A stretch of 64,000 bases of DNA from Corallococcus sp. NCRR (GTDB taxonomy: Bacteria; Myxococcota; Myxococcia; Myxococcales; Myxococcaceae), in assembly GCF_026965535.1 (NCBI RefSeq), contig NZ_CP114039.1, forward strand, positions 6,820,001-6,884,000, read 5' to 3'. The notes beneath the pieces were generated by a model. It was not told where the DNA came from. It searched no databases and saw nothing but the letters and a program-made list of their open reading frames with translations. Both the position numbers and the translations under genes were made by a program. Positions 1-64,000 of this stretch are shown one piece after another. Each line of letters opens with the position of its first letter. Within the stretch, counting starts at the first letter, position 1.

Positions 1-15
1 CCGTTGACGGTTAGT

Positions 16-72
16 CCCCAGGGTTCGAGGCTTTCCCGAGCCTCACCCTGGGGCGGTAGTTTCGCTACCGCC
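16..72. repeat. Two tandem hairpins at the left edge
   Basis: Bases 16-24 pair with 45-53 (arms CCCCAGGGT / ACCCTGGGG), with an inner stem 27-32/39-44. A second hairpin follows with arms GGCGGTAG (52-59) and CTACCGCC (65-72) around a 5-base loop, sharing two bases with the first. No coding frame covers the stretch. Bases 73-305 hold no gene I can support, only one GCGCAATGCGC motif (141-151). Tandem hairpins of this kind occur at single-strand origins or folded attachment sites of rolling-circle phages, and also as terminators for a gene cluster reading leftward. I cannot tell these apart here. Confidence 0.6.
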
Positions 73-140
73 TGCCCCTAAGCTACGTCTCCGCCCAGGC
101 GGAATTCAACCCGCAGGCGAAATTCCCGCCATCCCCGGTC

Positions 141-151
141 GCGCAATGCGC
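141..151. promoter_or_regulatory. GCGCAATGCGC motif, isolated copy
   Basis: This 11-base near-palindrome is identical to the unit that builds the 30-bp perfect palindrome upstream of the rep gene (13558-13587). A near-identical version lies in the loop and arms of the hairpin behind the capsid gene (6580-6590). Its recurrence only inside the virus-like element suggests a replication or recombination site, but this is inference from position and sequence alone. Confidence 0.35.
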
Positions 152-305
152 CCGCCAGGAGACAGCTCGGCCCGCCCTCCAGGGGAGGAGGGCGGGCCGT
201 CCAGCTCCAGCGGGGCCGCGCTGGGGGCGCCTCTCCAAGGTCAGGCGCCACAATGCTTGAGGGAGTCAACCTTGCCGGCGCGCAACGCACGGCGCCAGCG
301 GAAGC

Positions 306-626
306 CTAGTGCAGCGTCGCGTGCTTTGGCTCCCAGCCAGTCTCGATGAGGAGGAGGAGGCGCCGCGCGCGGCTCATCACCTCCCGGCCCTTCGCCCCCT
401 GGTGGGGTGTCCGCCTGGCCCAGCCGAGCCCCTGGGGGGCCAGCTCCACGCGGTGCACGCCCTCGCGGTCCTCCACGATGATGGACCGCGCTCCGTCGAG
501 CCGGAACACCCGGGGCAGCAGGTCTGCCGCGCGCGTCTCGGCCACCAGCTCGTCCGGGGTAGCGGGCGTGTCGTCATCCTCGTCCGTCATGGCCGCCGCG
601 TACACCGCCAGGCACCGCGGCGCCAT
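306..626 (-). CDS. Hypothetical protein, last gene of the late viral operon
   Basis: A small 106-residue protein that I do not recognise. The N-terminal third is acidic (TDEDDDTPATPDELV) and the remainder is mixed with a basic C-terminus. The frame stays open upstream to 806. I chose the ATG at 626, but an internal ATG at 590 or GTG at 605 is equally possible: GGAGG lies directly against the 626 ATG, which is too close for ideal initiation. It is the promoter-distal gene of the leftward structural cluster, 94 bases after the preceding gene. No membrane segment, cysteine motif or known domain is visible, so no function can be suggested. Confidence 0.5.
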   Translation of the reverse strand: MAPRCLAVYAAAMTDEDDDTPATPDELVAETRAADLLPRVFRLDGARSIIVEDREGVHRVELAPQGLGWARRTPHQGAKGREVMSRARRLLLLIETGWEPKHATLH

Positions 627-720
627 CCTCCGGCCGGGGGACACCTGGTGGCCCGCAACGACAACGCCCCCCAGACCGCGTGGGCCTGGGGGGCGTGGGT
701 TCACTGTGCCTGGTGCCGCG

Positions 721-1293
721 TCACGCCACGTAGGTGACGAGGACGCGCAAGCCCCGGTCGCTTCGCACCTCCGCGCGTTGGATCCGCGTGAAGGGGATGC
801 TCGCAACCTGCGTCCGCCCCCCGGTCGGCTGGCCTACCCACACGCATGGGGCCGGGTTCGGCTGCCGCAGCGCATTCGCGGTCGCTGCGTCCACGTAGCC
901 GACCAGGTGCAGGTTGCCGGCCGTGTCTCGGTGCACCTCCACGCCTCCACCGCTTCCCGCCGTAATGACCGTCTCGCTGTTGAGCGCCACCAGGCCCCCC
1001 AGCGGGGCATACGCGTACCGCCCCCGTCCCAGCTGCGCGATGGTGTCCCCACGCACGCTGCCCGGGGGCATCGTCACGCCGTGCAGCTCCCGGAGCTGGG
1101 CGAGCGTCATCCCCACCGCACCCGCTGGCGCCTGGGGCTCGTGAGGCGTGTACGGCGCCGGGTGGGAAGGCCGTTCCTTGCGGACGAGGATGTCCGGGGC
1201 ACGGGCCGTCTGTCGGCCGCGCCGCTGACCTGCGACGAACCCCAGCCCGCCGAAGAGTGCCGCCGCCGACGCGGTGAAGAGGAGGGTCTTCAT
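721..1293 (-). CDS. Membrane-anchored hypothetical protein (virion-associated?)
   Basis: A 190-residue protein with one N-terminal hydrophobic segment (about residues 3-21, ending in Arg-Arg), then a soluble part rich in small residues and beta-strand-like sequence (about 60-190). This one-anchor design recurs in several genes of the cluster (1877-2107, 4340-4756, 4769-5296) and fits proteins sitting in a viral membrane or the host envelope. It starts 6 bases after the stop of the preceding gene, so it is co-transcribed with it. The Shine-Dalgarno is weak. No family is recognised. A role in the virion is inferred only from its neighbours. Confidence 0.6.
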   Translation of the reverse strand: MKTLLFTASAAALFGGLGFVAGQRRGRQTARAPDILVRKERPSHPAPYTPHEPQAPAGAVGMTLAQLRELHGVTMPPGSVRGDTIAQLGRGRYAYAPLGGLVALNSETVITAGSGGGVEVHRDTAGNLHLVGYVDAATANALRQPNPAPCVWVGQPTGGRTQVASIPFTRIQRAEVRSDRGLRVLVTYVA

Positions 1294-1299
1294 GGCGCG

Positions 1300-1833
1300 T
1301 CAGCCGCCCTTCTTCTGGCCCAGCGTGGAGGGGAGGGGAACGCCAGCCAGGCCGAACAGGCCCACCGCACCAGCCAGCGCGAAGCCACGAACAGGGCCAT
1401 CCGGCAGCGTCTGCGCGAACTGCGCGAGGATGCCTGCCACCGCGAGACAGGGAACCGCGACGCTGGCCTTCACCAGGGGCTTACCGGTGGTGATGCTGGG
1501 AATGGTGGTGGCGACGCCGGCAACCGCCGCGAGCGCCATCGCCAGCACGCCCAGCGCCAGGTCGTAGGGCACGGGGAGGATGCCCGCGAGGAACGCGCCG
1601 ACGCTGGCCAGCGTCGCGAGGACGGCCGCCACGCGCTTGGACACGAGGCCATGGCGCGGCTCCTCCGCCGGGGCCTCGGTGGTGGTGGTGAGCGTGCCCA
1701 TGGGCTCCGTCACCGGCTCCAGCGCCAGCTCGGGCGCCGGCAGCGGCTGGAACTTCCGCAGCGTCACGGCCGCGCCGCTCTCCGCCGTCGTCATCACTTC
1801 GATTTCTTCGTTCGCTTCGATGGGCTCGGGCAT
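1300..1833 (-). CDS. Multi-spanning membrane protein (holin-like or virion membrane protein)
   Basis: A 177-residue protein. The first ~60 residues are acidic and soluble (GluPro-rich), followed by about four hydrophobic segments between residues ~68 and ~170 separated by very short loops, and a short basic tail. The ATG at 1833 is preferred over the adjacent GTG at 1836 because GGAGA lies 5 bases upstream of it. It stands close to the GH19 endolysin gene, so a holin role is conceivable, but holins are usually shorter and lack a 60-residue acidic head. A virion membrane protein is an equal alternative. I do not recognise the family. Confidence 0.55.
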   Translation of the reverse strand: MPEPIEANEEIEVMTTAESGAAVTLRKFQPLPAPELALEPVTEPMGTLTTTTEAPAEEPRHGLVSKRVAAVLATLASVGAFLAGILPVPYDLALGVLAMALAAVAGVATTIPSITTGKPLVKASVAVPCLAVAGILAQFAQTLPDGPVRGFALAGAVGLFGLAGVPLPSTLGQKKGG

Positions 1834-1876
1834 CACGTTCTCCGGAGCTGCGTGGGACTGCGAGAAGGGGAGGGGA

Positions 1877-2107
1877 CTACTTGCGCGGCGCGGCCGGGGA
1901 GGCGCCGCGGTGCGCTGCCTCCAGGAGGGCGATGCGGCTCCTGGTGGTGTGCCTGAAGGCCTTGAACTCGGCGTTGAGCGAGCGGAGCTGCTTCCGCACC
2001 TTCAGCAGTTGCCGGCGGAGGGCGCGATTCTGGACCAGGGCGCCGGACACGCCGCTGCCCACCGCCATCGCTACCAGCTCCAGAACCTTCTGCGTCTCGG
2101 GGCTCAC
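1877..2107 (-). CDS. Small one-helix membrane protein with coiled coil, next to the endolysin
   Basis: A 76-residue protein. Residues ~8-26 form a short Gly/Ala/Val hydrophobic segment (VAMAVGSGVSGALV), followed by a basic amphipathic stretch typical of a coiled coil (about 29-65). The GTG start at 2107 overlaps the stop of the GH19 gene in a GTGA arrangement, so the two are translationally coupled. Position and architecture resemble small holin or spanin-like partners of phage lysins. There is no sequence signature that decides this. The call as a lysis accessory is inference. Confidence 0.6.
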   Translation of the reverse strand: MSPETQKVLELVAMAVGSGVSGALVQNRALRRQLLKVRKQLRSLNAEFKAFRHTTRSRIALLEAAHRGASPAAPRK

Positions 2108-2724
2108 GCCGTCACCCCGAGCACCTTGACCGCGCGGTCGTAGAACTTCCGCCTGTCCTCCAGGCCATTGGTGCCGCCGTTGATGAGCTTGGTCACGCCC
2201 ACCAGGTCACCGGCATCCGCGCGGGCGTTGATGTTGCGGCTGGTCCAGTACCAGGCCGCAGTGCGGAACCCGATGGCGGGCTCGGCCGCGCGCTTCGGGT
2301 TGTTCTCCAGGTCGATGCCCAGCGCCTGGCCAGCGTCGCGGTAGTTGGCGCGGCCGGTCACCTGAATGGGTCCGCGTCCCTTGTACCGGATGCCGTCTCC
2401 GGGCTGCGTGTTGCCCAAGTCCTTCCGCCCCTCATAGGCCGCGCCGGACGCAATCTCCTCCATCCAGCGGAACTCCCCCGACTCGTGGGCGAGCTGCGCG
2501 AGGAAGGCAGCGCGGCGGATAGGCGTGTTGATGGCCGCCTCGTTCATCGCGAGCGCCAAGAGGGGCGCGTACTCCTGCGCGAGCGCGGTGGACAGGTTGG
2601 GCATGATGGCCTGGAGCTGCGCCAGCGTGAGCCCCGACAGGTCGAGCGTCGGCTTCATCTTCTTCACCACCTTGGGAGCGCCCGCAGCAGCGACGGCCGC
2701 GAGCACGAGAGATTCGAGGATCAT
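2104..2724 (-). CDS. GH19-family endolysin (chitinase/lysozyme fold)
   Basis: A 206-residue peptidoglycan or chitin hydrolase of glycoside hydrolase family 19, expected to cleave beta-1,4 links during host lysis or entry. An N-terminal hydrophobic/basic stretch (1-23) precedes a small linker helix (residues ~26-60). The family block AFLAQLAHESGEF (about 73-85) carries the presumed general-acid Glu81, and YKGRGPIQVTG (114-124) is the second diagnostic block. The ATG at 2724 overlaps the previous gene's stop (ATGA), and its own stop overlaps the next gene (GTGA). Phage GH19 lysins are common. Chromosomal chitinases of this family are usually longer and secreted. Context favours an endolysin. 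Confidence 0.9.
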   Translation of the reverse strand: MILESLVLAAVAAAGAPKVVKKMKPTLDLSGLTLAQLQAIMPNLSTALAQEYAPLLALAMNEAAINTPIRRAAFLAQLAHESGEFRWMEEIASGAAYEGRKDLGNTQPGDGIRYKGRGPIQVTGRANYRDAGQALGIDLENNPKRAAEPAIGFRTAAWYWTSRNINARADAGDLVGVTKLINGGTNGLEDRRKFYDRAVKVLGVTA

Positions 2725-3323
2725 CCGACCGCCTTCTTCACCAGGCCAAAGCCCGGGATGCTGTTGAGGCCGAACCCAATGAGCCCGAGCCCCACACTCA
2801 CGCCCACGAACCCGGCGAGCACCTTCGTTTTCGTGCTCCACGGCGAAGTGACGGACTCCACCGCGTTGCTCACCGCCTTCTTCACGTCCTCCGCGACTTC
2901 CTTCGCGGACTCCACGGTCTGTTCCGCGGTGCCCGCCGCGCCGTTGAGGATGATGCTGGAGTCCCAGAACGCGCCCAGCGCGCTCGCGAGCTGGGACGCA
3001 TTGGCGTTCCCCAGCTCCAACCACGTCTTGACGGTGTAGTCCTTCCCATCATCGCGCGTGCCGCGCTCCACCCAGCTACGAAGGACGGTGCTCCATCGCG
3101 TGTAGTTCTCTCGCGCCATCTTCACGGCGGAGATCTGCGACCGCTGGCCTTCGGTGACGACGAAATCCTTAATCTCGTCGCCACCGAGCCAGTCCGGGAC
3201 GTAGCTCAGCAGACCGTCGGAGTTGAGGATTCCTTCCATCCACTTCTCCGCCTTCAGAAGGTCCGCGCGCACGCGAGCTTCCAAATCATCCATGCGCTTC
3301 CGGTCTGCCGGGCTGATGGTCAT
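2721..3323 (-). CDS. Virus-cluster protein with C-terminal membrane segment
   Basis: A 200-residue protein. Residues 1-~120 are soluble and mixed-charge with Trp-rich patches. Residues ~125-150 are Ala/Glu/Lys-rich (AEQTVESAKEVAEDVKKA), typical of an amphipathic helix. Residues ~165-195 hold a Gly-rich hydrophobic segment (VLAGFVGVSVGLGLIGF). The ATG at 3323 has a GAGGACG-type ribosome site and follows the upstream gene by 13 bases. The stop overlaps the endolysin ATG. The anchor-plus-helix plan suggests a membrane-inserted structural or penetration protein. No homologous family is recognised. Confidence 0.65.
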   Translation of the reverse strand: MTISPADRKRMDDLEARVRADLLKAEKWMEGILNSDGLLSYVPDWLGGDEIKDFVVTEGQRSQISAVKMARENYTRWSTVLRSWVERGTRDDGKDYTVKTWLELGNANASQLASALGAFWDSSIILNGAAGTAEQTVESAKEVAEDVKKAVSNAVESVTSPWSTKTKVLAGFVGVSVGLGLIGFGLNSIPGFGLVKKAVG

Positions 3324-3336
3324 GACGTCCTCGTCC

Positions 3337-4281
3337 TCACCACGCCTGGGCGGTGATGCGCAGGCGGAAGGTGCTGCTCCAGATGGCCGCATTGCCGGAG
3401 TCGAGCTGGCCCGTCACGCGCAGGCGGAACTTCACGCCCGGCCACGGCGGGGTGCTGTCCTCCGTCGCGGTCAGCGTCTGGCTCGACTCCTCGGCGCCCA
3501 GGAGGATGTATCCGCGCCGGATGCTTCGGCCGCCGTGATTGATGGCAGGGGAGGGGACGGGCGAAGTGCCCGCCCCTCCGATGTTCCCGCCAGTGCCCGC
3601 CTCGATGGTGCGGAAGCTCACGGCGTTGTCGCCCGGCGCGCGGCAGAGGTCCACGCACGGGATGATGGCCGCCTGCGGGTCATCGAGCCCCACCGACGTC
3701 GCCCACTCCACTTCCGCGGTGAAGAGCACGTGCGAGTAGCCCCGCAGGTCCCAGGCCGGGAGGGAGAGGACGGCCTCCGCGTTCGCAGCCGCGTCGCTGG
3801 GCGAGGGGTTGAAGCCCAGGCGCGGCCCCTTCACATAGTCGGGGTCGAAGTAGACGAACATGTTCCCGGTGAACGTGTTCGCAGCGAAGTCCGAGATGAT
3901 GGTCGCCAGCGTCGCCGCGTCGCCGCTGTCGATGACGAAGAGCAACTGAGGCTCCCGCGTCCCCATGGCGGTGAAGCCGTCCCGGTTGGTGCGCAGCGCC
4001 GGCAAGCGCATGTCCTCGTCGGCCGGCTGCATCGTCAGCTCCCACTCATCACCGGGGCGTCCCTGGATGACCTGGACCGTCGTGATGAGCGTCGAGTGCG
4101 TGAAGAAGCCCGGACCCGTGACGGTCTGCGCATCGTTCGTGTTCCCGTTGAGCACGACATCCACCGGGTAGCGCTGCACGTTCGCTGCGCCGGGGATGAG
4201 CTGAAAGCCCACGCCCGACAGACCATTCCACGTCGCTTTGCCGTCGCTACCAACACCGGACCGCATGGGCTTCCCGATCAT
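3337..4281 (-). CDS. Beta-rich structural protein (minor capsid or spike candidate)
   Basis: A 314-residue protein with alternating hydrophobic/polar segments, many Gly, Asn and Thr, few helices and no membrane segment, as in jelly-roll or other beta-sandwich virion proteins. The frame is open far upstream (to 4413), but the ATG at 4281 is chosen because GGAGG lies at ideal spacing just before it. It is the second largest soluble protein of the late cluster after the presumed major capsid protein. It could be a penton, spike or second capsid protein. I recognise no family motif, so the structural call is inference from composition and neighbourhood. Confidence 0.6.
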   Translation of the reverse strand: MIGKPMRSGVGSDGKATWNGLSGVGFQLIPGAANVQRYPVDVVLNGNTNDAQTVTGPGFFTHSTLITTVQVIQGRPGDEWELTMQPADEDMRLPALRTNRDGFTAMGTREPQLLFVIDSGDAATLATIISDFAANTFTGNMFVYFDPDYVKGPRLGFNPSPSDAAANAEAVLSLPAWDLRGYSHVLFTAEVEWATSVGLDDPQAAIIPCVDLCRAPGDNAVSFRTIEAGTGGNIGGAGTSPVPSPAINHGGRSIRRGYILLGAEESSQTLTATEDSTPPWPGVKFRLRVTGQLDSGNAAIWSSTFRLRITAQAW

Positions 4282-4339
4282 CGTTCGTTCCCTCCGCTGT
4301 GTAGTTCGCTGCGCGTGCTCCAACTTCGACGGCGAGCGG

Positions 4340-4756
4340 CTAGAAGAAGCCGCTGAGGTTGTTCCAGAGGCCGGCCGCGCTATTCGCGACATCGAGCCAG
4401 CCGTTGATGTCATCCGCCAGTCCGCCTCCGCCCTGGTTCGAGGGCGTCTGCGTCGTGTACGAGGGCGGCGTGTACTGAGGGCCCGGCGCGTACTGACTGC
4501 CCGGCTTCGACGCCTGGTTCTGCGCCGTGGCCTGCGCGAGCGCGGTCTGAAGCGCGGCCTCTCGCGCAGCGGCTTCCACCTTGGCCGCCGCGTCCCGGGC
4601 CGCCGTGTCGGCGTCCCGCTTCGCCTGCTCAGCCGCAGCGGTGGCCTTGGCCGCCTTGCTGTTCGCGTTCATGAGCGCAGCGCCACCGCCAACAATGCCC
4701 ACGCCGGTCAGTACGCCCACAACAATCTTCCACGTGTCGGTGCTCTTCTCGCTCAT
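4340..4756 (-). CDS. Single-pass membrane protein with Ala-rich coiled coil
   Basis: A 138-residue protein. Residues ~9-28 are hydrophobic and Gly-rich (IVVGVLTGVGIVGGGAAL). Residues ~30-80 form an Ala/Lys/Glu heptad-like coiled coil (AAAEQAKRDADTAARDAAAK). Then follows a Pro/Gln/Tyr-rich linker with a GGGG run and a short helical C-terminus containing Trp and Phe (WLDVANSAAGLWNNL). The ribosome site AAGGAAG precedes the ATG. This geometry is frequent in virion membrane or tail-tube-like proteins of membrane-containing phages, but no family is identified. Confidence 0.65.
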   Translation of the reverse strand: MSEKSTDTWKIVVGVLTGVGIVGGGAALMNANSKAAKATAAAEQAKRDADTAARDAAAKVEAAAREAALQTALAQATAQNQASKPGSQYAPGPQYTPPSYTTQTPSNQGGGGLADDINGWLDVANSAAGLWNNLSGFF

Positions 4757-4768
4757 GGCGTGCTTCCT

Positions 4769-5296
4769 TCAGGACGTCGCCCATTGGGTGAAGATGGGCA
4801 GGTTGGTATCCGTGCTGCGCATGCCTCCGGTGGGCAGCTCCAGCTCACTCGACGGCGCCGGGATGTCCCTCTTGCGGCGTTCGGCCACCAGCGGCGCGCG
4901 GAGCTTCAGCGACGCTCCAGGCTGCACCACCGCCAGGTCCCCCAGGGATGCCGGCGCCTTCGGGACGTCCCCCGAGGAACTCCCGGCGACCAGGGTCCTG
5001 ATTCCGGCCGCGAGGGCGCTTTCGTCGCTGAACCGTTCCGCAGGGAAGCTCGGCGCCGTGGGCTCGCCCACCGCGAACCCCTGCGCGGCAAACGAGCTGG
5101 GGGCCTGCGGTGTGGCTCCAGCGGCAGCAGATGCGGGAGCTGCGGCACCCTGGGGCTGCGTGTCCGGCTTCGGGAAGTACGTCACATCCGCCGGCGGCGT
5201 TTGCTTCGCTCTCGGCTGCCTGCGGCGGTTCTGGACGCTCGCAGCGCCCAGCCCCAATCCCAGGCCGCCCAATCCGATGATGAATGGGAACAGCAT
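4769..5296 (-). CDS. Membrane-anchored hypothetical protein of the late operon
   Basis: A 175-residue protein starting with a short hydrophobic Gly/Leu-rich anchor (MLFPFIIGLGGLGLGLG), then Arg-Arg-Arg, a Pro/Ala-rich low-complexity linker to about residue 80, and a compact C-terminal part. A strong GGAGG site precedes the ATG. The next gene follows after 12 bases. It is one of at least six proteins in the cluster that combine a terminal anchor with an extended Pro/Ala linker. Function unknown; probably a virion membrane protein by association. Confidence 0.65.
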   Translation of the reverse strand: MLFPFIIGLGGLGLGLGAASVQNRRRQPRAKQTPPADVTYFPKPDTQPQGAAAPASAAAGATPQAPSSFAAQGFAVGEPTAPSFPAERFSDESALAAGIRTLVAGSSSGDVPKAPASLGDLAVVQPGASLKLRAPLVAERRKRDIPAPSSELELPTGGMRSTDTNLPIFTQWATS

Positions 5297-5370
5297 GTGC
5301 CTCCTCCTCCTGCACTCCGCGGTGCGCGGGCCAGGTCATGCGGTGTGTTGTTGGTTGGCGGGGCGCGCCC

Positions 5371-6534
5371 TCAATCCACGAGGTCGCGGTTTTTCGTCGG
5401 GGTGATGACGCGCACTGGAGGCTTGGTCGGAGTCGGGGCCGGCGCTGGAGCAGGCGGAACCGGAGGGTTTGGAGCAGGCGCTGGAGACGGCGCGGGCTGC
5501 GTCACGACGGGCGGCGTGGGCGTCGTAGTGGTGACCGCTCCCGGGTCGTACCAGTCACCATCGAGCGTCGTTCCCGTTCGCTTGTCGCTCTTCGTGTTGT
5601 TGATGTAGCCGCCGGTCCCGGCGCCAGTGCGTTCCTCTACCATCGCCTTCGCTCGGCGCTCCTCCATGGCCGCCTCAACCATGGCCGCGTACTCCGCCGA
5701 GACGGGAGGAACGACGGTCCCTTCATAGTCGGGATGATCCGAGCGCCAGTGGAAGCGACGGTTCACGCCGTGGATATCGCGGTAGTACCAAAGGCCGTTT
5801 GTCTTGCCTTCCGTGCCAGAGATTGCGGGCTGGCCGGTGAACCCACCACCACCCCGCCTCCACCCGTCGAAATAAAAGTGGTCTTCTTCGGAGGAGGTCA
5901 CGCCCCAGCCCTTCGCCATCCACGCGCGGTAGCTCCCCACTTCGGTGGCGTCGATTTTCCGGCCCACCTGAAGGCGCGCCTCTTGCCCAGCGGCTTCCGC
6001 GCTCGCGAACGCCTCTTCCGCCAGCGCGTAGGCGCCTGCGTTGTAGAGGTTGACGCCCGCCGTCCACCGCTCCATGAACGCGACATAGCGCGCCTGCTCA
6101 AGCGCTGCGTTCCTCGCGTCCAGCAGGTTCGCCTGGGCCTTCGCTGCCTTGTCGTTCTCGTTGATCCACCCGCCCAACAACTTCCCCAGGGCGCCAATGA
6201 ATGGCGCGAGGGGCGCGAGCGGCGTTGCAGCGAGCACGGTCGCGAGCAGCGCGGCACCGTTCGCCACCGCCTGCGGCGCGTTGGACGGTGGCCGCAGGTC
6301 ACGCTTCGGAGGCGGAGGGAGGGGCGGAGGCGGCTCAGGCGGTGTGAGCAACGCGGGCGCTGGGGCCTGCGTCAGCACCTGCTCTTCCACAGGCGTCGCG
6401 GCATGAGGCGCCGTCTCCTCCTGGAGCTGACGGGGCGTTCCATCCTCGACCGCCACGGGCCAACCAGAGGGGGCGCGCCCGAATCGGCTGTGCACCCAGT
6501 CAACGAACGTCACGAGGAACTTGGGCGCGGGCAT
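5371..6534 (-). CDS. Large Pro-rich protein of the late operon (possible receptor or entry protein)
   Basis: A 387-residue protein in four parts: a soluble head (1-60); a poly-Pro linker (about 60-80); a hydrophobic stretch (about 88-125, ATVLAATPLAPLAPFIGAL) followed by an Ala-rich helix region to ~190; and a Trp/Gly/Tyr-rich domain (about 205-280, GWGVTSSEEDHFYFDGWRR). It ends in a long Pro/Ala/Thr tail. A GGAG site lies 7 bases before the ATG. It is separated from the capsid gene by a strong hairpin. The aromatic/Gly-rich domain is similar in feel to surface-binding domains, but I recognise no family. Role as entry or adsorption protein is speculation. Confidence 0.6.
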   Translation of the reverse strand: MPAPKFLVTFVDWVHSRFGRAPSGWPVAVEDGTPRQLQEETAPHAATPVEEQVLTQAPAPALLTPPEPPPPLPPPPKRDLRPPSNAPQAVANGAALLATVLAATPLAPLAPFIGALGKLLGGWINENDKAAKAQANLLDARNAALEQARYVAFMERWTAGVNLYNAGAYALAEEAFASAEAAGQEARLQVGRKIDATEVGSYRAWMAKGWGVTSSEEDHFYFDGWRRGGGGFTGQPAISGTEGKTNGLWYYRDIHGVNRRFHWRSDHPDYEGTVVPPVSAEYAAMVEAAMEERRAKAMVEERTGAGTGGYINNTKSDKRTGTTLDGDWYDPGAVTTTTPTPPVVTQPAPSPAPAPNPPVPPAPAPAPTPTKPPVRVITPTKNRDLVD

Positions 6535-6567
6535 GCGCTACTCCGGGAAGGGGAGGAGAGATGAATC

Positions 6568-6600
6568 AGGCCAGGCGCCGCGCAATGCGGCGCCCGGCCT
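6568..6600 (-). terminator. GC-rich hairpin behind the capsid gene
   Basis: AGGCC (68-72) and GGCGCCGC (74-81) pair with GCGGCGCC (87-94) and GGCCT (96-100), with one A/C mismatch and a 5-base loop GCAAT. It sits 21 bases past the capsid stop in the direction of transcription. No T-run follows, so it may stabilise the capsid mRNA 3' end or act as a partial terminator before the minor proteins. The loop and arm sequence contains a near copy of the GCGCAATGCGC element motif. Confidence 0.65.
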
Positions 6601-6620
6601 CGATGCTTCCGGGCAGCGGA

Positions 6621-8066
6621 CTAGGCCGCGCGCCGCGCCTGCATCGCCGCGACCAGGGCGTTCACCTCGGCCGCCAGCATGGACTGCACCTGGCTGTAGA
6701 CCCAGGAGGGCACCGTGAAGCCGTCAACCACGTCCACGATGGCGCCGGGAATCTCGCGCGCCAGCTGCTGGCGGATGCTCTCCGCGGCGCCAGTGTTCCC
6801 CTCCGGGTACTCGGGGCTCTTCTTCATCGCGTCGAGGATGCGAAGCGCCGCGTTCCGCAGCTTCTGCGGCGGGATGACGACGAACGGCACGCCACCGGGC
6901 AGGCAGCGAAGGCCCGCGTAGTCGTAGAAGGGCACGTCCTGGTCCGTGAGGCCCGTGAAGCCGCAGAAGGGCAGGTGGGCGTCCTCCACATCCATCTTCT
7001 CCAGGATGGCGGTGTTCACGGCCAGCAGCTGGCGGTTCTTGGGGAGCTTCGCCGCCATCTGCGCGACCTCCGCCAGCACCTGCGCGGTGCTGGGGGTCGG
7101 GCAGTAGTTGACGATGCCGTCGAAGTCCTCCTTCTTCTTCACCTGCTTCACCGCCACCGGGCCGGCGAACATGTTCTTCAGGGGCTTCTCCTCGTTGAGG
7201 AAGAGCGGCGTGCGCGCGTCGGTGTGGCCGGAGTCCTCGATGGAATCCGAGCCGGGTTCGAGGTCGTACTTCTTGAACACCTCGGCGGGCGTGTTCGGCT
7301 CATCCGTCACGATGACGGCGCCCTCGTCCGTCTTCACGGTCACGCGCAGCGTCTCCAGGTTCGTCCCCGCCAGCGCGCCCTTGTTCCAGATGTTGAGCAC
7401 CAGTCCCGACTCGGTGGTGATGGTGTCCGACTGCGGGTTGTTGATGTCCGCGGAGTGGAACACCACGCCATGCCGGCGGCTGCGCGCCTTGCGCGTGCGC
7501 GGGACGTAGGTCACGGTCTGCGAGGACAGGGCCAACTTGACGTTGGCCGCCTTGAACGGGTCCGCGCCCATCTTCAGCTTGACCTCGAAGTCCAGGAGCT
7601 GCTCGGCGCAGATGCCGGTGAACTTCTCGGAGTCCTTGATGAACGCCAGGTGGCCCATGGGGATGAGCACGGTGAAATCCACCTTGTTCATCCCCACCGC
7701 GAAGCTTCCGCCCAGGGTGCCGGCCGTGTTGCCGGTGAGCCCCACGAAGTCCAGCTCCTGCTGCGTGCGGAAGTCGTCGCGCACCACCGGGAGCGCCTGC
7801 CCCTGGTACGGCTGGATGGTGTCCTTCTCGCTGAGAAACCGCTTCACGTACAGCGTGTAAGCGCTCAACAGCGTCAGGCGGTCCGCCATGGCCAGCGCGG
7901 CGACCGTGCTGCTGTCCGAGTTGAGGACGTTCGCGGTCACGCGCGCCTCGATGGCAATGCACGATTGCTTGGGGCTGATGATCATCGAGCCCTTCGTCAT
8001 CGTCGCGTCGCCGTAGGGGCGAAGGTCTTTGGTGCCGTCCGCGAAGGGAACCAGGTTATCGGCCAT
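6621..8066 (-). CDS. Probable major capsid protein
   Basis: A 481-residue soluble, beta-rich protein without membrane segment or enzyme motif. It is the largest likely structural protein of the cluster. It begins ADNLVPFADGTKDL and alternates Val/Thr/Ile strands with Asp/Gly turns through two similar-sized halves. Only the C-terminus (about 420-478) is clearly helical. The ATG at 8066 is chosen over the longer frame to 8513 because GGAG lies 8 bases upstream and codon use deteriorates beyond it. It is isolated by a hairpin on each side, consistent with separately tuned, high expression. A two-domain jelly-roll capsid would fit the packaging-type ATPase upstream, but that fold is inferred. A portal or tail protein is unlikely, since no tail genes exist. 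Confidence 0.5.
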   Translation of the reverse strand: MADNLVPFADGTKDLRPYGDATMTKGSMIISPKQSCIAIEARVTANVLNSDSSTVAALAMADRLTLLSAYTLYVKRFLSEKDTIQPYQGQALPVVRDDFRTQQELDFVGLTGNTAGTLGGSFAVGMNKVDFTVLIPMGHLAFIKDSEKFTGICAEQLLDFEVKLKMGADPFKAANVKLALSSQTVTYVPRTRKARSRRHGVVFHSADINNPQSDTITTESGLVLNIWNKGALAGTNLETLRVTVKTDEGAVIVTDEPNTPAEVFKKYDLEPGSDSIEDSGHTDARTPLFLNEEKPLKNMFAGPVAVKQVKKKEDFDGIVNYCPTPSTAQVLAEVAQMAAKLPKNRQLLAVNTAILEKMDVEDAHLPFCGFTGLTDQDVPFYDYAGLRCLPGGVPFVVIPPQKLRNAALRILDAMKKSPEYPEGNTGAAESIRQQLAREIPGAIVDVVDGFTVPSWVYSQVQSMLAAEVNALVAAMQARRAA

Positions 8067-8117
8067 GGAGTCATCTCCTGCTGGGAAGTTGGAAGGGAAG
8101 GGAGCGCGCGAGGGATG

Positions 8118-8150
8118 GGGCTCCAGCGGGCGCGCTGCACGCTGGAGCCC
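8118..8150 (-). terminator. Hairpin upstream of the capsid gene
   Basis: GGGCTCCAGCG (8118-8128) pairs perfectly with CGCTGGAGCCC (8140-8150) around an 11-base loop. It lies between the 55-residue membrane protein and the capsid gene. It may terminate or process the upstream mRNA and so separate capsid expression from that of the ATPase. Confidence 0.6.
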
Positions 8151-8182
8151 TTGCTGCTCAGGTGGTGGGTGATGCGGTTGAG

Positions 8183-8350
8183 CTACTTCGCGGCCGTCGC
8201 GGCACGCGCCTTCTGCGCGGCCTCGCGCTCCGCCGGACTGCGGATGCTGTCCGTGGCTTCGCCCACCGCGACGGCGCCACCCGCCCCCGTGATGTTCCCC
8301 GCGAGGAACGCCCCGAGGATGTGCCAGCCGCTGTATTTCTTCTCGCCCAT
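8183..8350 (-). CDS. Small one-helix membrane protein
   Basis: A 55-residue protein. Residues ~8-31 are a Gly/Ala-rich hydrophobic helix (WHILGAFLAGNITGAGGAVAV), followed by a charged Ala-rich tail. Two ATGs lie six bases apart; the second (8350) is preferred because GGAGG is 7 bases before it. The first ATG (8356) overlaps the ATPase stop codon. It lies between the packaging-type ATPase and the capsid gene, where membrane-containing phages often encode small vertex-membrane proteins. The specific role is unknown. Confidence 0.65.
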   Translation of the reverse strand: MGEKKYSGWHILGAFLAGNITGAGGAVAVGEATDSIRSPAEREAAQKARAATAAK

Positions 8351-8352
8351 GT

Positions 8353-9138
8353 TCATGCCTCCAGTGCTTCGATTTGGTCCATGCGGACCGTGGTGAGGTT
8401 GGCGACCAGGTGCTCGCGTGGCGCCAGCTGCGAGACGGCGCGCGCGTAGTCCTTCCCCGCGTCCACGGCCAAGCCCCGCAGGTCCGTCGTCTTGACCTGG
8501 CGGAAGGACACAACCTTCGTGCACTGCGCGCGGTTCTCCGGCTCGTCGTCCGTCCAGCGCTGTTTCACGAAATAGCGGCGCACCCCATCCGCGCCCCACG
8601 TGGCGCTGATGTCGTGCAGCTCTTTCGCCATGTACTTCGCGAGCATCCCCACCTCGTCCACGAAGAGGTGCAGCTCGTCGTCAGAGCGGGCGCGAAGGTA
8701 CGGGAGCACCTGGCGGAACTGCGCAGCCTTCACTTCCGGGAGCGCCTGCACGTCATCCGGGCGAATCGCGAGCGCCAGGCGCGTCGCGAGAATCATTTCC
8801 GGATCCGCCAGGAACTCTGAAACTGTCACCGTCCGCTTGAGCGGCCCGAGGGAGTTGTGCTTGCGCTTGATGCCGTCAATGCCCCACTCGCCGCGATAGT
8901 CGAGGGCGAGCACTGGGCGGCCCTTCTTCATGAGCCACTCGGCCCATTTCTTGGCCAGGTAGCTTTTGCCCATGCGCACCATGCCGACGATGTGCACGCA
9001 CTCGGAGACGTCCGGGACGTGGAATTCGAGCTGCTCGCGCTCCCACGGTCGCGGAATGGCCCGGCCGCATTCCTTGCACGCCTCCGCCTTCTTCGCGGCG
9101 TGCTCCGCGTGCTGTGTCTTCCGCCGCTTTCCCTTCAT
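8353..9138 (-). CDS. P-loop ATPase, FtsK/HerA-type viral packaging ATPase candidate
   Basis: A 261-residue ATPase. An N-terminal basic region carries a CxxC pair (CKECG, 21-25). Walker A is GMVRMGKS (52-59) and Walker B is HLFVDEVG with Asp161-Glu162, followed by a conserved-looking segment with Arg residues (FVKQRWTDD, VVSFRQVKTTD). This size and spacing match the packaging ATPases of tailless membrane phages (PRD1 P9 / PM2 P9 class of the FtsK-HerA superfamily). There is no transmembrane helix, unlike inovirus Zot proteins. It overlaps the upstream gene by ATGA. It probably pumps the genome into preformed capsids. A plasmid or conjugation ATPase is the alternative. Confidence 0.7.
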   Translation of the reverse strand: MKGKRRKTQHAEHAAKKAEACKECGRAIPRPWEREQLEFHVPDVSECVHIVGMVRMGKSYLAKKWAEWLMKKGRPVLALDYRGEWGIDGIKRKHNSLGPLKRTVTVSEFLADPEMILATRLALAIRPDDVQALPEVKAAQFRQVLPYLRARSDDELHLFVDEVGMLAKYMAKELHDISATWGADGVRRYFVKQRWTDDEPENRAQCTKVVSFRQVKTTDLRGLAVDAGKDYARAVSQLAPREHLVANLTTVRMDQIEALEA

Positions 9139-10190
9139 CGCCGCCGGCTCCGGATGAACCCCGAGAGCTTCTGGGCGATGCCCGTCACGCGGACCGCGAG
9201 GTCCGTCAGGAAGTCGCCCGCCTTGCTCGCGATGATGGGCGCCGCCGGCAACAGCACCAGGCCGGCCACACCTGCAAGCTCGACCTCCGCCGGCATTCCG
9301 CCTTCCGCGTCCGTGGGGGCGCGCTTCGCCATGATGACGCCCGCCAGCTCCGCCATGCGGGCCACCGGGTCCCCCTCGTATTGGCCCTCGTATGGCGTGC
9401 CGGCGAAGAGCCTGCGCTTCGTGGGCTGTGACACGTCCACGCCCACCCGCTTCGACACCTCGCCCAGGAGAGCCGCGAACGGCAACGCGGCTTCCGCGAA
9501 CTTCCGCACGCGCTGAAAGTCCTGGCCCATGTACTTGGGCGGTTCCGGCGGCGGTGGTGGCTCTGGTGGTGCACCAGGTGCCGCAGCTCCGGCGGCTTGC
9601 GCCCCCGGCGACGCGGCAGCGGGCGCGGCCGGGCCTGGCGAGACAGGCCCGGCAGCTCCCGGGGCGCCGCCTCCAGGAGGGGGAGGGGACACGGCCGGTT
9701 TCGCCTGGCCAGCACCCGCGCCGCGCGCACGCTCAACGAACTTCTGGCCGCCGACCGTCCCGAATTTCGCCAGCTCGGCGTCACGCGCCATCGGTTTGAT
9801 GGCCACCCCATAGGTGAGCGCCCAGATGTTGGCTTCGCGGAAGTCCTCCGGCGTTCGGCACTTCGCGACCTTCTCCCGGTAGGTGCGCTCCCTCCGTCGC
9901 GGGTCATCGCCAACCGGCCGGCCCATCTTCTTGCCCGTGGGGCTGGCGCGCCGCGCGGGTTGCGCCTCGTCCGGGGGAAGGACTTCCGGCACGGCCTCCT
10001 CACGAGCCGGCGTGTATTCGCTGGGGGCGGGCGCCGCCTTCCGCGCGAACAGGTCCGGGTTTCGCGGCGGTAGCCGCTGCTCTTCTTCGGGCAGCTCGTC
10101 GGCCAGGCCGCCGTTGCTGGGCAGCTCAGCGTCCGCCGCCGCGCTCGATGCGCCCGCGTCGTCTGCGTTCCGCTCCAGCTCTTCGGCCAC
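9135..10190 (-). CDS. First gene of the late operon; Pro/Ala-rich protein with C-terminal membrane segments
   Basis: A 351-residue protein. The first 100 residues are acidic and Pro-rich. Residues ~88-155 form a charged helical domain (DDPRRRERTYREKVAKCRT). Residues ~160-220 are a long Pro/Gly/Ala linker. The C-terminal third has an amphipathic region and a hydrophobic stretch (VELAGVAGLVLLPAAPII, about 303-320) with a final Arg-rich tail. It starts with GTG at 10190 behind GGGGTGA, and its stop overlaps the ATPase ATG. The family is not recognised. As the leader of the structural operon it could be a scaffold, a DNA-binding virion protein or a membrane protein. Confidence 0.55.
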   Translation of the reverse strand: MAEELERNADDAGASSAAADAELPSNGGLADELPEEEQRLPPRNPDLFARKAAPAPSEYTPAREEAVPEVLPPDEAQPARRASPTGKKMGRPVGDDPRRRERTYREKVAKCRTPEDFREANIWALTYGVAIKPMARDAELAKFGTVGGQKFVERARGAGAGQAKPAVSPPPPGGGAPGAAGPVSPGPAAPAAASPGAQAAGAAAPGAPPEPPPPPEPPKYMGQDFQRVRKFAEAALPFAALLGEVSKRVGVDVSQPTKRRLFAGTPYEGQYEGDPVARMAELAGVIMAKRAPTDAEGGMPAEVELAGVAGLVLLPAAPIIASKAGDFLTDLAVRVTGIAQKLSGFIRSRRR

Positions 10191-10552
10191 GCGTCACCCC
10201 GCGAAAGAGGAAAGAGCTGACAGCGGCGGTGCGTGTCCTGGCGGCCCCGCAGGGCCAAGCTGTTCCCGAACTGTTGGACCTCCGCGAAAAGCGCGAGGAC
10301 AGAAAGGGGCGCAACGACTCAGGACTTACGGGCGGACCCACGCACCGCCGCCGTCAGCAAGCGGGAATCGTTGTCTCGCTTTCGCCTCCGCCATCACAGG
10401 CGGGGGTTTCGCCAGGACTCGCCACGTTGGCATGGCGCGTCGCACGTTTCGCAATGGGTGACGCGGAACCCATTCCGCCGCCAGCGGCCGGCCGTCCTCG
10501 CCACTTTCGCCACGGTGCGCACCCGTCAGGCTTTGCCGGTACGATCTGCCCC
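10191..10552. promoter_or_regulatory. Divergent control region between late operon and plus-strand regulators
   Basis: This 362-base gap separates the leftward structural operon from the rightward helix-turn-helix gene, and should hold both promoters. I see three copies of TTTCGCC (10380-10386, 10407-10413, 10505-10511) and an imperfect hairpin around 10386-10405 (CTCCGCC / GGCGGGG). No convincing -35/-10 pair stands out. The frames crossing it lack ribosome sites and look like chance openings. Confidence 0.5.
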
Positions 10553-10801
10553 GTGGACCTGCCTTCCCTCCCAACCTCCGGACCTGTTGTGCAGTGGCTC
10601 TCCGTGAAGGAAGCCGCGCACCTCTCGAACCACTCCCCGCGGACAATCCATCGCTGGGCGAAGCGCGCGAAAATCCTCGCTGACCGCCTCGCGTCTGGTG
10701 AGGGCGAATGGCTCATTGCCCTGAACGCGCACAACCAGCCCATCAGCACTCGGCCCTATGTCCCGCCTGGGCTCACCGAGTTGTGCGCGCACGCGCCCTG
10801 A
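10553..10801 (+). CDS. MerR/excisionase-like helix-turn-helix protein
   Basis: An 82-residue protein with a clear helix-turn-helix (WLSVKEAAHLSNHSPRTIHR, about residues 14-33) of the type found in excisionases and small MerR-like regulators. The start is taken as GTG 10553; the frame is open further upstream to 10148, but that part is the divergent control region and has no good start. No Shine-Dalgarno is evident, so the mRNA may be leaderless. The gene heads three short plus-strand genes between the two viral operons. It is therefore a candidate switch regulator acting on the divergent promoters. Confidence 0.65.
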   Translation: MDLPSLPTSGPVVQWLSVKEAAHLSNHSPRTIHRWAKRAKILADRLASGEGEWLIALNAHNQPISTRPYVPPGLTELCAHAP

Positions 10802-10809
10802 CTTCCGCA

Positions 10810-10989
10810 GTGCGCTCGCTCAATCTCTTACGCGTGCTTCGGGTCCGGCTTCCGCGTCCCGTCCGCCTCAAGCTCGCGCGCATCGCCGTGGAGCTGCTCT
10901 TTCCGTTCGTCTACCTGACCCAGGCGGACGCGGAAGTGCTCGCCGCGCAGCTCCTCGACTTCCTTGACGCGAAAGGCTCCCAACGATGA
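10810..10989 (+). CDS. Small hypothetical protein in the regulator operon
   Basis: About 59 residues, basic in the first half (VLRVRLPRPVRLKLARIA) and then hydrophobic/helical (ELLFPFVYLTQADAEVLAAQLLDFL). GTG at 10810 starts 9 bases after the preceding stop. GTG at 10783, overlapping the preceding gene, is the alternative. Its stop overlaps the next ATG, which supports it as a translated gene. No family recognised. Confidence 0.5.
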   Translation: MRSLNLLRVLRVRLPRPVRLKLARIAVELLFPFVYLTQADAEVLAAQLLDFLDAKGSQR

Positions 10990-11294
10990 TCTCCCTGATG
11001 CACAACCGCGAGACCCAGCTTCGGCACCACCGCCTTCTCCCCATCTACGAGACGTGTATCGCCGTCCATCAGGGCCTCTATCCCGCTATCGGGAAGCTCG
11101 CGCTTGAGCTTTCGACAGCGCATCCCAGCATCACCGCCAAAGAGGCTGCGCGCATCGCGGAAGTCATGAACGCCGTGGCCCACCTCAGCGCGCTGACCGA
11201 CGCGCTTGGGTCCGACATCCTCCACGAACTGCACTCAGGGGCGGAAGCGCGTGGGCGCGGACCCTTCTCAACGCACGGTGTTCGCGCCCTGTGA
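10986..11294 (+). CDS. Small helical hypothetical protein
   Basis: A 102-residue, mostly alpha-helical protein rich in Ala, His and Leu with no membrane segment. The ATG overlaps the previous stop (ATGA), indicating coupled translation. It ends 20 bases before the end of a minus-strand gene, so the two operons converge here. The sequence has weak resemblance in style to the Ala-rich helical proteins of the early operon. No function can be assigned. Confidence 0.6.
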   Translation: MISLMHNRETQLRHHRLLPIYETCIAVHQGLYPAIGKLALELSTAHPSITAKEAARIAEVMNAVAHLSALTDALGSDILHELHSGAEARGRGPFSTHGVRAL

Positions 11295-11314
11295 GCTACC
11301 TCCAAGTCCACCGC

Positions 11315-11569
11315 CTAACGCCACTGACAGCGACCGTCCGTGTGCCAAAACTCATCGTGGTTGAGGCGGAGAGTGCACTTTCTGCCCTGGTCGCCCTCGG
11401 CATCACAGAGGCGTGCTTGTTCCGCCTGTCGTTTCGCACGGGGCTCAGCGGTCGCGTCCTCCGCCGCAACCGCTAGCCGCTCCAGCGCTCGCGCGATTCG
11501 GTCAACGCTGCTCAGAAACTGGCCCAACGCAGCTGCGGGCGTCCACCTGCCATCACTCGGCCTCGTCAT
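11315..11569 (-). CDS. Small protein coupled to rep
   Basis: An 84-residue protein with a central Ala/Arg-rich helix (SVDRIARALERLAVAAEDA) and a C-terminal part with two Cys and several His/Asp residues (CTLRLNHDEFWHTDGRC), possibly metal-binding. The ATG at 11569 has a strong GGGAGGAG site and overlaps the rep stop codon, so it is translated with rep. It may be a replication accessory protein, but no family is recognised. Confidence 0.65.
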   Translation of the reverse strand: MTRPSDGRWTPAAALGQFLSSVDRIARALERLAVAAEDATAEPRAKRQAEQARLCDAEGDQGRKCTLRLNHDEFWHTDGRCQWR

Positions 11570-13221
11570 GCACTCCTCCCTCGTGCCGGCTTGCGAATGC
11601 GCCAGTTTGTCGGAGCCTCGATGCGCGCAACGTCCTCGCCGCGTGCGGAAGCTTCCGCGACGTCCTGCCAAAACTCGAAGCGGGCCGTCAGCTCCGCTCC
11701 GAACTTGAAGCGCTCCACGTCCGCCGCGCTGCGCGGAGGCTCCCACTGTTCCGCCGGGCGCCCGCCGTCATCCACCTCTGGCGCCTCCGGCTTCTCCGCG
11801 CGGTCGAGCATCGCGTGCCATGCGTCCATGACGTCATCCGCTGGGCGGTTCTCCCACGCGCGATGAATCTCCTGGACCGTCAGCGCTGCTTTCGCTGCAC
11901 GCCGGAACCTCTCCACGTCCACCAGCTCGTCGAGCGTCAGAACGCGTGGCGGAGGCGCCTCCACCCATTCAGCCGCCCGTGCGCGGACCCATGCTCGCGC
12001 CTCATCGGTCAACGGCGCGTAGGCGTCCCAACGCGTCCGCTTGCGGTGTGGATCCGCCCAGCGCAAGCGCTCCGGACACGCGAACTTGTACCAGCCCGTG
12101 CGGAAGACACAGCTGACCTCCGCCGGCGTCGTCTTCACGCCCAGGATGCGAACCTCATCCCCCGTCGTCATCGCCCAGACGGACCGGTGAAGGTCCGGCG
12201 CAGTCGTTGGGTACTCCAGCCCAGTCCCCAGCGCCTGCCCGAGCTGTGCGAGCCCTTCCGCCTGCGCCTGGCGCTGTAGCTCCGGCGTCGGGGCCTGCAC
12301 CAGCTCTCCGGTCCAGTCCGGATGGGTCGGCCGGCGCGCGGGCGGAAGCCATCCCTTCGTCGCGCGAATGCGCCGCGTCTTCGGTGGCGCCCACGTCGGG
12401 AGCTGGCTCGTCTTCACCACCTCGCCCACCAGCGTTGGGTGAGGCACCGCGGCCTTTTCGACCTTCACCGCGTAGGAGGCGACGTCGCTCTTGCTGCGTG
12501 CGTGGCCAATGCTGGAGCGGTGGCCCCATCCGCAGTGGGCCACCAGGTCCCGCCACCAGCGCGGCCCCACTCCCCGGGCCGTCTCCGCCTCCGTCGCTGG
12601 CTCCTCTCGGAGGAGCTGCGCCAGCTCAGGCGAGTAGATGATGACGTTCATGTGCGGCGTGCCGCTGCGGTGCTGCTCCACCGTGGAAACGAACTTGAAC
12701 TTCCCCAGGCGTGGAACGTCACCGGCCTCCCATCCCCGGGTCAGGTACTTCTGCAACATCGCCCAGCGGGGCTGTAGGCACCGGTAGCGCTCATCCAGCT
12801 CGGCCGGGGCGTTCTTCGGGTCCAGCGTGAGCACCACCAGCAGCAGCCCCTCCAGCGCGCATCCCTCCAGGGCCGCCATGATTCGCGAATAGTCCCGCTG
12901 GCTGACCCACCTGGCGCAGTCCCCCGCGTGCCGCCAGTTGCGGCACTGGTAGGGCGTAGCCGTGCGCGAAAGGGGCTCACTCCGCTTCCAGGTCCGAATG
13001 TGCCAGCTCTTGCGCTCACAGGCCGTGCAGGACCGGGGCACCCACGGCGAGGGGGGAGGGGCTTCTGGCTGCCCGGCCCCTCTGCGCTTGTCCGACTTAT
13101 CGTTACTACGACAAGCCGGGGGCGCCGCCCCCTGGACCCCAGGCAGCGGCGACGCCAGCGAAACGCCCACCTGGGGCGCCGCTGGGGCCTCCTGGACGCG
13201 CGCAGCGCTCCGAAGCCTCAC
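11566..13221 (-). CDS. Rolling-circle replication initiator, HUH endonuclease-type Rep
   Basis: A 551-residue Rep expected to nick one strand at the origin and stay linked through tyrosine. The N-terminus has a Cys cluster resembling a zinc site (C65, C68, C93, C102). The metal-binding block EQHRSGTPHMNVII (182-195) matches the E..G.PH.H pattern, but its second histidine is Asn192. The catalytic Tyr motif is SYAVKVEK (Y250, K253). The C-terminal ~250 residues are helical and unassigned. The GTG start at 13221 has GGAGG at correct spacing. Phage reps of this layout (PM2 P12-like, inovirus-like) range from 300 to 650 residues. The element's palindrome lies ~340 bases upstream. Confidence 0.8.
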   Translation of the reverse strand: MRLRSAARVQEAPAAPQVGVSLASPLPGVQGAAPPACRSNDKSDKRRGAGQPEAPPPSPWVPRSCTACERKSWHIRTWKRSEPLSRTATPYQCRNWRHAGDCARWVSQRDYSRIMAALEGCALEGLLLVVLTLDPKNAPAELDERYRCLQPRWAMLQKYLTRGWEAGDVPRLGKFKFVSTVEQHRSGTPHMNVIIYSPELAQLLREEPATEAETARGVGPRWWRDLVAHCGWGHRSSIGHARSKSDVASYAVKVEKAAVPHPTLVGEVVKTSQLPTWAPPKTRRIRATKGWLPPARRPTHPDWTGELVQAPTPELQRQAQAEGLAQLGQALGTGLEYPTTAPDLHRSVWAMTTGDEVRILGVKTTPAEVSCVFRTGWYKFACPERLRWADPHRKRTRWDAYAPLTDEARAWVRARAAEWVEAPPPRVLTLDELVDVERFRRAAKAALTVQEIHRAWENRPADDVMDAWHAMLDRAEKPEAPEVDDGGRPAEQWEPPRSAADVERFKFGAELTARFEFWQDVAEASARGEDVARIEAPTNWRIRKPARGRSA

Positions 13222-13644
13222 CGGGACACCTCCGGGGCTCCACGCGCACCACGGGGCAGGGCGGCCTGGCCGTCACGCTCGGGCGGTTGGCATCCGGGGA
13301 GGCGGGGGTGGTGGGATTCGCACTCACAGGCGGCGGGTGGCGGGCGCCGCCACCCGACATCGAGCGCAGCAGCTCCGCGTCCGTCCCTCTGCCGCTGCCG
13401 CTCGCCGGGCGGCACCAGGTGCCCCGCATCGCTCCCGTTGGTCGCTTCTGGCGACGTGCCGCAGTGCCGGCCGAACCGTGGGGGGCTCCAGGCACTGGCG
13501 CCCACGGGTGACGGCGTGGCCTGGTGGAGCTCGAGCGCGCGCATTGCGCCGGAGCTCGCCCGCGCAATGCGCGCGCATTGCGCGGGCTGGGGGAGGGAGG
13601 CGCGAGCGTCAACCGCCGCGCCGTCCCTCCGCCAGCTCACGGGC
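13222..13644. other. Non-coding stretch upstream of rep
   Basis: The 423 bases between rep and the preceding gene have no frame with a ribosome site. The notable content is the GCGCAATGCGC palindrome cluster at 13538-13587. The frames that cross it are shadows of GC-rich sequence. Its position makes it the best candidate for the replication origin or the rep promoter. Confidence 0.55.
13538..13587. repeat. 30-bp perfect palindrome plus flanking copy, candidate origin
   Basis: Bases 13558-13572 are the exact reverse complement of 13573-13587, giving a 30-bp palindrome with no loop, built from two opposed GCGCAATGCGC units. A third unit in reverse orientation lies at 13538-13549. Such loopless palindromes extrude as cruciforms and are typical nick-site substrates of HUH Rep proteins, or operators for dimeric regulators. 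The same 11-base unit occurs at the left edge of the element (141-151). Confidence 0.6.
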
Positions 13645-13830
13645 TCACGTCTCCCGCTCCTTCCGCGCTGCCGCCTGGGCGTGCGCGTGCTTCTTCTTCG
13701 TCAGCGTGAGGAGCTGTGCAGCTCCACGGCCCGCGCAGCCGGGGCAGAACCACCGCGCCTGCACGCGCCTGATGCCACGGCGCCGGCAGCGCTCCCCGTT
13801 CCGCACGAACTCACAGCGCTGGGTCGTCAT
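13645..13830 (-). CDS. Small zinc-finger-like basic protein
   Basis: A 61-residue, strongly basic protein with four cysteines in the order C6, C14, C29, C32 (CEF..NGERC...WFCPGC), likely one zinc-binding unit, and a Lys/His/Ala-rich tail. The ATG at 13830 overlaps the stop of the preceding gene (ATGA). Size and charge suggest a nucleic-acid-binding early protein. No named family is recognised. Confidence 0.6.
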   Translation of the reverse strand: MTTQRCEFVRNGERCRRRGIRRVQARWFCPGCAGRGAAQLLTLTKKKHAHAQAAARKERET

Positions 13831-13982
13831 GGCTTGCCGCCGACCTCCATCAGCACCAGGCCAACCCCGCTGCACACCGCGAGCAGCACGGCGCAAAGCA
13901 GCTCCCCGCGCATCAGCAGCACGGGAGCCACCACCGCCACCGGCAACCCGATGGCCAGCAGTCGAACGCGTGCGGCCCTCAC
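13827..13982 (-). CDS. Small two-helix membrane protein
   Basis: A 51-residue protein with two hydrophobic helices (LLAIGLPVAVVAPVLLM and ELLCAVLLAVCSGVGLVLM). The GTG at 13982 overlaps the previous stop in a GTGA junction, with GAGGCG just upstream, and its own stop overlaps the next ATG. The tight coupling on both sides is the main support for it being real. Function unknown; small hydrophobic early proteins in phages can modify the host membrane. Confidence 0.6.
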   Translation of the reverse strand: MRAARVRLLAIGLPVAVVAPVLLMRGELLCAVLLAVCSGVGLVLMEVGGKP

Positions 13983-14329
13983 CGGGTCGCCTCTGCGTGT
14001 GCTTCCACCGCTGCCCACGCTTCAAGCGCCTTGATGATCCGCACGTCGGCCTTTGCCACGGCCGTGTGCGCAGCGTTCACCGCAGCGCGCGACGTCAGCA
14101 GGTCCGTCATGCAGCTCCGAGCCCACGCGTGATGCGGGCCCACCGACGCAACGGCCTCCATCAGGGCTTTCCGCGCCACGACGTTCTCAGCCACGCGCTC
14201 GGCCAGGTGCTCGCGCTTCACCGCGTGCCAAACCACCGCGCGCTGATACTCGACTTCGGCCGGAGTCTGGGCAGGGCGCCCGCCCCAACGCGTTGAGCTG
14301 GCTCCCGGAAGCATCGTCGCGGGGCTCAC
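13979..14329 (-). CDS. Ala-rich helical protein of the early operon
   Basis: A 116-residue, almost entirely helical protein rich in Ala, Val, Glu and Arg. It contains WARSCMTDL (about 69-77), which is matched by YARSCLTDL in the larger zinc-finger protein at 16252-16920, hinting at shared ancestry. It starts with GTG at 14329, overlapping the previous stop. No catalytic motif is visible and no family is recognised. Confidence 0.6.
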   Translation of the reverse strand: MSPATMLPGASSTRWGGRPAQTPAEVEYQRAVVWHAVKREHLAERVAENVVARKALMEAVASVGPHHAWARSCMTDLLTSRAAVNAAHTAVAKADVRIIKALEAWAAVEAHAEATR

Positions 14330-14892
14330 GTCGGGCGCTCCGTGGGGCGTTCCTTGGGCAGGTGCCGCAGCACGTAGGTCAGGCGGACCATCGCCAGCGC
14401 CTCTGCCGTCAGCGCTGCCTTGCGTGCGTCCATCGCCTCCATGAGCGCCGCACGCCGGCCCAGCTCATGCTCCGACCCGATGCCGGCGTGCTCCCAAGCT
14501 TGGACCCATGCGTCCATCGCATCGAAGAGCGCCGCGCCACTGTCCGCAGTGCCCGCCATCGTTTGTTGATGGCGCATCACAAGGGCATTGAGGTCGAGAC
14601 CCGTGCTCCTCATCTGCCGCCCCAGGTCCTCCAGGCTCACCGCGAGGAAGAGGCGACCAGCGGCGCGGGCGGCGTCCGTCCCTTCCACCTCACGACGATT
14701 GGCGATGCTCTCCAGCTCCAGCTGCGCTCTTGCTGCCTCGTCGGAAGCCGCCCCGTGTGCAGTGACGGCTTCGAGGAAGGCCACACAGGCCGCCGTTTCG
14801 TCCTTCAGCGAGGACTCAACGGCCCGAAGGCTTAGCCCGTACTGCTCCACGTGCTTCTGAATGAACGGTGAAAGCTTGCTGGCGTCCATCAC
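14326..14892 (-). CDS. Helical hypothetical protein of the early operon
   Basis: A 187-188-residue helical protein (MDASKLSPFIQKHVEQYG...). Two starts are possible, GTG 14892 and ATG 14889, and both overlap the previous stop. Ala, Leu and Glu dominate, and Met-Asp-Ala (MDA) repeats three times across the second half. No Cys pairs, membrane segments or enzyme motifs are present. It belongs to the series of coupled genes leading to rep. Function unknown. Confidence 0.6.
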   Translation of the reverse strand: MMDASKLSPFIQKHVEQYGLSLRAVESSLKDETAACVAFLEAVTAHGAASDEAARAQLELESIANRREVEGTDAARAAGRLFLAVSLEDLGRQMRSTGLDLNALVMRHQQTMAGTADSGAALFDAMDAWVQAWEHAGIGSEHELGRRAALMEAMDARKAALTAEALAMVRLTYVLRHLPKERPTERPT

Positions 14893-15212
14893 CGTCTCCC
14901 CGCCGTGCGCTTCTTCGTGGGAGCGGCCGTGGAGCGGCTCTCCAGCTCCGCGATGCGAGCCCGCAGGCGCTGCACGGTCACACTGGGCAGCTCCGCCGGC
15001 TCGCCCGTCGGCCGCTCCGCCAGGTAGCCACCCCAGTCAGCCGCAACTTCCCGAACGAACGTCAGGGGCTCGGTATGGTCCTGCCAGCGCCGCTCGGGAT
15101 GCGGTAGCACCGCAGCCCCCGTCACCACGCGGTCCCACTCGCGACCATTGAAGCGCGGGCTCCTCACCTCGCGGTTGACCGTGAACTTCGTGTCACTGCC
15201 TTCTGTCCTCAC
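14889..15212 (-). CDS. Small basic hypothetical protein
   Basis: A 107-residue protein with a mixed strand/helix N-terminal half containing several Trp (EWDRVV, RRWQDH, ADWGGYL) and a basic helical C-terminus (LRARIAELESRS...KKRTAGRR) that could bind nucleic acid or form a coiled coil. GTG 15212 overlaps the previous gene's stop (GTGA) and is preferred over the in-frame ATG-like start at 15233. The family is not recognised. Confidence 0.55.
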   Translation of the reverse strand: MRTEGSDTKFTVNREVRSPRFNGREWDRVVTGAAVLPHPERRWQDHTEPLTFVREVAADWGGYLAERPTGEPAELPSVTVQRLRARIAELESRSTAAPTKKRTAGRR

Positions 15213-15694
15213 TGCGCACCTCCAGCCGCGCACGCGGCCTCACGAACGGGGAAGCGCGCCGGCAGCCGCACCACGTTGGCGGGCAAGTCCGGCTGCGAGC
15301 ACTGCATCCGCTCCTGCGGGCACGTCGGCCTCGGCAGCAGCACCACTGCGGGGCCCTCGTCGGGCACCTCCTCGAACTCCGACGCGTCGAGCGTCGGCAC
15401 GTCGTCATCAGGGACAGGGAGCGCCGGAATCTCGAAGAGCAGCAGCTGCACGGCCGGCATCGGTTTCTTCTTCGGCCGTCGCCGGCTCGCCTCCATGCGT
15501 TCCGCAACGGCGCGATGGCGCAGCATCCGCGCTTCCATCTCGGCCCGCGCCAGGGAGCGCCGGAGGCTCGCGCGCTCCGATTCTGCGAGGACGGTGCGGC
15601 CCTCAGACTCCAGCGCGTGAAGCTCCTGCCGAACGTGCTGCATGAACAGCAACGTGCTTTCGAGCTGGTCCGCAACGGTGCTGTCACGAAGCAT
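15209..15694 (-). CDS. Coiled-coil protein with C-terminal beta tail, early operon
   Basis: A 161-residue protein. Residues ~7-70 form a long charged helix (ADQLESTLLFMQHVRQELHA and following). A basic linker (RRRPKKKP) follows, and then an acidic/hydrophobic C-terminal part with two Cys. The ATG at 15694 has a TGAGGC site. It overlaps the previous gene by 11 bases, more than the usual four here. The larger frame upstream (to 15781) looks non-coding. No family recognised. Confidence 0.55.
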   Translation of the reverse strand: MLRDSTVADQLESTLLFMQHVRQELHALESEGRTVLAESERASLRRSLARAEMEARMLRHRAVAERMEASRRRPKKKPMPAVQLLLFEIPALPVPDDDVPTLDASEFEEVPDEGPAVVLLPRPTCPQERMQCSQPDLPANVVRLPARFPVREAACAAGGAQ

Positions 15695-15992
15695 GGGAAG
15701 CCTCAGCAGCATCCGACAGCAAGACCAGCAGCGCCCGCGCATCCTCGTCCAGCGCATCGCGTGCAACCTGGCGCAGGGCATCCGTCAGGCTGGTCTTGCC
15801 GGAGTGCTGCACGGCATCGAGCACGACCGCGAGCGCGTGCAACTGCCGGCGCACGCCTTCCATGTCCTCGTCGCCCAGCAGCTGTTCACAGAGGCCGTGA
15901 CGAGCTTCCGCACGAATCACCGCGCCGGCCCGCCACAACGCGATGAAGAGCGCACCCTTCTCATCGAGCTTCGACTTCGCGCGGGGGCTCAT
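15684..15992 (-). CDS. Small helical hypothetical protein
   Basis: A 102-residue helical protein with Ala/Leu/Asp-rich composition (MSPRAKSKLDEKGALFIALW). The ATG overlaps the preceding stop (ATGA). Residues ~50-100 resemble an all-helical bundle (LHALAVVLDAVQHSGKTSLT). The GKTS within it is not a P-loop, because the preceding residues do not fit. No function can be given. Confidence 0.6.
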   Translation of the reverse strand: MSPRAKSKLDEKGALFIALWRAGAVIRAEARHGLCEQLLGDEDMEGVRRQLHALAVVLDAVQHSGKTSLTDALRQVARDALDEDARALLVLLSDAAEASHAS

Positions 15993-16255
15993 TCCTCAGC
16001 CTCCAGCGACGCCTTTCCGATGCGGTCCAGGTCGAACCACCGTCGGTCCTTGTAGAGCGCAAGAAACGCCGAGTCCGAGCGAAGGGTCCCGACCATCTGC
16101 TTAAGCCGCTTCGGCGCGTGGCCAGTCCCGGTGATTCCCTCCAGCTCTTGGAGTGCGCGGCTCAGCGCCTCCTCTGCGGCCTTCATCTGGGCATGCGCGT
16201 TCGCGACACGCACAGCCGCAACTTCCCGGCTGTCCTGCTGCGGGTTCGCGCTCAA
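15989..16255 (-). CDS. Small helical protein with TTG start
   Basis: An 88-residue protein. TTG 16255 is chosen because it overlaps the previous stop as TTGA and GAGGTG lies six bases before it, although the frame is open to 16351. The N-terminal half is a charged Ala-rich helix (VRVANAHAQMKAAEEALSRA). The C-terminal half is basic with aromatic residues (YKDRRWFDLDRIGKA). No family is recognised; its place in the coupled series supports it. Confidence 0.55.
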   Translation of the reverse strand: MSANPQQDSREVAAVRVANAHAQMKAAEEALSRALQELEGITGTGHAPKRLKQMVGTLRSDSAFLALYKDRRWFDLDRIGKASLEAEE

Positions 16256-16920
16256 GGCTTCACCTCGCCCTTCGCCGCCGCCAGTCCTTCCGCGGTGCGT
16301 TCCTGCGCACTCTTCTCTTTGCGCCGCTTGAGGAGCTGGAGCGCCTGCCACAGCGCCGCCTTCCGGTCCTTGTCTGCGGAGCGGGCCCAGCGGCGGACCT
16401 CCAACGCGCTTGCGGCATCCGGCGCAGGGTCCTTGTCCAGCGCCACCGAAAGGTCCGTCAGGCAGCTCCGAGCGTAAGCGAACGCCCGCGCAGCGGACGC
16501 GGCCAGGTCCGCCGCGTCCGTGGGGACGGGAGGAAACGAAGGGCGCGGGCGCGACTTCTCGACCAGGACCGGCACCGTGGACGTGACGTGCCCCGTCCGC
16601 TGTTCGTGGCGGTGCCGCTCGATGACCTCCAAGTCCTCAAGGGGCGCGCGGTATGACCAGGGGCATTCGGTGCAGACCCAGAGCGTGGGCTGCATCGGGT
16701 CCATGCGGCAGTCAGACCCGTGAGGCCCCAGCCGGTCCTCGTCGGTCTGGAACAGCTCACACTCCGGGCACCTGGGCGCCGGAGTAGGGGCCTTGCCCGT
16801 CGAGTCGTGCCCCGTCTCCGCGTAGTGGGCAGCCGCAGACTCCGGGTTGACGAAGTTCACGCCGCACCGCAGGCAGCTCCACGGGTTTCTATGGGGGTCC
16901 AGGACCATGAACGTGGTCAT
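16252..16920 (-). CDS. Zinc-finger protein of the early operon
   Basis: A 222-residue protein. The N-terminal C2H2-like unit is CLRCGVNFVNPESAAAHYAE followed by TGH (about residues 16-38). Further pairs follow: CPEC (51-54) and CTEC (83-86) with a downstream H..H (RHEQRTGH). The second half is helical and basic and contains YARSCLTDL, also seen in the 13979-14329 protein, and a Lys/Arg-rich segment (LLKRRKEKSAQER). It is likely a DNA- or RNA-binding protein. C2H2-type units are uncommon in bacteria but known in phage and MucR/Ros-like proteins. The ATG overlaps the preceding stop. Confidence 0.65.
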   Translation of the reverse strand: MTTFMVLDPHRNPWSCLRCGVNFVNPESAAAHYAETGHDSTGKAPTPAPRCPECELFQTDEDRLGPHGSDCRMDPMQPTLWVCTECPWSYRAPLEDLEVIERHRHEQRTGHVTSTVPVLVEKSRPRPSFPPVPTDAADLAASAARAFAYARSCLTDLSVALDKDPAPDAASALEVRRWARSADKDRKAALWQALQLLKRRKEKSAQERTAEGLAAAKGEVKP

Positions 16921-17726
16921 TCGTCAGCCCCCTTCCGGGCCGCCAACTCCGTGACCTGCCGTGCGGTGATCCGGAGTGCATCCGCCAGCTCGTAGGCCCT
17001 GCGCGCGGTGTCGTTCTTGCGCTTCTCAGTGCCGAGACCAGCCGCAAACGTCTCCATGCACTCCGATGCGAGCACAACGGCCTTGCTGGCCCTGTCGAGC
17101 TGCGAAGCCGCCGTGAGCGGAACGCTTGGCATCGTCGCCGGCCGCCGCACGGCCGCGCGCAGCGCTTCAACGGTGGTCACGCTGTGCTTCTTGGTGATGC
17201 CATGGGCACTCACGAGGGCGGGGCTCAGTGCGCAGTACCCGCAGTCAATGCAGACGCTCAGCCCCGTGAGGCGGGCCGCATCCGTGAGCGCCCCCCGGAG
17301 GCTCTCCAGCGCCAACACGGCACCGCTCGCAGCGGACGCCATCTCAGACGGATAGTCGGTGGTGTCGTTCGGCTCCTCGTCTTCGTCCAGCTCCTCCAGC
17401 TCTTCCTGCTGGCCTTCGTAGAGGCGGAACGCCTCCAGGACGCCCCGAGGCGTGGGGAGAGACTGGAACGCTTCGTCCAGCTTCCTCTGCGCCGCCGCGT
17501 TCGCCGGCAACGCCTTGCCCGCGTCATCCATGGCGGCCATCGCCCCCGCGAATGCGTCCGACAGCTCCCGGGGGTTGTCACCCTCGAAGGCCTCGGAGAT
17601 CGCAGCAGCGGATGGAATCAGCGTCAGTGCGGTGTCGATGTGTTGCAGCGCCGCAGCATGCGGGGAGGCGCTGCCGCGCTTCGCCTTGAGAGGGTTCCTC
17701 AGCGTCAGCTTCTTCTTCGTGGCCAT
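16917..17726 (-). CDS. Helical protein with Cys/His cluster, early operon
   Basis: A 269-residue protein with a basic N-terminus (MATKKKLTLRNPLKAKRG), long Ala-rich helices, an acidic patch (EELEELDEDEEPND, about 108-121), and a possible zinc site CIDCGYC...HGITKKH (about 158-180). The last 80 residues are helical again. GGAG precedes the ATG at 17726. It is one of three zinc-finger-like proteins at the head of the early operon. The specific role is unknown. Confidence 0.6.
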   Translation of the reverse strand: MATKKKLTLRNPLKAKRGSASPHAAALQHIDTALTLIPSAAAISEAFEGDNPRELSDAFAGAMAAMDDAGKALPANAAAQRKLDEAFQSLPTPRGVLEAFRLYEGQQEELEELDEDEEPNDTTDYPSEMASAASGAVLALESLRGALTDAARLTGLSVCIDCGYCALSPALVSAHGITKKHSVTTVEALRAAVRRPATMPSVPLTAASQLDRASKAVVLASECMETFAAGLGTEKRKNDTARRAYELADALRITARQVTELAARKGADE

Positions 17727-17729
17727 GGC

Positions 17730-17939
17730 TCAGAACTCCAGCGCGGGAAGGTCTGCGGCCTCCCCAGGCCGCGCAGACGTTGGGGAGGAAGAAGTAAGCG
17801 CGCCGCGCGAGCCCCACGGCTCAAGCGCAGGTTGGGCGTAGAAGCGGTCAGCGCGCGGGCCGGAGGGCTCCAGCAGCGCCGCCACCAGGTCAGGCGGACA
17901 CAGCTCGCAGACGTCCGGGACATCGATGAGGACGTCCAC
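17730..17939 (-). CDS. Zinc-ribbon protein fragment with unclear start (minimum extent)
   Basis: The annotated span uses the first GTG. The same frame stays open upstream to a stop at 18258-18260 and reads as a convincing zinc ribbon there (WRCPTCGRTFCASC, then CELCPPDL), with good third-position GC until about 18100. No ATG, GTG or TTG occurs in the upstream part. Near 18070-18120 a different frame (MRRLISRFRDVNAG, after AGGTGGT) looks coding instead. The gene may therefore start in that frame and have suffered a frameshift, or use a rare start. It would be the promoter-proximal gene of the early operon. Confidence 0.45.
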   Translation of the reverse strand: MDVLIDVPDVCELCPPDLVAALLEPSGPRADRFYAQPALEPWGSRGALTSSSPTSARPGEAADLPALEF

Positions 17940-18115
17940 GCACGAGGCGCAGAACGTCCGGCCGCAGGTGGGGCACCGCCAGGCCGACGAGCCGGGAACC
18001 AGGCGGTTGCGCGGCCCCCTGTGACGCCACCCATCGGGGCTTTCGCAGGTCCAGAAGGGGTCCCTCGCGAATGCCCGGCGTTGACGTCGCGGAAGCGCGA
18101 AATCAGCCGCCGCAT

Positions 18116-18159
18116 ACCACCTGAAAGGTAGTGGGAAATACTCACCACCTGGAACGTAG
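18116..18159. repeat. Direct repeat pair, candidate operator of the early operon
   Basis: ACCACCTGAAAGGTAG (18116-18131) and ACCACCTGGAACGTAG (18144-18159) match at 14 of 16 positions, with starts 28 bases apart. They lie at the upstream end of the early operon, where the sequence turns AT-richer (18200-18290). The pair could bind a regulator such as the 82-residue helix-turn-helix protein, or serve as an iteron-like or attachment repeat. Confidence 0.5.
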
Positions 18160-18523
18160 GATTTCAGGGCTCCAGGGGGTGGGTCATGAAACTGGAAGCG
18201 GCCTCGGAAGTGCCCGAAACCATTCAGATTTCTAGCGTTTACGTCTGATAAGAAGCGTTATGTAAACTAACCGGATAGTCCACCCGCTAAGCAACTGCCG
18301 CGACGTCGGCGCCGTCCCCCGCCAACCGGTAGGCGCGTGCGTCTCCCACGGGGCGCGCGCAGACGTCTGCGCTCAATCCCGGGCCACCTTGCCACTCGTC
18401 GCCGCGGCGAAGCTCACTTCGATGTGGTCCGCGGCAACGCCGGCCAGGGCGTCGAGCCACGCGTCGCTCCACGCCTGGGAGTTGGCGTCCACAGGCCGTA
18501 CGGCCGGAAGCAGCGCCCGTGGA
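18160..18523. other. Junction region between virus-like element and chromosome
   Basis: This 360-base stretch has no supported gene. Bases 18225-18285 are locally AT-rich (TTTCTAGC, TATGTAAACTAA) and probably contain the early-operon promoter. Bases 18290-18520 are GC-rich with no structure that I can name. I looked for a tRNA end or duplicated attachment core here and found none matching the left edge of the window. Confidence 0.5.
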
Positions 18524-19069
18524 TTACAGCTCACCCGAGGCCACGATGGTCGGGCGCTTCCCAAATTTCACCATGCCTGAGCTTGAACCCGTCGCTTCGA
18601 GCGCCTTCACGAGCTTCATGCTCTCCTCATCGGCCACCTCGCCGAAGACGACGTGCCTGCCATCCAGCCACGACGTCACGACCGTCGTGATGAAGAATTG
18701 TGAGCCGTTGGTGTTCGGGCCCGCATTCGCCATGGACAGGAGCCCCGGCCTGTTGTGCTTGATCTGGAAGTTCTCGTCCGCGAACTTCTCCCCGTAGATG
18801 GACTTGCCCCCCGTGCCATTGCCGCGGGTGAAGTCGCCGCCCTGCAACATGAACTCCGGGATGATGCGGTGGAAGGACGAGCCCTGGTAGCCGAAGCCCT
18901 TCTCACCGGTGCACAGGGCACGGAAGTTCTCCGCAGTCTTGGGGACGACGTTGTGGAACAGATTCATGATGATGCGGCCGCTCTGTGCTTGGACGGGGCC
19001 GGTGGGGCGGCCGTCGGCGTCAAGGACGGGACCTTCAAACTCGACATCGAAGTAGACTTGGTAGGCCAT
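18524..19069 (-). CDS. Peptidyl-prolyl cis-trans isomerase, cyclophilin type
   Basis: A 181-residue cyclophilin that catalyses proline isomerisation during protein folding. The diagnostic block [20 protein letters not shown] (about 81-100) and NGSQFFITT (about 129-137) carry the Arg, Phe, Gln and Phe residues of the active site. [12 protein letters not shown] is present near the C-terminus. There is no signal peptide, so it is cytoplasmic. The ATG at 19069 is preceded by AGGAGGA at 7-8 bases. Full length for the family. It lies just outside the virus-like element and is the first clearly chromosomal gene. Confidence 0.95.
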
Positions 19070-19286
19070 GCGCACATCCTCCTGTTGTGAGGGTTCGAGC
19101 AGAAGATGCGAACCCCCATGGCGAAGCGCGCCCGTGTCGGCGGGGCGGGGCGAGGCCGACTTGAAGTCCCTGTCCCCGGAGACGACCTGCCCCCTCCCCT
19201 GCTTCATCGGCATTCCCTGCCTGGCGCCGTGGCACCATCCGCCGCGATTCCGCTGGTTCCGGCTCATCACGAGGCTCCTTCGGCGC

Positions 19287-20450
19287 ATGGACTCCCCTCA
19301 TTCCGGTGACGTCACCCGGGGCTCACTCGGCGAGGTCGCGCGGGTCTTCCTCCGGCTGGGGCTGACGGCCTTCGGGGGCCCTGCCGCGCACATCGCCATG
19401 ATGGAAGACGAACTCGTGCGGCGGCGCCGGTGGCTGCCCCGTGAGGAGTTCCTCGACCTGCTGGGCGCCACCAACCTCATCCCGGGCCCGAACTCCACGG
19501 AGCTGGCCATCCACCTGGGCCACCGGCGTGCCGGCTGGCCTGGGCTGCTGGTGGCCGGCACGTGCTTCATCGTCCCGGCGATGCTCCTGACGCTCGCGGC
19601 GGCCTGGGCCTACGTGCGTTTTGGCACCCTTCCGCAAGCCGGCGCCCTCTTGTACGGCGTCAAACCCGTCATCCTGGCCGTGGTCCTCCAGGCCCTTTGG
19701 GGCCTCGGCAAGACGGCCCTGACGACGCGCCCCAGGAGCGCCGTGGCCGTCGGCTCAGCCGTGGCGAGCGCCCTTGGCGCCAACGAACTGCTCATCCTGA
19801 CCCTGGCCGGCGTTTCCCTGGCGGCCTGGAGCCATCTCCGGTCGTCCCCTGAGCCCAGGCCAACGCTCATTCTGGCGCCGTTCGCCCTCAACGGCGTCAC
19901 CGCCATGGCTGCCACGGCCCCCGTTCCGGCCAGCCTCGGCGGCCTCTTCCTGTTCTTCCTCAAGGTCGGCAGCGTGCTGTTCGGCAGCGGCTACGTGCTG
20001 CTGGCCTTCCTCCGGGCAGACCTCGTCGAACGCTGGGGCTGGCTCACCGAGGCCCAGCTCCTGGACGCCGTGGCCGTGGGCCAGTTCACGCCGGGCCCCG
20101 TCTTCACCACGGCGACATTCATTGGCTACCTGGTGGGTGGCACGCCCGGCGCCGGGCTCGCGACGCTGGGCATCTTCCTGCCCGCCTTCGTCTTCGTGGC
20201 CCTCAGCGGTCCGCTGATCCCCCGGCTTCGCCGGTCCAGGACCGCGGGCGCGGTGCTCGATGGCGTCAACGCGGCCTCGCTGGCTCTGATGGCCGTGGTG
20301 ACGTGGCAGCTGGGACGCGCGGCCCTGGTGGATGGCTGGACGGTGGCCCTGGCCGTGCTCGGCGCAATGTTACTGCTCCGCTGGCGGGTCAATTCGGCCT
20401 GGCTGGTGTTGAGCGGTGCATTGGCCGGCCTGCTGCGGACGTGGTTGTGA
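19287..20450 (+). CDS. chrA: Chromate transporter ChrA family
   Basis: A 387-residue integral membrane protein with two homologous CHR halves. Each begins with the family pattern of a Phe/Gly-rich helix and an Asn/Pro-containing loop ([64 protein letters not shown]). About ten hydrophobic segments are visible. The family exports chromate or related oxyanions across the inner membrane. The ATG at 19287 is preferred over upstream in-frame starts because the preceding sequence belongs to the cyclophilin promoter region. GAGG lies 12 bases upstream. Divergently oriented from the cyclophilin gene. Confidence 0.93.
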
Positions 20451-20554
20451 AGTCATTGTCCTGCTAAGAATTGGGTCCCCCGGATGAATGCCTCTCCTCT
20501 TCGTCATGGAAAGGCATTCACCTGGGAGTTGCAGTGCACATGAACGGAGCAATC

Positions 20555-20854
20555 ATGCGTACGCTGATGAAGTCCCTGCTGGCTGTGTCGGCGGTCCTCA
20601 CCCTCGCGCCCACCGCGGCCCTGGCGCTGCCGCCGCAGTGCGATGACATCTGTTGGGACAAGACCTGCGATTACCCGTGTGCCTTCCACAACCGGTGGGC
20701 CACGTGCGCGGACTGGAACATCGTCGAGTGCGCCTCGGGCGTCGTCGCCCCCTCCGAGCCCTCGGCGTCGGTAATGCCGGACGAAGCGCTCCCGTCCGAT
20801 GACGTCCCGCAGGTGTGCAGCGAGGAGCACCCGGACGCCAGCGCGGAGAGCTGA
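20555..20854 (+). CDS. Secreted small Cys-rich protein
   Basis: A 99-residue protein. Signal peptide with basic start (MRTLMKSLL), hydrophobic core and ALA-type cleavage near residue 25-27 (TAALALPPQ). The mature part has a dense cysteine region (CDDICWDKTC, DYPCAFHNRWATCADWNIVEC; seven Cys) then an acidic Ser/Pro/Asp tail with one more Cys. The ATG at 20555 is preferred over 20540 because GGAG lies six bases before it. The disulfide-rich exported design echoes the peptide pair 2 kb downstream, and a DsbA-like gene lies between. I recognise no family. Confidence 0.75.
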   Translation: MRTLMKSLLAVSAVLTLAPTAALALPPQCDDICWDKTCDYPCAFHNRWATCADWNIVECASGVVAPSEPSASVMPDEALPSDDVPQVCSEEHPDASAES

Positions 20855-20863
20855 ACGAGGACC

Positions 20864-21703
20864 TCAGTCCTCCCACACGCCTGGGGCGCTCCGGAGGGCT
20901 TCGGAGAGTGACTCCCGAGCCCGCCGGAGCGCCGCGTCCGCGCGCCGGGTAGCGGCGGACAGCAGCCACACCGGTGGGCCGCCCGGGAGCTCCTTCTCCA
21001 GCACCAGTCGCGGGTCTCCCTCGGCGAGCAGCGCCGGGAGCACGCTCTGCCCCAGGCCCGCGACGCAGGCATCCCTGATGCCGAGCAGCGTGTCACACTC
21101 CACGAGGGACTCCGCTTCCTCGGGGACCGCCTTCCACCAGCGCATGGAGGAACGGGTGCGCAGGTTCCCGGACGGCAGGACCCACGCTGCCGGGTCCTGC
21201 TTGGCTGCCCGCGCCCGGAACACTCCGAGCCGCAGCCTCCCCAGTTGCCGTCCCCGCAGCGCCCCGCCCGGCGTGTGACTCGGTCGCAAGGCCAGATCCG
21301 TCACCCCGGGCTCCAGCGCCAGCTCGTTCTCGGAGATGCGCACCTGGACTCGCTGCGTGAATCCGCACGTGCGCAGCGCGCCGAACAGCAGGGACGCCAG
21401 CACTTCGTTCGTGGTGATGACGAGCCGGCCTGCGCGCGTCCGGCGCTGCTCCTCGATGAGCGCCCCCACGTCCACGGCGAGGGGGCGCATGCGGCCCGCG
21501 CGCTCGGCGATGGCGAGGCCGAGCGGTGTCGGGCGCAGCGTCGCCCCACGCAGGAAGAGCGGCACCCCGAGCGTGCGCTCGAGGGCGTCCACCCGCCGCG
21601 AGATGGACGAGTGGCGCAGCGAGAGTTCGCGCGCCGCGCCCACGACGCTCCCCGTGCGCACCAGCGCCTCCACCGTCTGCAGGTCGTCCCAGGGGATGTG
21701 CAT
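20864..21703 (-). CDS. LysR-type transcriptional regulator
   Basis: A 279-residue regulator. The N-terminal winged helix-turn-helix (DDLQTVEALVRTGSVVGAAR and SSISRRVDALERTLGVPLF, residues ~6-52) is typical of LysR proteins, followed by an effector-binding domain slightly shorter than usual (family about 300). The start is ATG 21703. It is transcribed divergently from the DsbA-like gene (21799) across a 95-base gap, the classic arrangement for a LysR regulator and its target. Its own stop lies 9 bases from the end of the convergent Cys-rich gene. The effector is unknown; redox or thiol signals would be a guess. Confidence 0.9.
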   Translation of the reverse strand: MHIPWDDLQTVEALVRTGSVVGAARELSLRHSSISRRVDALERTLGVPLFLRGATLRPTPLGLAIAERAGRMRPLAVDVGALIEEQRRTRAGRLVITTNEVLASLLFGALRTCGFTQRVQVRISENELALEPGVTDLALRPSHTPGGALRGRQLGRLRLGVFRARAAKQDPAAWVLPSGNLRTRSSMRWWKAVPEEAESLVECDTLLGIRDACVAGLGQSVLPALLAEGDPRLVLEKELPGGPPVWLLSAATRRADAALRRARESLSEALRSAPGVWED

Positions 21704-21798
21704 GAACGCACATGCTGTGCGCGTCCACGCGAATCGTCAACGCAGGGGGTTGGGACTATCTCTCCGGGTGTGCCAATGACCGTCACCAGGAGCTGGCC

Positions 21799-22569
21799 AT
21801 GAGAAACGAGAACGAGACGACCCCTGACGCACAGGCTCTGTGTGATTCGGAGACCGGGACGTGCGCGCTCCCCGGCGTGGTCCAGAAGAGCGCCGGGTCG
21901 GGCGACGAGGGAGCCGCGGGAGAGGTGCTCTATGTGGGGGACCCGATGTGCTCCTGGTGCTGGGGCGTCTCGCCTGGCCTTCTCCAACTGGAGGCGGAGG
22001 CAAGCCGTCGGGGCATCCCCTTCCGCATCCGGGTGGGCGGGCTCCGTGCGGGAGGCGGAGACCCCTGGAACGAGCGGTTCAAAGGCTTTCTGCGCCATCA
22101 CTGGGAGGAAATTGCCGCGCGCACCGGGCAGCCGTTCTCCACCCGGTTCCTCGACCGGCCGGTGTTCAACTACGACACCGAGCCTGCGTGCCGCGCGTTC
22201 CTCGTCATGCGCGGGATGCTCGAGGAGCTGCCGGGACCGGAGCCGCGCGCGTACGCGGTATTCGCCGCCATCCAGCGAAAATTCTACGCCGATGGAGAGG
22301 ACCCGACCGTGGCGTCCTTCTACGAGAGCATCTGTGCCGCGCACGGCCTCGACTTCAAGGTGTTCCTGAACCGGTTCGAGCATGCGGACGCGAAGCGGGC
22401 GACGGCGAACGAGTTCCAGGAGGTCAGAGCCCTGGGCGTGAGCGGGTTCCCGACCGTGCTCTTCCGTGGCGGCGCCGGCATCGAGGTGCTCGCGAGCGGC
22501 TTCGCGACCGGACCGCGCATGGTCGAGGCGCTCGCTCGGGCGATGAAACGGGCGCGGGGCGATGCGTAA
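21799..22569 (+). CDS. DsbA-family thiol-disulfide oxidoreductase
   Basis: A 256-residue protein of the DsbA/FrnE-like group. The redox motif is DPMCSWCWG (C51, C54), with the characteristic Met-Cys-Ser-Trp-Cys-Trp context. The cis-Pro loop is GVSGFPTVLF (about 216-225). No signal peptide is visible, so it may act in the cytoplasm. The N-terminus carries two further Cys (C15, C22). AGGAG precedes the ATG at 21799. Divergent from the LysR gene, which probably controls it. It ends 160 bases before the first six-cysteine peptide, so a role in peptide oxidation is possible but unproven. Confidence 0.9.
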   Translation: MRNENETTPDAQALCDSETGTCALPGVVQKSAGSGDEGAAGEVLYVGDPMCSWCWGVSPGLLQLEAEASRRGIPFRIRVGGLRAGGGDPWNERFKGFLRHHWEEIAARTGQPFSTRFLDRPVFNYDTEPACRAFLVMRGMLEELPGPEPRAYAVFAAIQRKFYADGEDPTVASFYESICAAHGLDFKVFLNRFEHADAKRATANEFQEVRALGVSGFPTVLFRGGAGIEVLASGFATGPRMVEALARAMKRARGDA

Positions 22570-22730
22570 AGCCTGGTCGCCGTGCGCCGCTCCCGCGAAG
22601 TCAATCTTGCAGTGCGTTATCCGCTTTTTTCTGAGAGAACTGGATGGGCTGTTCTCGTGACAAACCTTTGGGATGTAACGTTCGCGTCGCGTGGAGAAAC
22701 CCTCTCAACGCATACCGAAAGGACCACACC
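22570..22730 (+). promoter_or_regulatory. Promoter region of the six-cysteine peptide cassette
   Basis: This 161-base gap is AT-richer than its surroundings (CGCTTTTTTCTG near 22623, GACAAACC near 22658). It contains the 18-base block GTAACGTTCGCGTCGCGT (22675-22692), which recurs with one change before the second peptide (23014-23031). The leader CTCTCAACGC..CCGAAAGGACCACACC immediately before the ATG is likewise duplicated. AAAGGA is the ribosome site. The conserved blocks are the best candidates for promoter or operator. Confidence 0.6.
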
Positions 22731-22886
22731 ATGAAGACCCTCAAGACGCTGAGCGACCGCTTTCTGAAGCTGTTCCTGTCCGAGGTCTCCGCCGGTGCGT
22801 GCGTCATCAACCATGGCGAGTGCTGCAACACCAAGCGCATGAGCCACAACTGCTATGGCGTCTGCACCAAGTCGACCGTCTGCTGA
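22731..22886 (+). CDS. Six-cysteine precursor peptide 1 (RiPP-like)
   Basis: A 51-residue precursor. Residues 1-18 form an amphipathic leader (MKTLKTLSDRFLKLFLSE), unlike a Sec signal because it contains Asp, Arg and Glu. Then comes a small-residue stretch ending in Ala-Gly-Ala (21-23), and a core starting at Cys24. Cysteines are at 24, 31, 32, 41, 45 and 51, i.e. C-X6-CC-X8-C-X3-C-X5-C, with the final residue a Cys. AGA fits the Ala-X-Ala rule of S26 signal peptidases, and such a peptidase is encoded in the cassette. Predicted product: a 28-residue peptide with up to three disulfides. Function unknown; antimicrobial, signalling or toxin roles are open. Confidence 0.85.
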   Translation: MKTLKTLSDRFLKLFLSEVSAGACVINHGECCNTKRMSHNCYGVCTKSTVC

Positions 22887-22901
22887 TTCCCGCATCACGG
22901 C

Positions 22902-22935
22902 CACGGCTGGACGTGCTGCACCGCGTCCAGCCGTG
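22902..22935 (+). terminator. Hairpin after peptide 1
   Basis: CACGGCTGGACG (22902-22913) pairs perfectly with CGTCCAGCCGTG (22924-22935) around a 10-base loop, 15 bases after the stop. A nearly identical stem follows peptide 2. It probably stabilises or partly terminates the short mRNA so that the peptide transcript is more abundant than the downstream genes. Confidence 0.75.
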
Positions 22936-23013
22936 CCGCGCAAGGCGCGCCGCGTTAATCCTCAAATACCAAGATTGCGCGAAAGCCCCCTTTCGCTGCG
23001 GAACCTTCGAGCG

Positions 23014-23084
23014 GTAACGTTCGCATCGCGTTTGAGTGGATGTTGTTCACCCCCCTCTCAACGCGTCCCGAAAGGACCACACCC
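23014..23084 (+). repeat. Duplicated leader block before peptide 2
   Basis: GTAACGTTCGCATCGCGT (23014-23031) matches 22675-22692 at 17 of 18 positions. The segment CCTCTCAACGC..CCGAAAGGACCACACC (23054-23083) repeats 22701-22730 with small changes. Together with the peptide genes and their terminators, this shows the whole promoter-gene-terminator unit was duplicated in tandem, with an insertion in the second copy between the two blocks. Confidence 0.7.
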
Positions 23085-23243
23085 ATGAAGATCCTCAAGA
23101 CGCTGAGCGACCGCTTTCTGAAGCTGTTCCTGTCCGAGGCTCCTGCTGGCGCCTGCGTGCCCTCCAACGGCGAGTGCTGCTCCACCAAGGGCAAGGTCCA
23201 CAACTGTTACGGCACCTGCGTCGCGTCCGTCGGCTGCAAGTGA
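23085..23243 (+). CDS. Six-cysteine precursor peptide 2 (RiPP-like)
   Basis: A 52-residue paralogue of peptide 1. The leader differs by one residue in the first 18 (MKILKTLSDRFLKLFLSE). The Ala-Gly-Ala before Cys24 is kept, and all six cysteines stand at the same positions (24, 31, 32, 41, 45, 51), while the inter-cysteine residues differ strongly except GECC, HNCYG and one Thr-Lys. A Lys follows the last Cys. Conserved leader and cysteines with a variable core are hallmarks of leader-guided processed peptides. AAAGGA precedes the ATG. Expected mature product: 29 residues after AGA. Confidence 0.85.
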   Translation: MKILKTLSDRFLKLFLSEAPAGACVPSNGECCSTKGKVHNCYGTCVASVGCK

Positions 23244-23260
23244 CCTCTGCTTCATGACCG

Positions 23261-23291
23261 CGGCTGGACGCGCCTTCGTGGCGTCCAGCCG
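23261..23291 (+). terminator. Hairpin after peptide 2
   Basis: CGGCTGGACGC (23261-23271) pairs with GCGTCCAGCCG (23281-23291), loop of 9 bases. It matches the stem after peptide 1 in its central GGCTGGACG. The next gene starts almost immediately (TTG 23292 or 23313), so read-through is needed for the maturation genes unless they have their own promoter. Confidence 0.75.
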
Positions 23292-23312
23292 TTGTCCCTG
23301 GGACCTCTTCCA

Positions 23313-23864
23313 TTGAGCGCGGTCAATCTGGCGTGTCGTCTGATGCTGTCCCTGGTGTTCGTGGTCGCCGCCTTCGGCAAGGCGCGCGGACGCAAGCCCT
23401 TCGAGGACTTCATCCAGACGCTTGGGAACTTCGGCCTTCCGCCCTCCCTGGTGGGCTCGCCGCTCGCGGCCTTCTTGATCCTCGCGGAGGCCGCGTCCGC
23501 GGTCCTGCTGCTCTTGAACGTGGCCGCGGGCTATGCGCTGGCGCTGGCGCTCCTGGGGAGCTTCACGCTGGGCATCGCATGGGTGCTGCGCCGGGGCGGC
23601 AAGGTGGCCTGCCGGTGCTTTGGCGCCAGCAATACCCCCGTGGGCGCGGCGCACCTGGTGCGCAATGTCCTGCTGCTGGCCGTCACCGCCGTGGGTGCCG
23701 TGAGCCACGCGGCGTCGGGCGCGCCCGTGACGGTGGCGATGGGGGCCATCGCGGGGACGGCCGGCGTGCTGGCGGGAATCTTCGTCACGCGTTGGGACGA
23801 TCTGGTGTTCCTGCTTCGCGGACCGGCGCCCATCGCCGCGTCTTCGCGAGCCCGAAGGAGCTGA
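23313..23864 (+). CDS. MauE/DoxX-like membrane protein, redox partner
   Basis: About 183 residues with four to five hydrophobic segments. It matches the MauE family pattern: first helix with Ala-Phe-Gly-Lys (VVAAFGKARG), an acidic/Asn loop, and a CxCF motif (ACRCFGAS, about 101-108) at the membrane face. MauE proteins support disulfide formation in methylamine dehydrogenase, and relatives accompany thioredoxin-like proteins in oxidative-folding pathways. The start is uncertain: TTG 23313 fits the family N-terminus; TTG 23292 and ATG 23343 are alternatives. Here it plausibly passes electrons from the adjacent thioredoxin-like protein during disulfide formation in the six-cysteine peptides. Confidence 0.8.
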   Translation: MSAVNLACRLMLSLVFVVAAFGKARGRKPFEDFIQTLGNFGLPPSLVGSPLAAFLILAEAASAVLLLLNVAAGYALALALLGSFTLGIAWVLRRGGKVACRCFGASNTPVGAAHLVRNVLLLAVTAVGAVSHAASGAPVTVAMGAIAGTAGVLAGIFVTRWDDLVFLLRGPAPIAASSRARRS

Positions 23865-23872
23865 GAAAGACG

Positions 23873-24394
23873 ATGGTTGAGATTCTTGTCGTGGGTGGCG
23901 CCATCCTGGCCGTGCTGGTGGTGCTCAACCTGTTGCTGACGCTCGCGCTCATCGGCCGGCTGCGGACACTCCAGGAGACGGTGGCCAACCAGGTCCCCAC
24001 CCGGGATCCGGCCCTGCCCCTGGAAGGCGACAAGGTGGGCAGCTTCGAGGCCACCACGGTGGAGGGCGACTCCGTGACGGATGCCATCCTCGCCGACGGG
24101 CAGACCCTGATTGGCTTCTTCACGCCCGGCTGCCGCCCCTGCTCGTCGGTGCGCGAGAAGCTCATCGCGTCGCCGCCCGGAATGCCGATCCTGGCGTTCA
24201 TCGAGGGGAGCCCCGGGGACCCGGACGTGGTCTCGCTCGGGGCGTCGCTGAAGCAGGTGGCCCGGGTGGCGTACCTGAGTGATGGGGACTCCATCACTCG
24301 GGCGGTCAAGCAGGCCGGCTACCCTACCCTCGTGCTCGTCGACAAGGGCGTGGTCACGGCCGCGGGGCACTTCGTGCACGAAGTCCTGCCATGA
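23873..24394 (+). CDS. Membrane-tethered thioredoxin-like protein (MauD/TlpA-like)
   Basis: A 173-residue protein. An N-terminal helix (residues ~3-27) anchors it. A thioredoxin fold follows with the motif FFTPGCRPCSS (C87, C90) and the cis-Pro loop AGYPTLV (about 151-157). The pairing of a MauE-like and a MauD-like gene mirrors the mau operon, where both are needed for disulfide-rich subunit formation. The ATG at 23873 follows the previous stop by 8 bases. Its own stop overlaps the ABC gene ATG. The reaction is inferred: oxidation or isomerisation of peptide disulfides on the outer face of the membrane. Confidence 0.85.
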   Translation: MVEILVVGGAILAVLVVLNLLLTLALIGRLRTLQETVANQVPTRDPALPLEGDKVGSFEATTVEGDSVTDAILADGQTLIGFFTPGCRPCSSVREKLIASPPGMPILAFIEGSPGDPDVVSLGASLKQVARVAYLSDGDSITRAVKQAGYPTLVLVDKGVVTAAGHFVHEVLP

Positions 24395-26256
24395 CCGGGC
24401 CGCGGAACGCGCGGAGGCTCGTGCGTGAGGTGCTGCGCACGGTGCGCGCGGCCGTGGTGCTCCAGTGGCGCTCGGCTCCGCTGGCGTCGGCCTTCGCTTT
24501 CGCGCTCACGCTGTGCACCGGCTCCGTGGCGGCCGTGGGCGGGTGGCTCACCAAGCAACTGCTGGACGAGCTGAGCCGTGGTGCGCTCGCCGACTCGCAG
24601 CGGGCGCTCACGCTCGCGGTGGGCGCCGCAGCCGTCGCGGGCGGCGCCATGGCGGTGCTCAACGTCACCGAGTACCTGGCCGGGGTCATCCGCTGGCGCG
24701 TCACCATCGAGGTCGAGCGCACCCTCTTCGCGAAGGTGGTGGCGCTGGAGGGCCTGCGCCACTTCGAGGACCCCGCCTTCCACGGCCGGCTCCGGCTCGC
24801 GAAGGAGGCCGCCCAGGACGCGCCCCAGCAGCTCGCCGAGTTCGTGCGCGCCATGGTGCGCACGCTGGTGTCGGTGGGGACGCTGAGCGCCGTGGTGCTG
24901 ATGGTGTCCCCGCCCATGGCGTTGTTGTTGTTGCTGGCCGGAGGCGTGGCGCTGGCGGCGCAGCTCGCGCGCAGCCGGTGGATGGTGGAGCTGACCGCGG
25001 CGCTCGTGCCCACGTACCGCTGGAGTGACTTCTACCGGTTGCTGCTGGTGGACGTGCGGGCGGCCAAGGAGAGCCGGCTGTTCAACCTGGGGGATCTGCT
25101 GCTGGAGCGGATGGTGTCGTCGCTGCGTAAGGCGTCGACCCAGGAGCTGGCCGTGACGCGCAAGGGGTTGGGCGTGCAGGCGGCGCTGTCGCTGCTCACG
25201 GCCGCGGTGGCCTCGGTGGGAGCCTTCATCGTCGCGCGCGGGGCGATCCGGGGGCAGCTCCAGCTCGGGGACGTGGCCCTCTTCCTCGCGGCGGTGTCGG
25301 GCATCCAGAGCGCCTTCAACGGGCTGCTCTCGCAGATCGAGTTCGCGAGCCGCAGCATCCAGACGTTCAAGAACTACCTCGACATCATCGAGCTTCCGGT
25401 CCGCGCGGCGGGGCCCTCGCGTCCGGTGGCGCCGCTGCGACATGGCATCGAGCTGCGCGACGTCTGGTTTCGCTACGACGCCAACGGCCCATGGGTCTTG
25501 CGCGGCGTGAACGTCTTCATTCCGGCGGGTGGATCGGTGGGGCTCGTCGGCGTCAATGGCGCGGGGAAGAGCACCCTGGTGAAGCTGCTGTGCCGCTTCT
25601 ACGACGTGGAGCGAGGGCAGATCCTCTGGGACGGCGTGGACGTACGGGAGCTGGATGCGCCGGCGCTCTGGGCGCGGATGACGGCGACCTTCCAGGACTT
25701 CATGACCTACGACTTCAGCGCGGCGGAGAACATCGGCCTGGGAGACGTGGCCCGGATGAAGGACGGCGCGCGGATCCGAGACGTGGCGCGGCTGGCGGAG
25801 ATGGACGCCACGCTCGCTTCGCTGCCCGCGGGCTACGACACGCTGCTGAGCCGCGTCTTCGCGGGAGAGGACGACGACGCGCCAGCGGGCGTGTCGCTCT
25901 CCGGAGGCCAGTGGCAGCGGGTGGCGCTGGCCCGCTCATTGATGCGCGAGGACGTGGACCTGCTGGTGTTGGACGAGCCCAGCTCCGGGTTGGACGCGGC
26001 CGCGGAGTTCCACATCCACCAGACGCTCGAGCGCCACGGCGCGGGCCGAGCGCGGCTGCTCATCTCCCACCGGATGAGCGCGCTACGGAGCGCGGACAGG
26101 CTCTATGTCCTCTCCGACGGCCGCGTCATCGAGCAGGGCACGCATGACGAGCTGATGGCCGCGGGTGGCGAGTACGCACGCCTGTTCACCCTTCAGGCCA
26201 GCGGCTATCAGGACGAGCGCGTTGCCTCCCGGTCCACATCGCGGGAGGTCGCGTGA
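24391..26256 (+). CDS. ABC transporter, fused permease and ATPase (peptide exporter)
   Basis: A 621-residue exporter half-transporter. The membrane domain (about 20-340) has around six hydrophobic segments. The nucleotide-binding domain has Walker A GVNGAGKS (about 387-394), signature LSGGQWQR (about 503), Walker B LLVLDEP (about 524-530) and the switch His in LISHRMSA. No N-terminal C39 peptidase domain is present, so leader removal must be done by another enzyme; the S26-like gene downstream can supply it. ATGA overlap with the thioredoxin-like gene. It likely works as a homodimer exporting the six-cysteine peptides. Confidence 0.93.
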   Translation: MTGPRNARRLVREVLRTVRAAVVLQWRSAPLASAFAFALTLCTGSVAAVGGWLTKQLLDELSRGALADSQRALTLAVGAAAVAGGAMAVLNVTEYLAGVIRWRVTIEVERTLFAKVVALEGLRHFEDPAFHGRLRLAKEAAQDAPQQLAEFVRAMVRTLVSVGTLSAVVLMVSPPMALLLLLAGGVALAAQLARSRWMVELTAALVPTYRWSDFYRLLLVDVRAAKESRLFNLGDLLLERMVSSLRKASTQELAVTRKGLGVQAALSLLTAAVASVGAFIVARGAIRGQLQLGDVALFLAAVSGIQSAFNGLLSQIEFASRSIQTFKNYLDIIELPVRAAGPSRPVAPLRHGIELRDVWFRYDANGPWVLRGVNVFIPAGGSVGLVGVNGAGKSTLVKLLCRFYDVERGQILWDGVDVRELDAPALWARMTATFQDFMTYDFSAAENIGLGDVARMKDGARIRDVARLAEMDATLASLPAGYDTLLSRVFAGEDDDAPAGVSLSGGQWQRVALARSLMREDVDLLVLDEPSSGLDAAAEFHIHQTLERHGAGRARLLISHRMSALRSADRLYVLSDGRVIEQGTHDELMAAGGEYARLFTLQASGYQDERVASRSTSREVA

Positions 26257-26705
26257 TGCTCTCGGCGATGGGCGTGGGTGCGGGGCTCCTGGTGGCGGGC
26301 GCCGCGCTCACGGCCTGGGCCCGGCGCCGCTGGCTCGTGATCACGGTGCGGGGCAACAGCATGTCGCCCACGCTGCGCGACGGGCAGCAACTCCTCGCGA
26401 GGCGCCGGGCGGGAGACGGCGGCTACGCGCGCTCGGACGTCATCGTCTTCATGCAGCCCGCGGAGCGGCTCGCGGTGATGAACGCGGAGGACCCGCCCTA
26501 TCTCATCAAGCGGGTGGCCGCCGTCGCGGGAGATCCGGTACCGGACTGGGCTTGGCCGAAGATTGGCGCTGACAGCCAGACGCGCGTCCCGCCCGGCAAG
26601 GTGGTGGTGTCGGGAGACAACGCCGAGAACACCCAGGACTCGCGGCAGCTCGGCTACATCGACGCCGAGGCCATCATTGGCGTCGTGCGGGTCCCGGGCT
26701 CCTGA
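26256..26705 (+). CDS. S26-family signal peptidase-like protein
   Basis: A 149-residue membrane protease. One N-terminal helix (about 3-20) precedes the catalytic Ser block RGNSMSPTL (Ser35) and the general-base Lys in LIKRVAAVAGD (Lys85). The later box SGDNAENTQDSRQLGYID is the conserved GDN...DSR motif (about 117-126). Shorter than E. coli LepB and with a single anchor, as in dedicated S26 enzymes of peptide clusters. The ATG at 26256 has GGGAGG at 7 bases and overlaps the ABC stop. It is the prime candidate for cutting the precursors after Ala-Gly-Ala. Confidence 0.92.
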   Translation: MLSAMGVGAGLLVAGAALTAWARRRWLVITVRGNSMSPTLRDGQQLLARRRAGDGGYARSDVIVFMQPAERLAVMNAEDPPYLIKRVAAVAGDPVPDWAWPKIGADSQTRVPPGKVVVSGDNAENTQDSRQLGYIDAEAIIGVVRVPGS

Positions 26706-26819
26706 AACACCCGACGTGTCTCACGGTGTTTCACCGGGTCATGTAAAATCCTGAAAACGGCCCAAATCCGCTAAACGCTTGATTTTCTTCGGACGGGTGC
26801 GGCGCCGGTTGGAGGATTC
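26706..26819 (+). promoter_or_regulatory. Promoter region of the NRPS/PKS operon
   Basis: This 114-base gap is AT-richer than its surroundings (CATGTAAAATCCTGAAAACGG, then GCTTGATTTTCTTCGG) and ends with GGAGG four bases before the TTG start of the NRPS gene. It probably carries a separate promoter, so the peptide cassette and NRPS operon need not be one transcript. No clear operator is visible. Confidence 0.45.
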
Positions 26820-29800
26820 TTGCTGCCCCCCGTCCATCAGCTCGTCGAGCGACGAGCGACCGAACTTTCCTCCCAGATCGCCGTTGCCTCCAGGGCCCGC
26901 TCCCTCACCCACGCCGCGCTGAATGCGCACGCGAACCGGGTGGCCCATGCGCTGATCGCCCGGGGCGCCGGACCGGACCTCCTCGTGGGCGTCTGCCTTC
27001 CGCGAAGCGTGGAGCTGGTCGCGTCCGTCCTGGGCGTCCTCAAGGCCGGAGCCGCCTGGCTCCCCCTGGACCCATCCTCCCCTCCTGAACGCCTGCGATA
27101 CATGGCCGTCTCCGCGGGGGCCCGTTTCGTCATCGGCACGGGCCCGTCCGTCGAGCGGCTCGCGGCGGACGGCGTCCAGGTCCTGGCTCCGGAGGCACTG
27201 GCGCTCCAGTCGTTCCCGGACGTGAACCCGGGCGTCGCAGTCCAACCGGATCACCTCGCGTATGTGATCCACACCTCGGGGTCCACCGGGCTGCCCAAGG
27301 GCGTGATGATCAGCCACCGGGCGCTGTCCGCCTTCACGGAGTACCACCTCGACACGTTCGGCCTGTCGCCCGCGGATCGCATCGGCGTGGTGGCTTCGGT
27401 CGGCTTCGACGCCTTCGTCATGACGCTCCTGCCGTCGCTGGCGGCGGGGGCTCGGCTGGAGCTGCCGCCCGACGAGGAGACCCGCCTGTCGCCCCAGCGG
27501 CTCCAGGACTGGCTCCTGGCGCGGGACATCACCTGCGTCTTCCTTCCCACGCCGCTGGCCGAACGCGTCCTCCCGCTGTCCTGGCCCGAGTCCTGTGCCC
27601 TGCGCCTGATCCTCACCGGCGGCGACCGGCTGCACCTGCACCCCAGGCCCGGGCTGCCGTTCCAGTTCGTGAACGGCTACGGCCCCGCCGAGTGCACCAT
27701 CTACAGCACGTCCGGTGTCGTCCCTCCTGGCGACGCATCGACCGGGGAGCGGCTGCCGTCCATTGGCCGTCCCATTGGCGGTGTGGAGGTGCATGTCCTC
27801 GATCCGGCGCTGCGGCGCGTAGCGGATGGCGAGACCGGGGAGCTGTTCATCGGCGGCCCCGGACTGGCTCGCGGTTACGTGGGCACGCCGGACCTGACCG
27901 CGGACCGCTTCATTCCGGATCCTTTCTCCCGCTTCGGCGGCGAACGGCTGTACCGCACGGGCGACCTGGGCCGCCGGTTACCGGATGGAACGCTGGAGTT
28001 CCATGGCCGCTCCGACCGGCAGGTGAAGGTCCGAGGCATCCGCATCGAGCCCGCGGAGATCACCGCCGCGCTGCTGACCCATCCGCACGTCGGCGCCGCG
28101 CACGTCCTGGCTCGTGGCACCGAGGATCGGGACGTCTTCTTCGTGGCGTGGTTCGCGCCGAAGGACGCTCGGGCCGTTCCAGGGACGGAGCAGCTCCGCG
28201 AGCACCTCCGCGCTTGGCTCCCCGAGGCCATGCTCCCCCGGACCTTCGTCGTCGTGGACGCCCTCCCCCTGGGTCCCACCGGCAAGGTCGACGTCCGGGC
28301 GCTGCCGATGCCCGATACAACCCGGAGCAGCGCCTACGTCGCGCCTCGCACGGAGCTGGAGCGTGGGCTCGTCCAGGTGTGGCAGGAGGAGCTGCGCCTG
28401 GAGCAGGTCGGCATCGAGGACGACTTCTTCGAGCTGGGTGGCCACTCGCTGCTGGCCACACGGATCACCGCACGGGTCGCCGAGGTGCTGGGGCTCCCGC
28501 TGTCGCTGACGGAGCTCTTCGCGCACCGCCGGATCTCCCAACTGGCGGCCGTGCTTCGAACTGCTCCCGCGAAGGACGTGTTGCCGCCCGTGGTCCGCGT
28601 CGCCGACCCCGAACGGGCCACCCTGTCCGTGCAGCAGGAGCAGGTCTGGTTCCTCCAGAAGCTGTCCCCCGGCAGCATCTCCTACCAGGCGCAGACGACC
28701 CTCCGCGTACTGGGCGGCCTGGACCTGGCGGTGCTCGAACGCGCGCTGACGGAGATCACCCGGCGCCATGAGCTGCTGCGGACGACCTACGAAGAAGTAG
28801 ACGGCCGGCCGTGGCAGCGCGTCCTCCCCGTGACGCCGGTGCGGGTCCCGTTGATCGACCTGTCCGAGCTGCCCCCGGTCGAGCGTGAACAGCGGCGTGA
28901 AGAGGCGCTCCGCCAGGAGCTGCGGCGGCCCCTGTCGCTCTTCGAACCGCCGCTCGTGCGCTGGACCGTGGTGCGCCTGGCTCAGGACGATCACGAACTG
29001 GTCCTCGTGGAGCATCACGTCGTACACGACGGCGTGTCGTTCTCCGTGCTGATGCGGGAGTTGGACGCGCTCTACAACGCGTATCTGCGTGGAGAGTCCT
29101 CGCCGCTCCCGGAGCTCCCCGTGCAGTACCGCGACTTCGCGGCGTGGCAGCGCGAGGCGCTCGACGGCCCGGCCATGAAGACCCAGCTCGACTTCTGGCG
29201 GAAGCGGCTGGCCGGTGCTCCGGAGGTGCTGCCGCTGCGCACCGACCATCCGCGTCCCCGCGTGCAGACGTTCAATGGTGACCTGCTTCGCTTGGAGCTG
29301 CCGCCCGCCCTGCCCGGCGCCCTGCGCGCGTTCTGCCAGCAGGAGGGCGTGACGCTCTTCAACGCCCTCTTCGCCGCCTTCGCCACGCTGCTGCACCGCT
29401 ACACCGGCGAGCAGGACCTGTGCATCGGTTCGGCGTTCGCGGCCCGGGCCGGCGTCCGGAACATCGAGAATGTCATCGGGATGTTCGTCAACGCCGTGGT
29501 CCTCCGGTGTGACGTCTCCGGCGCGCCGACGTTCCGCGAGCTGGTCCGTCAGGTGCGGGACCTCACCGTGGCGGCGGCCGAGCATCAGACGTATCCGTTC
29601 CTCAAGCTGATCGAAGCCCTGGGCGTGAAGCGTGACCCCAGCCGCAACCCGCTCGTGCAGGCCATGTTCAGCTTCCATGACTCCGCGGTGCGGAGCCCCC
29701 GGCTGGGGGATGCCTCGTGCACCATCTTCGAGCGGGGCAACGGGTCGTCGAAGGTGGACCTGGACGTCGTCGCCATTCCGCACGCGGGCCGGCACCTGGG

Positions 29801-31874
29801 CGACCGCGAGCGCGGTGACGCGCGCATCTCGCTCATCTGGGAGTACAACCGGGACCTGTTCGACCGCTCGACCATGGAGCGGATGGCCGCGCACTTCCTC
29901 CGGTTGATCGAGGCCGCGGTGGCCAGTCCCGGAGTGCCGGTGTCGCGACTGCCGATGCTTTCGGACGCGGAGCGACAGGTCCTCCTGGCGAATGGCTCCA
30001 CGAAGCCCCTCAGCGCGGATCCGTCCGTGCATCAGCAGGTCCTGGCGCAGGCCCTGCGGACCCCTGACGCCATTGCCGTGCGCGACGAGGCAGGCACCCT
30101 CACCTACGCGGAGCTCGTCCGGCGCGCGACGCTGCTCGCCGAGCATCTTCACGCGCACGGTGCAGGCGCGGAGTCGGTTGTCGGCGTCTGCGCGCCTCGT
30201 GGCGTGGAGCTCGTGACGGCCGAGCTGGGCGTGATGCTGTCCGGAGCCGCCTTCCTGCCCCTGGATCCGGAACATCCGGCTGAACGCATCGCGCTCATCC
30301 TGGCGGACGCAGGCGTGCGTCATGTTGTTACCACCGGGCCGCTCGCGGAACGGCTCCCTGCCACGGTGGAGCGCGTGCGCATCGAGTCCTTCCATGGCCC
30401 TGGTACGCCGCAGGGTGGTCTGCCCACGGAGGATCGGCCCGGACAGCGGGCCTACGTCATGTACACGTCTGGCTCCACGGGCGCCCCCAAGGGCGTGGTG
30501 GTGGAGCACGGCGCACTGGCCCACCTCGTCGGGTGGCACCGGCGCGCGTTCAACCTGACGGCGGACAGCCGCACCACGCTGCTCTACTCGCCCGCGTTCG
30601 ATCCGTCCGTCGCGGAGCTCTGGCCTGCCCTCACCGCGGGTGCCACGTTGCATGTCCCCGGACAGGACGTGCGCCTGTCCCCGGAGCGGCTCCAGGCCTG
30701 GCTCCTCTCCGAGCACATCACCTTCACGGACCTGCCCACCGCGCTCGCGGAACGTCTGCTCGCGCTGCCATGGCCGGCGTCGTGTGAGTTGCGCACGGTG
30801 CTCGCGGGTGGAGACCGGCTCCACGCGCGTCCCGTGCCCGGACTCCCGTGGCGGATGTTCAATCAGTACGGCCCCACCGAGGCCACCGTGACGGCCACCT
30901 CCGGCGAGGTGCTGCCCTCGGGGTCCTTCGAAACTCTGCCTGACATCGGCCGGCCCATCGACGGGACCACGGCCCATGTCCTGGACGCGGAGCTGCAACC
31001 TGTCCCCCTGGGCGTCGCGGGAGAGCTGTACATCGGCGGTGCCGGTGTGGCGCGCGGCTATCTGAACCGCCCGGACCTCACCGCCGCGAGCTTCGTCCCC
31101 GACCCGTACGCGACACATCCAGGCGCGCGCATGTACCGCACGGGCGACCGGGTCCTGTGCCGTGCGGACGGGACGCTCGAGTTCCTGGGCCGCATGGATG
31201 CGCAGCTCAAGATCCGGGGCTTCCGCGTGGAGCCCGCGGAGGTCGCTGTCCGCCTGCGCACGCATCCAGGACTCGCGGAGGCGCACGTCCGGGCGTGGAG
31301 CCCTCCCGGTGGCGCGCCCCAACTGGTCGGATATCTGGTGCCCCTGGCGGGACAGGCCGTGCCCACACCTGCGCGGCTGCGCGAGCACCTGTCGCACGAG
31401 CTGCCGGCGTACATGATCCCCTCCGCGTACGTGGAGCTGAAGGCGCTGCCGCTCACCCATGGTGGCAAGGTGGATGAACGGGCGCTGCCCGAACCCACGC
31501 CCGGAACCCAGGCGCCCCGGGTCCCGCTCGCGAACGAGGCTGAACAGCGGATCGCCGGCATCTGGTGCGAGACGCTGCGCCTGGAGCACGTGGGCGCGGA
31601 GGACAACTTCTTCGACCTCGGTGGCCATTCGCTGCTGCTGGCGCAGGTGCAGTACCTGCTGAAGCACCGCATGGGCCATGACGTGCCCATGGTGACGCTG
31701 TTCGAGTTCCCCACCGTCCGCGCGCTCGCGGGGCATCTCCAGGGCCGGGACGATGGTGGAGAGGCCGAGGCCGCGCAGGCGCAGCGCCAGGAGCAACGGC
31801 GCAGTGGCCGTGCGCGCCTGCTGGGGCGTCAGGGCCGGCTGTCGTCGGACCGCTCGCGGGAGGAAGTGGAATGA
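26820..31874 (+). CDS. Nonribosomal peptide synthetase, A-T-C-A-T
   Basis: A 1684-residue synthetase. Domains: A1 (about 10-500, HTSGSTGLPKG core), T1 (508-580, Ser543 in GGHSL), C (598-1044, HHVVHDG at 732-738), A2 (1061-1557, YTSGSTGAPKG), T2 (1571-1641, Ser1604) and an Arg/Gln-rich tail that looks like a docking segment. A1 has no condensation domain, so it is a loading module. My readings of the specificity codes are D-A-M-F-L-G-G-I-Y for A1 (similar to branched aliphatic codes) and D-P-A-D-L-G-Q-V-T for A2 (acidic 278, unassigned). The TTG start has GGAGG close by; the stop overlaps the PKS ATG. Confidence 0.96.
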   Translation: MLPPVHQLVERRATELSSQIAVASRARSLTHAALNAHANRVAHALIARGAGPDLLVGVCLPRSVELVASVLGVLKAGAAWLPLDPSSPPERLRYMAVSAGARFVIGTGPSVERLAADGVQVLAPEALALQSFPDVNPGVAVQPDHLAYVIHTSGSTGLPKGVMISHRALSAFTEYHLDTFGLSPADRIGVVASVGFDAFVMTLLPSLAAGARLELPPDEETRLSPQRLQDWLLARDITCVFLPTPLAERVLPLSWPESCALRLILTGGDRLHLHPRPGLPFQFVNGYGPAECTIYSTSGVVPPGDASTGERLPSIGRPIGGVEVHVLDPALRRVADGETGELFIGGPGLARGYVGTPDLTADRFIPDPFSRFGGERLYRTGDLGRRLPDGTLEFHGRSDRQVKVRGIRIEPAEITAALLTHPHVGAAHVLARGTEDRDVFFVAWFAPKDARAVPGTEQLREHLRAWLPEAMLPRTFVVVDALPLGPTGKVDVRALPMPDTTRSSAYVAPRTELERGLVQVWQEELRLEQVGIEDDFFELGGHSLLATRITARVAEVLGLPLSLTELFAHRRISQLAAVLRTAPAKDVLPPVVRVADPERATLSVQQEQVWFLQKLSPGSISYQAQTTLRVLGGLDLAVLERALTEITRRHELLRTTYEEVDGRPWQRVLPVTPVRVPLIDLSELPPVEREQRREEALRQELRRPLSLFEPPLVRWTVVRLAQDDHELVLVEHHVVHDGVSFSVLMRELDALYNAYLRGESSPLPELPVQYRDFAAWQREALDGPAMKTQLDFWRKRLAGAPEVLPLRTDHPRPRVQTFNGDLLRLELPPALPGALRAFCQQEGVTLFNALFAAFATLLHRYTGEQDLCIGSAFAARAGVRNIENVIGMFVNAVVLRCDVSGAPTFRELVRQVRDLTVAAAEHQTYPFLKLIEALGVKRDPSRNPLVQAMFSFHDSAVRSPRLGDASCTIFERGNGSSKVDLDVVAIPHAGRHLGDRERGDARISLIWEYNRDLFDRSTMERMAAHFLRLIEAAVASPGVPVSRLPMLSDAERQVLLANGSTKPLSADPSVHQQVLAQALRTPDAIAVRDEAGTLTYAELVRRATLLAEHLHAHGAGAESVVGVCAPRGVELVTAELGVMLSGAAFLPLDPEHPAERIALILADAGVRHVVTTGPLAERLPATVERVRIESFHGPGTPQGGLPTEDRPGQRAYVMYTSGSTGAPKGVVVEHGALAHLVGWHRRAFNLTADSRTTLLYSPAFDPSVAELWPALTAGATLHVPGQDVRLSPERLQAWLLSEHITFTDLPTALAERLLALPWPASCELRTVLAGGDRLHARPVPGLPWRMFNQYGPTEATVTATSGEVLPSGSFETLPDIGRPIDGTTAHVLDAELQPVPLGVAGELYIGGAGVARGYLNRPDLTAASFVPDPYATHPGARMYRTGDRVLCRADGTLEFLGRMDAQLKIRGFRVEPAEVAVRLRTHPGLAEAHVRAWSPPGGAPQLVGYLVPLAGQAVPTPARLREHLSHELPAYMIPSAYVELKALPLTHGGKVDERALPEPTPGTQAPRVPLANEAEQRIAGIWCETLRLEHVGAEDNFFDLGGHSLLLAQVQYLLKHRMGHDVPMVTLFEFPTVRALAGHLQGRDDGGEAEAAQAQRQEQRRSGRARLLGRQGRLSSDRSREEVE

Positions 31875-34807
31875 GCGCGCCGCTCGACGTGATGGAGGAA
31901 GAGGACCGCTCGGCGCACCTCGCGGTGGTGGGCCTGTCGTGCCGGCTTCCCGGTGCGGCCAACGCCGCGGAGTTCTGGTCCAACTTGGCCGGCGGCGTCG
32001 AGTCCATCACCTTCTTCGGTCCGGACGGACAGCCCTGCGCCGAGCCTCCCACCGAGCGCGCCGTGGGCGAAGCCGTGCCCGCGTTCGGTCTCGTCACGGA
32101 TGCGGACCGGTTCGACGCGCAGGCCTTCGGCATGTCGCCGCAGGAAGCGCTGATGCTGGACCCGCAGCACCGGGTGTTCCTTGAGTGCGCGCGGGAGGCG
32201 CTGGAGGATGCCGGGTATGATCCGGCCCGGTACCGGGGCGCCATTGGCATCTACGCGGGTGGCAGTGAGACGGACTACCTGTCCGCGCTGCGGGCCCGGA
32301 GGGACCTGCTGGCGGGTGCGAGTGACTGGCAGCTCCGGCTGGCCACGGGCGTGGACTTCCTCACCAGCCGCGTGGCCTACAAGCTGGGGCTTCGCGGGCC
32401 GGCCGTCACGGTGCAGACCGCGTGCTCCACGTCCCTGGTCGCGATCCACCTGGCCGCGCAGGCGCTGCTCGCGGGGGACTGTGACATCGCGCTCGCGGGC
32501 GGCGCGTCGGTACATGTGCCGCCCCGGTTCGGTCACTACAGCGAAGGTGGGCCGCTGTCCCCGGACGGGCGCTGCCGTGCATTCGATGCTCGGGCACAGG
32601 GCACGGTGGGCAGCAACGGCGCGGGGATCGTCGTGCTCAAGCGGCTCGCGGATGCGCTGGAGGATGGGGACACCCTCCGCGCCGTCCTCCGAGGCACCGC
32701 CGTCAACAACGACGCCGCCGGGAAGATCGGCTTCACCGCGCCGAGTGTAGAGGGCCAGTCCCGCGTCATCGAGACCGCCCTGCATGCCGCGGGCGTGGAC
32801 CCCGCGAGCATCAGCTACCTGGAGGCGCACGGCACCGGCACGCGGCTGGGAGATCCCATCGAGGTCGCCGCGCTGACGAAGGCCTTCGGTGCCCGCGAGC
32901 CCCGGTCCTGTTGGTTGGGTTCGGTGAAGACGAACATCGGCCACACGGACGCGGCGGCGGGTGTGGCGGGCTTCATCAAGACGGTGCTCGCGCTGGAGCA
33001 CCGGAAGCTGCCACCGAGTCTGAACTTCGAACGGCCCAACCCGGAGATCGACTTCGAGCACGGCCCCTTCCGCGTGAACACGGAGCTGCGGGACTGGAAC
33101 ACCAGCGGTCATCCGAGGCGGGCCGGCGTCAGTTCGCTGGGCATTGGCGGCACCAACGCGCACGCCGTGCTGGAGGAGGCCCCCACCCTGCCCGCCTCCG
33201 AGCGTTCGCGCACGCCGCAGTTGATGGTGCTGTCGGCCCACAGGCCCGCTTCACTGGCCCGTGCCGTGGAGCGGCTCGGAGGACACCTGCGCGCGCATCC
33301 GGAAGTGGAGCTGGGTGACGTCGCCTGGACGCTCCAGATGGGACGCGGCGCTCACAAGCACCGGGCGTTCGCGGTGGGCCAGGACACCGTGGAGGTCCTT
33401 CGCGCCCTGTCGGAGCAGGACGGCTCCGCGCACCACGAGGCCGGCGAGCGCCAGGTGGTGTTCATGTTCCCCGGCCACGGTGGGCAGCACGTGGGCATGG
33501 GCCGGGAGCTGTACGGTTCGCAGCCGGCGTTCCGCGAGGCCGTGGACGCGTGCCGTGCGCACCTGACGCCGCTCCTCGGGTTCGACCTGGGGACGGTGCT
33601 CCATCCGGATCCCACGGATGCCGCCGCGCTGGAGCAGGCCTCTGTCCGGATGGGCGAGTTCGTCACCGGCCAGCTCTCCGTGTTCATCATCGAGTACGCG
33701 GTGGCGCGGCTGTGGAAGCGCTGGGGCGTTCAGCCCTCGGCGGTCGTGGGTCACAGCCTGGGGGCCTATGCCGCGGCCACGGTGGCCGGGGTGTTCCGGC
33801 TGGAGGACGCGCTGCGGCTGGTCCTGGAGCGCTCGCGCATCCTCGCGAGCCTGCCCTCCGGCGCCATGCTGGCCGTGCCACTGCCCGAGTCGGAGCTGGC
33901 GCCCCTGCTTCACGGAGGACTCGCGTTGGCGGCCGTGAACGGTCCCGCGCAGTGCGCGGTGTCTGGCCCCGCGACGGAGATCGAAGCGCTCCAGGCGCGA
34001 CTGATGGAGCGCGGTGTGGAGTCGAAGCTGCTGCGCATCCCGGGCGCGGGACATTCGCCGCTCGTCGAGCCGTCCCTGGCCGCGTTCACCGCCTTCGTTC
34101 AGCGCGTCGAACGGCGTCCGCCCCAGCTCCCGTGGATCTCCGACCGGACGGGTGTGGCGGTCACCGCGGAGGAGGCCGTGGACCCGGCCTACTGGGCCGC
34201 GCACCTCCGCCACACCGTGCGCTTTGGCGACGCGCTCGACACGTTGTTCGCGGGTCCGCCCGCCGTGTTCCTGGAGATCGGACCCGGAAGAACCCTGGCG
34301 ACGCTGGCGCGCCAGCACCCGGGCTCGGGGCCGCACCTCACGGTGGCCACCCTGCCCCATCCCTCGGACAACACGTCCGATGCGGTCAGCGCGCTCACCG
34401 CCGCGGGGCGCCTGTGGAGCGCGGGCGTCGCGATCTCCTGGCAGGGACTTCATGGGGGCGCTCCTCGTCGCCGGGTGCCTCTGCCCACGTATCCATTCGA
34501 CCGTCAGCGCTACCTCGTCGACGCGCCTGCTTCACCGCCGCCCGAACCTGAGACCACGGCGGTGCCGGAGCTGCCCGAGGACGAAGTCGTGCGCAGGGTC
34601 GCCACCGCGTTCGCGGAGGTGCTGGGGCTGCCCCGCGTCGGGCTTCACGACAACTTCTTCGCGCTGGGCGGCGACTCGTTGATGGCGGCGCAGGTCATCG
34701 CGCGGTTGCGCCCGCATGTCGCCACGCCCCTCAAGGTGAAGGCCCTCTTCCGCGCGCCCACCGTGGCCCGCCTGACCCGGTTCATCGCGGAGTCGGCCCC
34801 GGCATGA
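31871..34807 (+). CDS. Type I polyketide synthase module, KS-AT-ACP
   Basis: A 978-residue minimal module. KS (about 15-440) with the Cys185-His320-His358 triad (TACSTS, EAHGTGT, NIGHTD). AT (about 530-830) with Ser629 in GHSLG; the usual HAFH/YASH specificity motif reads GAGHS instead, so the extender unit cannot be called. ACP (about 900-978) with Ser936 in GGDSL. There are no KR, DH or ER domains, so a beta-keto extension is expected. It overlaps the NRPS and the thioesterase by ATGA and adds one ketide to the dipeptide. No release domain follows in this protein. Confidence 0.95.
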   Translation: MSAPLDVMEEEDRSAHLAVVGLSCRLPGAANAAEFWSNLAGGVESITFFGPDGQPCAEPPTERAVGEAVPAFGLVTDADRFDAQAFGMSPQEALMLDPQHRVFLECAREALEDAGYDPARYRGAIGIYAGGSETDYLSALRARRDLLAGASDWQLRLATGVDFLTSRVAYKLGLRGPAVTVQTACSTSLVAIHLAAQALLAGDCDIALAGGASVHVPPRFGHYSEGGPLSPDGRCRAFDARAQGTVGSNGAGIVVLKRLADALEDGDTLRAVLRGTAVNNDAAGKIGFTAPSVEGQSRVIETALHAAGVDPASISYLEAHGTGTRLGDPIEVAALTKAFGAREPRSCWLGSVKTNIGHTDAAAGVAGFIKTVLALEHRKLPPSLNFERPNPEIDFEHGPFRVNTELRDWNTSGHPRRAGVSSLGIGGTNAHAVLEEAPTLPASERSRTPQLMVLSAHRPASLARAVERLGGHLRAHPEVELGDVAWTLQMGRGAHKHRAFAVGQDTVEVLRALSEQDGSAHHEAGERQVVFMFPGHGGQHVGMGRELYGSQPAFREAVDACRAHLTPLLGFDLGTVLHPDPTDAAALEQASVRMGEFVTGQLSVFIIEYAVARLWKRWGVQPSAVVGHSLGAYAAATVAGVFRLEDALRLVLERSRILASLPSGAMLAVPLPESELAPLLHGGLALAAVNGPAQCAVSGPATEIEALQARLMERGVESKLLRIPGAGHSPLVEPSLAAFTAFVQRVERRPPQLPWISDRTGVAVTAEEAVDPAYWAAHLRHTVRFGDALDTLFAGPPAVFLEIGPGRTLATLARQHPGSGPHLTVATLPHPSDNTSDAVSALTAAGRLWSAGVAISWQGLHGGAPRRRVPLPTYPFDRQRYLVDAPASPPPEPETTAVPELPEDEVVRRVATAFAEVLGLPRVGLHDNFFALGGDSLMAAQVIARLRPHVATPLKVKALFRAPTVARLTRFIAESAPA

Positions 34808-35559
34808 CGGCGACTTCTCCCTGGCTCGCGTGCCGCATCCGGCGCCCGGAAGCCTCCGTGCGCCTCTTCTGCTTCCCGCACAGCGGCGGCTCCGTGGGTG
34901 AGTACGTCCGATGGGCGGACCTGCTCCCGGACATCGAGGTCTGGGGCGTGCAGCTTCCGGGGCGAGGGGCTCGGGCGGAAGAAGCCCCGTTCACCCAACT
35001 GGACGCACTGGTGGATGCGCTGGTGCAAGCGGTGGACTTCGGATCCTCCTTCGCGTTCTTCGGTCACAGCCTGGGCGCGGTCGTGGCCTTCGAAACGACC
35101 CGCCGCCTGCGCGACCTGGGCCGGGTGCCGCCCACCGCGCTGTTCCTCTCCGCGGCTCCGGCCCCACAGCTCCCGCCACGAGGCATCCCCTCGAGCCACC
35201 TGGACGAGGACGGACTCCTCACCGCCCTGGAGCCCACCTACGGCGAGCTGATCCACGAACTGCGCGAGGACGAAGAGCTGCGCGAGCTCATTCTCCCCGG
35301 CCTGCGAGCGGACCTACGGCTCGTGGAGTCCCACCGGCACCAGGAGCGAGCCCTCCTCGCCTGCGTGATGACCGTCACGGGCGGCATCCAGGACGACCTG
35401 ACCCGCGCCGAGTTGGAGCCGTGGAGCCTCCACACCTCCGGGCCCTTCGCGCTCCAGTTGCTGCCCGGTGGGCACTTCTACCTTCGCGACCCAGAACCGA
35501 AGTCCACCCTCCTGCGCCTCATCGCGGAGACCCTCTCCAGAAGGACGCCAACCCCATGA
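34804..35559 (+). CDS. Type II thioesterase
   Basis: A 251-residue alpha/beta-hydrolase with FCFPHSGGS near the N-terminus (residues ~22-30), the nucleophile elbow FFGHSLGAV (Ser about 88-90) and the late catalytic His in GGHFYL (about 226). External TEII enzymes clear misprimed or stalled carriers in NRPS/PKS systems. It overlaps the PKS stop and the next gene's start, so all four genes are translationally coupled. Because no integrated TE or reductase is encoded in the operon, this enzyme may also be considered for product release, though TEII proteins usually do not do that. Confidence 0.93.
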   Translation: MTATSPWLACRIRRPEASVRLFCFPHSGGSVGEYVRWADLLPDIEVWGVQLPGRGARAEEAPFTQLDALVDALVQAVDFGSSFAFFGHSLGAVVAFETTRRLRDLGRVPPTALFLSAAPAPQLPPRGIPSSHLDEDGLLTALEPTYGELIHELREDEELRELILPGLRADLRLVESHRHQERALLACVMTVTGGIQDDLTRAELEPWSLHTSGPFALQLLPGGHFYLRDPEPKSTLLRLIAETLSRRTPTP

Positions 35560-37301
35560 GCCACGAGCCACTGCACCCCGCCACCCGCAGCCGCGAGGGC
35601 TTTCTGGGCCAGCTCTTCGCGGGGAGGCTCCGCTGGGATCTCGTCCGCGCGTTCCCCGAACAGGACGCCGAGGAACGCCGTCAAGGTGACGCCGTCATCG
35701 CGGAGGTCGAGCAGTTCCTCCAGGAGCACGTGGACCCGGACGAGATTGAGCGCACGGGCCGCATTCCACCGGAGCTGCGCGAGGCCCTGCGCTCACGCGG
35801 CTACTACAAGCTCCAGGTGGAGCGGGAACTGGGAGGCCGGGGCCTCTCCATGCTGAACACGTTCCGCGTCATCGAGGCCGTGATGAGCGTGTGCCTGCCG
35901 GTGGGCTACACGCTGGCCATCCACAGCGGCCTGGGCGCGGGAGCCATCATCGAGGCCGTGCAGGACGGTCCCCTCAAGGACTACGTCCGAGGCCGCGTCG
36001 CCGACGGAGTCATCTCCGGCTGGGCCGACACGGAGCCCATTGGAGCCTCCGTGCGGCGCGCGTCCACCACGGCCGTGCCCACGGAGGACGGAGCGGCGTA
36101 TGTCCTCAACGGGGAGAAGGTGTTCATCGGCAACGGCTCCATCGCGGATCTGCTGAACGTCACCGCGACGCTCCAGGAGGACGGCCGTGAGCAGATCAGC
36201 CTCTTCTTCGTGGAGACCTCCAGCTCCGGCTTCCACGTCCGGGCCGAGCACAGCCTGATGGGCCTGCGAGGCCTGCCCATCGCCGCGCTGGGCTTCGACA
36301 ACGTGCGGGTGCCGAAGGAGCGGATGCTCGCGATGTCGCAGGAGCACTGGCGGAACACGCCATTGCTGGAGCCGCTCAGCGCCCTGGGCCGCATGTACAT
36401 CATCGTGGCCGCGTCGCTGGCGCTCTCCAAGAAGTGCCTCCAGTGGTCGCGCGGGTTCCTTCATCGGCGGCTCGCCCAGGGGCGCAGGCTCGGGGACTTC
36501 GACGAGATCCAGCGTCAGGTGTCCGCCACGGCGGCGGAGGTCTTCGCCATGGAGAGCGTGGCCCGCTGGAGCCTCACGGGCGTGACGGCGGACACCCTGC
36601 CCCTGCGCTGGTTCGAACAGGTGGCGGCCAAGAACATCGCGTCCCTGACGTGCGCGCGGATCACCGACCGGACGATGTCGCTGCTCGCCGCCGAAGGCTA
36701 CGAGACGTCCGAGAGCAAGGCCGCCCGGGGTGCCACGCCGGTCCCGATGGAGCGCACGTTGCGAGATGCCCGGGCCTTCCGGGTCGCGGGAGGCGTGGAC
36801 TTCCTGGTGGACCACAAGGCCGCGAGGGAGGGCCTCTTCTCACTCTATTACCCGATGGCCTCTCACGCGGCGGAGCTGGAGTCGCCCCCGGCCCCGCTCC
36901 CCGAGGAGGAGCACCTGTCCCCTCGCAACCGCGAGCATCTCCAGCACACGGCTCGGGAGGTGCATCGGCTCGCGAAGCGAAGCTTGGACCTGTCGCGCCG
37001 CCATCCGGACGCGGGGGCCCTGCACGCGAAGCAGCGGACGCTCATCCTGATGAACCAGCTCTGCAACGAGCTGTTCACGATGTCCGTCACGCTGGCCCAC
37101 GCGTCGGCCCTGGCTTCACGCGGCCAACCCCAGGCCGACGCATTGGCGGACGTCTACTGCACCGCCGCGCGCTACCGCCTGGAGGACCTCTGGCGCCAGG
37201 CCGACGCCGAAGCGGAGCCGGACTTCGCGGGCGTGAGCGAACGCTGGCTGACGGGGAACACCCTCGACTTCCTGCTGAGCGACGTCCTCATCCGAAAGTG
37301 A
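35556..37301 (+). CDS. Acyl-CoA dehydrogenase-family flavoenzyme, large variant
   Basis: A 581-residue protein. N-terminal helical domain (30-145), beta domain with WADTEPIGAS and NGEKVFIGNGS (about 165-205), C-terminal helical domain, and ~150 extra residues resembling the tail of VLCAD/ACAD9-type enzymes. The usual catalytic Glu-Gly-Thr near the end of the core is replaced: the block reads RVAGGVDFL with Gly412 in the Glu position. It therefore either uses another base, as in some long-chain members, or does not dehydrogenate a normal acyl-CoA. In this operon it could desaturate a carrier-bound aminoacyl or ketide unit. The ATG overlaps the TEII stop. Confidence 0.88.
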   Translation: MSHEPLHPATRSREGFLGQLFAGRLRWDLVRAFPEQDAEERRQGDAVIAEVEQFLQEHVDPDEIERTGRIPPELREALRSRGYYKLQVERELGGRGLSMLNTFRVIEAVMSVCLPVGYTLAIHSGLGAGAIIEAVQDGPLKDYVRGRVADGVISGWADTEPIGASVRRASTTAVPTEDGAAYVLNGEKVFIGNGSIADLLNVTATLQEDGREQISLFFVETSSSGFHVRAEHSLMGLRGLPIAALGFDNVRVPKERMLAMSQEHWRNTPLLEPLSALGRMYIIVAASLALSKKCLQWSRGFLHRRLAQGRRLGDFDEIQRQVSATAAEVFAMESVARWSLTGVTADTLPLRWFEQVAAKNIASLTCARITDRTMSLLAAEGYETSESKAARGATPVPMERTLRDARAFRVAGGVDFLVDHKAAREGLFSLYYPMASHAAELESPPAPLPEEEHLSPRNREHLQHTAREVHRLAKRSLDLSRRHPDAGALHAKQRTLILMNQLCNELFTMSVTLAHASALASRGQPQADALADVYCTAARYRLEDLWRQADAEAEPDFAGVSERWLTGNTLDFLLSDVLIRK

Positions 37302-37369
37302 GCCCCATGGCGCGCTGCGCAAACAGCCGCCATGACGCAAACCCGCCCGCCAGGAGCACCGTGCGCCAA

Positions 37370-37667
37370 AACCTGTCCGACTGTCGGACAGGTTCGCGAT
37401 GCCCGCGGCCCGGGGGCGCGCTCGTCCCGCCGGAAGATGGAAAACCTGTCCGACAGTCGGACAGGTTCGCTGCGCCCGTGGCCCAGGGCAGCGCCAGCCC
37501 AGCGGACAGTGAGACCCTGTCGGACAGGTTCGCGCCTCCCGAACCCGGGGCTGCGCCGGTCCGGCGGACACTGAAAACCTGTCGGACAGTCGGACAGGTT
37601 CCTGTCGCCCGGGGGCCGAGGTCGCGGGCCCGGCAGGCGAAAAACCTGTCCGACAGTCGGACAGGTT
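37370..37667. repeat. Array of five 25-bp palindromic repeats, period 67-73 bp
   Basis: Full units AACCTGTCCGAC-N-GTCGGACAGGTT lie at 37370-37394, 37443-37467, 37576-37600 (one base changed in the left arm) and 37643-37667. A fifth has only the right arm (37519-37530). The ~45-base sequences between them are themselves related (GGCCCGGGGGCGCG-like, then GCCCGGCGGA..GAAAACC), so the whole ~70-base unit is tandemly repeated. It fills most of the 440-base gap between the convergent ACAD and amidohydrolase genes. Each palindrome can form a strong RNA hairpin in either direction. No cas genes are near, and spacers are similar to each other, so it is not CRISPR. Confidence 0.9.
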
Positions 37668-37745
37668 CGCGGAGCTCGCGGCCCGGGGGCGCGCTGGCCC
37701 GGCACGTGACGCGGACGGTCGGCCTGGCGACTGGGGCCGTAGTCT

Positions 37746-39068
37746 TCATGGCGCGGCGCGTGAGCCGGCCGCTGAGTCATCTCGGTGGATGACGCCTTCC
37801 TTCATCACGAAGAAGACCTTCTGCGTCGCGCGGATGTCCTGGAGCGGATTGCCCGGCACGGCGATCACGTCCGCCAGCTTCCCCGGCTCCAGCGTCCCCA
37901 GCTTGTCCGACACCCCGAGCAGCTCCGCCGTGTTCACCGTGGCGGTGCGTAGGGCCTCCGCCGGTGTGAGCCCCGCCTGCACCAGCAGCGCGAACTCCTC
38001 CGCGTTGCGCCCGTGGGCGAACACGCCCGCGTCCGTGCCGAACGCGATGCGCACGCCCAGGGAGATCGCCTTGCGCAGCACGTGCTCCCGCCGCTTGTCC
38101 ACCGCTCGCAGCTTGGCGACCGTGTCCGCCGGGAGCTTGCCCTGGTCCGCCAGTTCCTTGATTCCGAAGAACGCGAAGGCCGTGGGAACGTACCAGGTGC
38201 CCTTCTGCTTCATCATCGCCACGCCCTCATCGTCCATCAGCGTGCCGTGCTCGATGGAGTCCACTCCCGCGCGGATGGCCCGCTTCGCCCCTTCCGCGCC
38301 GTGCGCGTGCGCGGCCACCTTGCGCCGGTGCGCGTGCGCTTCGTCCACCACCGCGTCCAGCTCCGCCTGGGTGAACTGCGGCGCGTCCGGGTCCGCGTTG
38401 AGGCTCATCACGCCTCCCGTGGCGCAGACCTTGATGACGTCCGCGCCGTACTTCACGTTCTCGCGCACCCTGGCGCGCAGCGCGTCCGGGCCATCCGCCA
38501 CGCCGGGGCTCGCGTCGTGGGCCAGCAGTCCCTTGCGGAACGAGTTGCCGTAGTCACAGTGCCCGCCCGTGGAGCTCAGGCTGGACGTCGCCGCGAGGAT
38601 GCGCGGCCCCACCACGATGCCTCGCGCGGTGGCGTTGCGCAGGCCCACGTCGATGAAGTCCTCCGCGCCCAGGTTGCGCACGGTGGTGAAGCCGGCCATC
38701 AGCGTCGCTCGCGCCCACGGCAGCGTGTCCAGCGTCTGCTCAGGGATGGTGCGCTGGAAGCTGTCGACCAGGTCCTTCCGCCAGTCCGGACCGGGCTCCA
38801 CCGTCAGGTGCGTGTGCGCGTCCATGAAGCCCGGCAGCAACGTGGCGTCGCCCAGGTCCACGACGCTCGCGCCCTCCGGCACCGGCGCCTTCGGGCCCAC
38901 GCCCACCACCCGTCCCTCCGACACCACCACCACACCCGGGGTGACGACCTTCCCCGCCTTCGCATCGAAGAGGCGGGCGGCTTTCAAGACCTGGACCCGG
39001 GCGGGTTCAGCGGCGGAGGCAGAGGACAGCGACCACAAGAGGGAGCCGAAGAGCAGAGCGCGTCGCAA
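37746..39068 (-). CDS. Secreted amidohydrolase (Xaa-Pro dipeptidase-like subfamily)
   Basis: A 440-residue metal-dependent hydrolase. Signal peptide MRRALLFGSLLWSLSSASA. Metal ligands: DAHTHL (about 85-90), Lys in VIKVCATGG, His in AAHAHG and IEHGT, and Asp in FGTDAG (about 344). This layout is the one of the amidohydrolase subgroup that cleaves aminoacyl-Pro or other small amides (Xaa-Pro dipeptidase/imidazolonepropionase-like). The substrate cannot be set from sequence. The start is TTG 39068 with GGGA before it; no in-frame ATG fits. Transcribed toward the palindrome array. Confidence 0.9.
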   Translation of the reverse strand: MRRALLFGSLLWSLSSASAAEPARVQVLKAARLFDAKAGKVVTPGVVVVSEGRVVGVGPKAPVPEGASVVDLGDATLLPGFMDAHTHLTVEPGPDWRKDLVDSFQRTIPEQTLDTLPWARATLMAGFTTVRNLGAEDFIDVGLRNATARGIVVGPRILAATSSLSSTGGHCDYGNSFRKGLLAHDASPGVADGPDALRARVRENVKYGADVIKVCATGGVMSLNADPDAPQFTQAELDAVVDEAHAHRRKVAAHAHGAEGAKRAIRAGVDSIEHGTLMDDEGVAMMKQKGTWYVPTAFAFFGIKELADQGKLPADTVAKLRAVDKRREHVLRKAISLGVRIAFGTDAGVFAHGRNAEEFALLVQAGLTPAEALRTATVNTAELLGVSDKLGTLEPGKLADVIAVPGNPLQDIRATQKVFFVMKEGVIHRDDSAAGSRAAP

Positions 39069-39095
39069 GGTCCCGCCATGCTACCGCCCCCACCC

Positions 39096-39920
39096 TCACG
39101 CACGCATCCGGTCGAACTCCACGGCGCAGTGCGCGGAGAACACCTTCACCTCGTGCCCATGCGCGCGCACCAGGCCGCGCAGGCGCTCCTGGTTCTGGAG
39201 GCGCACGGCGTTGTCCTCGGAGTATAGCCGCTGGAACAGCGCCAGGCCCCACGGACTTCGCGGCGCCACCGGGTCCACTTCGTGGTGGCTGAAGTACGCG
39301 TCCCCCGCGTGCAGCATCCAGCCTCCGGGCCCCTTCACCGCGACGCCGCAGTGGCCCGCCGTGTGGCCCGTCAGGGGCACCAGCAGCACCTCCTCGTCCA
39401 GGCCTGGAATCACCCGCACCGACTCGAAGCCGAACCAGCGCTCGCCGTCCACCGCATACCGGCTCCACTTTGGTCCGTGGGCCCACTGCGCCGGCTTGTA
39501 GCCGTGCCTCGCGCCCGCCACCGGGGGCACCACCGCCGCGGCGTGCTCGTCCGCGAAGATGTGGACCTGGGCGTCCGGGAAGTCCGCCAGGCCTCCGACG
39601 TGATCCAGGTCCAGGTGCGTGGGCACGATGTGCCGGACGTCCTCGCGCCGGAAGCCCAGCCGCTGCACCTGGGCCAGCGCCGTCTCCGCCGGGTCCAACC
39701 GGGGCGTGTTCCGTCGCAGGAAGCGCTGTCCCAGCCGCCCCCGCGCGTCCTGCACGTCCCGGGTCCCCAGGCCCGTGTCCACGAGCACGAGCCCCCGGGG
39801 CGTCTCCAGCAGCAGGCAGTGGCAGACCATCCGGGCCCGCTCGAACAGCCCGCCCGAGCCCGTGACGAACCGGGCACTGGCGGGACACAGGGTTCCACAG
39901 TTGAGGTGATGGATTCGCAT
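39096..39920 (-). CDS. Metallo-beta-lactamase-fold hydrolase
   Basis: A 274-residue protein of the MBL superfamily. The metal block reads THLDLDHVGG (about 131-140), i.e. H-x-D-x-D-H rather than H-x-H-x-D-H, a variant seen in several lactonase- and glyoxalase-like members. Later ligands are in LTGHTAGHCG and LHAGDAYF. It begins MRIHHLNCGT, typical for small-molecule lactonase or hydrolase members. The ATG at 39920 is preferred over frames running to 40046. It is 27 bases upstream of the amidohydrolase on the same strand, possibly one transcript. The substrate is unknown; an acyl-homoserine-lactone-like ester is only one option. Confidence 0.88.
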   Translation of the reverse strand: MRIHHLNCGTLCPASARFVTGSGGLFERARMVCHCLLLETPRGLVLVDTGLGTRDVQDARGRLGQRFLRRNTPRLDPAETALAQVQRLGFRREDVRHIVPTHLDLDHVGGLADFPDAQVHIFADEHAAAVVPPVAGARHGYKPAQWAHGPKWSRYAVDGERWFGFESVRVIPGLDEEVLLVPLTGHTAGHCGVAVKGPGGWMLHAGDAYFSHHEVDPVAPRSPWGLALFQRLYSEDNAVRLQNQERLRGLVRAHGHEVKVFSAHCAVEFDRMRA

Positions 39921-40026
39921 GCCCGGCAAGGTACGGACCGGGCCCCGGTCCCCGATTGGAGGAATCGGCCATGCGCCCCGGCCCCGGGTTGAAGCGCGGG
40001 CCCGGCCAGCCCATGCTTCCCTTCGC

Positions 40027-40803
40027 ATGGCCGCTCCGCCCGACAACGCGCTGGCCCCCCGGGCCGACCTGTCCCGCTTCGTCCAGCGCGTGCGCGTCCT
40101 CTGGCGCGGTCCCTCCCACGGCGACTACGTCCGCGTGCCGGACGGCACCGTGGAGCTGGTGGTCCGCGTCACCTCCACCACCTGCGACGTGCACGCCCTG
40201 GGGCCGCGCGAACAGGTGGTGCGCAAGGCGCCGTCGGAGGTTCCTCCCGACACGCTGGGCCTACAGTTCAAGCCCGGCGGCGCCTACCCCTTCTTCGGCC
40301 TGCCCATGTCGGAGCTGGCCCACCGGTCGCGCTCCATCGACACGCTCTGGGGCAAGGCGGATGGCGCGAAGCTCCGCGAGGCGCTCGCGAAGGCCCCCTC
40401 CTCCCAGGCCCGCCTGCGCACATTGGAATCCGCGCTCGTGGACCGGCTCCACCGCGACGACGTCTACGAACCGGCCGCCGCGTACCTCGTGCGGCGCGGC
40501 GTCCGTCTGCTCACCGGCCCCGGGGACATCCCCCGCGTCGCGGACCTGGCCCGCACGCTCGGCGTGAGCGAACGGCACCTGCGCCGCGCTTTTGATGACG
40601 TGCTCGGCATGGGACCCAAGTCCTATGCGCGGCTCGTCCGCCTCCAGCGCGCGCTCCAGGCCTCCACCGCCCAGGGCGGCCGGCCGGACTGGGGGAGCAT
40701 CGCCGCCGGGGTGGGCTACTATGATCAGGCCCACTTGATCGCGGATTTCCGGGCCGTGCTGGGCACCACGCCGGGCGCGTGGGCGCGCGCACGGGCCGCC
40801 TGA
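40027..40803 (+). CDS. AraC-family transcriptional regulator
   Basis: A 258-residue regulator. The C-terminal ~100 residues hold two helix-turn-helix units (RVADLARTLGVSERHLRRAF; IAAGVGYYDQAHLIADFRAV) of the AraC/XylS type. The N-terminal domain is the DUF6597-like sensor found in many myxobacterial AraC proteins (VPDGTVELVVRV). It is divergent from the MBL-fold gene with about 106 bases between starts, so it may control that gene. Start ATG 40027. A terminator hairpin follows. The effector is unknown. Confidence 0.9.
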   Translation: MAAPPDNALAPRADLSRFVQRVRVLWRGPSHGDYVRVPDGTVELVVRVTSTTCDVHALGPREQVVRKAPSEVPPDTLGLQFKPGGAYPFFGLPMSELAHRSRSIDTLWGKADGAKLREALAKAPSSQARLRTLESALVDRLHRDDVYEPAAAYLVRRGVRLLTGPGDIPRVADLARTLGVSERHLRRAFDDVLGMGPKSYARLVRLQRALQASTAQGGRPDWGSIAAGVGYYDQAHLIADFRAVLGTTPGAWARARAA

Positions 40804-40805
40804 GC

Positions 40806-40832
40806 GGGTCCGGACGCGCTGCGTCGGGACCC
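40806..40832 (+). terminator. Hairpin after the AraC gene
   Basis: GGGTCC (40806-40811) and GACGC (40813-40817) pair with GCGTC (40821-40825) and GGACCC (40827-40832), one G/G mismatch, 3-base loop. It starts three bases after the stop codon. The remaining 170 bases to the S46 peptidase hold no other visible structure and should contain its promoter. Confidence 0.65.
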
Positions 40833-41002
40833 GGCGGGTGGGGAAAGCGCCTGCCCGGTGGGGGTCCCAGGGAATCGTTCAGGCGCTCGTACGTTATGCG
40901 GCTGGCGGAGGCGTTTTCCCAGCTTGACCGACGCTGGGGCATCCACCACAAACGCCCCGTCCCCGCGGAGCTCCTTCCCGCGGCCCGAAAGGATCCCATT
41001 CA

Positions 41003-43096
41003 ATGAAGCGATTGGTCGTCATCGCCGCCCTCGTGGGTGCCGCCCCGGCGCTCGCCGATGAAGGCATGTGGACGTTCAACAACTTCCCCGCCGCCAAGGT
41101 GAAGGAGAAGTACGGCTTCCAGCCGGATCAGCAGTGGATGGACAAGCTGCGCCTGGGCGCGGTGCGTCTGGCCGGCGGCTGCTCGGCGAGCTTCGTGTCG
41201 CCGGACGGCCTGGTGATGACCAATCACCACTGCGCGCGCGGCTGCATCGAGCAGCTGTCCACCGCGAAGCAGGACTACCTGGCCAACGGCTTCTACGCCA
41301 AGACGCAGGGCGAGGAGAAGCAGTGCCCGGCGATGGAGGTGAACCAGCTCGTCGAGATCACCGACATCACCGAGCAGCTCAACAAGGCCACCGCGTCGCT
41401 GACCGGCAAGCAGTACTCGGACACGCTGAAGGCGGAGATGTCCAAGGCGGAGAAGGCCTGTTCCAACGGCGACGACAAGGTGCGCTGTGACGTCGTCACG
41501 CTGTACCAGGGCGGCAAGTACAACCTGTACAAGTACCGCCGCTTCCAGGACGTGCGCCTGGTGTTCGCCCCGGAGCACGCCATCGCCTTCTTCGGCGGTG
41601 ACCCGGACAACTTCGAGTTCCCCCGCTACGACCTGGACGTGTCCTTCGTGCGCGTCTACCAGGACAAGCAGCCGGTGAAGACGCCGGACTACTTCAAGTG
41701 GTCCGAGGGCGGCGCGAAGGAGAACGACCTCACGTTCGTGGCCGGCAACCCGGGCCGCACCTCGCGCGCGCTGACCATCGCGGAGCTGGAGTACACCCGC
41801 GACGTGGCCCTGCCCAAGACGCTCATGTACCTCTCCGAGCTGCGCGGCGTGCTCACCGAGTTCCAGAAGCGTGGCCCCGAGCAGAAGCGCATCTCCAGCA
41901 ACCTGCTGTTCGGCGTGGAGAACGGCCTGAAGGCGTCCAAGGGCCGCCACGAGGCGCTGCTCGACAAGAAGTTCTTCGCCTCCAAGGTCGCCGCGGAGCA
42001 GGAGCTGCGCAAGAAGGTCGACGCGAACCCCGAGCTGAAGAAGAAGTACGCCGCCGCCTGGGATGAGATCGCCAAGGCGGAGGCCCAGTTGCTCACCATC
42101 CGCAAGGACCTGAACTTCATCGAGCAGGGCCAGGGCCTGTCCGCCAGCCTGTTCCACACCGCCCGGGCGCTGGTGCGCGCTGGCGACGAGCTGCCCAAGG
42201 ACAACGGCCAGCGGCTGCGCGAGTTCAACGACGCCAACCTGCCCGCCCTCAAGGCGCAGCTCTTCAGCCCCGCGCCCATCTACGCGGACCTGGAGATCGC
42301 CCGCCTGACGTTCGGCCTCACCAAGATGCGTGAGGAGCTGGGCGCCAAGCACCCGTTCGTGAAGAAGGTGCTGGGCAAGGAGTCCCCGGAGCAGGTCGCC
42401 ACCCGCGTGGTGAAGGGCACGAAGCTCTTCGACCCGAAGGCGCGCCAGGCGCTCTGGAACGGCGGCAAGAAGGCCGTGGACGCGTCCAAGGACCCCATGG
42501 TCCAGCTGGCCGTCCTGACGGACGCGGACGCCCGCGCCATCCGCAAGAAGTTCGAGGACGACGTCGAGTCCATCATCAAGAAGAACAGCGAGCTGGTCGC
42601 CAAGGCGAAGTTCGACATCTACGGCACCAGCCAGTACCCGGACGCGACCTTCTCCCCGCGCGTGTCCTTCGGTTCCGTGAAGGGCTACATGGACGAGGGC
42701 CAGCAGGTCGCCCCCATCACCCAGATGTCCGGCACCTTCGAGCACGCCACGGGCCAGGAGCCGTATGCGCTGCCCAAGTCGTGGCTGAAGTCGGAGAAGA
42801 TCGTCACCGGCACCACGCCGATGAACTTCGTCACCACCAACGACATCATCGGCGGCAACTCCGGTTCGCCCGTGGTGAACAAGAACCACGAGATCGTCGG
42901 CCTGGTGTTCGACGGCAACATCCAGTCGCTGGGCGGCGAGTACGGCTTCGACGAGTCGGTGAACCGCACGGTGGCCGTGCACTCGGAGGCCATCATCGAG
43001 GCGCTCAAGAAGATCTACGGCGCCAACCGCGTCCTGGAAGAGCTGCGCCCCGGCAGCACCAAGGTCGCGCCGGTGAAGGCGAACCCGGCGGGGTAG
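41003..43096 (+). CDS. S46-family dipeptidyl-peptidase (DPP7-like)
   Basis: A 697-residue serine exopeptidase secreted to the periplasm or outside. Signal peptide MKRLVVIAALVGAAPALA. Catalytic His in TNHHCARG (H75/H76), Asp in GGDPDNFEFPR (about 193-203), and Ser in GGNSGSPV (about 617-624). The residue after the third strand reads FDGN; Gly there, rather than Arg, is the DPP7 pattern that accepts hydrophobic P1 residues over the acidic-specific DPP11. Full length for the family. It removes dipeptides from N-termini, matching the predatory, proteolytic life of myxobacteria. Confidence 0.95.
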   Translation: MKRLVVIAALVGAAPALADEGMWTFNNFPAAKVKEKYGFQPDQQWMDKLRLGAVRLAGGCSASFVSPDGLVMTNHHCARGCIEQLSTAKQDYLANGFYAKTQGEEKQCPAMEVNQLVEITDITEQLNKATASLTGKQYSDTLKAEMSKAEKACSNGDDKVRCDVVTLYQGGKYNLYKYRRFQDVRLVFAPEHAIAFFGGDPDNFEFPRYDLDVSFVRVYQDKQPVKTPDYFKWSEGGAKENDLTFVAGNPGRTSRALTIAELEYTRDVALPKTLMYLSELRGVLTEFQKRGPEQKRISSNLLFGVENGLKASKGRHEALLDKKFFASKVAAEQELRKKVDANPELKKKYAAAWDEIAKAEAQLLTIRKDLNFIEQGQGLSASLFHTARALVRAGDELPKDNGQRLREFNDANLPALKAQLFSPAPIYADLEIARLTFGLTKMREELGAKHPFVKKVLGKESPEQVATRVVKGTKLFDPKARQALWNGGKKAVDASKDPMVQLAVLTDADARAIRKKFEDDVESIIKKNSELVAKAKFDIYGTSQYPDATFSPRVSFGSVKGYMDEGQQVAPITQMSGTFEHATGQEPYALPKSWLKSEKIVTGTTPMNFVTTNDIIGGNSGSPVVNKNHEIVGLVFDGNIQSLGGEYGFDESVNRTVAVHSEAIIEALKKIYGANRVLEELRPGSTKVAPVKANPAG

Positions 43097-43123
43097 TCCT
43101 CCCCGCCGAGTCCTGAAGTCCCC

Positions 43124-43155
43124 AGAGGCTGTCCGGTGCGAACCGGGCAGCCTCT
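43124..43155 (+). terminator. Terminator hairpin after the S46 peptidase
   Basis: AGAGGCTGTCCGGT (43124-43137) pairs with ACCGGGCAGCCTCT (43142-43155), 14 bp with one G/T wobble and a 4-base loop GCGA, followed by TCGTT. A good intrinsic terminator separating the peptidase from the lipoprotein gene. Confidence 0.8.
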
Positions 43156-43181
43156 TCGTTCATGTCTTCCCCTGGAGTCCC

Positions 43182-44162
43182 ATGGGCCTGCGCTCCCTGT
43201 TGTCCCCCACCCTCCTCGCCCTGACGGCCTGTGCCGCGAGGCCGCCCGTGGAGCCCGCCCCCGCCGCGGTCCAGGACGTTGTCTCCACGGTGGACGTGGA
43301 CCACTTCTGGGAGGCCTACGACGCCGTGCGGGCCACGACGGAGCCCGCCGAGCAGTTGGCCCGCTTCCAGGCGCTCTACATCGACCGGGGCACGCCCGGG
43401 TTGCGCAGCTTCATGCGTGCCAGGCGCTACACGGCGCAGGGCTACGTGGACGCCATCCGTGACTACCCCCGCTTCTGGGAGTCCGTGCGCCCCCTGACCG
43501 CACGCGCCCGGGAGGCCGTGGCCCGCGTGGCCCCCACGCTGGCGCGCTTCCGCGCCCTCTATCCCCGGCTGGGGACCACGGAGGTGTACTTCACCGTGGG
43601 CGCGCTCCAATCGAGCGGCACCGCGCTGGACGGCCGGGTGCTGCTGGGGGCGGAGCTGGCCACCGGCGACGCGCGGGTGGACGTGTCGGAGCTGCCACCG
43701 AAGCTGCGCGCGGGCCTGGGGGCCTACTTCCAGAGCCGCCCGCATGAAGGCATGGACCTGCTCATCGCCCACGAGGCCGTGCACACGCGCCAGAAGGCCC
43801 CCGCGGACGTGCTGGTGGACTGGGTCGTCTACGAGGGGGTGGCGGACTTCGTGGCCGAGCAGGTCACCGGCCGGCTGCCCGCGCTGGCCTACGTCACCTA
43901 CGGCCCCCAGCACGACGCGGCGCTGCGCGAGCGGTTCCGAGAGGCCCAGGATTCGACGCGCTTCGCGCCGTGGCTCTGGTCGGGCCCGGACAACGCGGAG
44001 GGCGTGGCGGACCTGGGCTACTACGTGGGCTACGCGATCGCCCGCGCCTACCATGCGAAGGCCCCGGACAAGCAGGCGGCGCTCCAGCGGATGATCGAAC
44101 TGGACTATGCGGACACCGCCGCGGTGAAGACGTTTGTCAGGGAGAGCGGCTACCTGGAGTGA
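43182..44162 (+). CDS. Lipoprotein with HExxH metalloprotease motif (DUF2268/GldB-like)
   Basis: A 326-residue lipoprotein. The lipobox LTAC ends at about Cys17. The rest is soluble, with LLIAHEAVHTRQ (about 192-203) giving an HExxH zinc motif, and a downstream Glu in YEGVADFVAEQV (about 215-226) as a possible third ligand, the arrangement of DUF2268 putative Zn-dependent proteases. It probably acts at the periplasmic face of a membrane. Start ATG 43182; it is followed after 41 bases by the dioxygenase gene on the same strand. Substrate unknown. Confidence 0.85.
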   Translation: MGLRSLLSPTLLALTACAARPPVEPAPAAVQDVVSTVDVDHFWEAYDAVRATTEPAEQLARFQALYIDRGTPGLRSFMRARRYTAQGYVDAIRDYPRFWESVRPLTARAREAVARVAPTLARFRALYPRLGTTEVYFTVGALQSSGTALDGRVLLGAELATGDARVDVSELPPKLRAGLGAYFQSRPHEGMDLLIAHEAVHTRQKAPADVLVDWVVYEGVADFVAEQVTGRLPALAYVTYGPQHDAALRERFREAQDSTRFAPWLWSGPDNAEGVADLGYYVGYAIARAYHAKAPDKQAALQRMIELDYADTAAVKTFVRESGYLE

Positions 44163-44203
44163 AGTCACGGCGCCCCGGCACTTCCCCCGGGGACAGGAGG
44201 CAG

Positions 44204-44968
44204 ATGGACGCGCGCGCCGAGCAGTTCATGCGGGACGGGTTCCTTCGCATCGACGGGGCCTTCCCCCGGGAGGTCGCGGACGAGGCCCGGGCCCTTCTCT
44301 GGCGGGACACGGGGTGCGACCCGGACCGGACCGCCACCTGGACCCGCCCCGTCATCCGCCTGGGCATGTACACCCAGAAGCCCTTCGTGGACGCCGCGAA
44401 CACGCCCGTGCTCCACGAGGCCTATGACGCGCTCGTCGGCGCCGGCCGGTGGCTGCCGCCCGGGGCCATGGGCACGTTCCCCGTGCGCTTCCCCTCCCCC
44501 GAGGACCCGGGCGACGTGGGGTGGCACATCGACGTGGGCTTCGACTTCGACAAGCCGGACTTCATGGACTGGCGCGCCAACGTCGCCTCCAGGGGCCGGG
44601 CGCTGCTCATGCTCTTCCTCTTCTCCGACGTGGGCGAGGACGACGCGCCCACCCGCATCCGCGTGGGCTCGCACCAGGACATCGCGCGGCTCTTGGGCCC
44701 GGCGGGCGAGGCGGGCCTGACGCTGCGCCAGCTCGCGGCCAACGGTTTCGCGGAGTCCGCCCACCGGCGCGAGGTGCTGGCCACGGGCGAGGCGGGCACG
44801 GTGTACCTGTGCCACCCCTTCCTCGTGCACTCGGCCCAACCGCACCGGGGAACGCGGCCGCGCTTCATGGCGCAGCCGCCGCTCTTGCCCCGGGAGCCCC
44901 TGAGCCTGGCGCGGCTCCCGGAGGACACGTCGCCGGTGGAGGAGGCCATCCGGCGCGCGGTGACTTGA
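44204..44968 (+). CDS. Phytanoyl-CoA dioxygenase-family protein
   Basis: A 254-residue Fe(II)/2-oxoglutarate-type oxygenase. Metal ligands: HID in GWHIDVGFD (His and Asp, about 107-115) and the distal His in LVHSAQPHRG, with Arg in RGTRPRF for 2-oxoglutarate binding. AGGAGG lies just before the ATG at 44204; the long upstream frame is a shadow of the lipoprotein gene. Members hydroxylate small molecules or fatty acyl groups, and the substrate is not predictable. It converges on guaA with only 14 bases between stops. Confidence 0.88.
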   Translation: MDARAEQFMRDGFLRIDGAFPREVADEARALLWRDTGCDPDRTATWTRPVIRLGMYTQKPFVDAANTPVLHEAYDALVGAGRWLPPGAMGTFPVRFPSPEDPGDVGWHIDVGFDFDKPDFMDWRANVASRGRALLMLFLFSDVGEDDAPTRIRVGSHQDIARLLGPAGEAGLTLRQLAANGFAESAHRREVLATGEAGTVYLCHPFLVHSAQPHRGTRPRFMAQPPLLPREPLSLARLPEDTSPVEEAIRRAVT

Positions 44969-44982
44969 GAAGCGCTACCGCC

Positions 44983-46536
44983 TCACTCCCACTCGATGGT
45001 GGCGGGCGGCTTGGAGGAGATGTCGTAGACGACGCGGTTGATGCCGCGCACCTCGTTGGTGATGCGCGAGGAGATCTTCTCCAGGATGGGGAACGGGATG
45101 CGGGCCCAGTCCGCCGTCATCCCGTCCACGCTGGTGACGGCGCGCAGCACGCAGGTGGACTCGTAGGTGCGCTCGTCGCCCATCACGCCCACGCTCTGCA
45201 CCGGCAGCAGGACGGCGAAGGCCTGCCACACCTCCTTGTACAGGCCGGCCTTGTGGATCTCCTCCTGCACGATGGTGTCCGCGCGGCGCACCAGGTCCAG
45301 GCGCTTCTCGTTCACCTCGCCCAGCACGCGGATGGCCAGGCCCGGGCCCGGGAAGGGCTGGCGGGAGACCATCTCGTCCGGCAGGCCCAGCTCGCGGCCC
45401 AGCGCGCGGACCTCGTCCTTGAAGAGCTCGCGCAGGGGCTCCACCAGCTTGAGCTTCATCTGCTCCGGCAGGCCGCCCACGTTGTGGTGGCTCTTGATGG
45501 TGACGGACGGGCCCTTCCACGACACGGACTCGATGACGTCCGGGTACAGCGTGCCCTGCGCCAGGAAGCCCGCGTCCTGCACGTCGCGCGAGGCCTCCTC
45601 GAAGACGGCGATGAACTCCCGGCCGATGATCTTCCGCTTCTGCTCCGGATCCGTGACGCCGGCCAGCTTCGACAGGAAGCGCTCGCGCGCGTCCACCGTC
45701 TTCAGCGGCACGTGGAAGCGGTCCACGAAGAGCGCCTCCACCTGCGCCCGCTCGCCCTGACGCAGCACGCCGTTGTCCACGAAGATGCACTGGAGCCGGG
45801 GGCCAATGGCCCGGTGCAGGAGCAGCGCCGCCACGGAGCTGTCCACGCCGCCAGACAGCCCGCAGATGACGCGGCCCTCGTCACCGACCTGCTTGCGGAT
45901 GGTCTCCACGGCCTCGTCGATGAAGCCCTTCATCGTCCACGAGCCGGACACCTTGCAGTCGTTGAAGAGGAAGGCGCGCAGCATGGCCTTGCCCTGCGGC
46001 GTGTGGACGACCTCCGGGTGGAACTGGAAGCCGTACCAGGGGTTCGTCTTGTGGGCCGCCGCCGCGAAGGGCGAGTTGCCGCTGCGGCCGATGGCCTCGA
46101 AGCCGGGCGGCAGCTCGTCCACCCGGTCGCCGTGGCTCATCCACACCTGCACCTGGTCGCCCGGGCGGAACTCCGCGAAGGGGCCCCGCGCGGCGAGCAC
46201 CTCCACCGCGGCGCTGCCGAACTCGCGGTGGGCGCTCCGGTCGATGCGGCCTCCCAGGAGCTTGGAGATCAGTTGGAGGCCGTAGCAGATGCCCAGCACC
46301 GGGAGTCCGGCCTCGAAGACGTACGGGTCGCAGCGCGGGGAGCCGGGCGCTTCCACGGACGCCGGCCCGCCGGAGAGGATGATGCCCTTCGGCGCGAACT
46401 GGCGGATGTCGGCGGCGGGGAGGTCCGGGCGGTGGATCTCGCAGTAGACGCCCAGCTCGCGCACCCGGCGGGCGATGAGCTGGGTGTACTGGCTCCCGAA
46501 ATCAAGGATCAGGATCTTCTCGGAGTGCAGGTCCAC
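44983..46536 (-). CDS. guaA: GMP synthase (glutamine-hydrolysing)
   Basis: A 517-residue enzyme converting XMP to GMP with glutamine and ATP. N-terminal class I amidotransferase domain (1-200) beginning [13 protein letters not shown] and with nucleophile Cys in GICYGLQL (about 86). ATP-pyrophosphatase domain with P-loop [10 protein letters not shown] (about 225-234). C-terminal dimerisation domain ending in the conserved PPATIEWE. Full length. GTG start at 46536 with GGGAGA upstream. Same strand as guaB 760 bases away, but a plus-strand lipoprotein gene stands between them, so they are not one operon. Confidence 0.98.
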
Positions 46537-46621
46537 CGGCGATTCTCCCAGGGGGCGTCGTTGACGGGTGGGGGCCCTTATCGCTACAAACTTCGGGAAA
46601 TCAACGCTGAAAGGCCGTCAA

Positions 46622-47248
46622 TTGTTCGTGCGCCGCCTGTCCGCTTCCACTGCAGCAGCCATGCTCCTCCTGTCCGCCTCGGGGTGCGTGAAGGAGATCA
46701 CCTCCGACGAGCGTCTGGAGCGTGACACCCGCAGCGTCGCGGTGAAGGACGCGCCCGGGGTCGAGCAGCTGTCCAAGCTCACCTGTGACGACACCACCGC
46801 GCCCCTCAACAAGGCGCGCGACGTGAACCGCCCGGAGTCCGACCGGCTGGTGGACTACGTCAACCTCTACTCCTCCCTGAAGGACCGCACCCACACCTTC
46901 GAGGAGGCCATGTCCCGCAACCCGGACCTGAGCTACCGCGAGGGCAGCCAGAACCTGGTCAACGCCAAGGACACCTGCATCCAGCAGACCGCGGACGTCC
47001 GGGTGGAGTTCGAGACCTACCTGCGCGAGCTGGTGGACGTGCCCACGGTGCAGGAGATCAAGGGTGGCAACACCGTCACGGTGGCCCGCCTGGACTTCGG
47101 CACCCTGAAGAAGGCCATCGAGACGCTGGACCCGGACGACCGCGAGTCGCTCCTCCAGCGCGTCAACGCGGCGGAGAAGCGCGTGTCCACCACGGCGGCC
47201 CCCGCCGAGGACACGTCCACGGGCGGCGGCAAGCGCCGCGGCAAGTAG
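46622..47248 (+). CDS. Hypothetical lipoprotein
   Basis: A 208-residue lipoprotein. A basic N-terminus (FVRRLSAS) precedes a hydrophobic stretch and the lipobox LSASGC (Cys about 21). The mature part is charged and helical with two further cysteines (LTCDD, KDTCIQ) and a Thr/Gly/Lys tail. TTG 46622 is favoured because AAAGG lies seven bases upstream; GTG 46628 is possible. It is divergent from guaA and convergent with guaB, with a bidirectional terminator in the latter junction. No family is recognised beyond a likely myxobacterial lipoprotein. Confidence 0.75.
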   Translation: MFVRRLSASTAAAMLLLSASGCVKEITSDERLERDTRSVAVKDAPGVEQLSKLTCDDTTAPLNKARDVNRPESDRLVDYVNLYSSLKDRTHTFEEAMSRNPDLSYREGSQNLVNAKDTCIQQTADVRVEFETYLRELVDVPTVQEIKGGNTVTVARLDFGTLKKAIETLDPDDRESLLQRVNAAEKRVSTTAAPAEDTSTGGGKRRGK

Positions 47249-47260
47249 CCGTCCGCATCC

Positions 47261-47285
47261 CTCCCCCGGCGCACCGCCGGGGGAG
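47261..47285. terminator. Bidirectional terminator between lipoprotein gene and guaB
   Basis: CTCCCCCGGCG (47261-47271) pairs perfectly with CGCCGGGGGAG (47275-47285) around CAC. It lies 12 bases beyond each stop codon and serves both converging genes. Confidence 0.85.
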
Positions 47286-47296
47286 AGTCCCCTGCC

Positions 47297-51157
<3,861 letters not shown>

Positions 51158-51165
51158 GACAGGGC

Positions 51166-51188
51166 CTCCCGTGAGCCATCACCGGGAG
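51166..51188 (+). terminator. Hairpin after the PilZ-Hsp70 gene
   Basis: CTCCCGTGA (51166-51174) pairs with TCACCGGGAG (51179-51188) with one bulged C and a 4-base loop. It is 8 bases past the stop and separates the chaperone gene from the assembly-line gene. Confidence 0.65.
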
Positions 51189-51222
51189 TGCCTACGGGAT
51201 TGAGCAGTCGGGCTGCTATGAA

Positions 51223-51242
51223 GTGTCGAAATTTTTCGACAC
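51223..51242. promoter_or_regulatory. 20-bp perfect inverted repeat, likely operator
   Basis: GTGTCGAAATTTTTCGACAC: arms of nine bases (51223-51231 and 51234-51242) around TT, ending 16 bases before the GTG start of the giant synthetase. The AT-rich centre inside GC-rich surroundings and the position overlapping the expected leader are typical of an operator for a dimeric regulator (TetR- or LexA-like). The regulator is not in the window as far as I can tell. Confidence 0.65.
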
Positions 51243-51258
51243 CTGGACGGCCCCCCCC

Positions 51259-54200
51259 GTGACCGACCTCGCCCCCCGAAGCCTTTCTGGCTTGTTGCTG
51301 ACCCTTGCCCAAGGGTCGTCCGCCTACGCGCCGCTCTACACATTCCTCGGAGATGACGGCGAGGAGACCGTCTGGCGCGCGTTCGACCTGGACGTGCGTG
51401 CGCGGCGCATTGCTTCAGCGTTGCGTGAGCGGGGCGCGCACGGCGAGCGCGTGCTGCTGCTGTACCCGCCGGGGCTGGACTACATCGCGGGCTTCTTCGG
51501 CTGCCTGTACGCGGGAGCGGTGGCGGTGCCCGCGTATCCGCCGGACCCGATGCGCCTGGAGCGCACCCTGCCCCGCCTGCGCGCCATCATCCAGGACGCG
51601 CGCGCGTCGGTGGTGCTCACCACGTCGGGCATCCTCGGGCTGTCGGACTTCGTCTTCGAGCAGGCGCCGGACTTCCGTGCGCTGCACTGGATGGCGACGG
51701 ACGCGTTGCCGGAGGGCGGCGAGGGGGACTGGGTGGCACCGGAGGGACTGGGCGCGGAGTCGCTCGCGTTCCTTCAGTACACGTCTGGGAGTACGGGCAC
51801 GCCGAAGGGGGTGATGCTCACGCACGGCAACCTGCTGCACAACCTGTCGCTCATCCACGGTGCGTTCGGCGCGCGTGCGGACAGCGTGGGCGTCATCTGG
51901 CTGCCGCCGTACCACGACATGGGGCTCATCGGCGGCATCCTGGAGCCGCTGTACGGGGGCTTCCCGGTGGCGTTGATGTCGCCCATGTCCTTCCTCAAGC
52001 GGCCCATGGCGTGGCTGGAGGCGGTGTCGCGCTTCGGGGGCACCATCAGCGGCGGGCCCAACTTCGCGTTCGACTTGTGCGTGCGAAAGAGCACGCCGGA
52101 AGAGCGGCGGGCGTTGGACTTGAGCCGGTGGGAGGTGGCCTTCTGCGGCGCGGAGCCGATTCGCCCGGAGACGCTGGAGCGTTTCGTGGAGGCGTTCGGC
52201 CCCAGTGGCTTCCGGCGTGAGGCCTTCTACCCGTGCTACGGCCTGGCGGAAGGCACGCTCATCGTCTCCGGAGGCGAGAAGTCGACGCCGCCGGTGTCGG
52301 TGACGATTTCGGGCGAGGCGATGGAGCGGCACCGCGCGGAGGAAGTGGTCGCGGCGGAGCCTGGGGCGCGCACGCTGGTGGGGTGCGGCCGGACGCTGGA
52401 GGCGCAGCGAATCGCCATCGTGGATCCGGAGACGCTGGAGCGGCGTGGGCCTGGGGAGGTGGGCGAAATCTGGGTGTCGGGGCCGAGCGTGGCCCAGGGG
52501 TATTGGGGCCGAGAGGAAGCGACGCGCGAGACATTCCATGCGCGCATCGCCCATGAGGACGGCGGGCCGTACCTGCGCACCGGGGACCTGGGCTTCCTGC
52601 GCCCGGAGGGCGAGCTGTACGTCACGGGACGGCGCAAGGACCTCATCATCCTGCGAGGGAGAAACCACTACCCGCAGGACCTGGAGGCGACGGTGGAGGG
52701 AGCGCACCCGGCGCTGAGGCCCGGGGGCGGCGCCGTCTTCGCGGTGGAGGTGGGGGGCGAGGAGCGCGCGGTTGTCGTGCAGGAAATCGACGTGCGGCGG
52801 CTGGGCGGACTGCGTGAGCAGTTGGCGGCGGCGGACGCGGCGGTGGGCACCCTCCGTCAGCGGCTGGCGGAGTCGCACGAGGTACAGGCGCACGCGGTGG
52901 TGCTGATTGAGCCGGGCAGTCTGCCGAAGACGTCCAGCGGCAAGGTGCAGCGGCATGCGTGCCGCGCGGCCTTCCTCGCGGGGACGTTGCAGGAGGTGAC
53001 GGCGTGGCGGGCGGTGCCGCCAGGCGGCACGGCTCGGGCTCCCCTCCCCGCTTCATCCGCGGCGCCAGGCTTCGGTGCATCTGGACTGGGGGCTTCGACT
53101 GAGGCCCGCGCTGCATCCATTCCGGGCGACGGCAGGCCCAGGTCCGACACAGCAGCGAGCATCAGCGCGTCTGTGCTGGTGGCTTCGACTGAAGCCGCTG
53201 ATTCGGGAGCCGCCGCTTCCGGTTCTGGAGCCGCTGCTTCAGCCGTCCTGGGCTCTGGCGCGACTGGGGCCACCAGGCCTTTGGCCTCGTCTGGTCCGTC
53301 GGCGGGTCATGAGGGCCGAGCCGTCAGCTCTACTTCTCCTGGCGCTGGTTCGGAAGTGCGCGAAGCGGTGCCCGGCTCCGTGGGCCTGCCCGCGAATCCG
53401 GACGAGGCAGCGCTGGTCGCGTGGCTGCGCGACGTCGTGGCCCGGCACGTGCGGATGCTTCGTGAGGACATCGACGTCGATGCTCCGGTGACTCGCTACG
53501 GGCTGGACTCGCTGGGCGCGGTGGATCTGGCGCACGAAGTGGGCACGGGCACCGGGCTGACGGTGCCCATGGAGTGGTTGCTCCAGGGACCGAGCATCAC
53601 GTCCCTGGCGCACAGGCTGGCCTCGCTCCGAGACGCGGCGGGCCCCGCGCCCCGCCGCAGGGACGTGGGAAGCGACCGTGAGGCGTCGTCCTCGCAGGCC
53701 CGGTTGTTCTTCCTGTCCCGGTACGCCCCGGGTGACGTGTCCTACAACCTGCCCGCCGCCGTGCGCCTGGAGGGCGACCTGGATGTGGCCGCGCTGGAGG
53801 GGAGCCTCGTGGCTCTCGCGGCCCGGCATGAGGGACTGCGGACCTCCTTCCGTGAGGCTCCGGGACAGCCCCGGCAGGTCATCTCCGAGGATGCGTCCCT
53901 GCCGCTGACGCGCGTGTCACTGGAGTCCCTGCCCGCCAACGCCCGCGAGGCCGAGGCGCTCCGCATGGCCCACGAAGAGGCCCGCCGCCCGTTCGACCTG
54001 GAGCGCGGACCGCTGGTGCGCGCCACGCTGCTCACGCTGGATGCGCGGACCCATGTGCTGGTGCTCGTCATGCACCACGCCGTGTCGGACGCGACGTCCA
54101 TGGCCGTGCTGGTGCGCGAGGTCTCCGCCCTCTACTCGGCGCTGCGCGAGGGCCGTCCGTCACCCCTGCCCGCCCTGCCCCTGGACTACGCCGACGCCGC

Positions 54201-57200
54201 CGACTGGCAGCGCGACTCGCTGGACGGCGCCGCGCTGGAGTCGCGGCTGGACTACTGGCGGACGCAGCTCGCCGGTGCTCCCCAGCTGCTGGAGCTGGCC
54301 ACGGATCGGCCGCGTCCCTCGCGGCGTGGATCTTCGGGTGCTCGCGTCCCGGTGGTGCTGGAGGCGGGACTCGCGGACTCGGTCCGGAGGCTGGCGGAGC
54401 GCGAAGGCGTCACGCCGTTCATGGTCCTGCTCGCGGCCTTCCAGACCGTGCTCGCCCGCCGCTCGGGCCAGGACGACATCAGCGTGGGCACGGCCATCGC
54501 GGGCCGCCAGCGCGCGGAGTTCCAGGGGCTCGTCGGCCTCTTCGTCAACTCGCTGGTCCTGCGCACGCGACTGTCCGGTGCCCCTTCGTTCCGGGAGCTC
54601 CTGGGCCGCGTGCGGGACACGGCGCTGGGGGCGTACGCGCACCAGGACGTGCCCTTCGAGCGCGTGGTGGAGGCCCTCAAGCCCCCTCGCGAGCTGGGGC
54701 ACACGCCGCTGTTCCAGGTGATGTTCAACCTCCAGGGTGCCCGTGTGGATGCGCCCGTCCTGCAAGGGCTCCAGTCCCGGCTCCTGGACGTGCACACCGG
54801 CACGTCCATGTTCGACCTCACGCTGTCGCTCGCGGAGTCCCCCCACGGCTTCGAGGGCTGGCTGGAGTACTCCACGGAGTTGTTCGACGCGGACACCGTG
54901 GAGCGGCTGGCCGGCCACCTCCGCGTGCTGCTGGAGGCCGCCATCGCGGCCCCTGGGACGTCCATCCACGAGCTGCCCTGGATGACGGACGCGGAGCGCC
55001 ACCAGGTGCTCACCGCGTGGAACGACACGGCCCTCGACTACCCCTCTGGCGGGACCATCCCCGAGCAGTTCGCGCTCCAGGCAGCGCGGACTCCGGCCGC
55101 CGTCGCCGTGGAGGACGGGGACCTTCGCCTGACGTACGCGCAGCTTGAGGCGCGGGCCAATCCGCTCGCGCACTTCCTCCGTGCTCGGGGCGTGGGCCCG
55201 GACGTGCCGGTGGCGGTGTGCATGGAGCGCTCCGTGGACTTCGTCGTCACGGTGCTCGCCATCCTCAAGGCGGGCGGCGCCTATGTCCCGCTGGACGCGT
55301 CTTACCCCGCGCGGCGGCTGGCGCTCATGATGGAGGACGCCCGGCCCCGGATGCTGCTCACCACGCGCGCGCTGCGTGAGCGGCTGCATGTGCCCGACGC
55401 GTCCCTGGCCTGCGTCTTCGTGGACGCGCTGGCGCTCGACGACCAGCCCGTCGCCGCGCCGGAGGTCACCGTCGGGCCTCGCAACCTGGCCTACGTCATC
55501 TTCACCTCCGGCAGCTCCGGGCGCCCCAAGGGAGTGGCCAACGAACATCGCGGCGTGCTGCGCCTCGTGCACGCCGAGCCCTACTCGCGCGTCGGTCAGC
55601 GCGAGACGGGCATGCTCTTCGCGCCGCTGTCCTTCGATGGCTCCGTGATGGAGCTGTGGACGATGCTGCTGCACGGCGGCCGGCTGGTCATCTTCCCTGG
55701 CAACGTCCCCGCCGGAGACATGGACACGCTCGCGCGCGTGGTGGAGCGCCACGCGGTCGGCTTCGCCCACCTGCCGTCGGGGCTCTTCTCGCAGTTGGTG
55801 GAGCACCGGCCGGACCTCCTCGTGCGGCTGCGCGAAGTGCACGTGGCGGGCGACGTCATCTCCGCCCCGCATGTGCGCCGCGCGGTGGAACTCCGAGGCC
55901 GGTCCGTCATCAACGCCTATGGCCCCAGTGAATGCTCCGTGGCCGCGTCGTTCTTCACGGTGGAGCGGCCGGAGCAGGCGGGCGCGTCGGTGCCCATCGG
56001 CGCGCCGCTCGCGAACACCACGGCGTACGTGCTGGACGCGCGGCTCCAGCCGGTGCCGGTGGGCGTGCCGGGGGAGTTGTTCCTCGGCGGTGATGGCGTG
56101 GTCCGGGGCTACGTGTCGCGGCCGGACCTGACGGCGGAGCGCTTCGTGCCGGATGCCTGGGGCACGAAGCCGGGGGCGCGGCTGTACCGCACGGGCGACC
56201 GGGTGCGCTGGCGCGCGGATGGGACGCTGGACTTCCTGGGCCGCACGGACCACCAGGTGAAGGTACGCGGCTTCCGCATCGAGCTTCCGGAAGTGGAAGC
56301 CGCCCTGCGCGAGCTGCCCGAAGTGCACGAGGCCACGGCGGTGGTGCGCGAGGACGTGCCCGGCGACAAGCGGCTCGTCGCCTATGCGATGCCTCGCCCG
56401 GGTCAGGTGCTGGAGCCCACGCGGCTGCGCGAGGCCCTGCGCCGCAAGCTCCCCGACTACATGGTGCCGTCACTCTTCGTGGCGCTCCCCACCCTGCCCC
56501 TGAACCCCAGCGGCAAGGTGGACCGCAAGGCCCTGCCCGCTCCGGACTCGGAGGCCACCGGCCGGAGCGAGCGCTACGTGGCACCGTCCCATCCGCTGGA
56601 GGAGCAGATCGCCGCCGCGTGGGCCCGTGAGCTGGGGGCCGACCGCGTGGGCACGCAGGACCACCTGTTCAACGATTTGGGTGGAACGTCGCTGTCCGTG
56701 ATGAGGCTCGCCTCGCGCCTGAAGGAGGCGCTGGGCCGCGACGTGCCCGTGGTCTGGTTGTTCGAACATCCCACGGTGGAGTCGCTCGCCCAGCGGTTGG
56801 AGCATGAGTCGCGGTCCCCCGGTTCACCCGCGCCGTCGCCCACCGCACCGGGCCACCGACCGCGCGAGGCGTCGAAGCCGGGCGCGTCCGGCTCCATCGC
56901 CATCGTCGGCATGGCGGGCCGCTTTCCCGGCGCGGGGACGGTGGAGGCGTTCTGGCGCAACCTGCGCGAGGGCGTGGAGTCCATCACGCGCTTCTCCCCC
57001 GAGGAGCTGGAGCACCTGCCCTCCCTGCCCGAGGGGTTCGAGCTCTGGTACCACCCGGCGTTCGTTCCGGCCGCGGGTGTCCTGGACGACGTGGAGGGGT
57101 TCGACCACGCGTTCTTCGACATGTCACTGCGCGAGGCGCAGTTCACGGATCCGCAGCAGCGGCTGTTCCTCCAGACGGCGTGGGCCGCGCTGGAGGACGC

Positions 57201-60200
57201 GGGCGTCAATCCGGAGCGCTACCCCGGCGCCATCTCGCTGTACGCGGGGGCCGCGGCCTCCGGATACGCGGAGGCCGTGCGGCAGTCGATGCCGCTGGAC
57301 GCGGCGTCCTTCTTCGAGCTGAACGGCACCGCCACGCACGAGAGCCTGCCGACGAAGGCGTCCTTCAAGCTGGGGCTCACGGGTGAGAGCACGCTGCTCT
57401 ACACCGCGTGCTCCACGGGCCTGGTGGCGGTGCACCTGGCCTGTCAGAGCTTGCGGACGGGCCAGTCCGATGTGGCGCTCGCGGGGGCCTCGCGGCTGTC
57501 GCTGCCGCAGCGCACGGGCTACGTGGCGCAGGAGGGGCTCATCTTCTCCCCGGACGGCCACTGCCGTGCGTTCGACGCCAGGGCCCAGGGGACGCTGCCC
57601 GGGAACGGCGTGGGCGCGGTGGTGCTCAAGCGCCTGGAGGACGCGGTGCGGGATGGGGACTCCATCTACGCCGTCATCCGGGGCTCGGCGCTGAACAACG
57701 ACGGCCGGAACAAGTCCGGCTTCACCGCGCCCAGCGTGCAGGGACAGGCGGCGGTCGTGTCGCAGGCGCTGGCCAACGCGGGCGTGTCACCGGAGGCCGT
57801 GGGCTACGTGGAGGCCCATGGCACCGCGACGCCGCTGGGCGACCCGATTGAAGTGGCGGCGCTGACGCGTGCGTACGGCCTGGGGGCGGAGCACCGGGGG
57901 CGCATCGCGCTGGCGTCGCTGAAGACGAACGTGGGGCACCTGGACACGGCCGCGGGGCTGGCGGGCCTGATGAAGGCCGCGCTGGCGCTGCACCATGGGG
58001 AGATTCCCCCCAGCCTCCACTTCGAGAAGCCCAACCCGCAAATCGACTTCGACGCGGGGCCGTTCTTCGTCAACACCACCTTGCGGTCGTGGCCTCGGAG
58101 CGAGACGCCTCGCTTCGCCGCGGTCAGCTCCTTCGGCATTGGTGGCACCAATGCCCACGCCATCCTCGAGGAAGCCCCCATGCGGCAGAGTGGTTCCACC
58201 ACGCGTTCCCACCAGCTCGTCGTGCTGTCCGCGCGCTCGCCGGAGGCACTGGAGGCGGCGGCGCGGCGGTTGGAGGCGAAGGGCGTCGGGGACTCGGCGC
58301 TGGCGGATCTGGCGTTCACGCACGCCGTGGGCCGCAAGGCGTTCGAGTACCGCCGCGCGGTGGTGGTAAAGGACACGGAGGACCTGTCGCGGCAGCTCCA
58401 GAAGCCGGTGACGCTGGCGAAGAGCCCGGGCAAGGCGCCGCGCGTGGCGTTCGTGTTCTCCGGCCAGGGGTCGCAGCGGCTGGCCATGGGGCGCGAGCTG
58501 GCGGAGGCCTCGCCCCTGTTCCGCGCGCACCTGGATGCGTGCCTTGCGCTGCTGGACGCGCCGCTGCGGGCCCAGGTGTCGGCCGTGCTGGCGCCCGAGG
58601 CCGATGCTTCGGCGGACCTCGCGGACACGCGGGTCGCATTGCCCGCGCTGTTCAGCGTGCAGGTGGCGCTGGCGCGGATGTGGCAGGACCTGGGCGTCAC
58701 GCCGTCCACGGTGATGGGACACAGCTTCGGTGAGTACGCGGCGGCGTGTGTCGCGGGGGCGCTGTCCCTGGAGGACGCGATGCGCCTCGCGGTGGTTCGC
58801 GGGGAGCTGATGCACCGGATGCCGCCGGGCGCGATGCTCGCGGTGGCCCTGCCCGTGGAGCGCGTCCAGTCGTTGGTGTCGGGCCGGCTGTCGGTAGCGG
58901 CGGTGAACGCTCCGGACCGTTGCGTGGTGTCGGGTCCGGTCGAGGAAGTGGAGCGGCTGGAGGCCGAGCTGAAGGGCCTGAAGGCCGGAGCGGTGCGCAT
59001 GCCCGCGCCGCACGCGTTCCATTCCGCGGACGTGGAGCCGTTGATGCCGGAGCTGGCGCGCGTGGTGGGCACGCTGCGCTGGTCGGAGCCGGCGGTGCGT
59101 TACGTGTCCAGCCTCACGGGGGCGGTGGTGCAGCCCGGGCAACTGGCGGCGCCGGACTACTGGACGGAGCAGATGCGTCAGCCGGTGCGCTTCACCCGCG
59201 CGGTGGAGGCACTCCAGGCGGATGGCTGCACGGTGCTGCTGGAGGTGGGCCCGGGACAGGACGTGACGCCGCTGGTGCGCGCGAACGTCGCCAGGCCCGA
59301 GGGCGGCGGTGCCTCCGTCGTCGCGCTGGCGTCGCTGCGGGTGGGTGGGAAGACGACGGAGCAGATGGGCTGGCTCCAGGCCGTGGGCGAGCTGTGGGTC
59401 GCGGGTGTGTCCGTGGATTGGAGCGCGTTCTACGCGCATGAGCAGCGACTGAGGCTGCACCTGCCCACGTACGCGTTCCAGACCAAGCCGGTCTGGGTGC
59501 AGCCGAGGGCACGCGCCACGACGTCGCCGTTCGCACCGCCCTCGGCAGGCACCGTCCGGCCGCCGCATGTTCCGGCCGCGTCCGCTGATCATGCGCCCGA
59601 ACCGTTGGCGCCTGCCGCGTCCACCGGGCGTGTGCTCGAAGTGACTTCCGACCTGGCCCTGGTCACCGCGTCAGTCCGTGCTCCTCAAGCCTCCTCTGCG
59701 ATGACGGCCACGGCGTCGGTCCGCGCCCCTCAAACCGCGTCCGCGATGTCGGCTTCGACCAGTGCTCCCCAGAGCGCGTCCTCAACGGTGACGGCTCCGA
59801 ACGGCGTTTCACAAAGCGAATCGGCGATGACGGCCACGGCGTCGGTCCTCGCCCCCCAGGTTGCGTCCGCGATGTCGGCTCCGGCCAGTGCGGCTCAATC
59901 CACCTCGGCGATGGCGGATCCAATCGACTCCTCCCAGGGCGCATCGGCAACGACGGAGCCAGCCGGTGGCTCACACGGGGTCCCGGTGCACGGGCTGCGT
60001 CCGGAGGCGGAGGAGGCCGCGCACGGGGCTGCCGTTCCCATGGTCGTGGAACCCGCGCCCGCTGCCCCTCCTCCCGGCCGCGCTGACGCGCCTCGGGGCG
60101 ACATCGAGGAGCGCGTGGCGGCGCTGTGGCGCGACCGTCTGGGCCTGGAGTTCGTGGGCCGCCATGACGACTTCCTGGAGCTTGGCGGCAACTCGCTGAC

Positions 60201-63200
60201 GGCCGCGCAGCTGCTCAATCAGCTCCGTGAGGCCTTTGGCGTGAACCTGCCCCTGGCCGCCCTCTTCGAAGCGCCCACGGTCGCTGGCATCGCCGAACGC
60301 CTGGAACCCCTGCTGCTCCAGGCGCCCCAGGCGCCGGTCTCCACGGAGCTTCCGCTGGTGCCGCTGCCTCGTGACGGCAGTGAGCTGCCGCTGTCCTTCG
60401 TGCAGGAGCGCGTCTGGCGCCTGGAGCAGCACCTGCCTGGCCTGTCCGCGTACAACCTCCCGTTCGTCCTCCGGCTCGAAGGGGACCTGGACGCGGACGT
60501 GATGGAGCGCGGCATCCAGGAGATCGTCCAGCGCCACGAGTCCCTCCGCACCACCTACGACACCGTGGACGGCCGCCCCGTGCAGCGCTTCCACGCGCGC
60601 ATGCGCGTGCCCCTCACCCGCGTGGAGCTGCGCGGCCCGATGGAGACGCGTGAGCCCGAGGCGCTGCGCCTCGCCCGCGAGGACGCCGCGAAGCCTTACG
60701 ACCTGGTCCACGGTCCCGTGCTGCGCACCACGCTGGTCCGCCTGGACACGAAGCTGCACCTGCTGATCGCCAGCATCCACCACATCGTCGGCGACACGAT
60801 GTCCATCGCCCTCTTCGTCCAGGAGCTGGGCCAGCTCTACGACGCCTTCCTCCAGGGCAAGCCGTCTCCGCTCAAGCCGCTGCCCCTCCAGTACGCGGAC
60901 TTCGGCGCGTGGCAGCGCCGGGGCATCACGAGCGGCCGTCTGGCCGAACAGGACCAGGGCTGGCGGCAGCGGCTGGCCGGCATGCCGCGCAAGCTGGACC
61001 TGCCCACCGACCGGCCCCGCTCCAACGAGCCCCGCATCTCCTCCCACCGCATGACGCTGGACTTCCCGCCAGCGCTCGCCCACGAGCTGGTGGCCTTCAC
61101 GCGCCGCGAGGGCTTCACCGGCTACATGACGGTGCTCGCCGCGTGGCAGACGCTGCTGCACCGCTACTCCGGCCAGACGGACGTCGTCGTCGGAACGCCC
61201 ATCGCCAACCGCACCCGTCCGGAGCTGATGCCGCTCATCGGCTACGTGGCGCACTCGGAGGCGTTCCGGACGCGCTTCACCGAAGGGCTCACGTTCCGCG
61301 AGCTGCTGGCCCAGGTGCGAGGCGAGGTCGCGGACGCGCAGACGCGCCCGGACGTCCCCTTCGAGTACCTGGTGGAGGCGCTCATCCCGGGCCATGACAT
61401 CGGCCGGGGGCGCATGACGGACTCCGTATTCGTCTACCACACGGGCGCGAGCTCCTCGGAGACGCTGGAGCTTATCGGCCTGCGCGCCACGTTGGTGGAG
61501 GTGCCAGGCACGCCCGTGCAGTGGGGCTCCACCCTGAGCGCGCTCACCCTGGTCCTCTTCGAGTCCCCCACCCGCGTCCACGGCGCGCTGGAGTACGCGT
61601 CCGACCTGTTCGACGCCGCCACCACGGCGCGGCTCATGGAGCACTTCCAGGTCCTGCTCGCCGCGGCGCTCGCGAACCCCGACACGCAGGTGGCGCACCT
61701 GCCGCTCGCCACCGAGGACGAGCGCCGCGCCTGGCCCACGCCTCGCGCCACGCCGGGGCTGGTCCCCGTGCCCACGCTGCTCGCGGAGCGGCGCGCACGC
61801 CACGCGGATGCCACCGCCCTGTCCCAGGGGGAGACGCACTGGACCTGGGCGGAGCTGGGCGCCCGCGCGGACGCCCTGTCCGCGAAGTTGAAGGCCCTGG
61901 GCGTGAAGGCTGGAACACCGGTGGCCGTGTGCCTGCGCACGTCGCCGGAGAAGCTGGCCGCGCTGTGGGGCGTGCTGGGCGCTGGCGGCGCGTGCGTCGC
62001 ACTGGGCCCGTCCGACCTGAGCCACCTGCCCGTGTACGCGCCCGAAGGTGCTCCGGTGCCGGTGCTCGTCACCACGCGCGCGCTGGTGGCCTCCGTGCGC
62101 GTGGATGCAGCGCGCGTCGTCTACGTGGAGGACGTGCCAGCCGCGACCGAAGCCACCGCCGTGGACGTGGAGCCGCAGGCCCTCGCGTGGCTGCTGCCCA
62201 CGGGCCGGGGCCAGCCCGCGTGGGCCCTGGGCCACCGGGAGCTGGCGGAGTTCTTCACCGGTCTGGACACGCGCCTGTCGCCCCCGGACGGCGGCGCGTG
62301 GCTGGCCGCGAGCGAGCCGTCCTCCGACCGTCCGGATCTGGAGGCCCTGTGGGCGCTCACGCGCGGCCTGCGGGTGGTGTTCCCGCCGGAGCGCATCACC
62401 GCCCGGCTGGTGAGCCTGGGCGATGGCGGCCCCCGCGCGAAGGCGATGGACCTGAGCCTCATCTACTTCGCCAACGACGAGGACACGCTCACCGGGCCCA
62501 AGTACGAGCTGCTGCTGGAGGGCGCGAAGTTCGCGGACGCGAACGGCTTCTCCGCGGTGTGGACCCCGGAGCGGCACTTCCATTCGTTCGGCGGTCTGTA
62601 CCCGCAGCCCGCCGTGGTGGCGGCGGGCCTGGCCACCGTCACGAAGCACCTGCGCTTGCGCTCCGGCAGCGTGGTGTTGCCGCTGCATGATCCGCTGCTC
62701 ATCGCGGAGCAGTGGTCCGTGGTGGACAACCTGTCCCAGGGCCGCGTGGGCCTGTCCGTGGCCACGGGCTGGCACACGCAGGACTTCACCTTCGCGCCCG
62801 CCAACTACGAGAAGCGCCGCGACATCCTGCTGGAGAAGCTGTCCACGCTGCGCGCCCTGTGGCGCGGCGAGCGCTTCAAGCGCCCCGCCGGTGCCGGCAG
62901 CACGGCGGAGGTCGGTCTGCGCCCGAAGCCGGTGCAGAAGGAGCTGCCGGTGTGGCTCACCGCCACGGGCAACCCCGAGACGTTCCGCATGGCGGGCGAG
63001 CTGGGCGCGGGCGTGCTCACGGGCCTGCTGTCGCACTCGCTGGAGGAGCTGAAGCAGAAGGTGGCGCTGTATCGCGACGCGTGGCGCCGCAACGGGCACC
63101 CGGGCCGCGGCCACATCACCTGCATGCTGCACACGTACCTGGGCGACGACGAGCAGGAGGTGCTGCGCACGGTGCGCCAGCCGCTGCTCGGCTACTTCCG

Positions 63201-64000
63201 AAGCTCCGTGGACATCAGCACGTCGCTGCTCCAGGCGCAGGGCATCACCGACGTCCAGAAGCTGTCGCCGGACGACATCAACGCGGTGCTGGAGCGCACG
63301 TTCGAGAACCACGCGAAGAACACCGGCCTGCTGGGCACGGTGGACAGCGCGATGCGGCGGCTGCGTGACGTGCGCGCGGCGGACGTGGACGAGGTGGCGG
63401 CGCTCATCGACTTCGGCCTGGACACGCCGGTGGTACTGGACGGCCTGCGCCGGCTGGCCGTGGTGCGCGAGCGCATGGACGCGGAGGCCGCCGCCCGCCA
63501 GGAGCAGGTGCTGGTGGAGGCGGAGGCGGGCGTCGAAGGCCTGCTGGAGCTGGCGCGTCAGTCCGGCGCGGTGCTGCTGCACACGTCGGCCCGGCTGGCG
63601 CGTTCGCTGAGCGAACTGCCCGGAGCGCGTGAGTCCCTGTCCCGCGTGGGCGCGCTGGTGTTGGAGGGCGCGTCGGTGGAGCTGGGCGCGGCGCTGCACC
63701 GGGCCGCGGGCGTGGAGGTGTGGCTGTCCGGTGATGCCCAGGAGGGCGCGCTGCTGCCGCGCACGTTGGCGGAGCGCATCCCCGCGAACCTCCAGGCCTG
63801 GGTGCTGGACGCGGCCGGTCAGCCCGTGCCCGCGGGTGTGGTGGGCGAGCTGGCCCTCGCGGGCGCGGGGCTCCCCACAGCGCTGTGGCGCGCGGGTGAT
63901 GAAGAGCACCGGCGTCTGGTGCCGCACCCTCGCGAGGCTTCCGCGAAGCTGTTCCGCACCGGCCGCCACGCCCGCATGCGCGGGGATGGCCGGCTGGAGC
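51259..64000 (+). CDS. Giant hybrid NRPS-PKS, FAAL-ACP-C-A-T-KS-AT-T-C-A(degenerate)-monooxygenase, partial at window end
   Basis: An open frame of 4247 codons with no stop by 64,000. FAAL (1-580, YTSGSTGTPKG) activates a fatty acid. ACP (715-790, Ser751). C1 (about 815-1250, HHAVSDA at 939). A (1262-1770; my code reading D-G-M-H-H-A-A-V-A, no prediction). T (Ser1811). KS (1878-2305; Cys2051, His2187, His2227). AT (2395-2690; Ser2489, malonyl-type HAFH at 2585). T (Ser2979). C2 (3033-3490, HHIVGDT at 3174). The final module is a degenerate A domain holding a luciferase-like monooxygenase (about 3731-4050). GTG start with weak site. Makes a lipopeptide-polyketide. Confidence 0.95.
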   Translation, partial: MTDLAPRSLSGLLLTLAQGSSAYAPLYTFLGDDGEETVWRAFDLDVRARRIASALRERGAHGERVLLLYPPGLDYIAGFFGCLYAGAVAVPAYPPDPMRLERTLPRLRAIIQDARASVVLTTSGILGLSDFVFEQAPDFRALHWMATDALPEGGEGDWVAPEGLGAESLAFLQYTSGSTGTPKGVMLTHGNLLHNLSLIHGAFGARADSVGVIWLPPYHDMGLIGGILEPLYGGFPVALMSPMSFLKRPMAWLEAVSRFGGTISGGPNFAFDLCVRKSTPEERRALDLSRWEVAFCGAEPIRPETLERFVEAFGPSGFRREAFYPCYGLAEGTLIVSGGEKSTPPVSVTISGEAMERHRAEEVVAAEPGARTLVGCGRTLEAQRIAIVDPETLERRGPGEVGEIWVSGPSVAQGYWGREEATRETFHARIAHEDGGPYLRTGDLGFLRPEGELYVTGRRKDLIILRGRNHYPQDLEATVEGAHPALRPGGGAVFAVEVGGEERAVVVQEIDVRRLGGLREQLAAADAAVGTLRQRLAESHEVQAHAVVLIEPGSLPKTSSGKVQRHACRAAFLAGTLQEVTAWRAVPPGGTARAPLPASSAAPGFGASGLGASTEARAASIPGDGRPRSDTAASISASVLVASTEAADSGAAASGSGAAASAVLGSGATGATRPLASSGPSAGHEGRAVSSTSPGAGSEVREAVPGSVGLPANPDEAALVAWLRDVVARHVRMLREDIDVDAPVTRYGLDSLGAVDLAHEVGTGTGLTVPMEWLLQGPSITSLAHRLASLRDAAGPAPRRRDVGSDREASSSQARLFFLSRYAPGDVSYNLPAAVRLEGDLDVAALEGSLVALAARHEGLRTSFREAPGQPRQVISEDASLPLTRVSLESLPANAREAEALRMAHEEARRPFDLERGPLVRATLLTLDARTHVLVLVMHHAVSDATSMAVLVREVSALYSALREGRPSPLPALPLDYADAADWQRDSLDGAALESRLDYWRTQLAGAPQLLELATDRPRPSRRGSSGARVPVVLEAGLADSVRRLAEREGVTPFMVLLAAFQTVLARRSGQDDISVGTAIAGRQRAEFQGLVGLFVNSLVLRTRLSGAPSFRELLGRVRDTALGAYAHQDVPFERVVEALKPPRELGHTPLFQVMFNLQGARVDAPVLQGLQSRLLDVHTGTSMFDLTLSLAESPHGFEGWLEYSTELFDADTVERLAGHLRVLLEAAIAAPGTSIHELPWMTDAERHQVLTAWNDTALDYPSGGTIPEQFALQAARTPAAVAVEDGDLRLTYAQLEARANPLAHFLRARGVGPDVPVAVCMERSVDFVVTVLAILKAGGAYVPLDASYPARRLALMMEDARPRMLLTTRALRERLHVPDASLACVFVDALALDDQPVAAPEVTVGPRNLAYVIFTSGSSGRPKGVANEHRGVLRLVHAEPYSRVGQRETGMLFAPLSFDGSVMELWTMLLHGGRLVIFPGNVPAGDMDTLARVVERHAVGFAHLPSGLFSQLVEHRPDLLVRLREVHVAGDVISAPHVRRAVELRGRSVINAYGPSECSVAASFFTVERPEQAGASVPIGAPLANTTAYVLDARLQPVPVGVPGELFLGGDGVVRGYVSRPDLTAERFVPDAWGTKPGARLYRTGDRVRWRADGTLDFLGRTDHQVKVRGFRIELPEVEAALRELPEVHEATAVVREDVPGDKRLVAYAMPRPGQVLEPTRLREALRRKLPDYMVPSLFVALPTLPLNPSGKVDRKALPAPDSEATGRSERYVAPSHPLEEQIAAAWARELGADRVGTQDHLFNDLGGTSLSVMRLASRLKEALGRDVPVVWLFEHPTVESLAQRLEHESRSPGSPAPSPTAPGHRPREASKPGASGSIAIVGMAGRFPGAGTVEAFWRNLREGVESITRFSPEELEHLPSLPEGFELWYHPAFVPAAGVLDDVEGFDHAFFDMSLREAQFTDPQQRLFLQTAWAALEDAGVNPERYPGAISLYAGAAASGYAEAVRQSMPLDAASFFELNGTATHESLPTKASFKLGLTGESTLLYTACSTGLVAVHLACQSLRTGQSDVALAGASRLSLPQRTGYVAQEGLIFSPDGHCRAFDARAQGTLPGNGVGAVVLKRLEDAVRDGDSIYAVIRGSALNNDGRNKSGFTAPSVQGQAAVVSQALANAGVSPEAVGYVEAHGTATPLGDPIEVAALTRAYGLGAEHRGRIALASLKTNVGHLDTAAGLAGLMKAALALHHGEIPPSLHFEKPNPQIDFDAGPFFVNTTLRSWPRSETPRFAAVSSFGIGGTNAHAILEEAPMRQSGSTTRSHQLVVLSARSPEALEAAARRLEAKGVGDSALADLAFTHAVGRKAFEYRRAVVVKDTEDLSRQLQKPVTLAKSPGKAPRVAFVFSGQGSQRLAMGRELAEASPLFRAHLDACLALLDAPLRAQVSAVLAPEADASADLADTRVALPALFSVQVALARMWQDLGVTPSTVMGHSFGEYAAACVAGALSLEDAMRLAVVRGELMHRMPPGAMLAVALPVERVQSLVSGRLSVAAVNAPDRCVVSGPVEEVERLEAELKGLKAGAVRMPAPHAFHSADVEPLMPELARVVGTLRWSEPAVRYVSSLTGAVVQPGQLAAPDYWTEQMRQPVRFTRAVEALQADGCTVLLEVGPGQDVTPLVRANVARPEGGGASVVALASLRVGGKTTEQMGWLQAVGELWVAGVSVDWSAFYAHEQRLRLHLPTYAFQTKPVWVQPRARATTSPFAPPSAGTVRPPHVPAASADHAPEPLAPAASTGRVLEVTSDLALVTASVRAPQASSAMTATASVRAPQTASAMSASTSAPQSASSTVTAPNGVSQSESAMTATASVLAPQVASAMSAPASAAQSTSAMADPIDSSQGASATTEPAGGSHGVPVHGLRPEAEEAAHGAAVPMVVEPAPAAPPPGRADAPRGDIEERVAALWRDRLGLEFVGRHDDFLELGGNSLTAAQLLNQLREAFGVNLPLAALFEAPTVAGIAERLEPLLLQAPQAPVSTELPLVPLPRDGSELPLSFVQERVWRLEQHLPGLSAYNLPFVLRLEGDLDADVMERGIQEIVQRHESLRTTYDTVDGRPVQRFHARMRVPLTRVELRGPMETREPEALRLAREDAAKPYDLVHGPVLRTTLVRLDTKLHLLIASIHHIVGDTMSIALFVQELGQLYDAFLQGKPSPLKPLPLQYADFGAWQRRGITSGRLAEQDQGWRQRLAGMPRKLDLPTDRPRSNEPRISSHRMTLDFPPALAHELVAFTRREGFTGYMTVLAAWQTLLHRYSGQTDVVVGTPIANRTRPELMPLIGYVAHSEAFRTRFTEGLTFRELLAQVRGEVADAQTRPDVPFEYLVEALIPGHDIGRGRMTDSVFVYHTGASSSETLELIGLRATLVEVPGTPVQWGSTLSALTLVLFESPTRVHGALEYASDLFDAATTARLMEHFQVLLAAALANPDTQVAHLPLATEDERRAWPTPRATPGLVPVPTLLAERRARHADATALSQGETHWTWAELGARADALSAKLKALGVKAGTPVAVCLRTSPEKLAALWGVLGAGGACVALGPSDLSHLPVYAPEGAPVPVLVTTRALVASVRVDAARVVYVEDVPAATEATAVDVEPQALAWLLPTGRGQPAWALGHRELAEFFTGLDTRLSPPDGGAWLAASEPSSDRPDLEALWALTRGLRVVFPPERITARLVSLGDGGPRAKAMDLSLIYFANDEDTLTGPKYELLLEGAKFADANGFSAVWTPERHFHSFGGLYPQPAVVAAGLATVTKHLRLRSGSVVLPLHDPLLIAEQWSVVDNLSQGRVGLSVATGWHTQDFTFAPANYEKRRDILLEKLSTLRALWRGERFKRPAGAGSTAEVGLRPKPVQKELPVWLTATGNPETFRMAGELGAGVLTGLLSHSLEELKQKVALYRDAWRRNGHPGRGHITCMLHTYLGDDEQEVLRTVRQPLLGYFRSSVDISTSLLQAQGITDVQKLSPDDINAVLERTFENHAKNTGLLGTVDSAMRRLRDVRAADVDEVAALIDFGLDTPVVLDGLRRLAVVRERMDAEAAARQEQVLVEAEAGVEGLLELARQSGAVLLHTSARLARSLSELPGARESLSRVGALVLEGASVELGAALHRAAGVEVWLSGDAQEGALLPRTLAERIPANLQAWVLDAAGQPVPAGVVGELALAGAGLPTALWRAGDEEHRRLVPHPREASAKLFRTGRHARMRGDGRLE
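53030..53370 (+). other. Ala/Ser/Gly-rich interdomain linker between FAAL and ACP
   Basis: About 115 residues (roughly 590-705 of the giant synthetase) of Ala, Ser, Gly, Pro and Thr with few large residues. It is a flexible, disordered tether connecting the fatty-acid-activating domain to its carrier. Similar linkers are found in other myxobacterial assembly lines. It carries no catalytic motif. Confidence 0.8.
59700..59950 (+). repeat. Imperfect tandem repeat in the AT-T linker (126-bp period)
   Basis: Two ~42-residue units starting at 59701 and 59827 share MTATASV.AP and ASAMSA..SA blocks. The DNA is the same over long stretches (ATGACGGCCACGGCGTCGGT in both). They encode an Ala/Ser/Thr-rich linker between the AT and T domains (about residues 2815-2900). 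The repeat probably varies in copy number between strains without affecting chemistry. Confidence 0.7.
62450..63410 (+). other. Embedded luciferase-like monooxygenase domain
   Basis: Residues about 3731-4050 of the giant synthetase fit the flavin-dependent luciferase-like monooxygenase family known from natural-product assembly lines (LLM type): start LSLIYFANDEDTL, then VWTPERHFHSFGGLYPQPAV, LRSGSVVLPLHDPLLIAEQW, and GLSVATGWHTQDF. It sits inside an A-domain shell whose ATP-binding core motif is degraded (LLPTGRGQPAWAL in place of YTSGSTGxPKG), while the RTGR motif survives near the window end. Such domains oxygenate a carrier-bound intermediate, for example by alpha- or N-hydroxylation. The exact site is unknown. 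Confidence 0.85.

Follow-up and report, generated by a model that had tools for sequence, protein, structure and literature searches.

A luciferase-like monooxygenase within an inactive, carrier-less adenylation shell behind a polyketide module of myxobacterial synthetases

An oxygenase embedded in an adenylation (A) domain of a peptide synthetase is generally assumed to work on the amino acid loaded by that domain. A hybrid NRPS-PKS of Corallococcus sp. NCRR, the first part of which lies at the end of the 64,000-nucleotide stretch analysed here (the window, positions 6820001-6884000 of contig G000:C1, the source genome of 9.79 Mb in one contig), raises the question of what such an enzyme acts on when its A domain loads nothing. 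A preliminary description of the window had placed a flavin monooxygenase inside an A-domain shell with a decayed ATP-binding motif, in what it took for the last module of the line. The features are listed below in window numbering, or in contig numbering where G000:C1 is given; the evidence stands in brackets, and A* denotes an inactive A core.

51223 to 64000, plus strand: hybrid NRPS-PKS with a GTG start, 10,387 aa in all, of which the first 4259 aa lie in the window; the frame ends at about G000:C1:6902384
51364 to 52986, plus strand: fatty-acyl-AMP ligase (FAAL) loading domain (own HMM; PF00501, PF23024)
53458 to 53616, plus strand: carrier domain following the FAAL (own domain models)
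53692 to 54999, plus strand: C domain of the first amino-acid module (Pfam, own domain models)
55078 to 56517, plus strand: A domain of the first amino-acid module, complete with its C-terminal subdomain (Pfam, own models)
56617 to 56796, plus strand: PCP of the first amino-acid module (own domain models)
56893 to 58026, plus strand: ketosynthase (KS), active site TACS (Pfam, own models, motif)
58450 to 59289, plus strand: acyltransferase (AT), motifs GHSFG and HAFH, by which we take it to be of the malonyl type (Pfam, own models, motif)
60121 to 60300, plus strand: PCP of the PKS module, where the oxygenase substrate is proposed to sit (Pfam, own models)
60397 to 61725, plus strand: C1, a specialised condensation domain by its sequence (Pfam, own models, fixed positions, structure match)
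60778 to 60798, plus strand: C1 signature HHIVGDT, that is HHxxxDT replacing HHxxxDG (motif)
61795 to 62418, plus strand: A*, N-terminal part (own A model, alignment, motif scan)
62191 to 62229, plus strand: decayed A3 (P-loop) stretch LLPTGRGQPAWAL (alignment, position check)
62410 to 63432, plus strand: luciferase-like monooxygenase (LLM), TIGR04020 (NCBIfam; closest solved relative the PuwE OX domain, 6KET)
63433 to 64000, plus strand: A shell, C-terminal part, without A5 and with RTGR in place of RTGD at A7; it ends about at the window end (alignment)
about 6884156 to 6885460 of G000:C1, plus strand: C2 condensation domain, beginning PLPLSFAQQRLWYLQQ (own models)

The monooxygenase is of the MupA/Atu3671 type, matching TIGR04020 with 485.7 bits (E 7e-146) against a curated cut-off of 244.45 bits, a score that rules out a chance match or mis-annotation; its nearest relatives in the LLM scan are from Corallococcus, at 97-98%, and it matches the PuwE OX domain with an E-value of 1.7e-104. 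It is flanked on both sides by A-domain sequence (positions 3-217 of our own A model before it and 305-386 after it), and upstream of it the P-loop stretch has decayed, as first described. The NCBIfam model AA-adenyl-dom reaches only 77.9 bits on the shell against a cut-off of 317.4, as expected for a broken A domain, and motifs A3, A5, A7 and A8 of a functional A domain are absent from the core. When the reading was carried past base 64,000, the shell was found to stop after A7, with LFRTGRHARMRGDGRLE at the window end, and to be followed by a Pro/Ala-rich linker of about 45 aa and then by C2. Neither the C-terminal subdomain of A domains (PF13193) nor a carrier domain was found between the LLM and C2, which departs from a canonical C-A-PCP module, and no competent A domain was found past base 64,000 in the same module. 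The suggestion that aminoacyl activation is lost is thus borne out, and the feature properly starts further upstream, at about 60397, where C1 carries a signature of its own. The module is not the last, however: the frame is open at the window end and continues for about 6,100 aa, with five amino-acid modules (that of C2 included) downstream of the oxygenase cassette and a thioesterase at its end.

The same order, A-PCP-KS-AT-PCP-C1-A*-LLM-A*-C2-A-PCP, occurs in three synthetases of the source genome, the other two being:

6902583 to 6940067 of G000:C1: cassette synthetase 2, the neighbour, split by a frame change
6369605 to 6401687 of G000:C1, minus strand: cassette synthetase 3

The neighbour lies directly downstream in two frames (6902583-6911610 and 6911531-6940067); its first domain scores as a FAAL, and the split falls within a C domain, where either the gene is broken or its sequence contains an error. 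Our FAAL model also matches A domains, so that a "FAAL" match after an LLM denotes an A domain.

To place these cassettes among their relatives, 80 loci taken from 119 places matched by the LLM scan were combined with the loci of the source genome and of genomes G123 and G054, giving 88 LLM places, which were sorted by what follows the LLM: 58 without a carrier (class I), 20 with a PCP after the LLM (class II), and 10 unplaced, at contig ends or with the LLM not seen within an A domain. The absence or presence of a carrier is thus definitional, but what stands upstream is independent of the definition. A full KS-AT-PCP directly precedes C1 in 52 of the 58 class I places (three others are cut by contig ends but consistent, and three offer no view) and in none of the 20 class II places within the same frame, so that the class I cassette reads KS-AT-PCP-C1-[A*-LLM-A*]-C2-A-PCP. 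These counts are not independent events, because the class I loci form one clade and some are nearly identical: the G054 locus and L081 are one record, L080 is at least 99% alike to it and to one G123 locus in the LLM, and the second G123 locus stands in the same relation to L091. All class I places are myxobacterial except two contigs labelled Comamonas sp. KCTC 72670; one of these (L086) groups among myxobacterial rows in the LLM tree, from which the other (L100) was left out by a 93% filter, and both probably come from a mislabelled or mixed assembly. In four phylum-wide samples (146, 292, 398 and 296 genomes), with L043 sorted by the A shell around its LLM, class I made up 3 of 30 binnable loci in Myxococcota and none of those in the other phyla sampled (23 in Cyanobacteria, 19 in Pseudomonadota, one of them unclear, and 6 in Actinomycetota), in bins of short loci that hold the best-scoring matches only and so under-represent class I in Myxococcota.

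Class II, the Atu3671-type arrangement C-A-LLM-A-PCP, has the same TIGR04020 LLM inserted at the same place of the A core, but differs from class I around it. The shells of class I lack A3, A5, A7 and A8 in all 57 cases, the window copy included, whereas these motifs occur in 18, 18, 18 and 14 of the 18 class II shells tested; as a reference, among 194 ordinary A domains the same patterns find 186, 170, 189 and 181. The A10 pattern was set aside because it matched only 10 of the 194 ordinary A domains; among the LLM shells its matches numbered 2 of 57 in class I and 12 of 18 in class II. All 20 class II places have, by definition, a PCP after the LLM, and none has a KS in the same frame; four of their frames begin with a loading domain and PCP, seven with a C domain, and nine have no C match by our own model. 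The statement that a similar shell is retained in known LLM-containing lines is therefore not supported by the class II shells tested, and decay is no universal rule of LLM shells. One relative beyond the 57 shells (G112) retains more A core after its LLM (model positions 211-386); the subdomain, the carrier and a recognisable A3 and A5 are all missing from it. Myxobacterial proteins of the form loading domain-PCP-C-A-LLM-A-PCP with intact A domains were also seen (L103, L104, L106 and G123:C1:4307259-4324457), the last just before a class I gene, so that two LLM types are adjacent in that genome.

The PKS module upstream is uniform: KS carries TACS and AT carries GHS[FY]G and HAFH in 52 of 52 copies each, and these acyltransferases, too, are presumably malonyl-type. 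The AT-PCP linker measures 114-297 aa (n=52; 278 aa in the window copy), which is short by comparison with a complete ketoreductase of about 400 aa, and ketoreductase, DH, ER and aminotransferase families had no Pfam match at E 0.001 in residues 1-4000 of the window synthetase; for aminotransferases this extends to residues 1-6259. The A-domain codes on either side are varied. Stachelhaus-like codes, extracted by crude regular expressions that returned none from 23 of 58 places before KS and 6 of 58 after C2, support "varied" only: 22 different strings among 35 readable before KS, many of them alike (beginning DGMG, DGLG or DAL), and varied strings after C2, where the Ser-like DVWM[VM]SLVD accounts for 18 of 52 readable.

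The condensation domain in front of the shell carries a signature of its own. C1 reads HHxxxDT in 60 of 60 copies (55 class I and five contig-end loci with KS-AT-PCP upstream), a variant seen in 0 of 57 C2 domains, 0 of 7 class-II-type C domains (six, plus L110, which has HHxxxDG) and 3 of 208 other C domains. The three exceptions, in L052, L058 and the second synthetase of the source genome, read HHLVVDT. Four more positions are fixed in all 60 copies, two in the GFFVN stretch (F to V and N to H; the window copy reads GYVAH) and two further along (P to R and Q to D); they differ in C2 and in most other C domains. C2 itself keeps an intact HHxxxD[AG] in 57 of 57. Judged by these residues, C1 is a specialised rather than a decayed neighbour domain, and it may still condense, because both histidines and the aspartate are retained.

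A structure model of window positions 60385-63984 has a mean pLDDT of 77 and a pTM of 0.52, the latter leaving the relative placement of domains uncertain. Over the LLM it matches the PuwE OX domain 6KET with Z 41.6 and an rmsd of 2.5 over 339 residues, and C-A didomains such as Txo2 align over 760 residues (model residues 1-1185, Z 40.0, rmsd 7.1). As this alignment spans more than the C domain alone, the predicted overall form is likely a C-A platform carrying the LLM as an insert. The structural neighbours of C1 include the X-domain of teicoplanin (4TX2, Z 38.1) as well as a true C domain (7KVW, Z 37.7). The X-domain of glycopeptide synthetases, likewise a C-like domain near an oxygenase, recruits P450s in trans; C1, in contrast, keeps HHxxxD and has its oxygenase in cis.

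The shell is under purifying selection. In comparisons of the window copy with eight partners, by simple counting on GC-rich codons that leaves distant pairs unsure, dN/dS ranged over 0.06-0.53 for the LLM, 0.06-0.43 for the C-side shell, 0.22-0.65 for the N-side shell, 0.21-0.59 for C1 and 0.26-0.73 for C2. The lowest value of the five regions belonged to the LLM in four of the eight pairs and to the C-side shell in the remaining four; the LLM values lay at 0.06-0.27 against L047, L048, L049, L052 and the neighbouring paralogue, rose to 0.53 against L064, and stayed below 1 in all ten pairs tried. Many residues of the LLM and C1 are invariant in an alignment of 43 rows. The selection on the shell and the alignment of the predicted model to C-A didomains fit the scaffold role proposed for it earlier. 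In a quick tree of 111 LLMs (32 class I rows after dereplication), class I forms one side of one branch (SH-aLRT 100), and its neighbours are myxobacterial class II proteins, a placement with weak support (83-84). The simplest history would be that a class II module was moved behind a PKS module and then lost A function, subdomain and carrier.

Both A-embedded and PKS-linked LLMs are already known, and the cassette shares features with each. Among the former are the monooxygenases (MOx) of the myxothiazol and melithiazol lines, which we take to be those named MtaG and MelG. They are described, like the LLM of the window, as inserted in an NRPS A domain and oxidising the carbon beside the thioester, that of myxothiazol hydroxylating C-alpha (PMC11342130); their A domain, however, is a glycine-recruiting one with a T domain and TE behind it (PMC11342130), whereas the window has a dead A, no carrier and a PKS module before it. 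Among the latter, the OX domain of PuwE in the puwainaphycin line is placed between PKS and NRPS modules and has been proposed to give, together with an aminotransferase, a 3-amino-2-hydroxy unit (PMC4219810). Class I resembles it in that the oxygenase stands between KS-AT-PCP and the next amino-acid module in 52 of 52 viewable copies, but adds C1 and A* between; the account of PuwE describes an adjacent aminotransferase and no A shell, while the window synthetase has no aminotransferase match. The layout described for PuwE recurs in the cyanobacterial genomes G175 and G181, where LLM relatives without an A shell are found after a PKS carrier and before the next C domain, alongside unassigned sequence of about 650 and 570 aa. 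In G181, one cluster holds three TIGR04020 LLMs, each in a context of its own, over about 24 kb (G181:C92:115000-152000, L238-L239). Chain shortening by LLM/MOX domains has been proposed for mandelalide and calyculin, with the MOX of MndA treated in PMC5698493, and the keramamides and calyxamides are described as having an unusual C1 (one-carbon) extension, the domains in the calyxamide scheme including an Ox (PMC12858407); it is in this description that the Entotheonella lines making these compounds resemble the window synthetase. Taken together, the published LLM/MOX proposals would place the reaction at the carbon adjoining the thioester or have the chain cleaved next to it.

The cassette is also found in Myxococcus, in M. 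xanthus AM003 (L080, a contig fragment) and, among its relatives with synthetases of 14-15 thousand aa, in Myxococcus sp. CA023 (L081, 14,284 aa). From size and species, we infer that these are orthologues of MXAN_3779. They have more modules before the KS than the window synthetase, and the start-unit call is blurred by the cross-matches of our FAAL model to A domains. The product of the myxoprincomide line reportedly contains 2-oxo-beta-leucine. The gene mxan_3779 is given as that of myxoprincomide (PMC11619377), the cluster as MXAN_3763-3797 (table in PMC4902038), and its conservation is described for Myxococcus and Pyxidicoccus (PMC12224551).

The reaction had been called not predictable from known examples; the constant KS-AT-PCP upstream, the AT-PCP linker, short for a complete ketoreductase, and the proposals for related oxygenases allow a more definite view. 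We consider it probable that the LLM is docked by C1 together with the inert A core, that it oxidises the alpha-carbon of a beta-ketoacyl chain on the upstream PKS carrier, and that C2 hands the chain on. In the window, KS-AT-PCP would build a gamma-amino-beta-ketoacyl thioester from a fatty acyl chain, an amino acid and a malonate unit, a reductive domain being absent. The C1-A* pair, with no carrier of its own and activating no amino acid, would serve as a docking platform presenting the LLM to the PKS carrier; with reduced flavin and oxygen the LLM would oxidise the alpha-carbon, and C2 would condense the oxidised chain with the next aminoacyl-PCP. The likeliest outcome may be an over-oxidation in which one carbon is lost and an alpha-ketoamide formed, a net one-carbon extension of the amino acid, the alternative being simple alpha-hydroxylation. 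We would favour the alpha-ketoamide because of the C1 extension in keramamides and calyxamides and the cassette in the M. xanthus relatives, presumably the myxoprincomide line; its chances against simple alpha-oxidation are nevertheless roughly even, and a single oxidation alone cannot remove a carbon, which counts against it.

A hydroxylation or ketonisation of the alpha-carbon, leaving an alpha-hydroxy- or alpha,beta-diketo amide link and all carbons in place, is accordingly an option of considerable weight, though we would not put it ahead. The OX of PuwE, proposed to help yield a 3-amino-2-hydroxy unit (PMC4219810), and the LLM of the palmerolide line, put forward in the published proposal as an alpha-hydroxylase, speak for such a course; both lines, however, have other neighbouring domains, and neither an aminotransferase nor a ketoreductase was found here. 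The analogy to PuwE is partial for the same reason, the aminotransferase of PuwE-type lines being absent. The part played by C1 can also be seen differently: it might catalyse an unusual amide formation by attack on the oxidised intermediate, leaving to C2 an ordinary condensation, or the reverse. The HH and D, kept in 60 of 60 copies in which G to T, F to V and N to H are fixed as well, would agree with a catalyst, but the teicoplanin X-domain is as close to the predicted fold of C1 as true C domains are. As X-domains recruit oxygenases, this likeness favours docking, and we regard catalysis by C1 as rather unlikely.

Two further explanations would take the oxygenase away from the polyketide unit. 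The LLM could have as its substrate an aminoacyl or peptidyl chain on the downstream C2-A-PCP carrier and hydroxylate it at the alpha-carbon, much as the A-embedded MOx of myxothiazol and melithiazol acts on C-alpha in a glycine-recruiting A domain (PMC11342130), and the downstream module does adjoin the cassette directly. Yet the invariable upstream KS-AT-PCP (52 of 52 viewable copies, against 0 of 20 class II frames), the varied, if crudely extracted, codes of the A domain after C2 and the want of a carrier in the cassette itself make this quite improbable. Still less probable is that the module is a skipped relic with an idle LLM, C2 taking the chain straight from the PKS carrier; the loss of A core and carrier and the intact C2 motif (57 of 57) would allow it, but an LLM that scores 485.7 bits, has dN/dS below 1 in ten of ten pairs and, like C1, has many residues invariant across 43 rows hardly looks idle. 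The sequences themselves establish the architecture, the lost A motifs, subdomain and carrier, the constant PKS neighbour, the C1 signature and the purifying selection; docking by C1 and A*, the substrate on the PKS carrier, the reaction and the product are what we infer.

The dead A core, the missing carrier, the specialised C1 and the fixed PKS neighbour make class I a distinct variant. No description of a carrier-less cassette was found in the open-access literature searched, and one may already be published elsewhere. As the A domain of the window loads nothing and has no carrier, any prediction that takes it for an amino-acid module would add a residue that is not there and overlook a probable oxidation of the polyketide link. 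The type is recognisable by sequence as an HHxxxDT C domain, an LLM, a truncated A and a direct C. More speculatively, and on balance rather doubtfully, C1 (HHxxxDT/GYVAH) might represent a distinct functional class of C domain and C1-A*-LLM a portable homologation unit, acting in trans, that converts any aminoacyl-malonyl beta-ketothioester into an alpha-keto amide with oxidative loss of one carbon; if so, its products would be warheads of the protease-inhibitor kind, and the C1 signature would suffice to find it in genomes. The class I cassette is also carried by M. xanthus, which is genetically well tractable.

Other genes of the window were noted as well. Just upstream of the synthetase, positions 47342-51157 hold a frame of 1271 aa with an HSP70 domain at residues 706-1199, and an S46-family peptidase (756 bits) is encoded at 41003-43096, near the peptide synthetases. 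A separate small line occupies three adjacent frames at 26820-35559, with A-PCP-C-A-PCP, KS-AT-PCP and a thioesterase.
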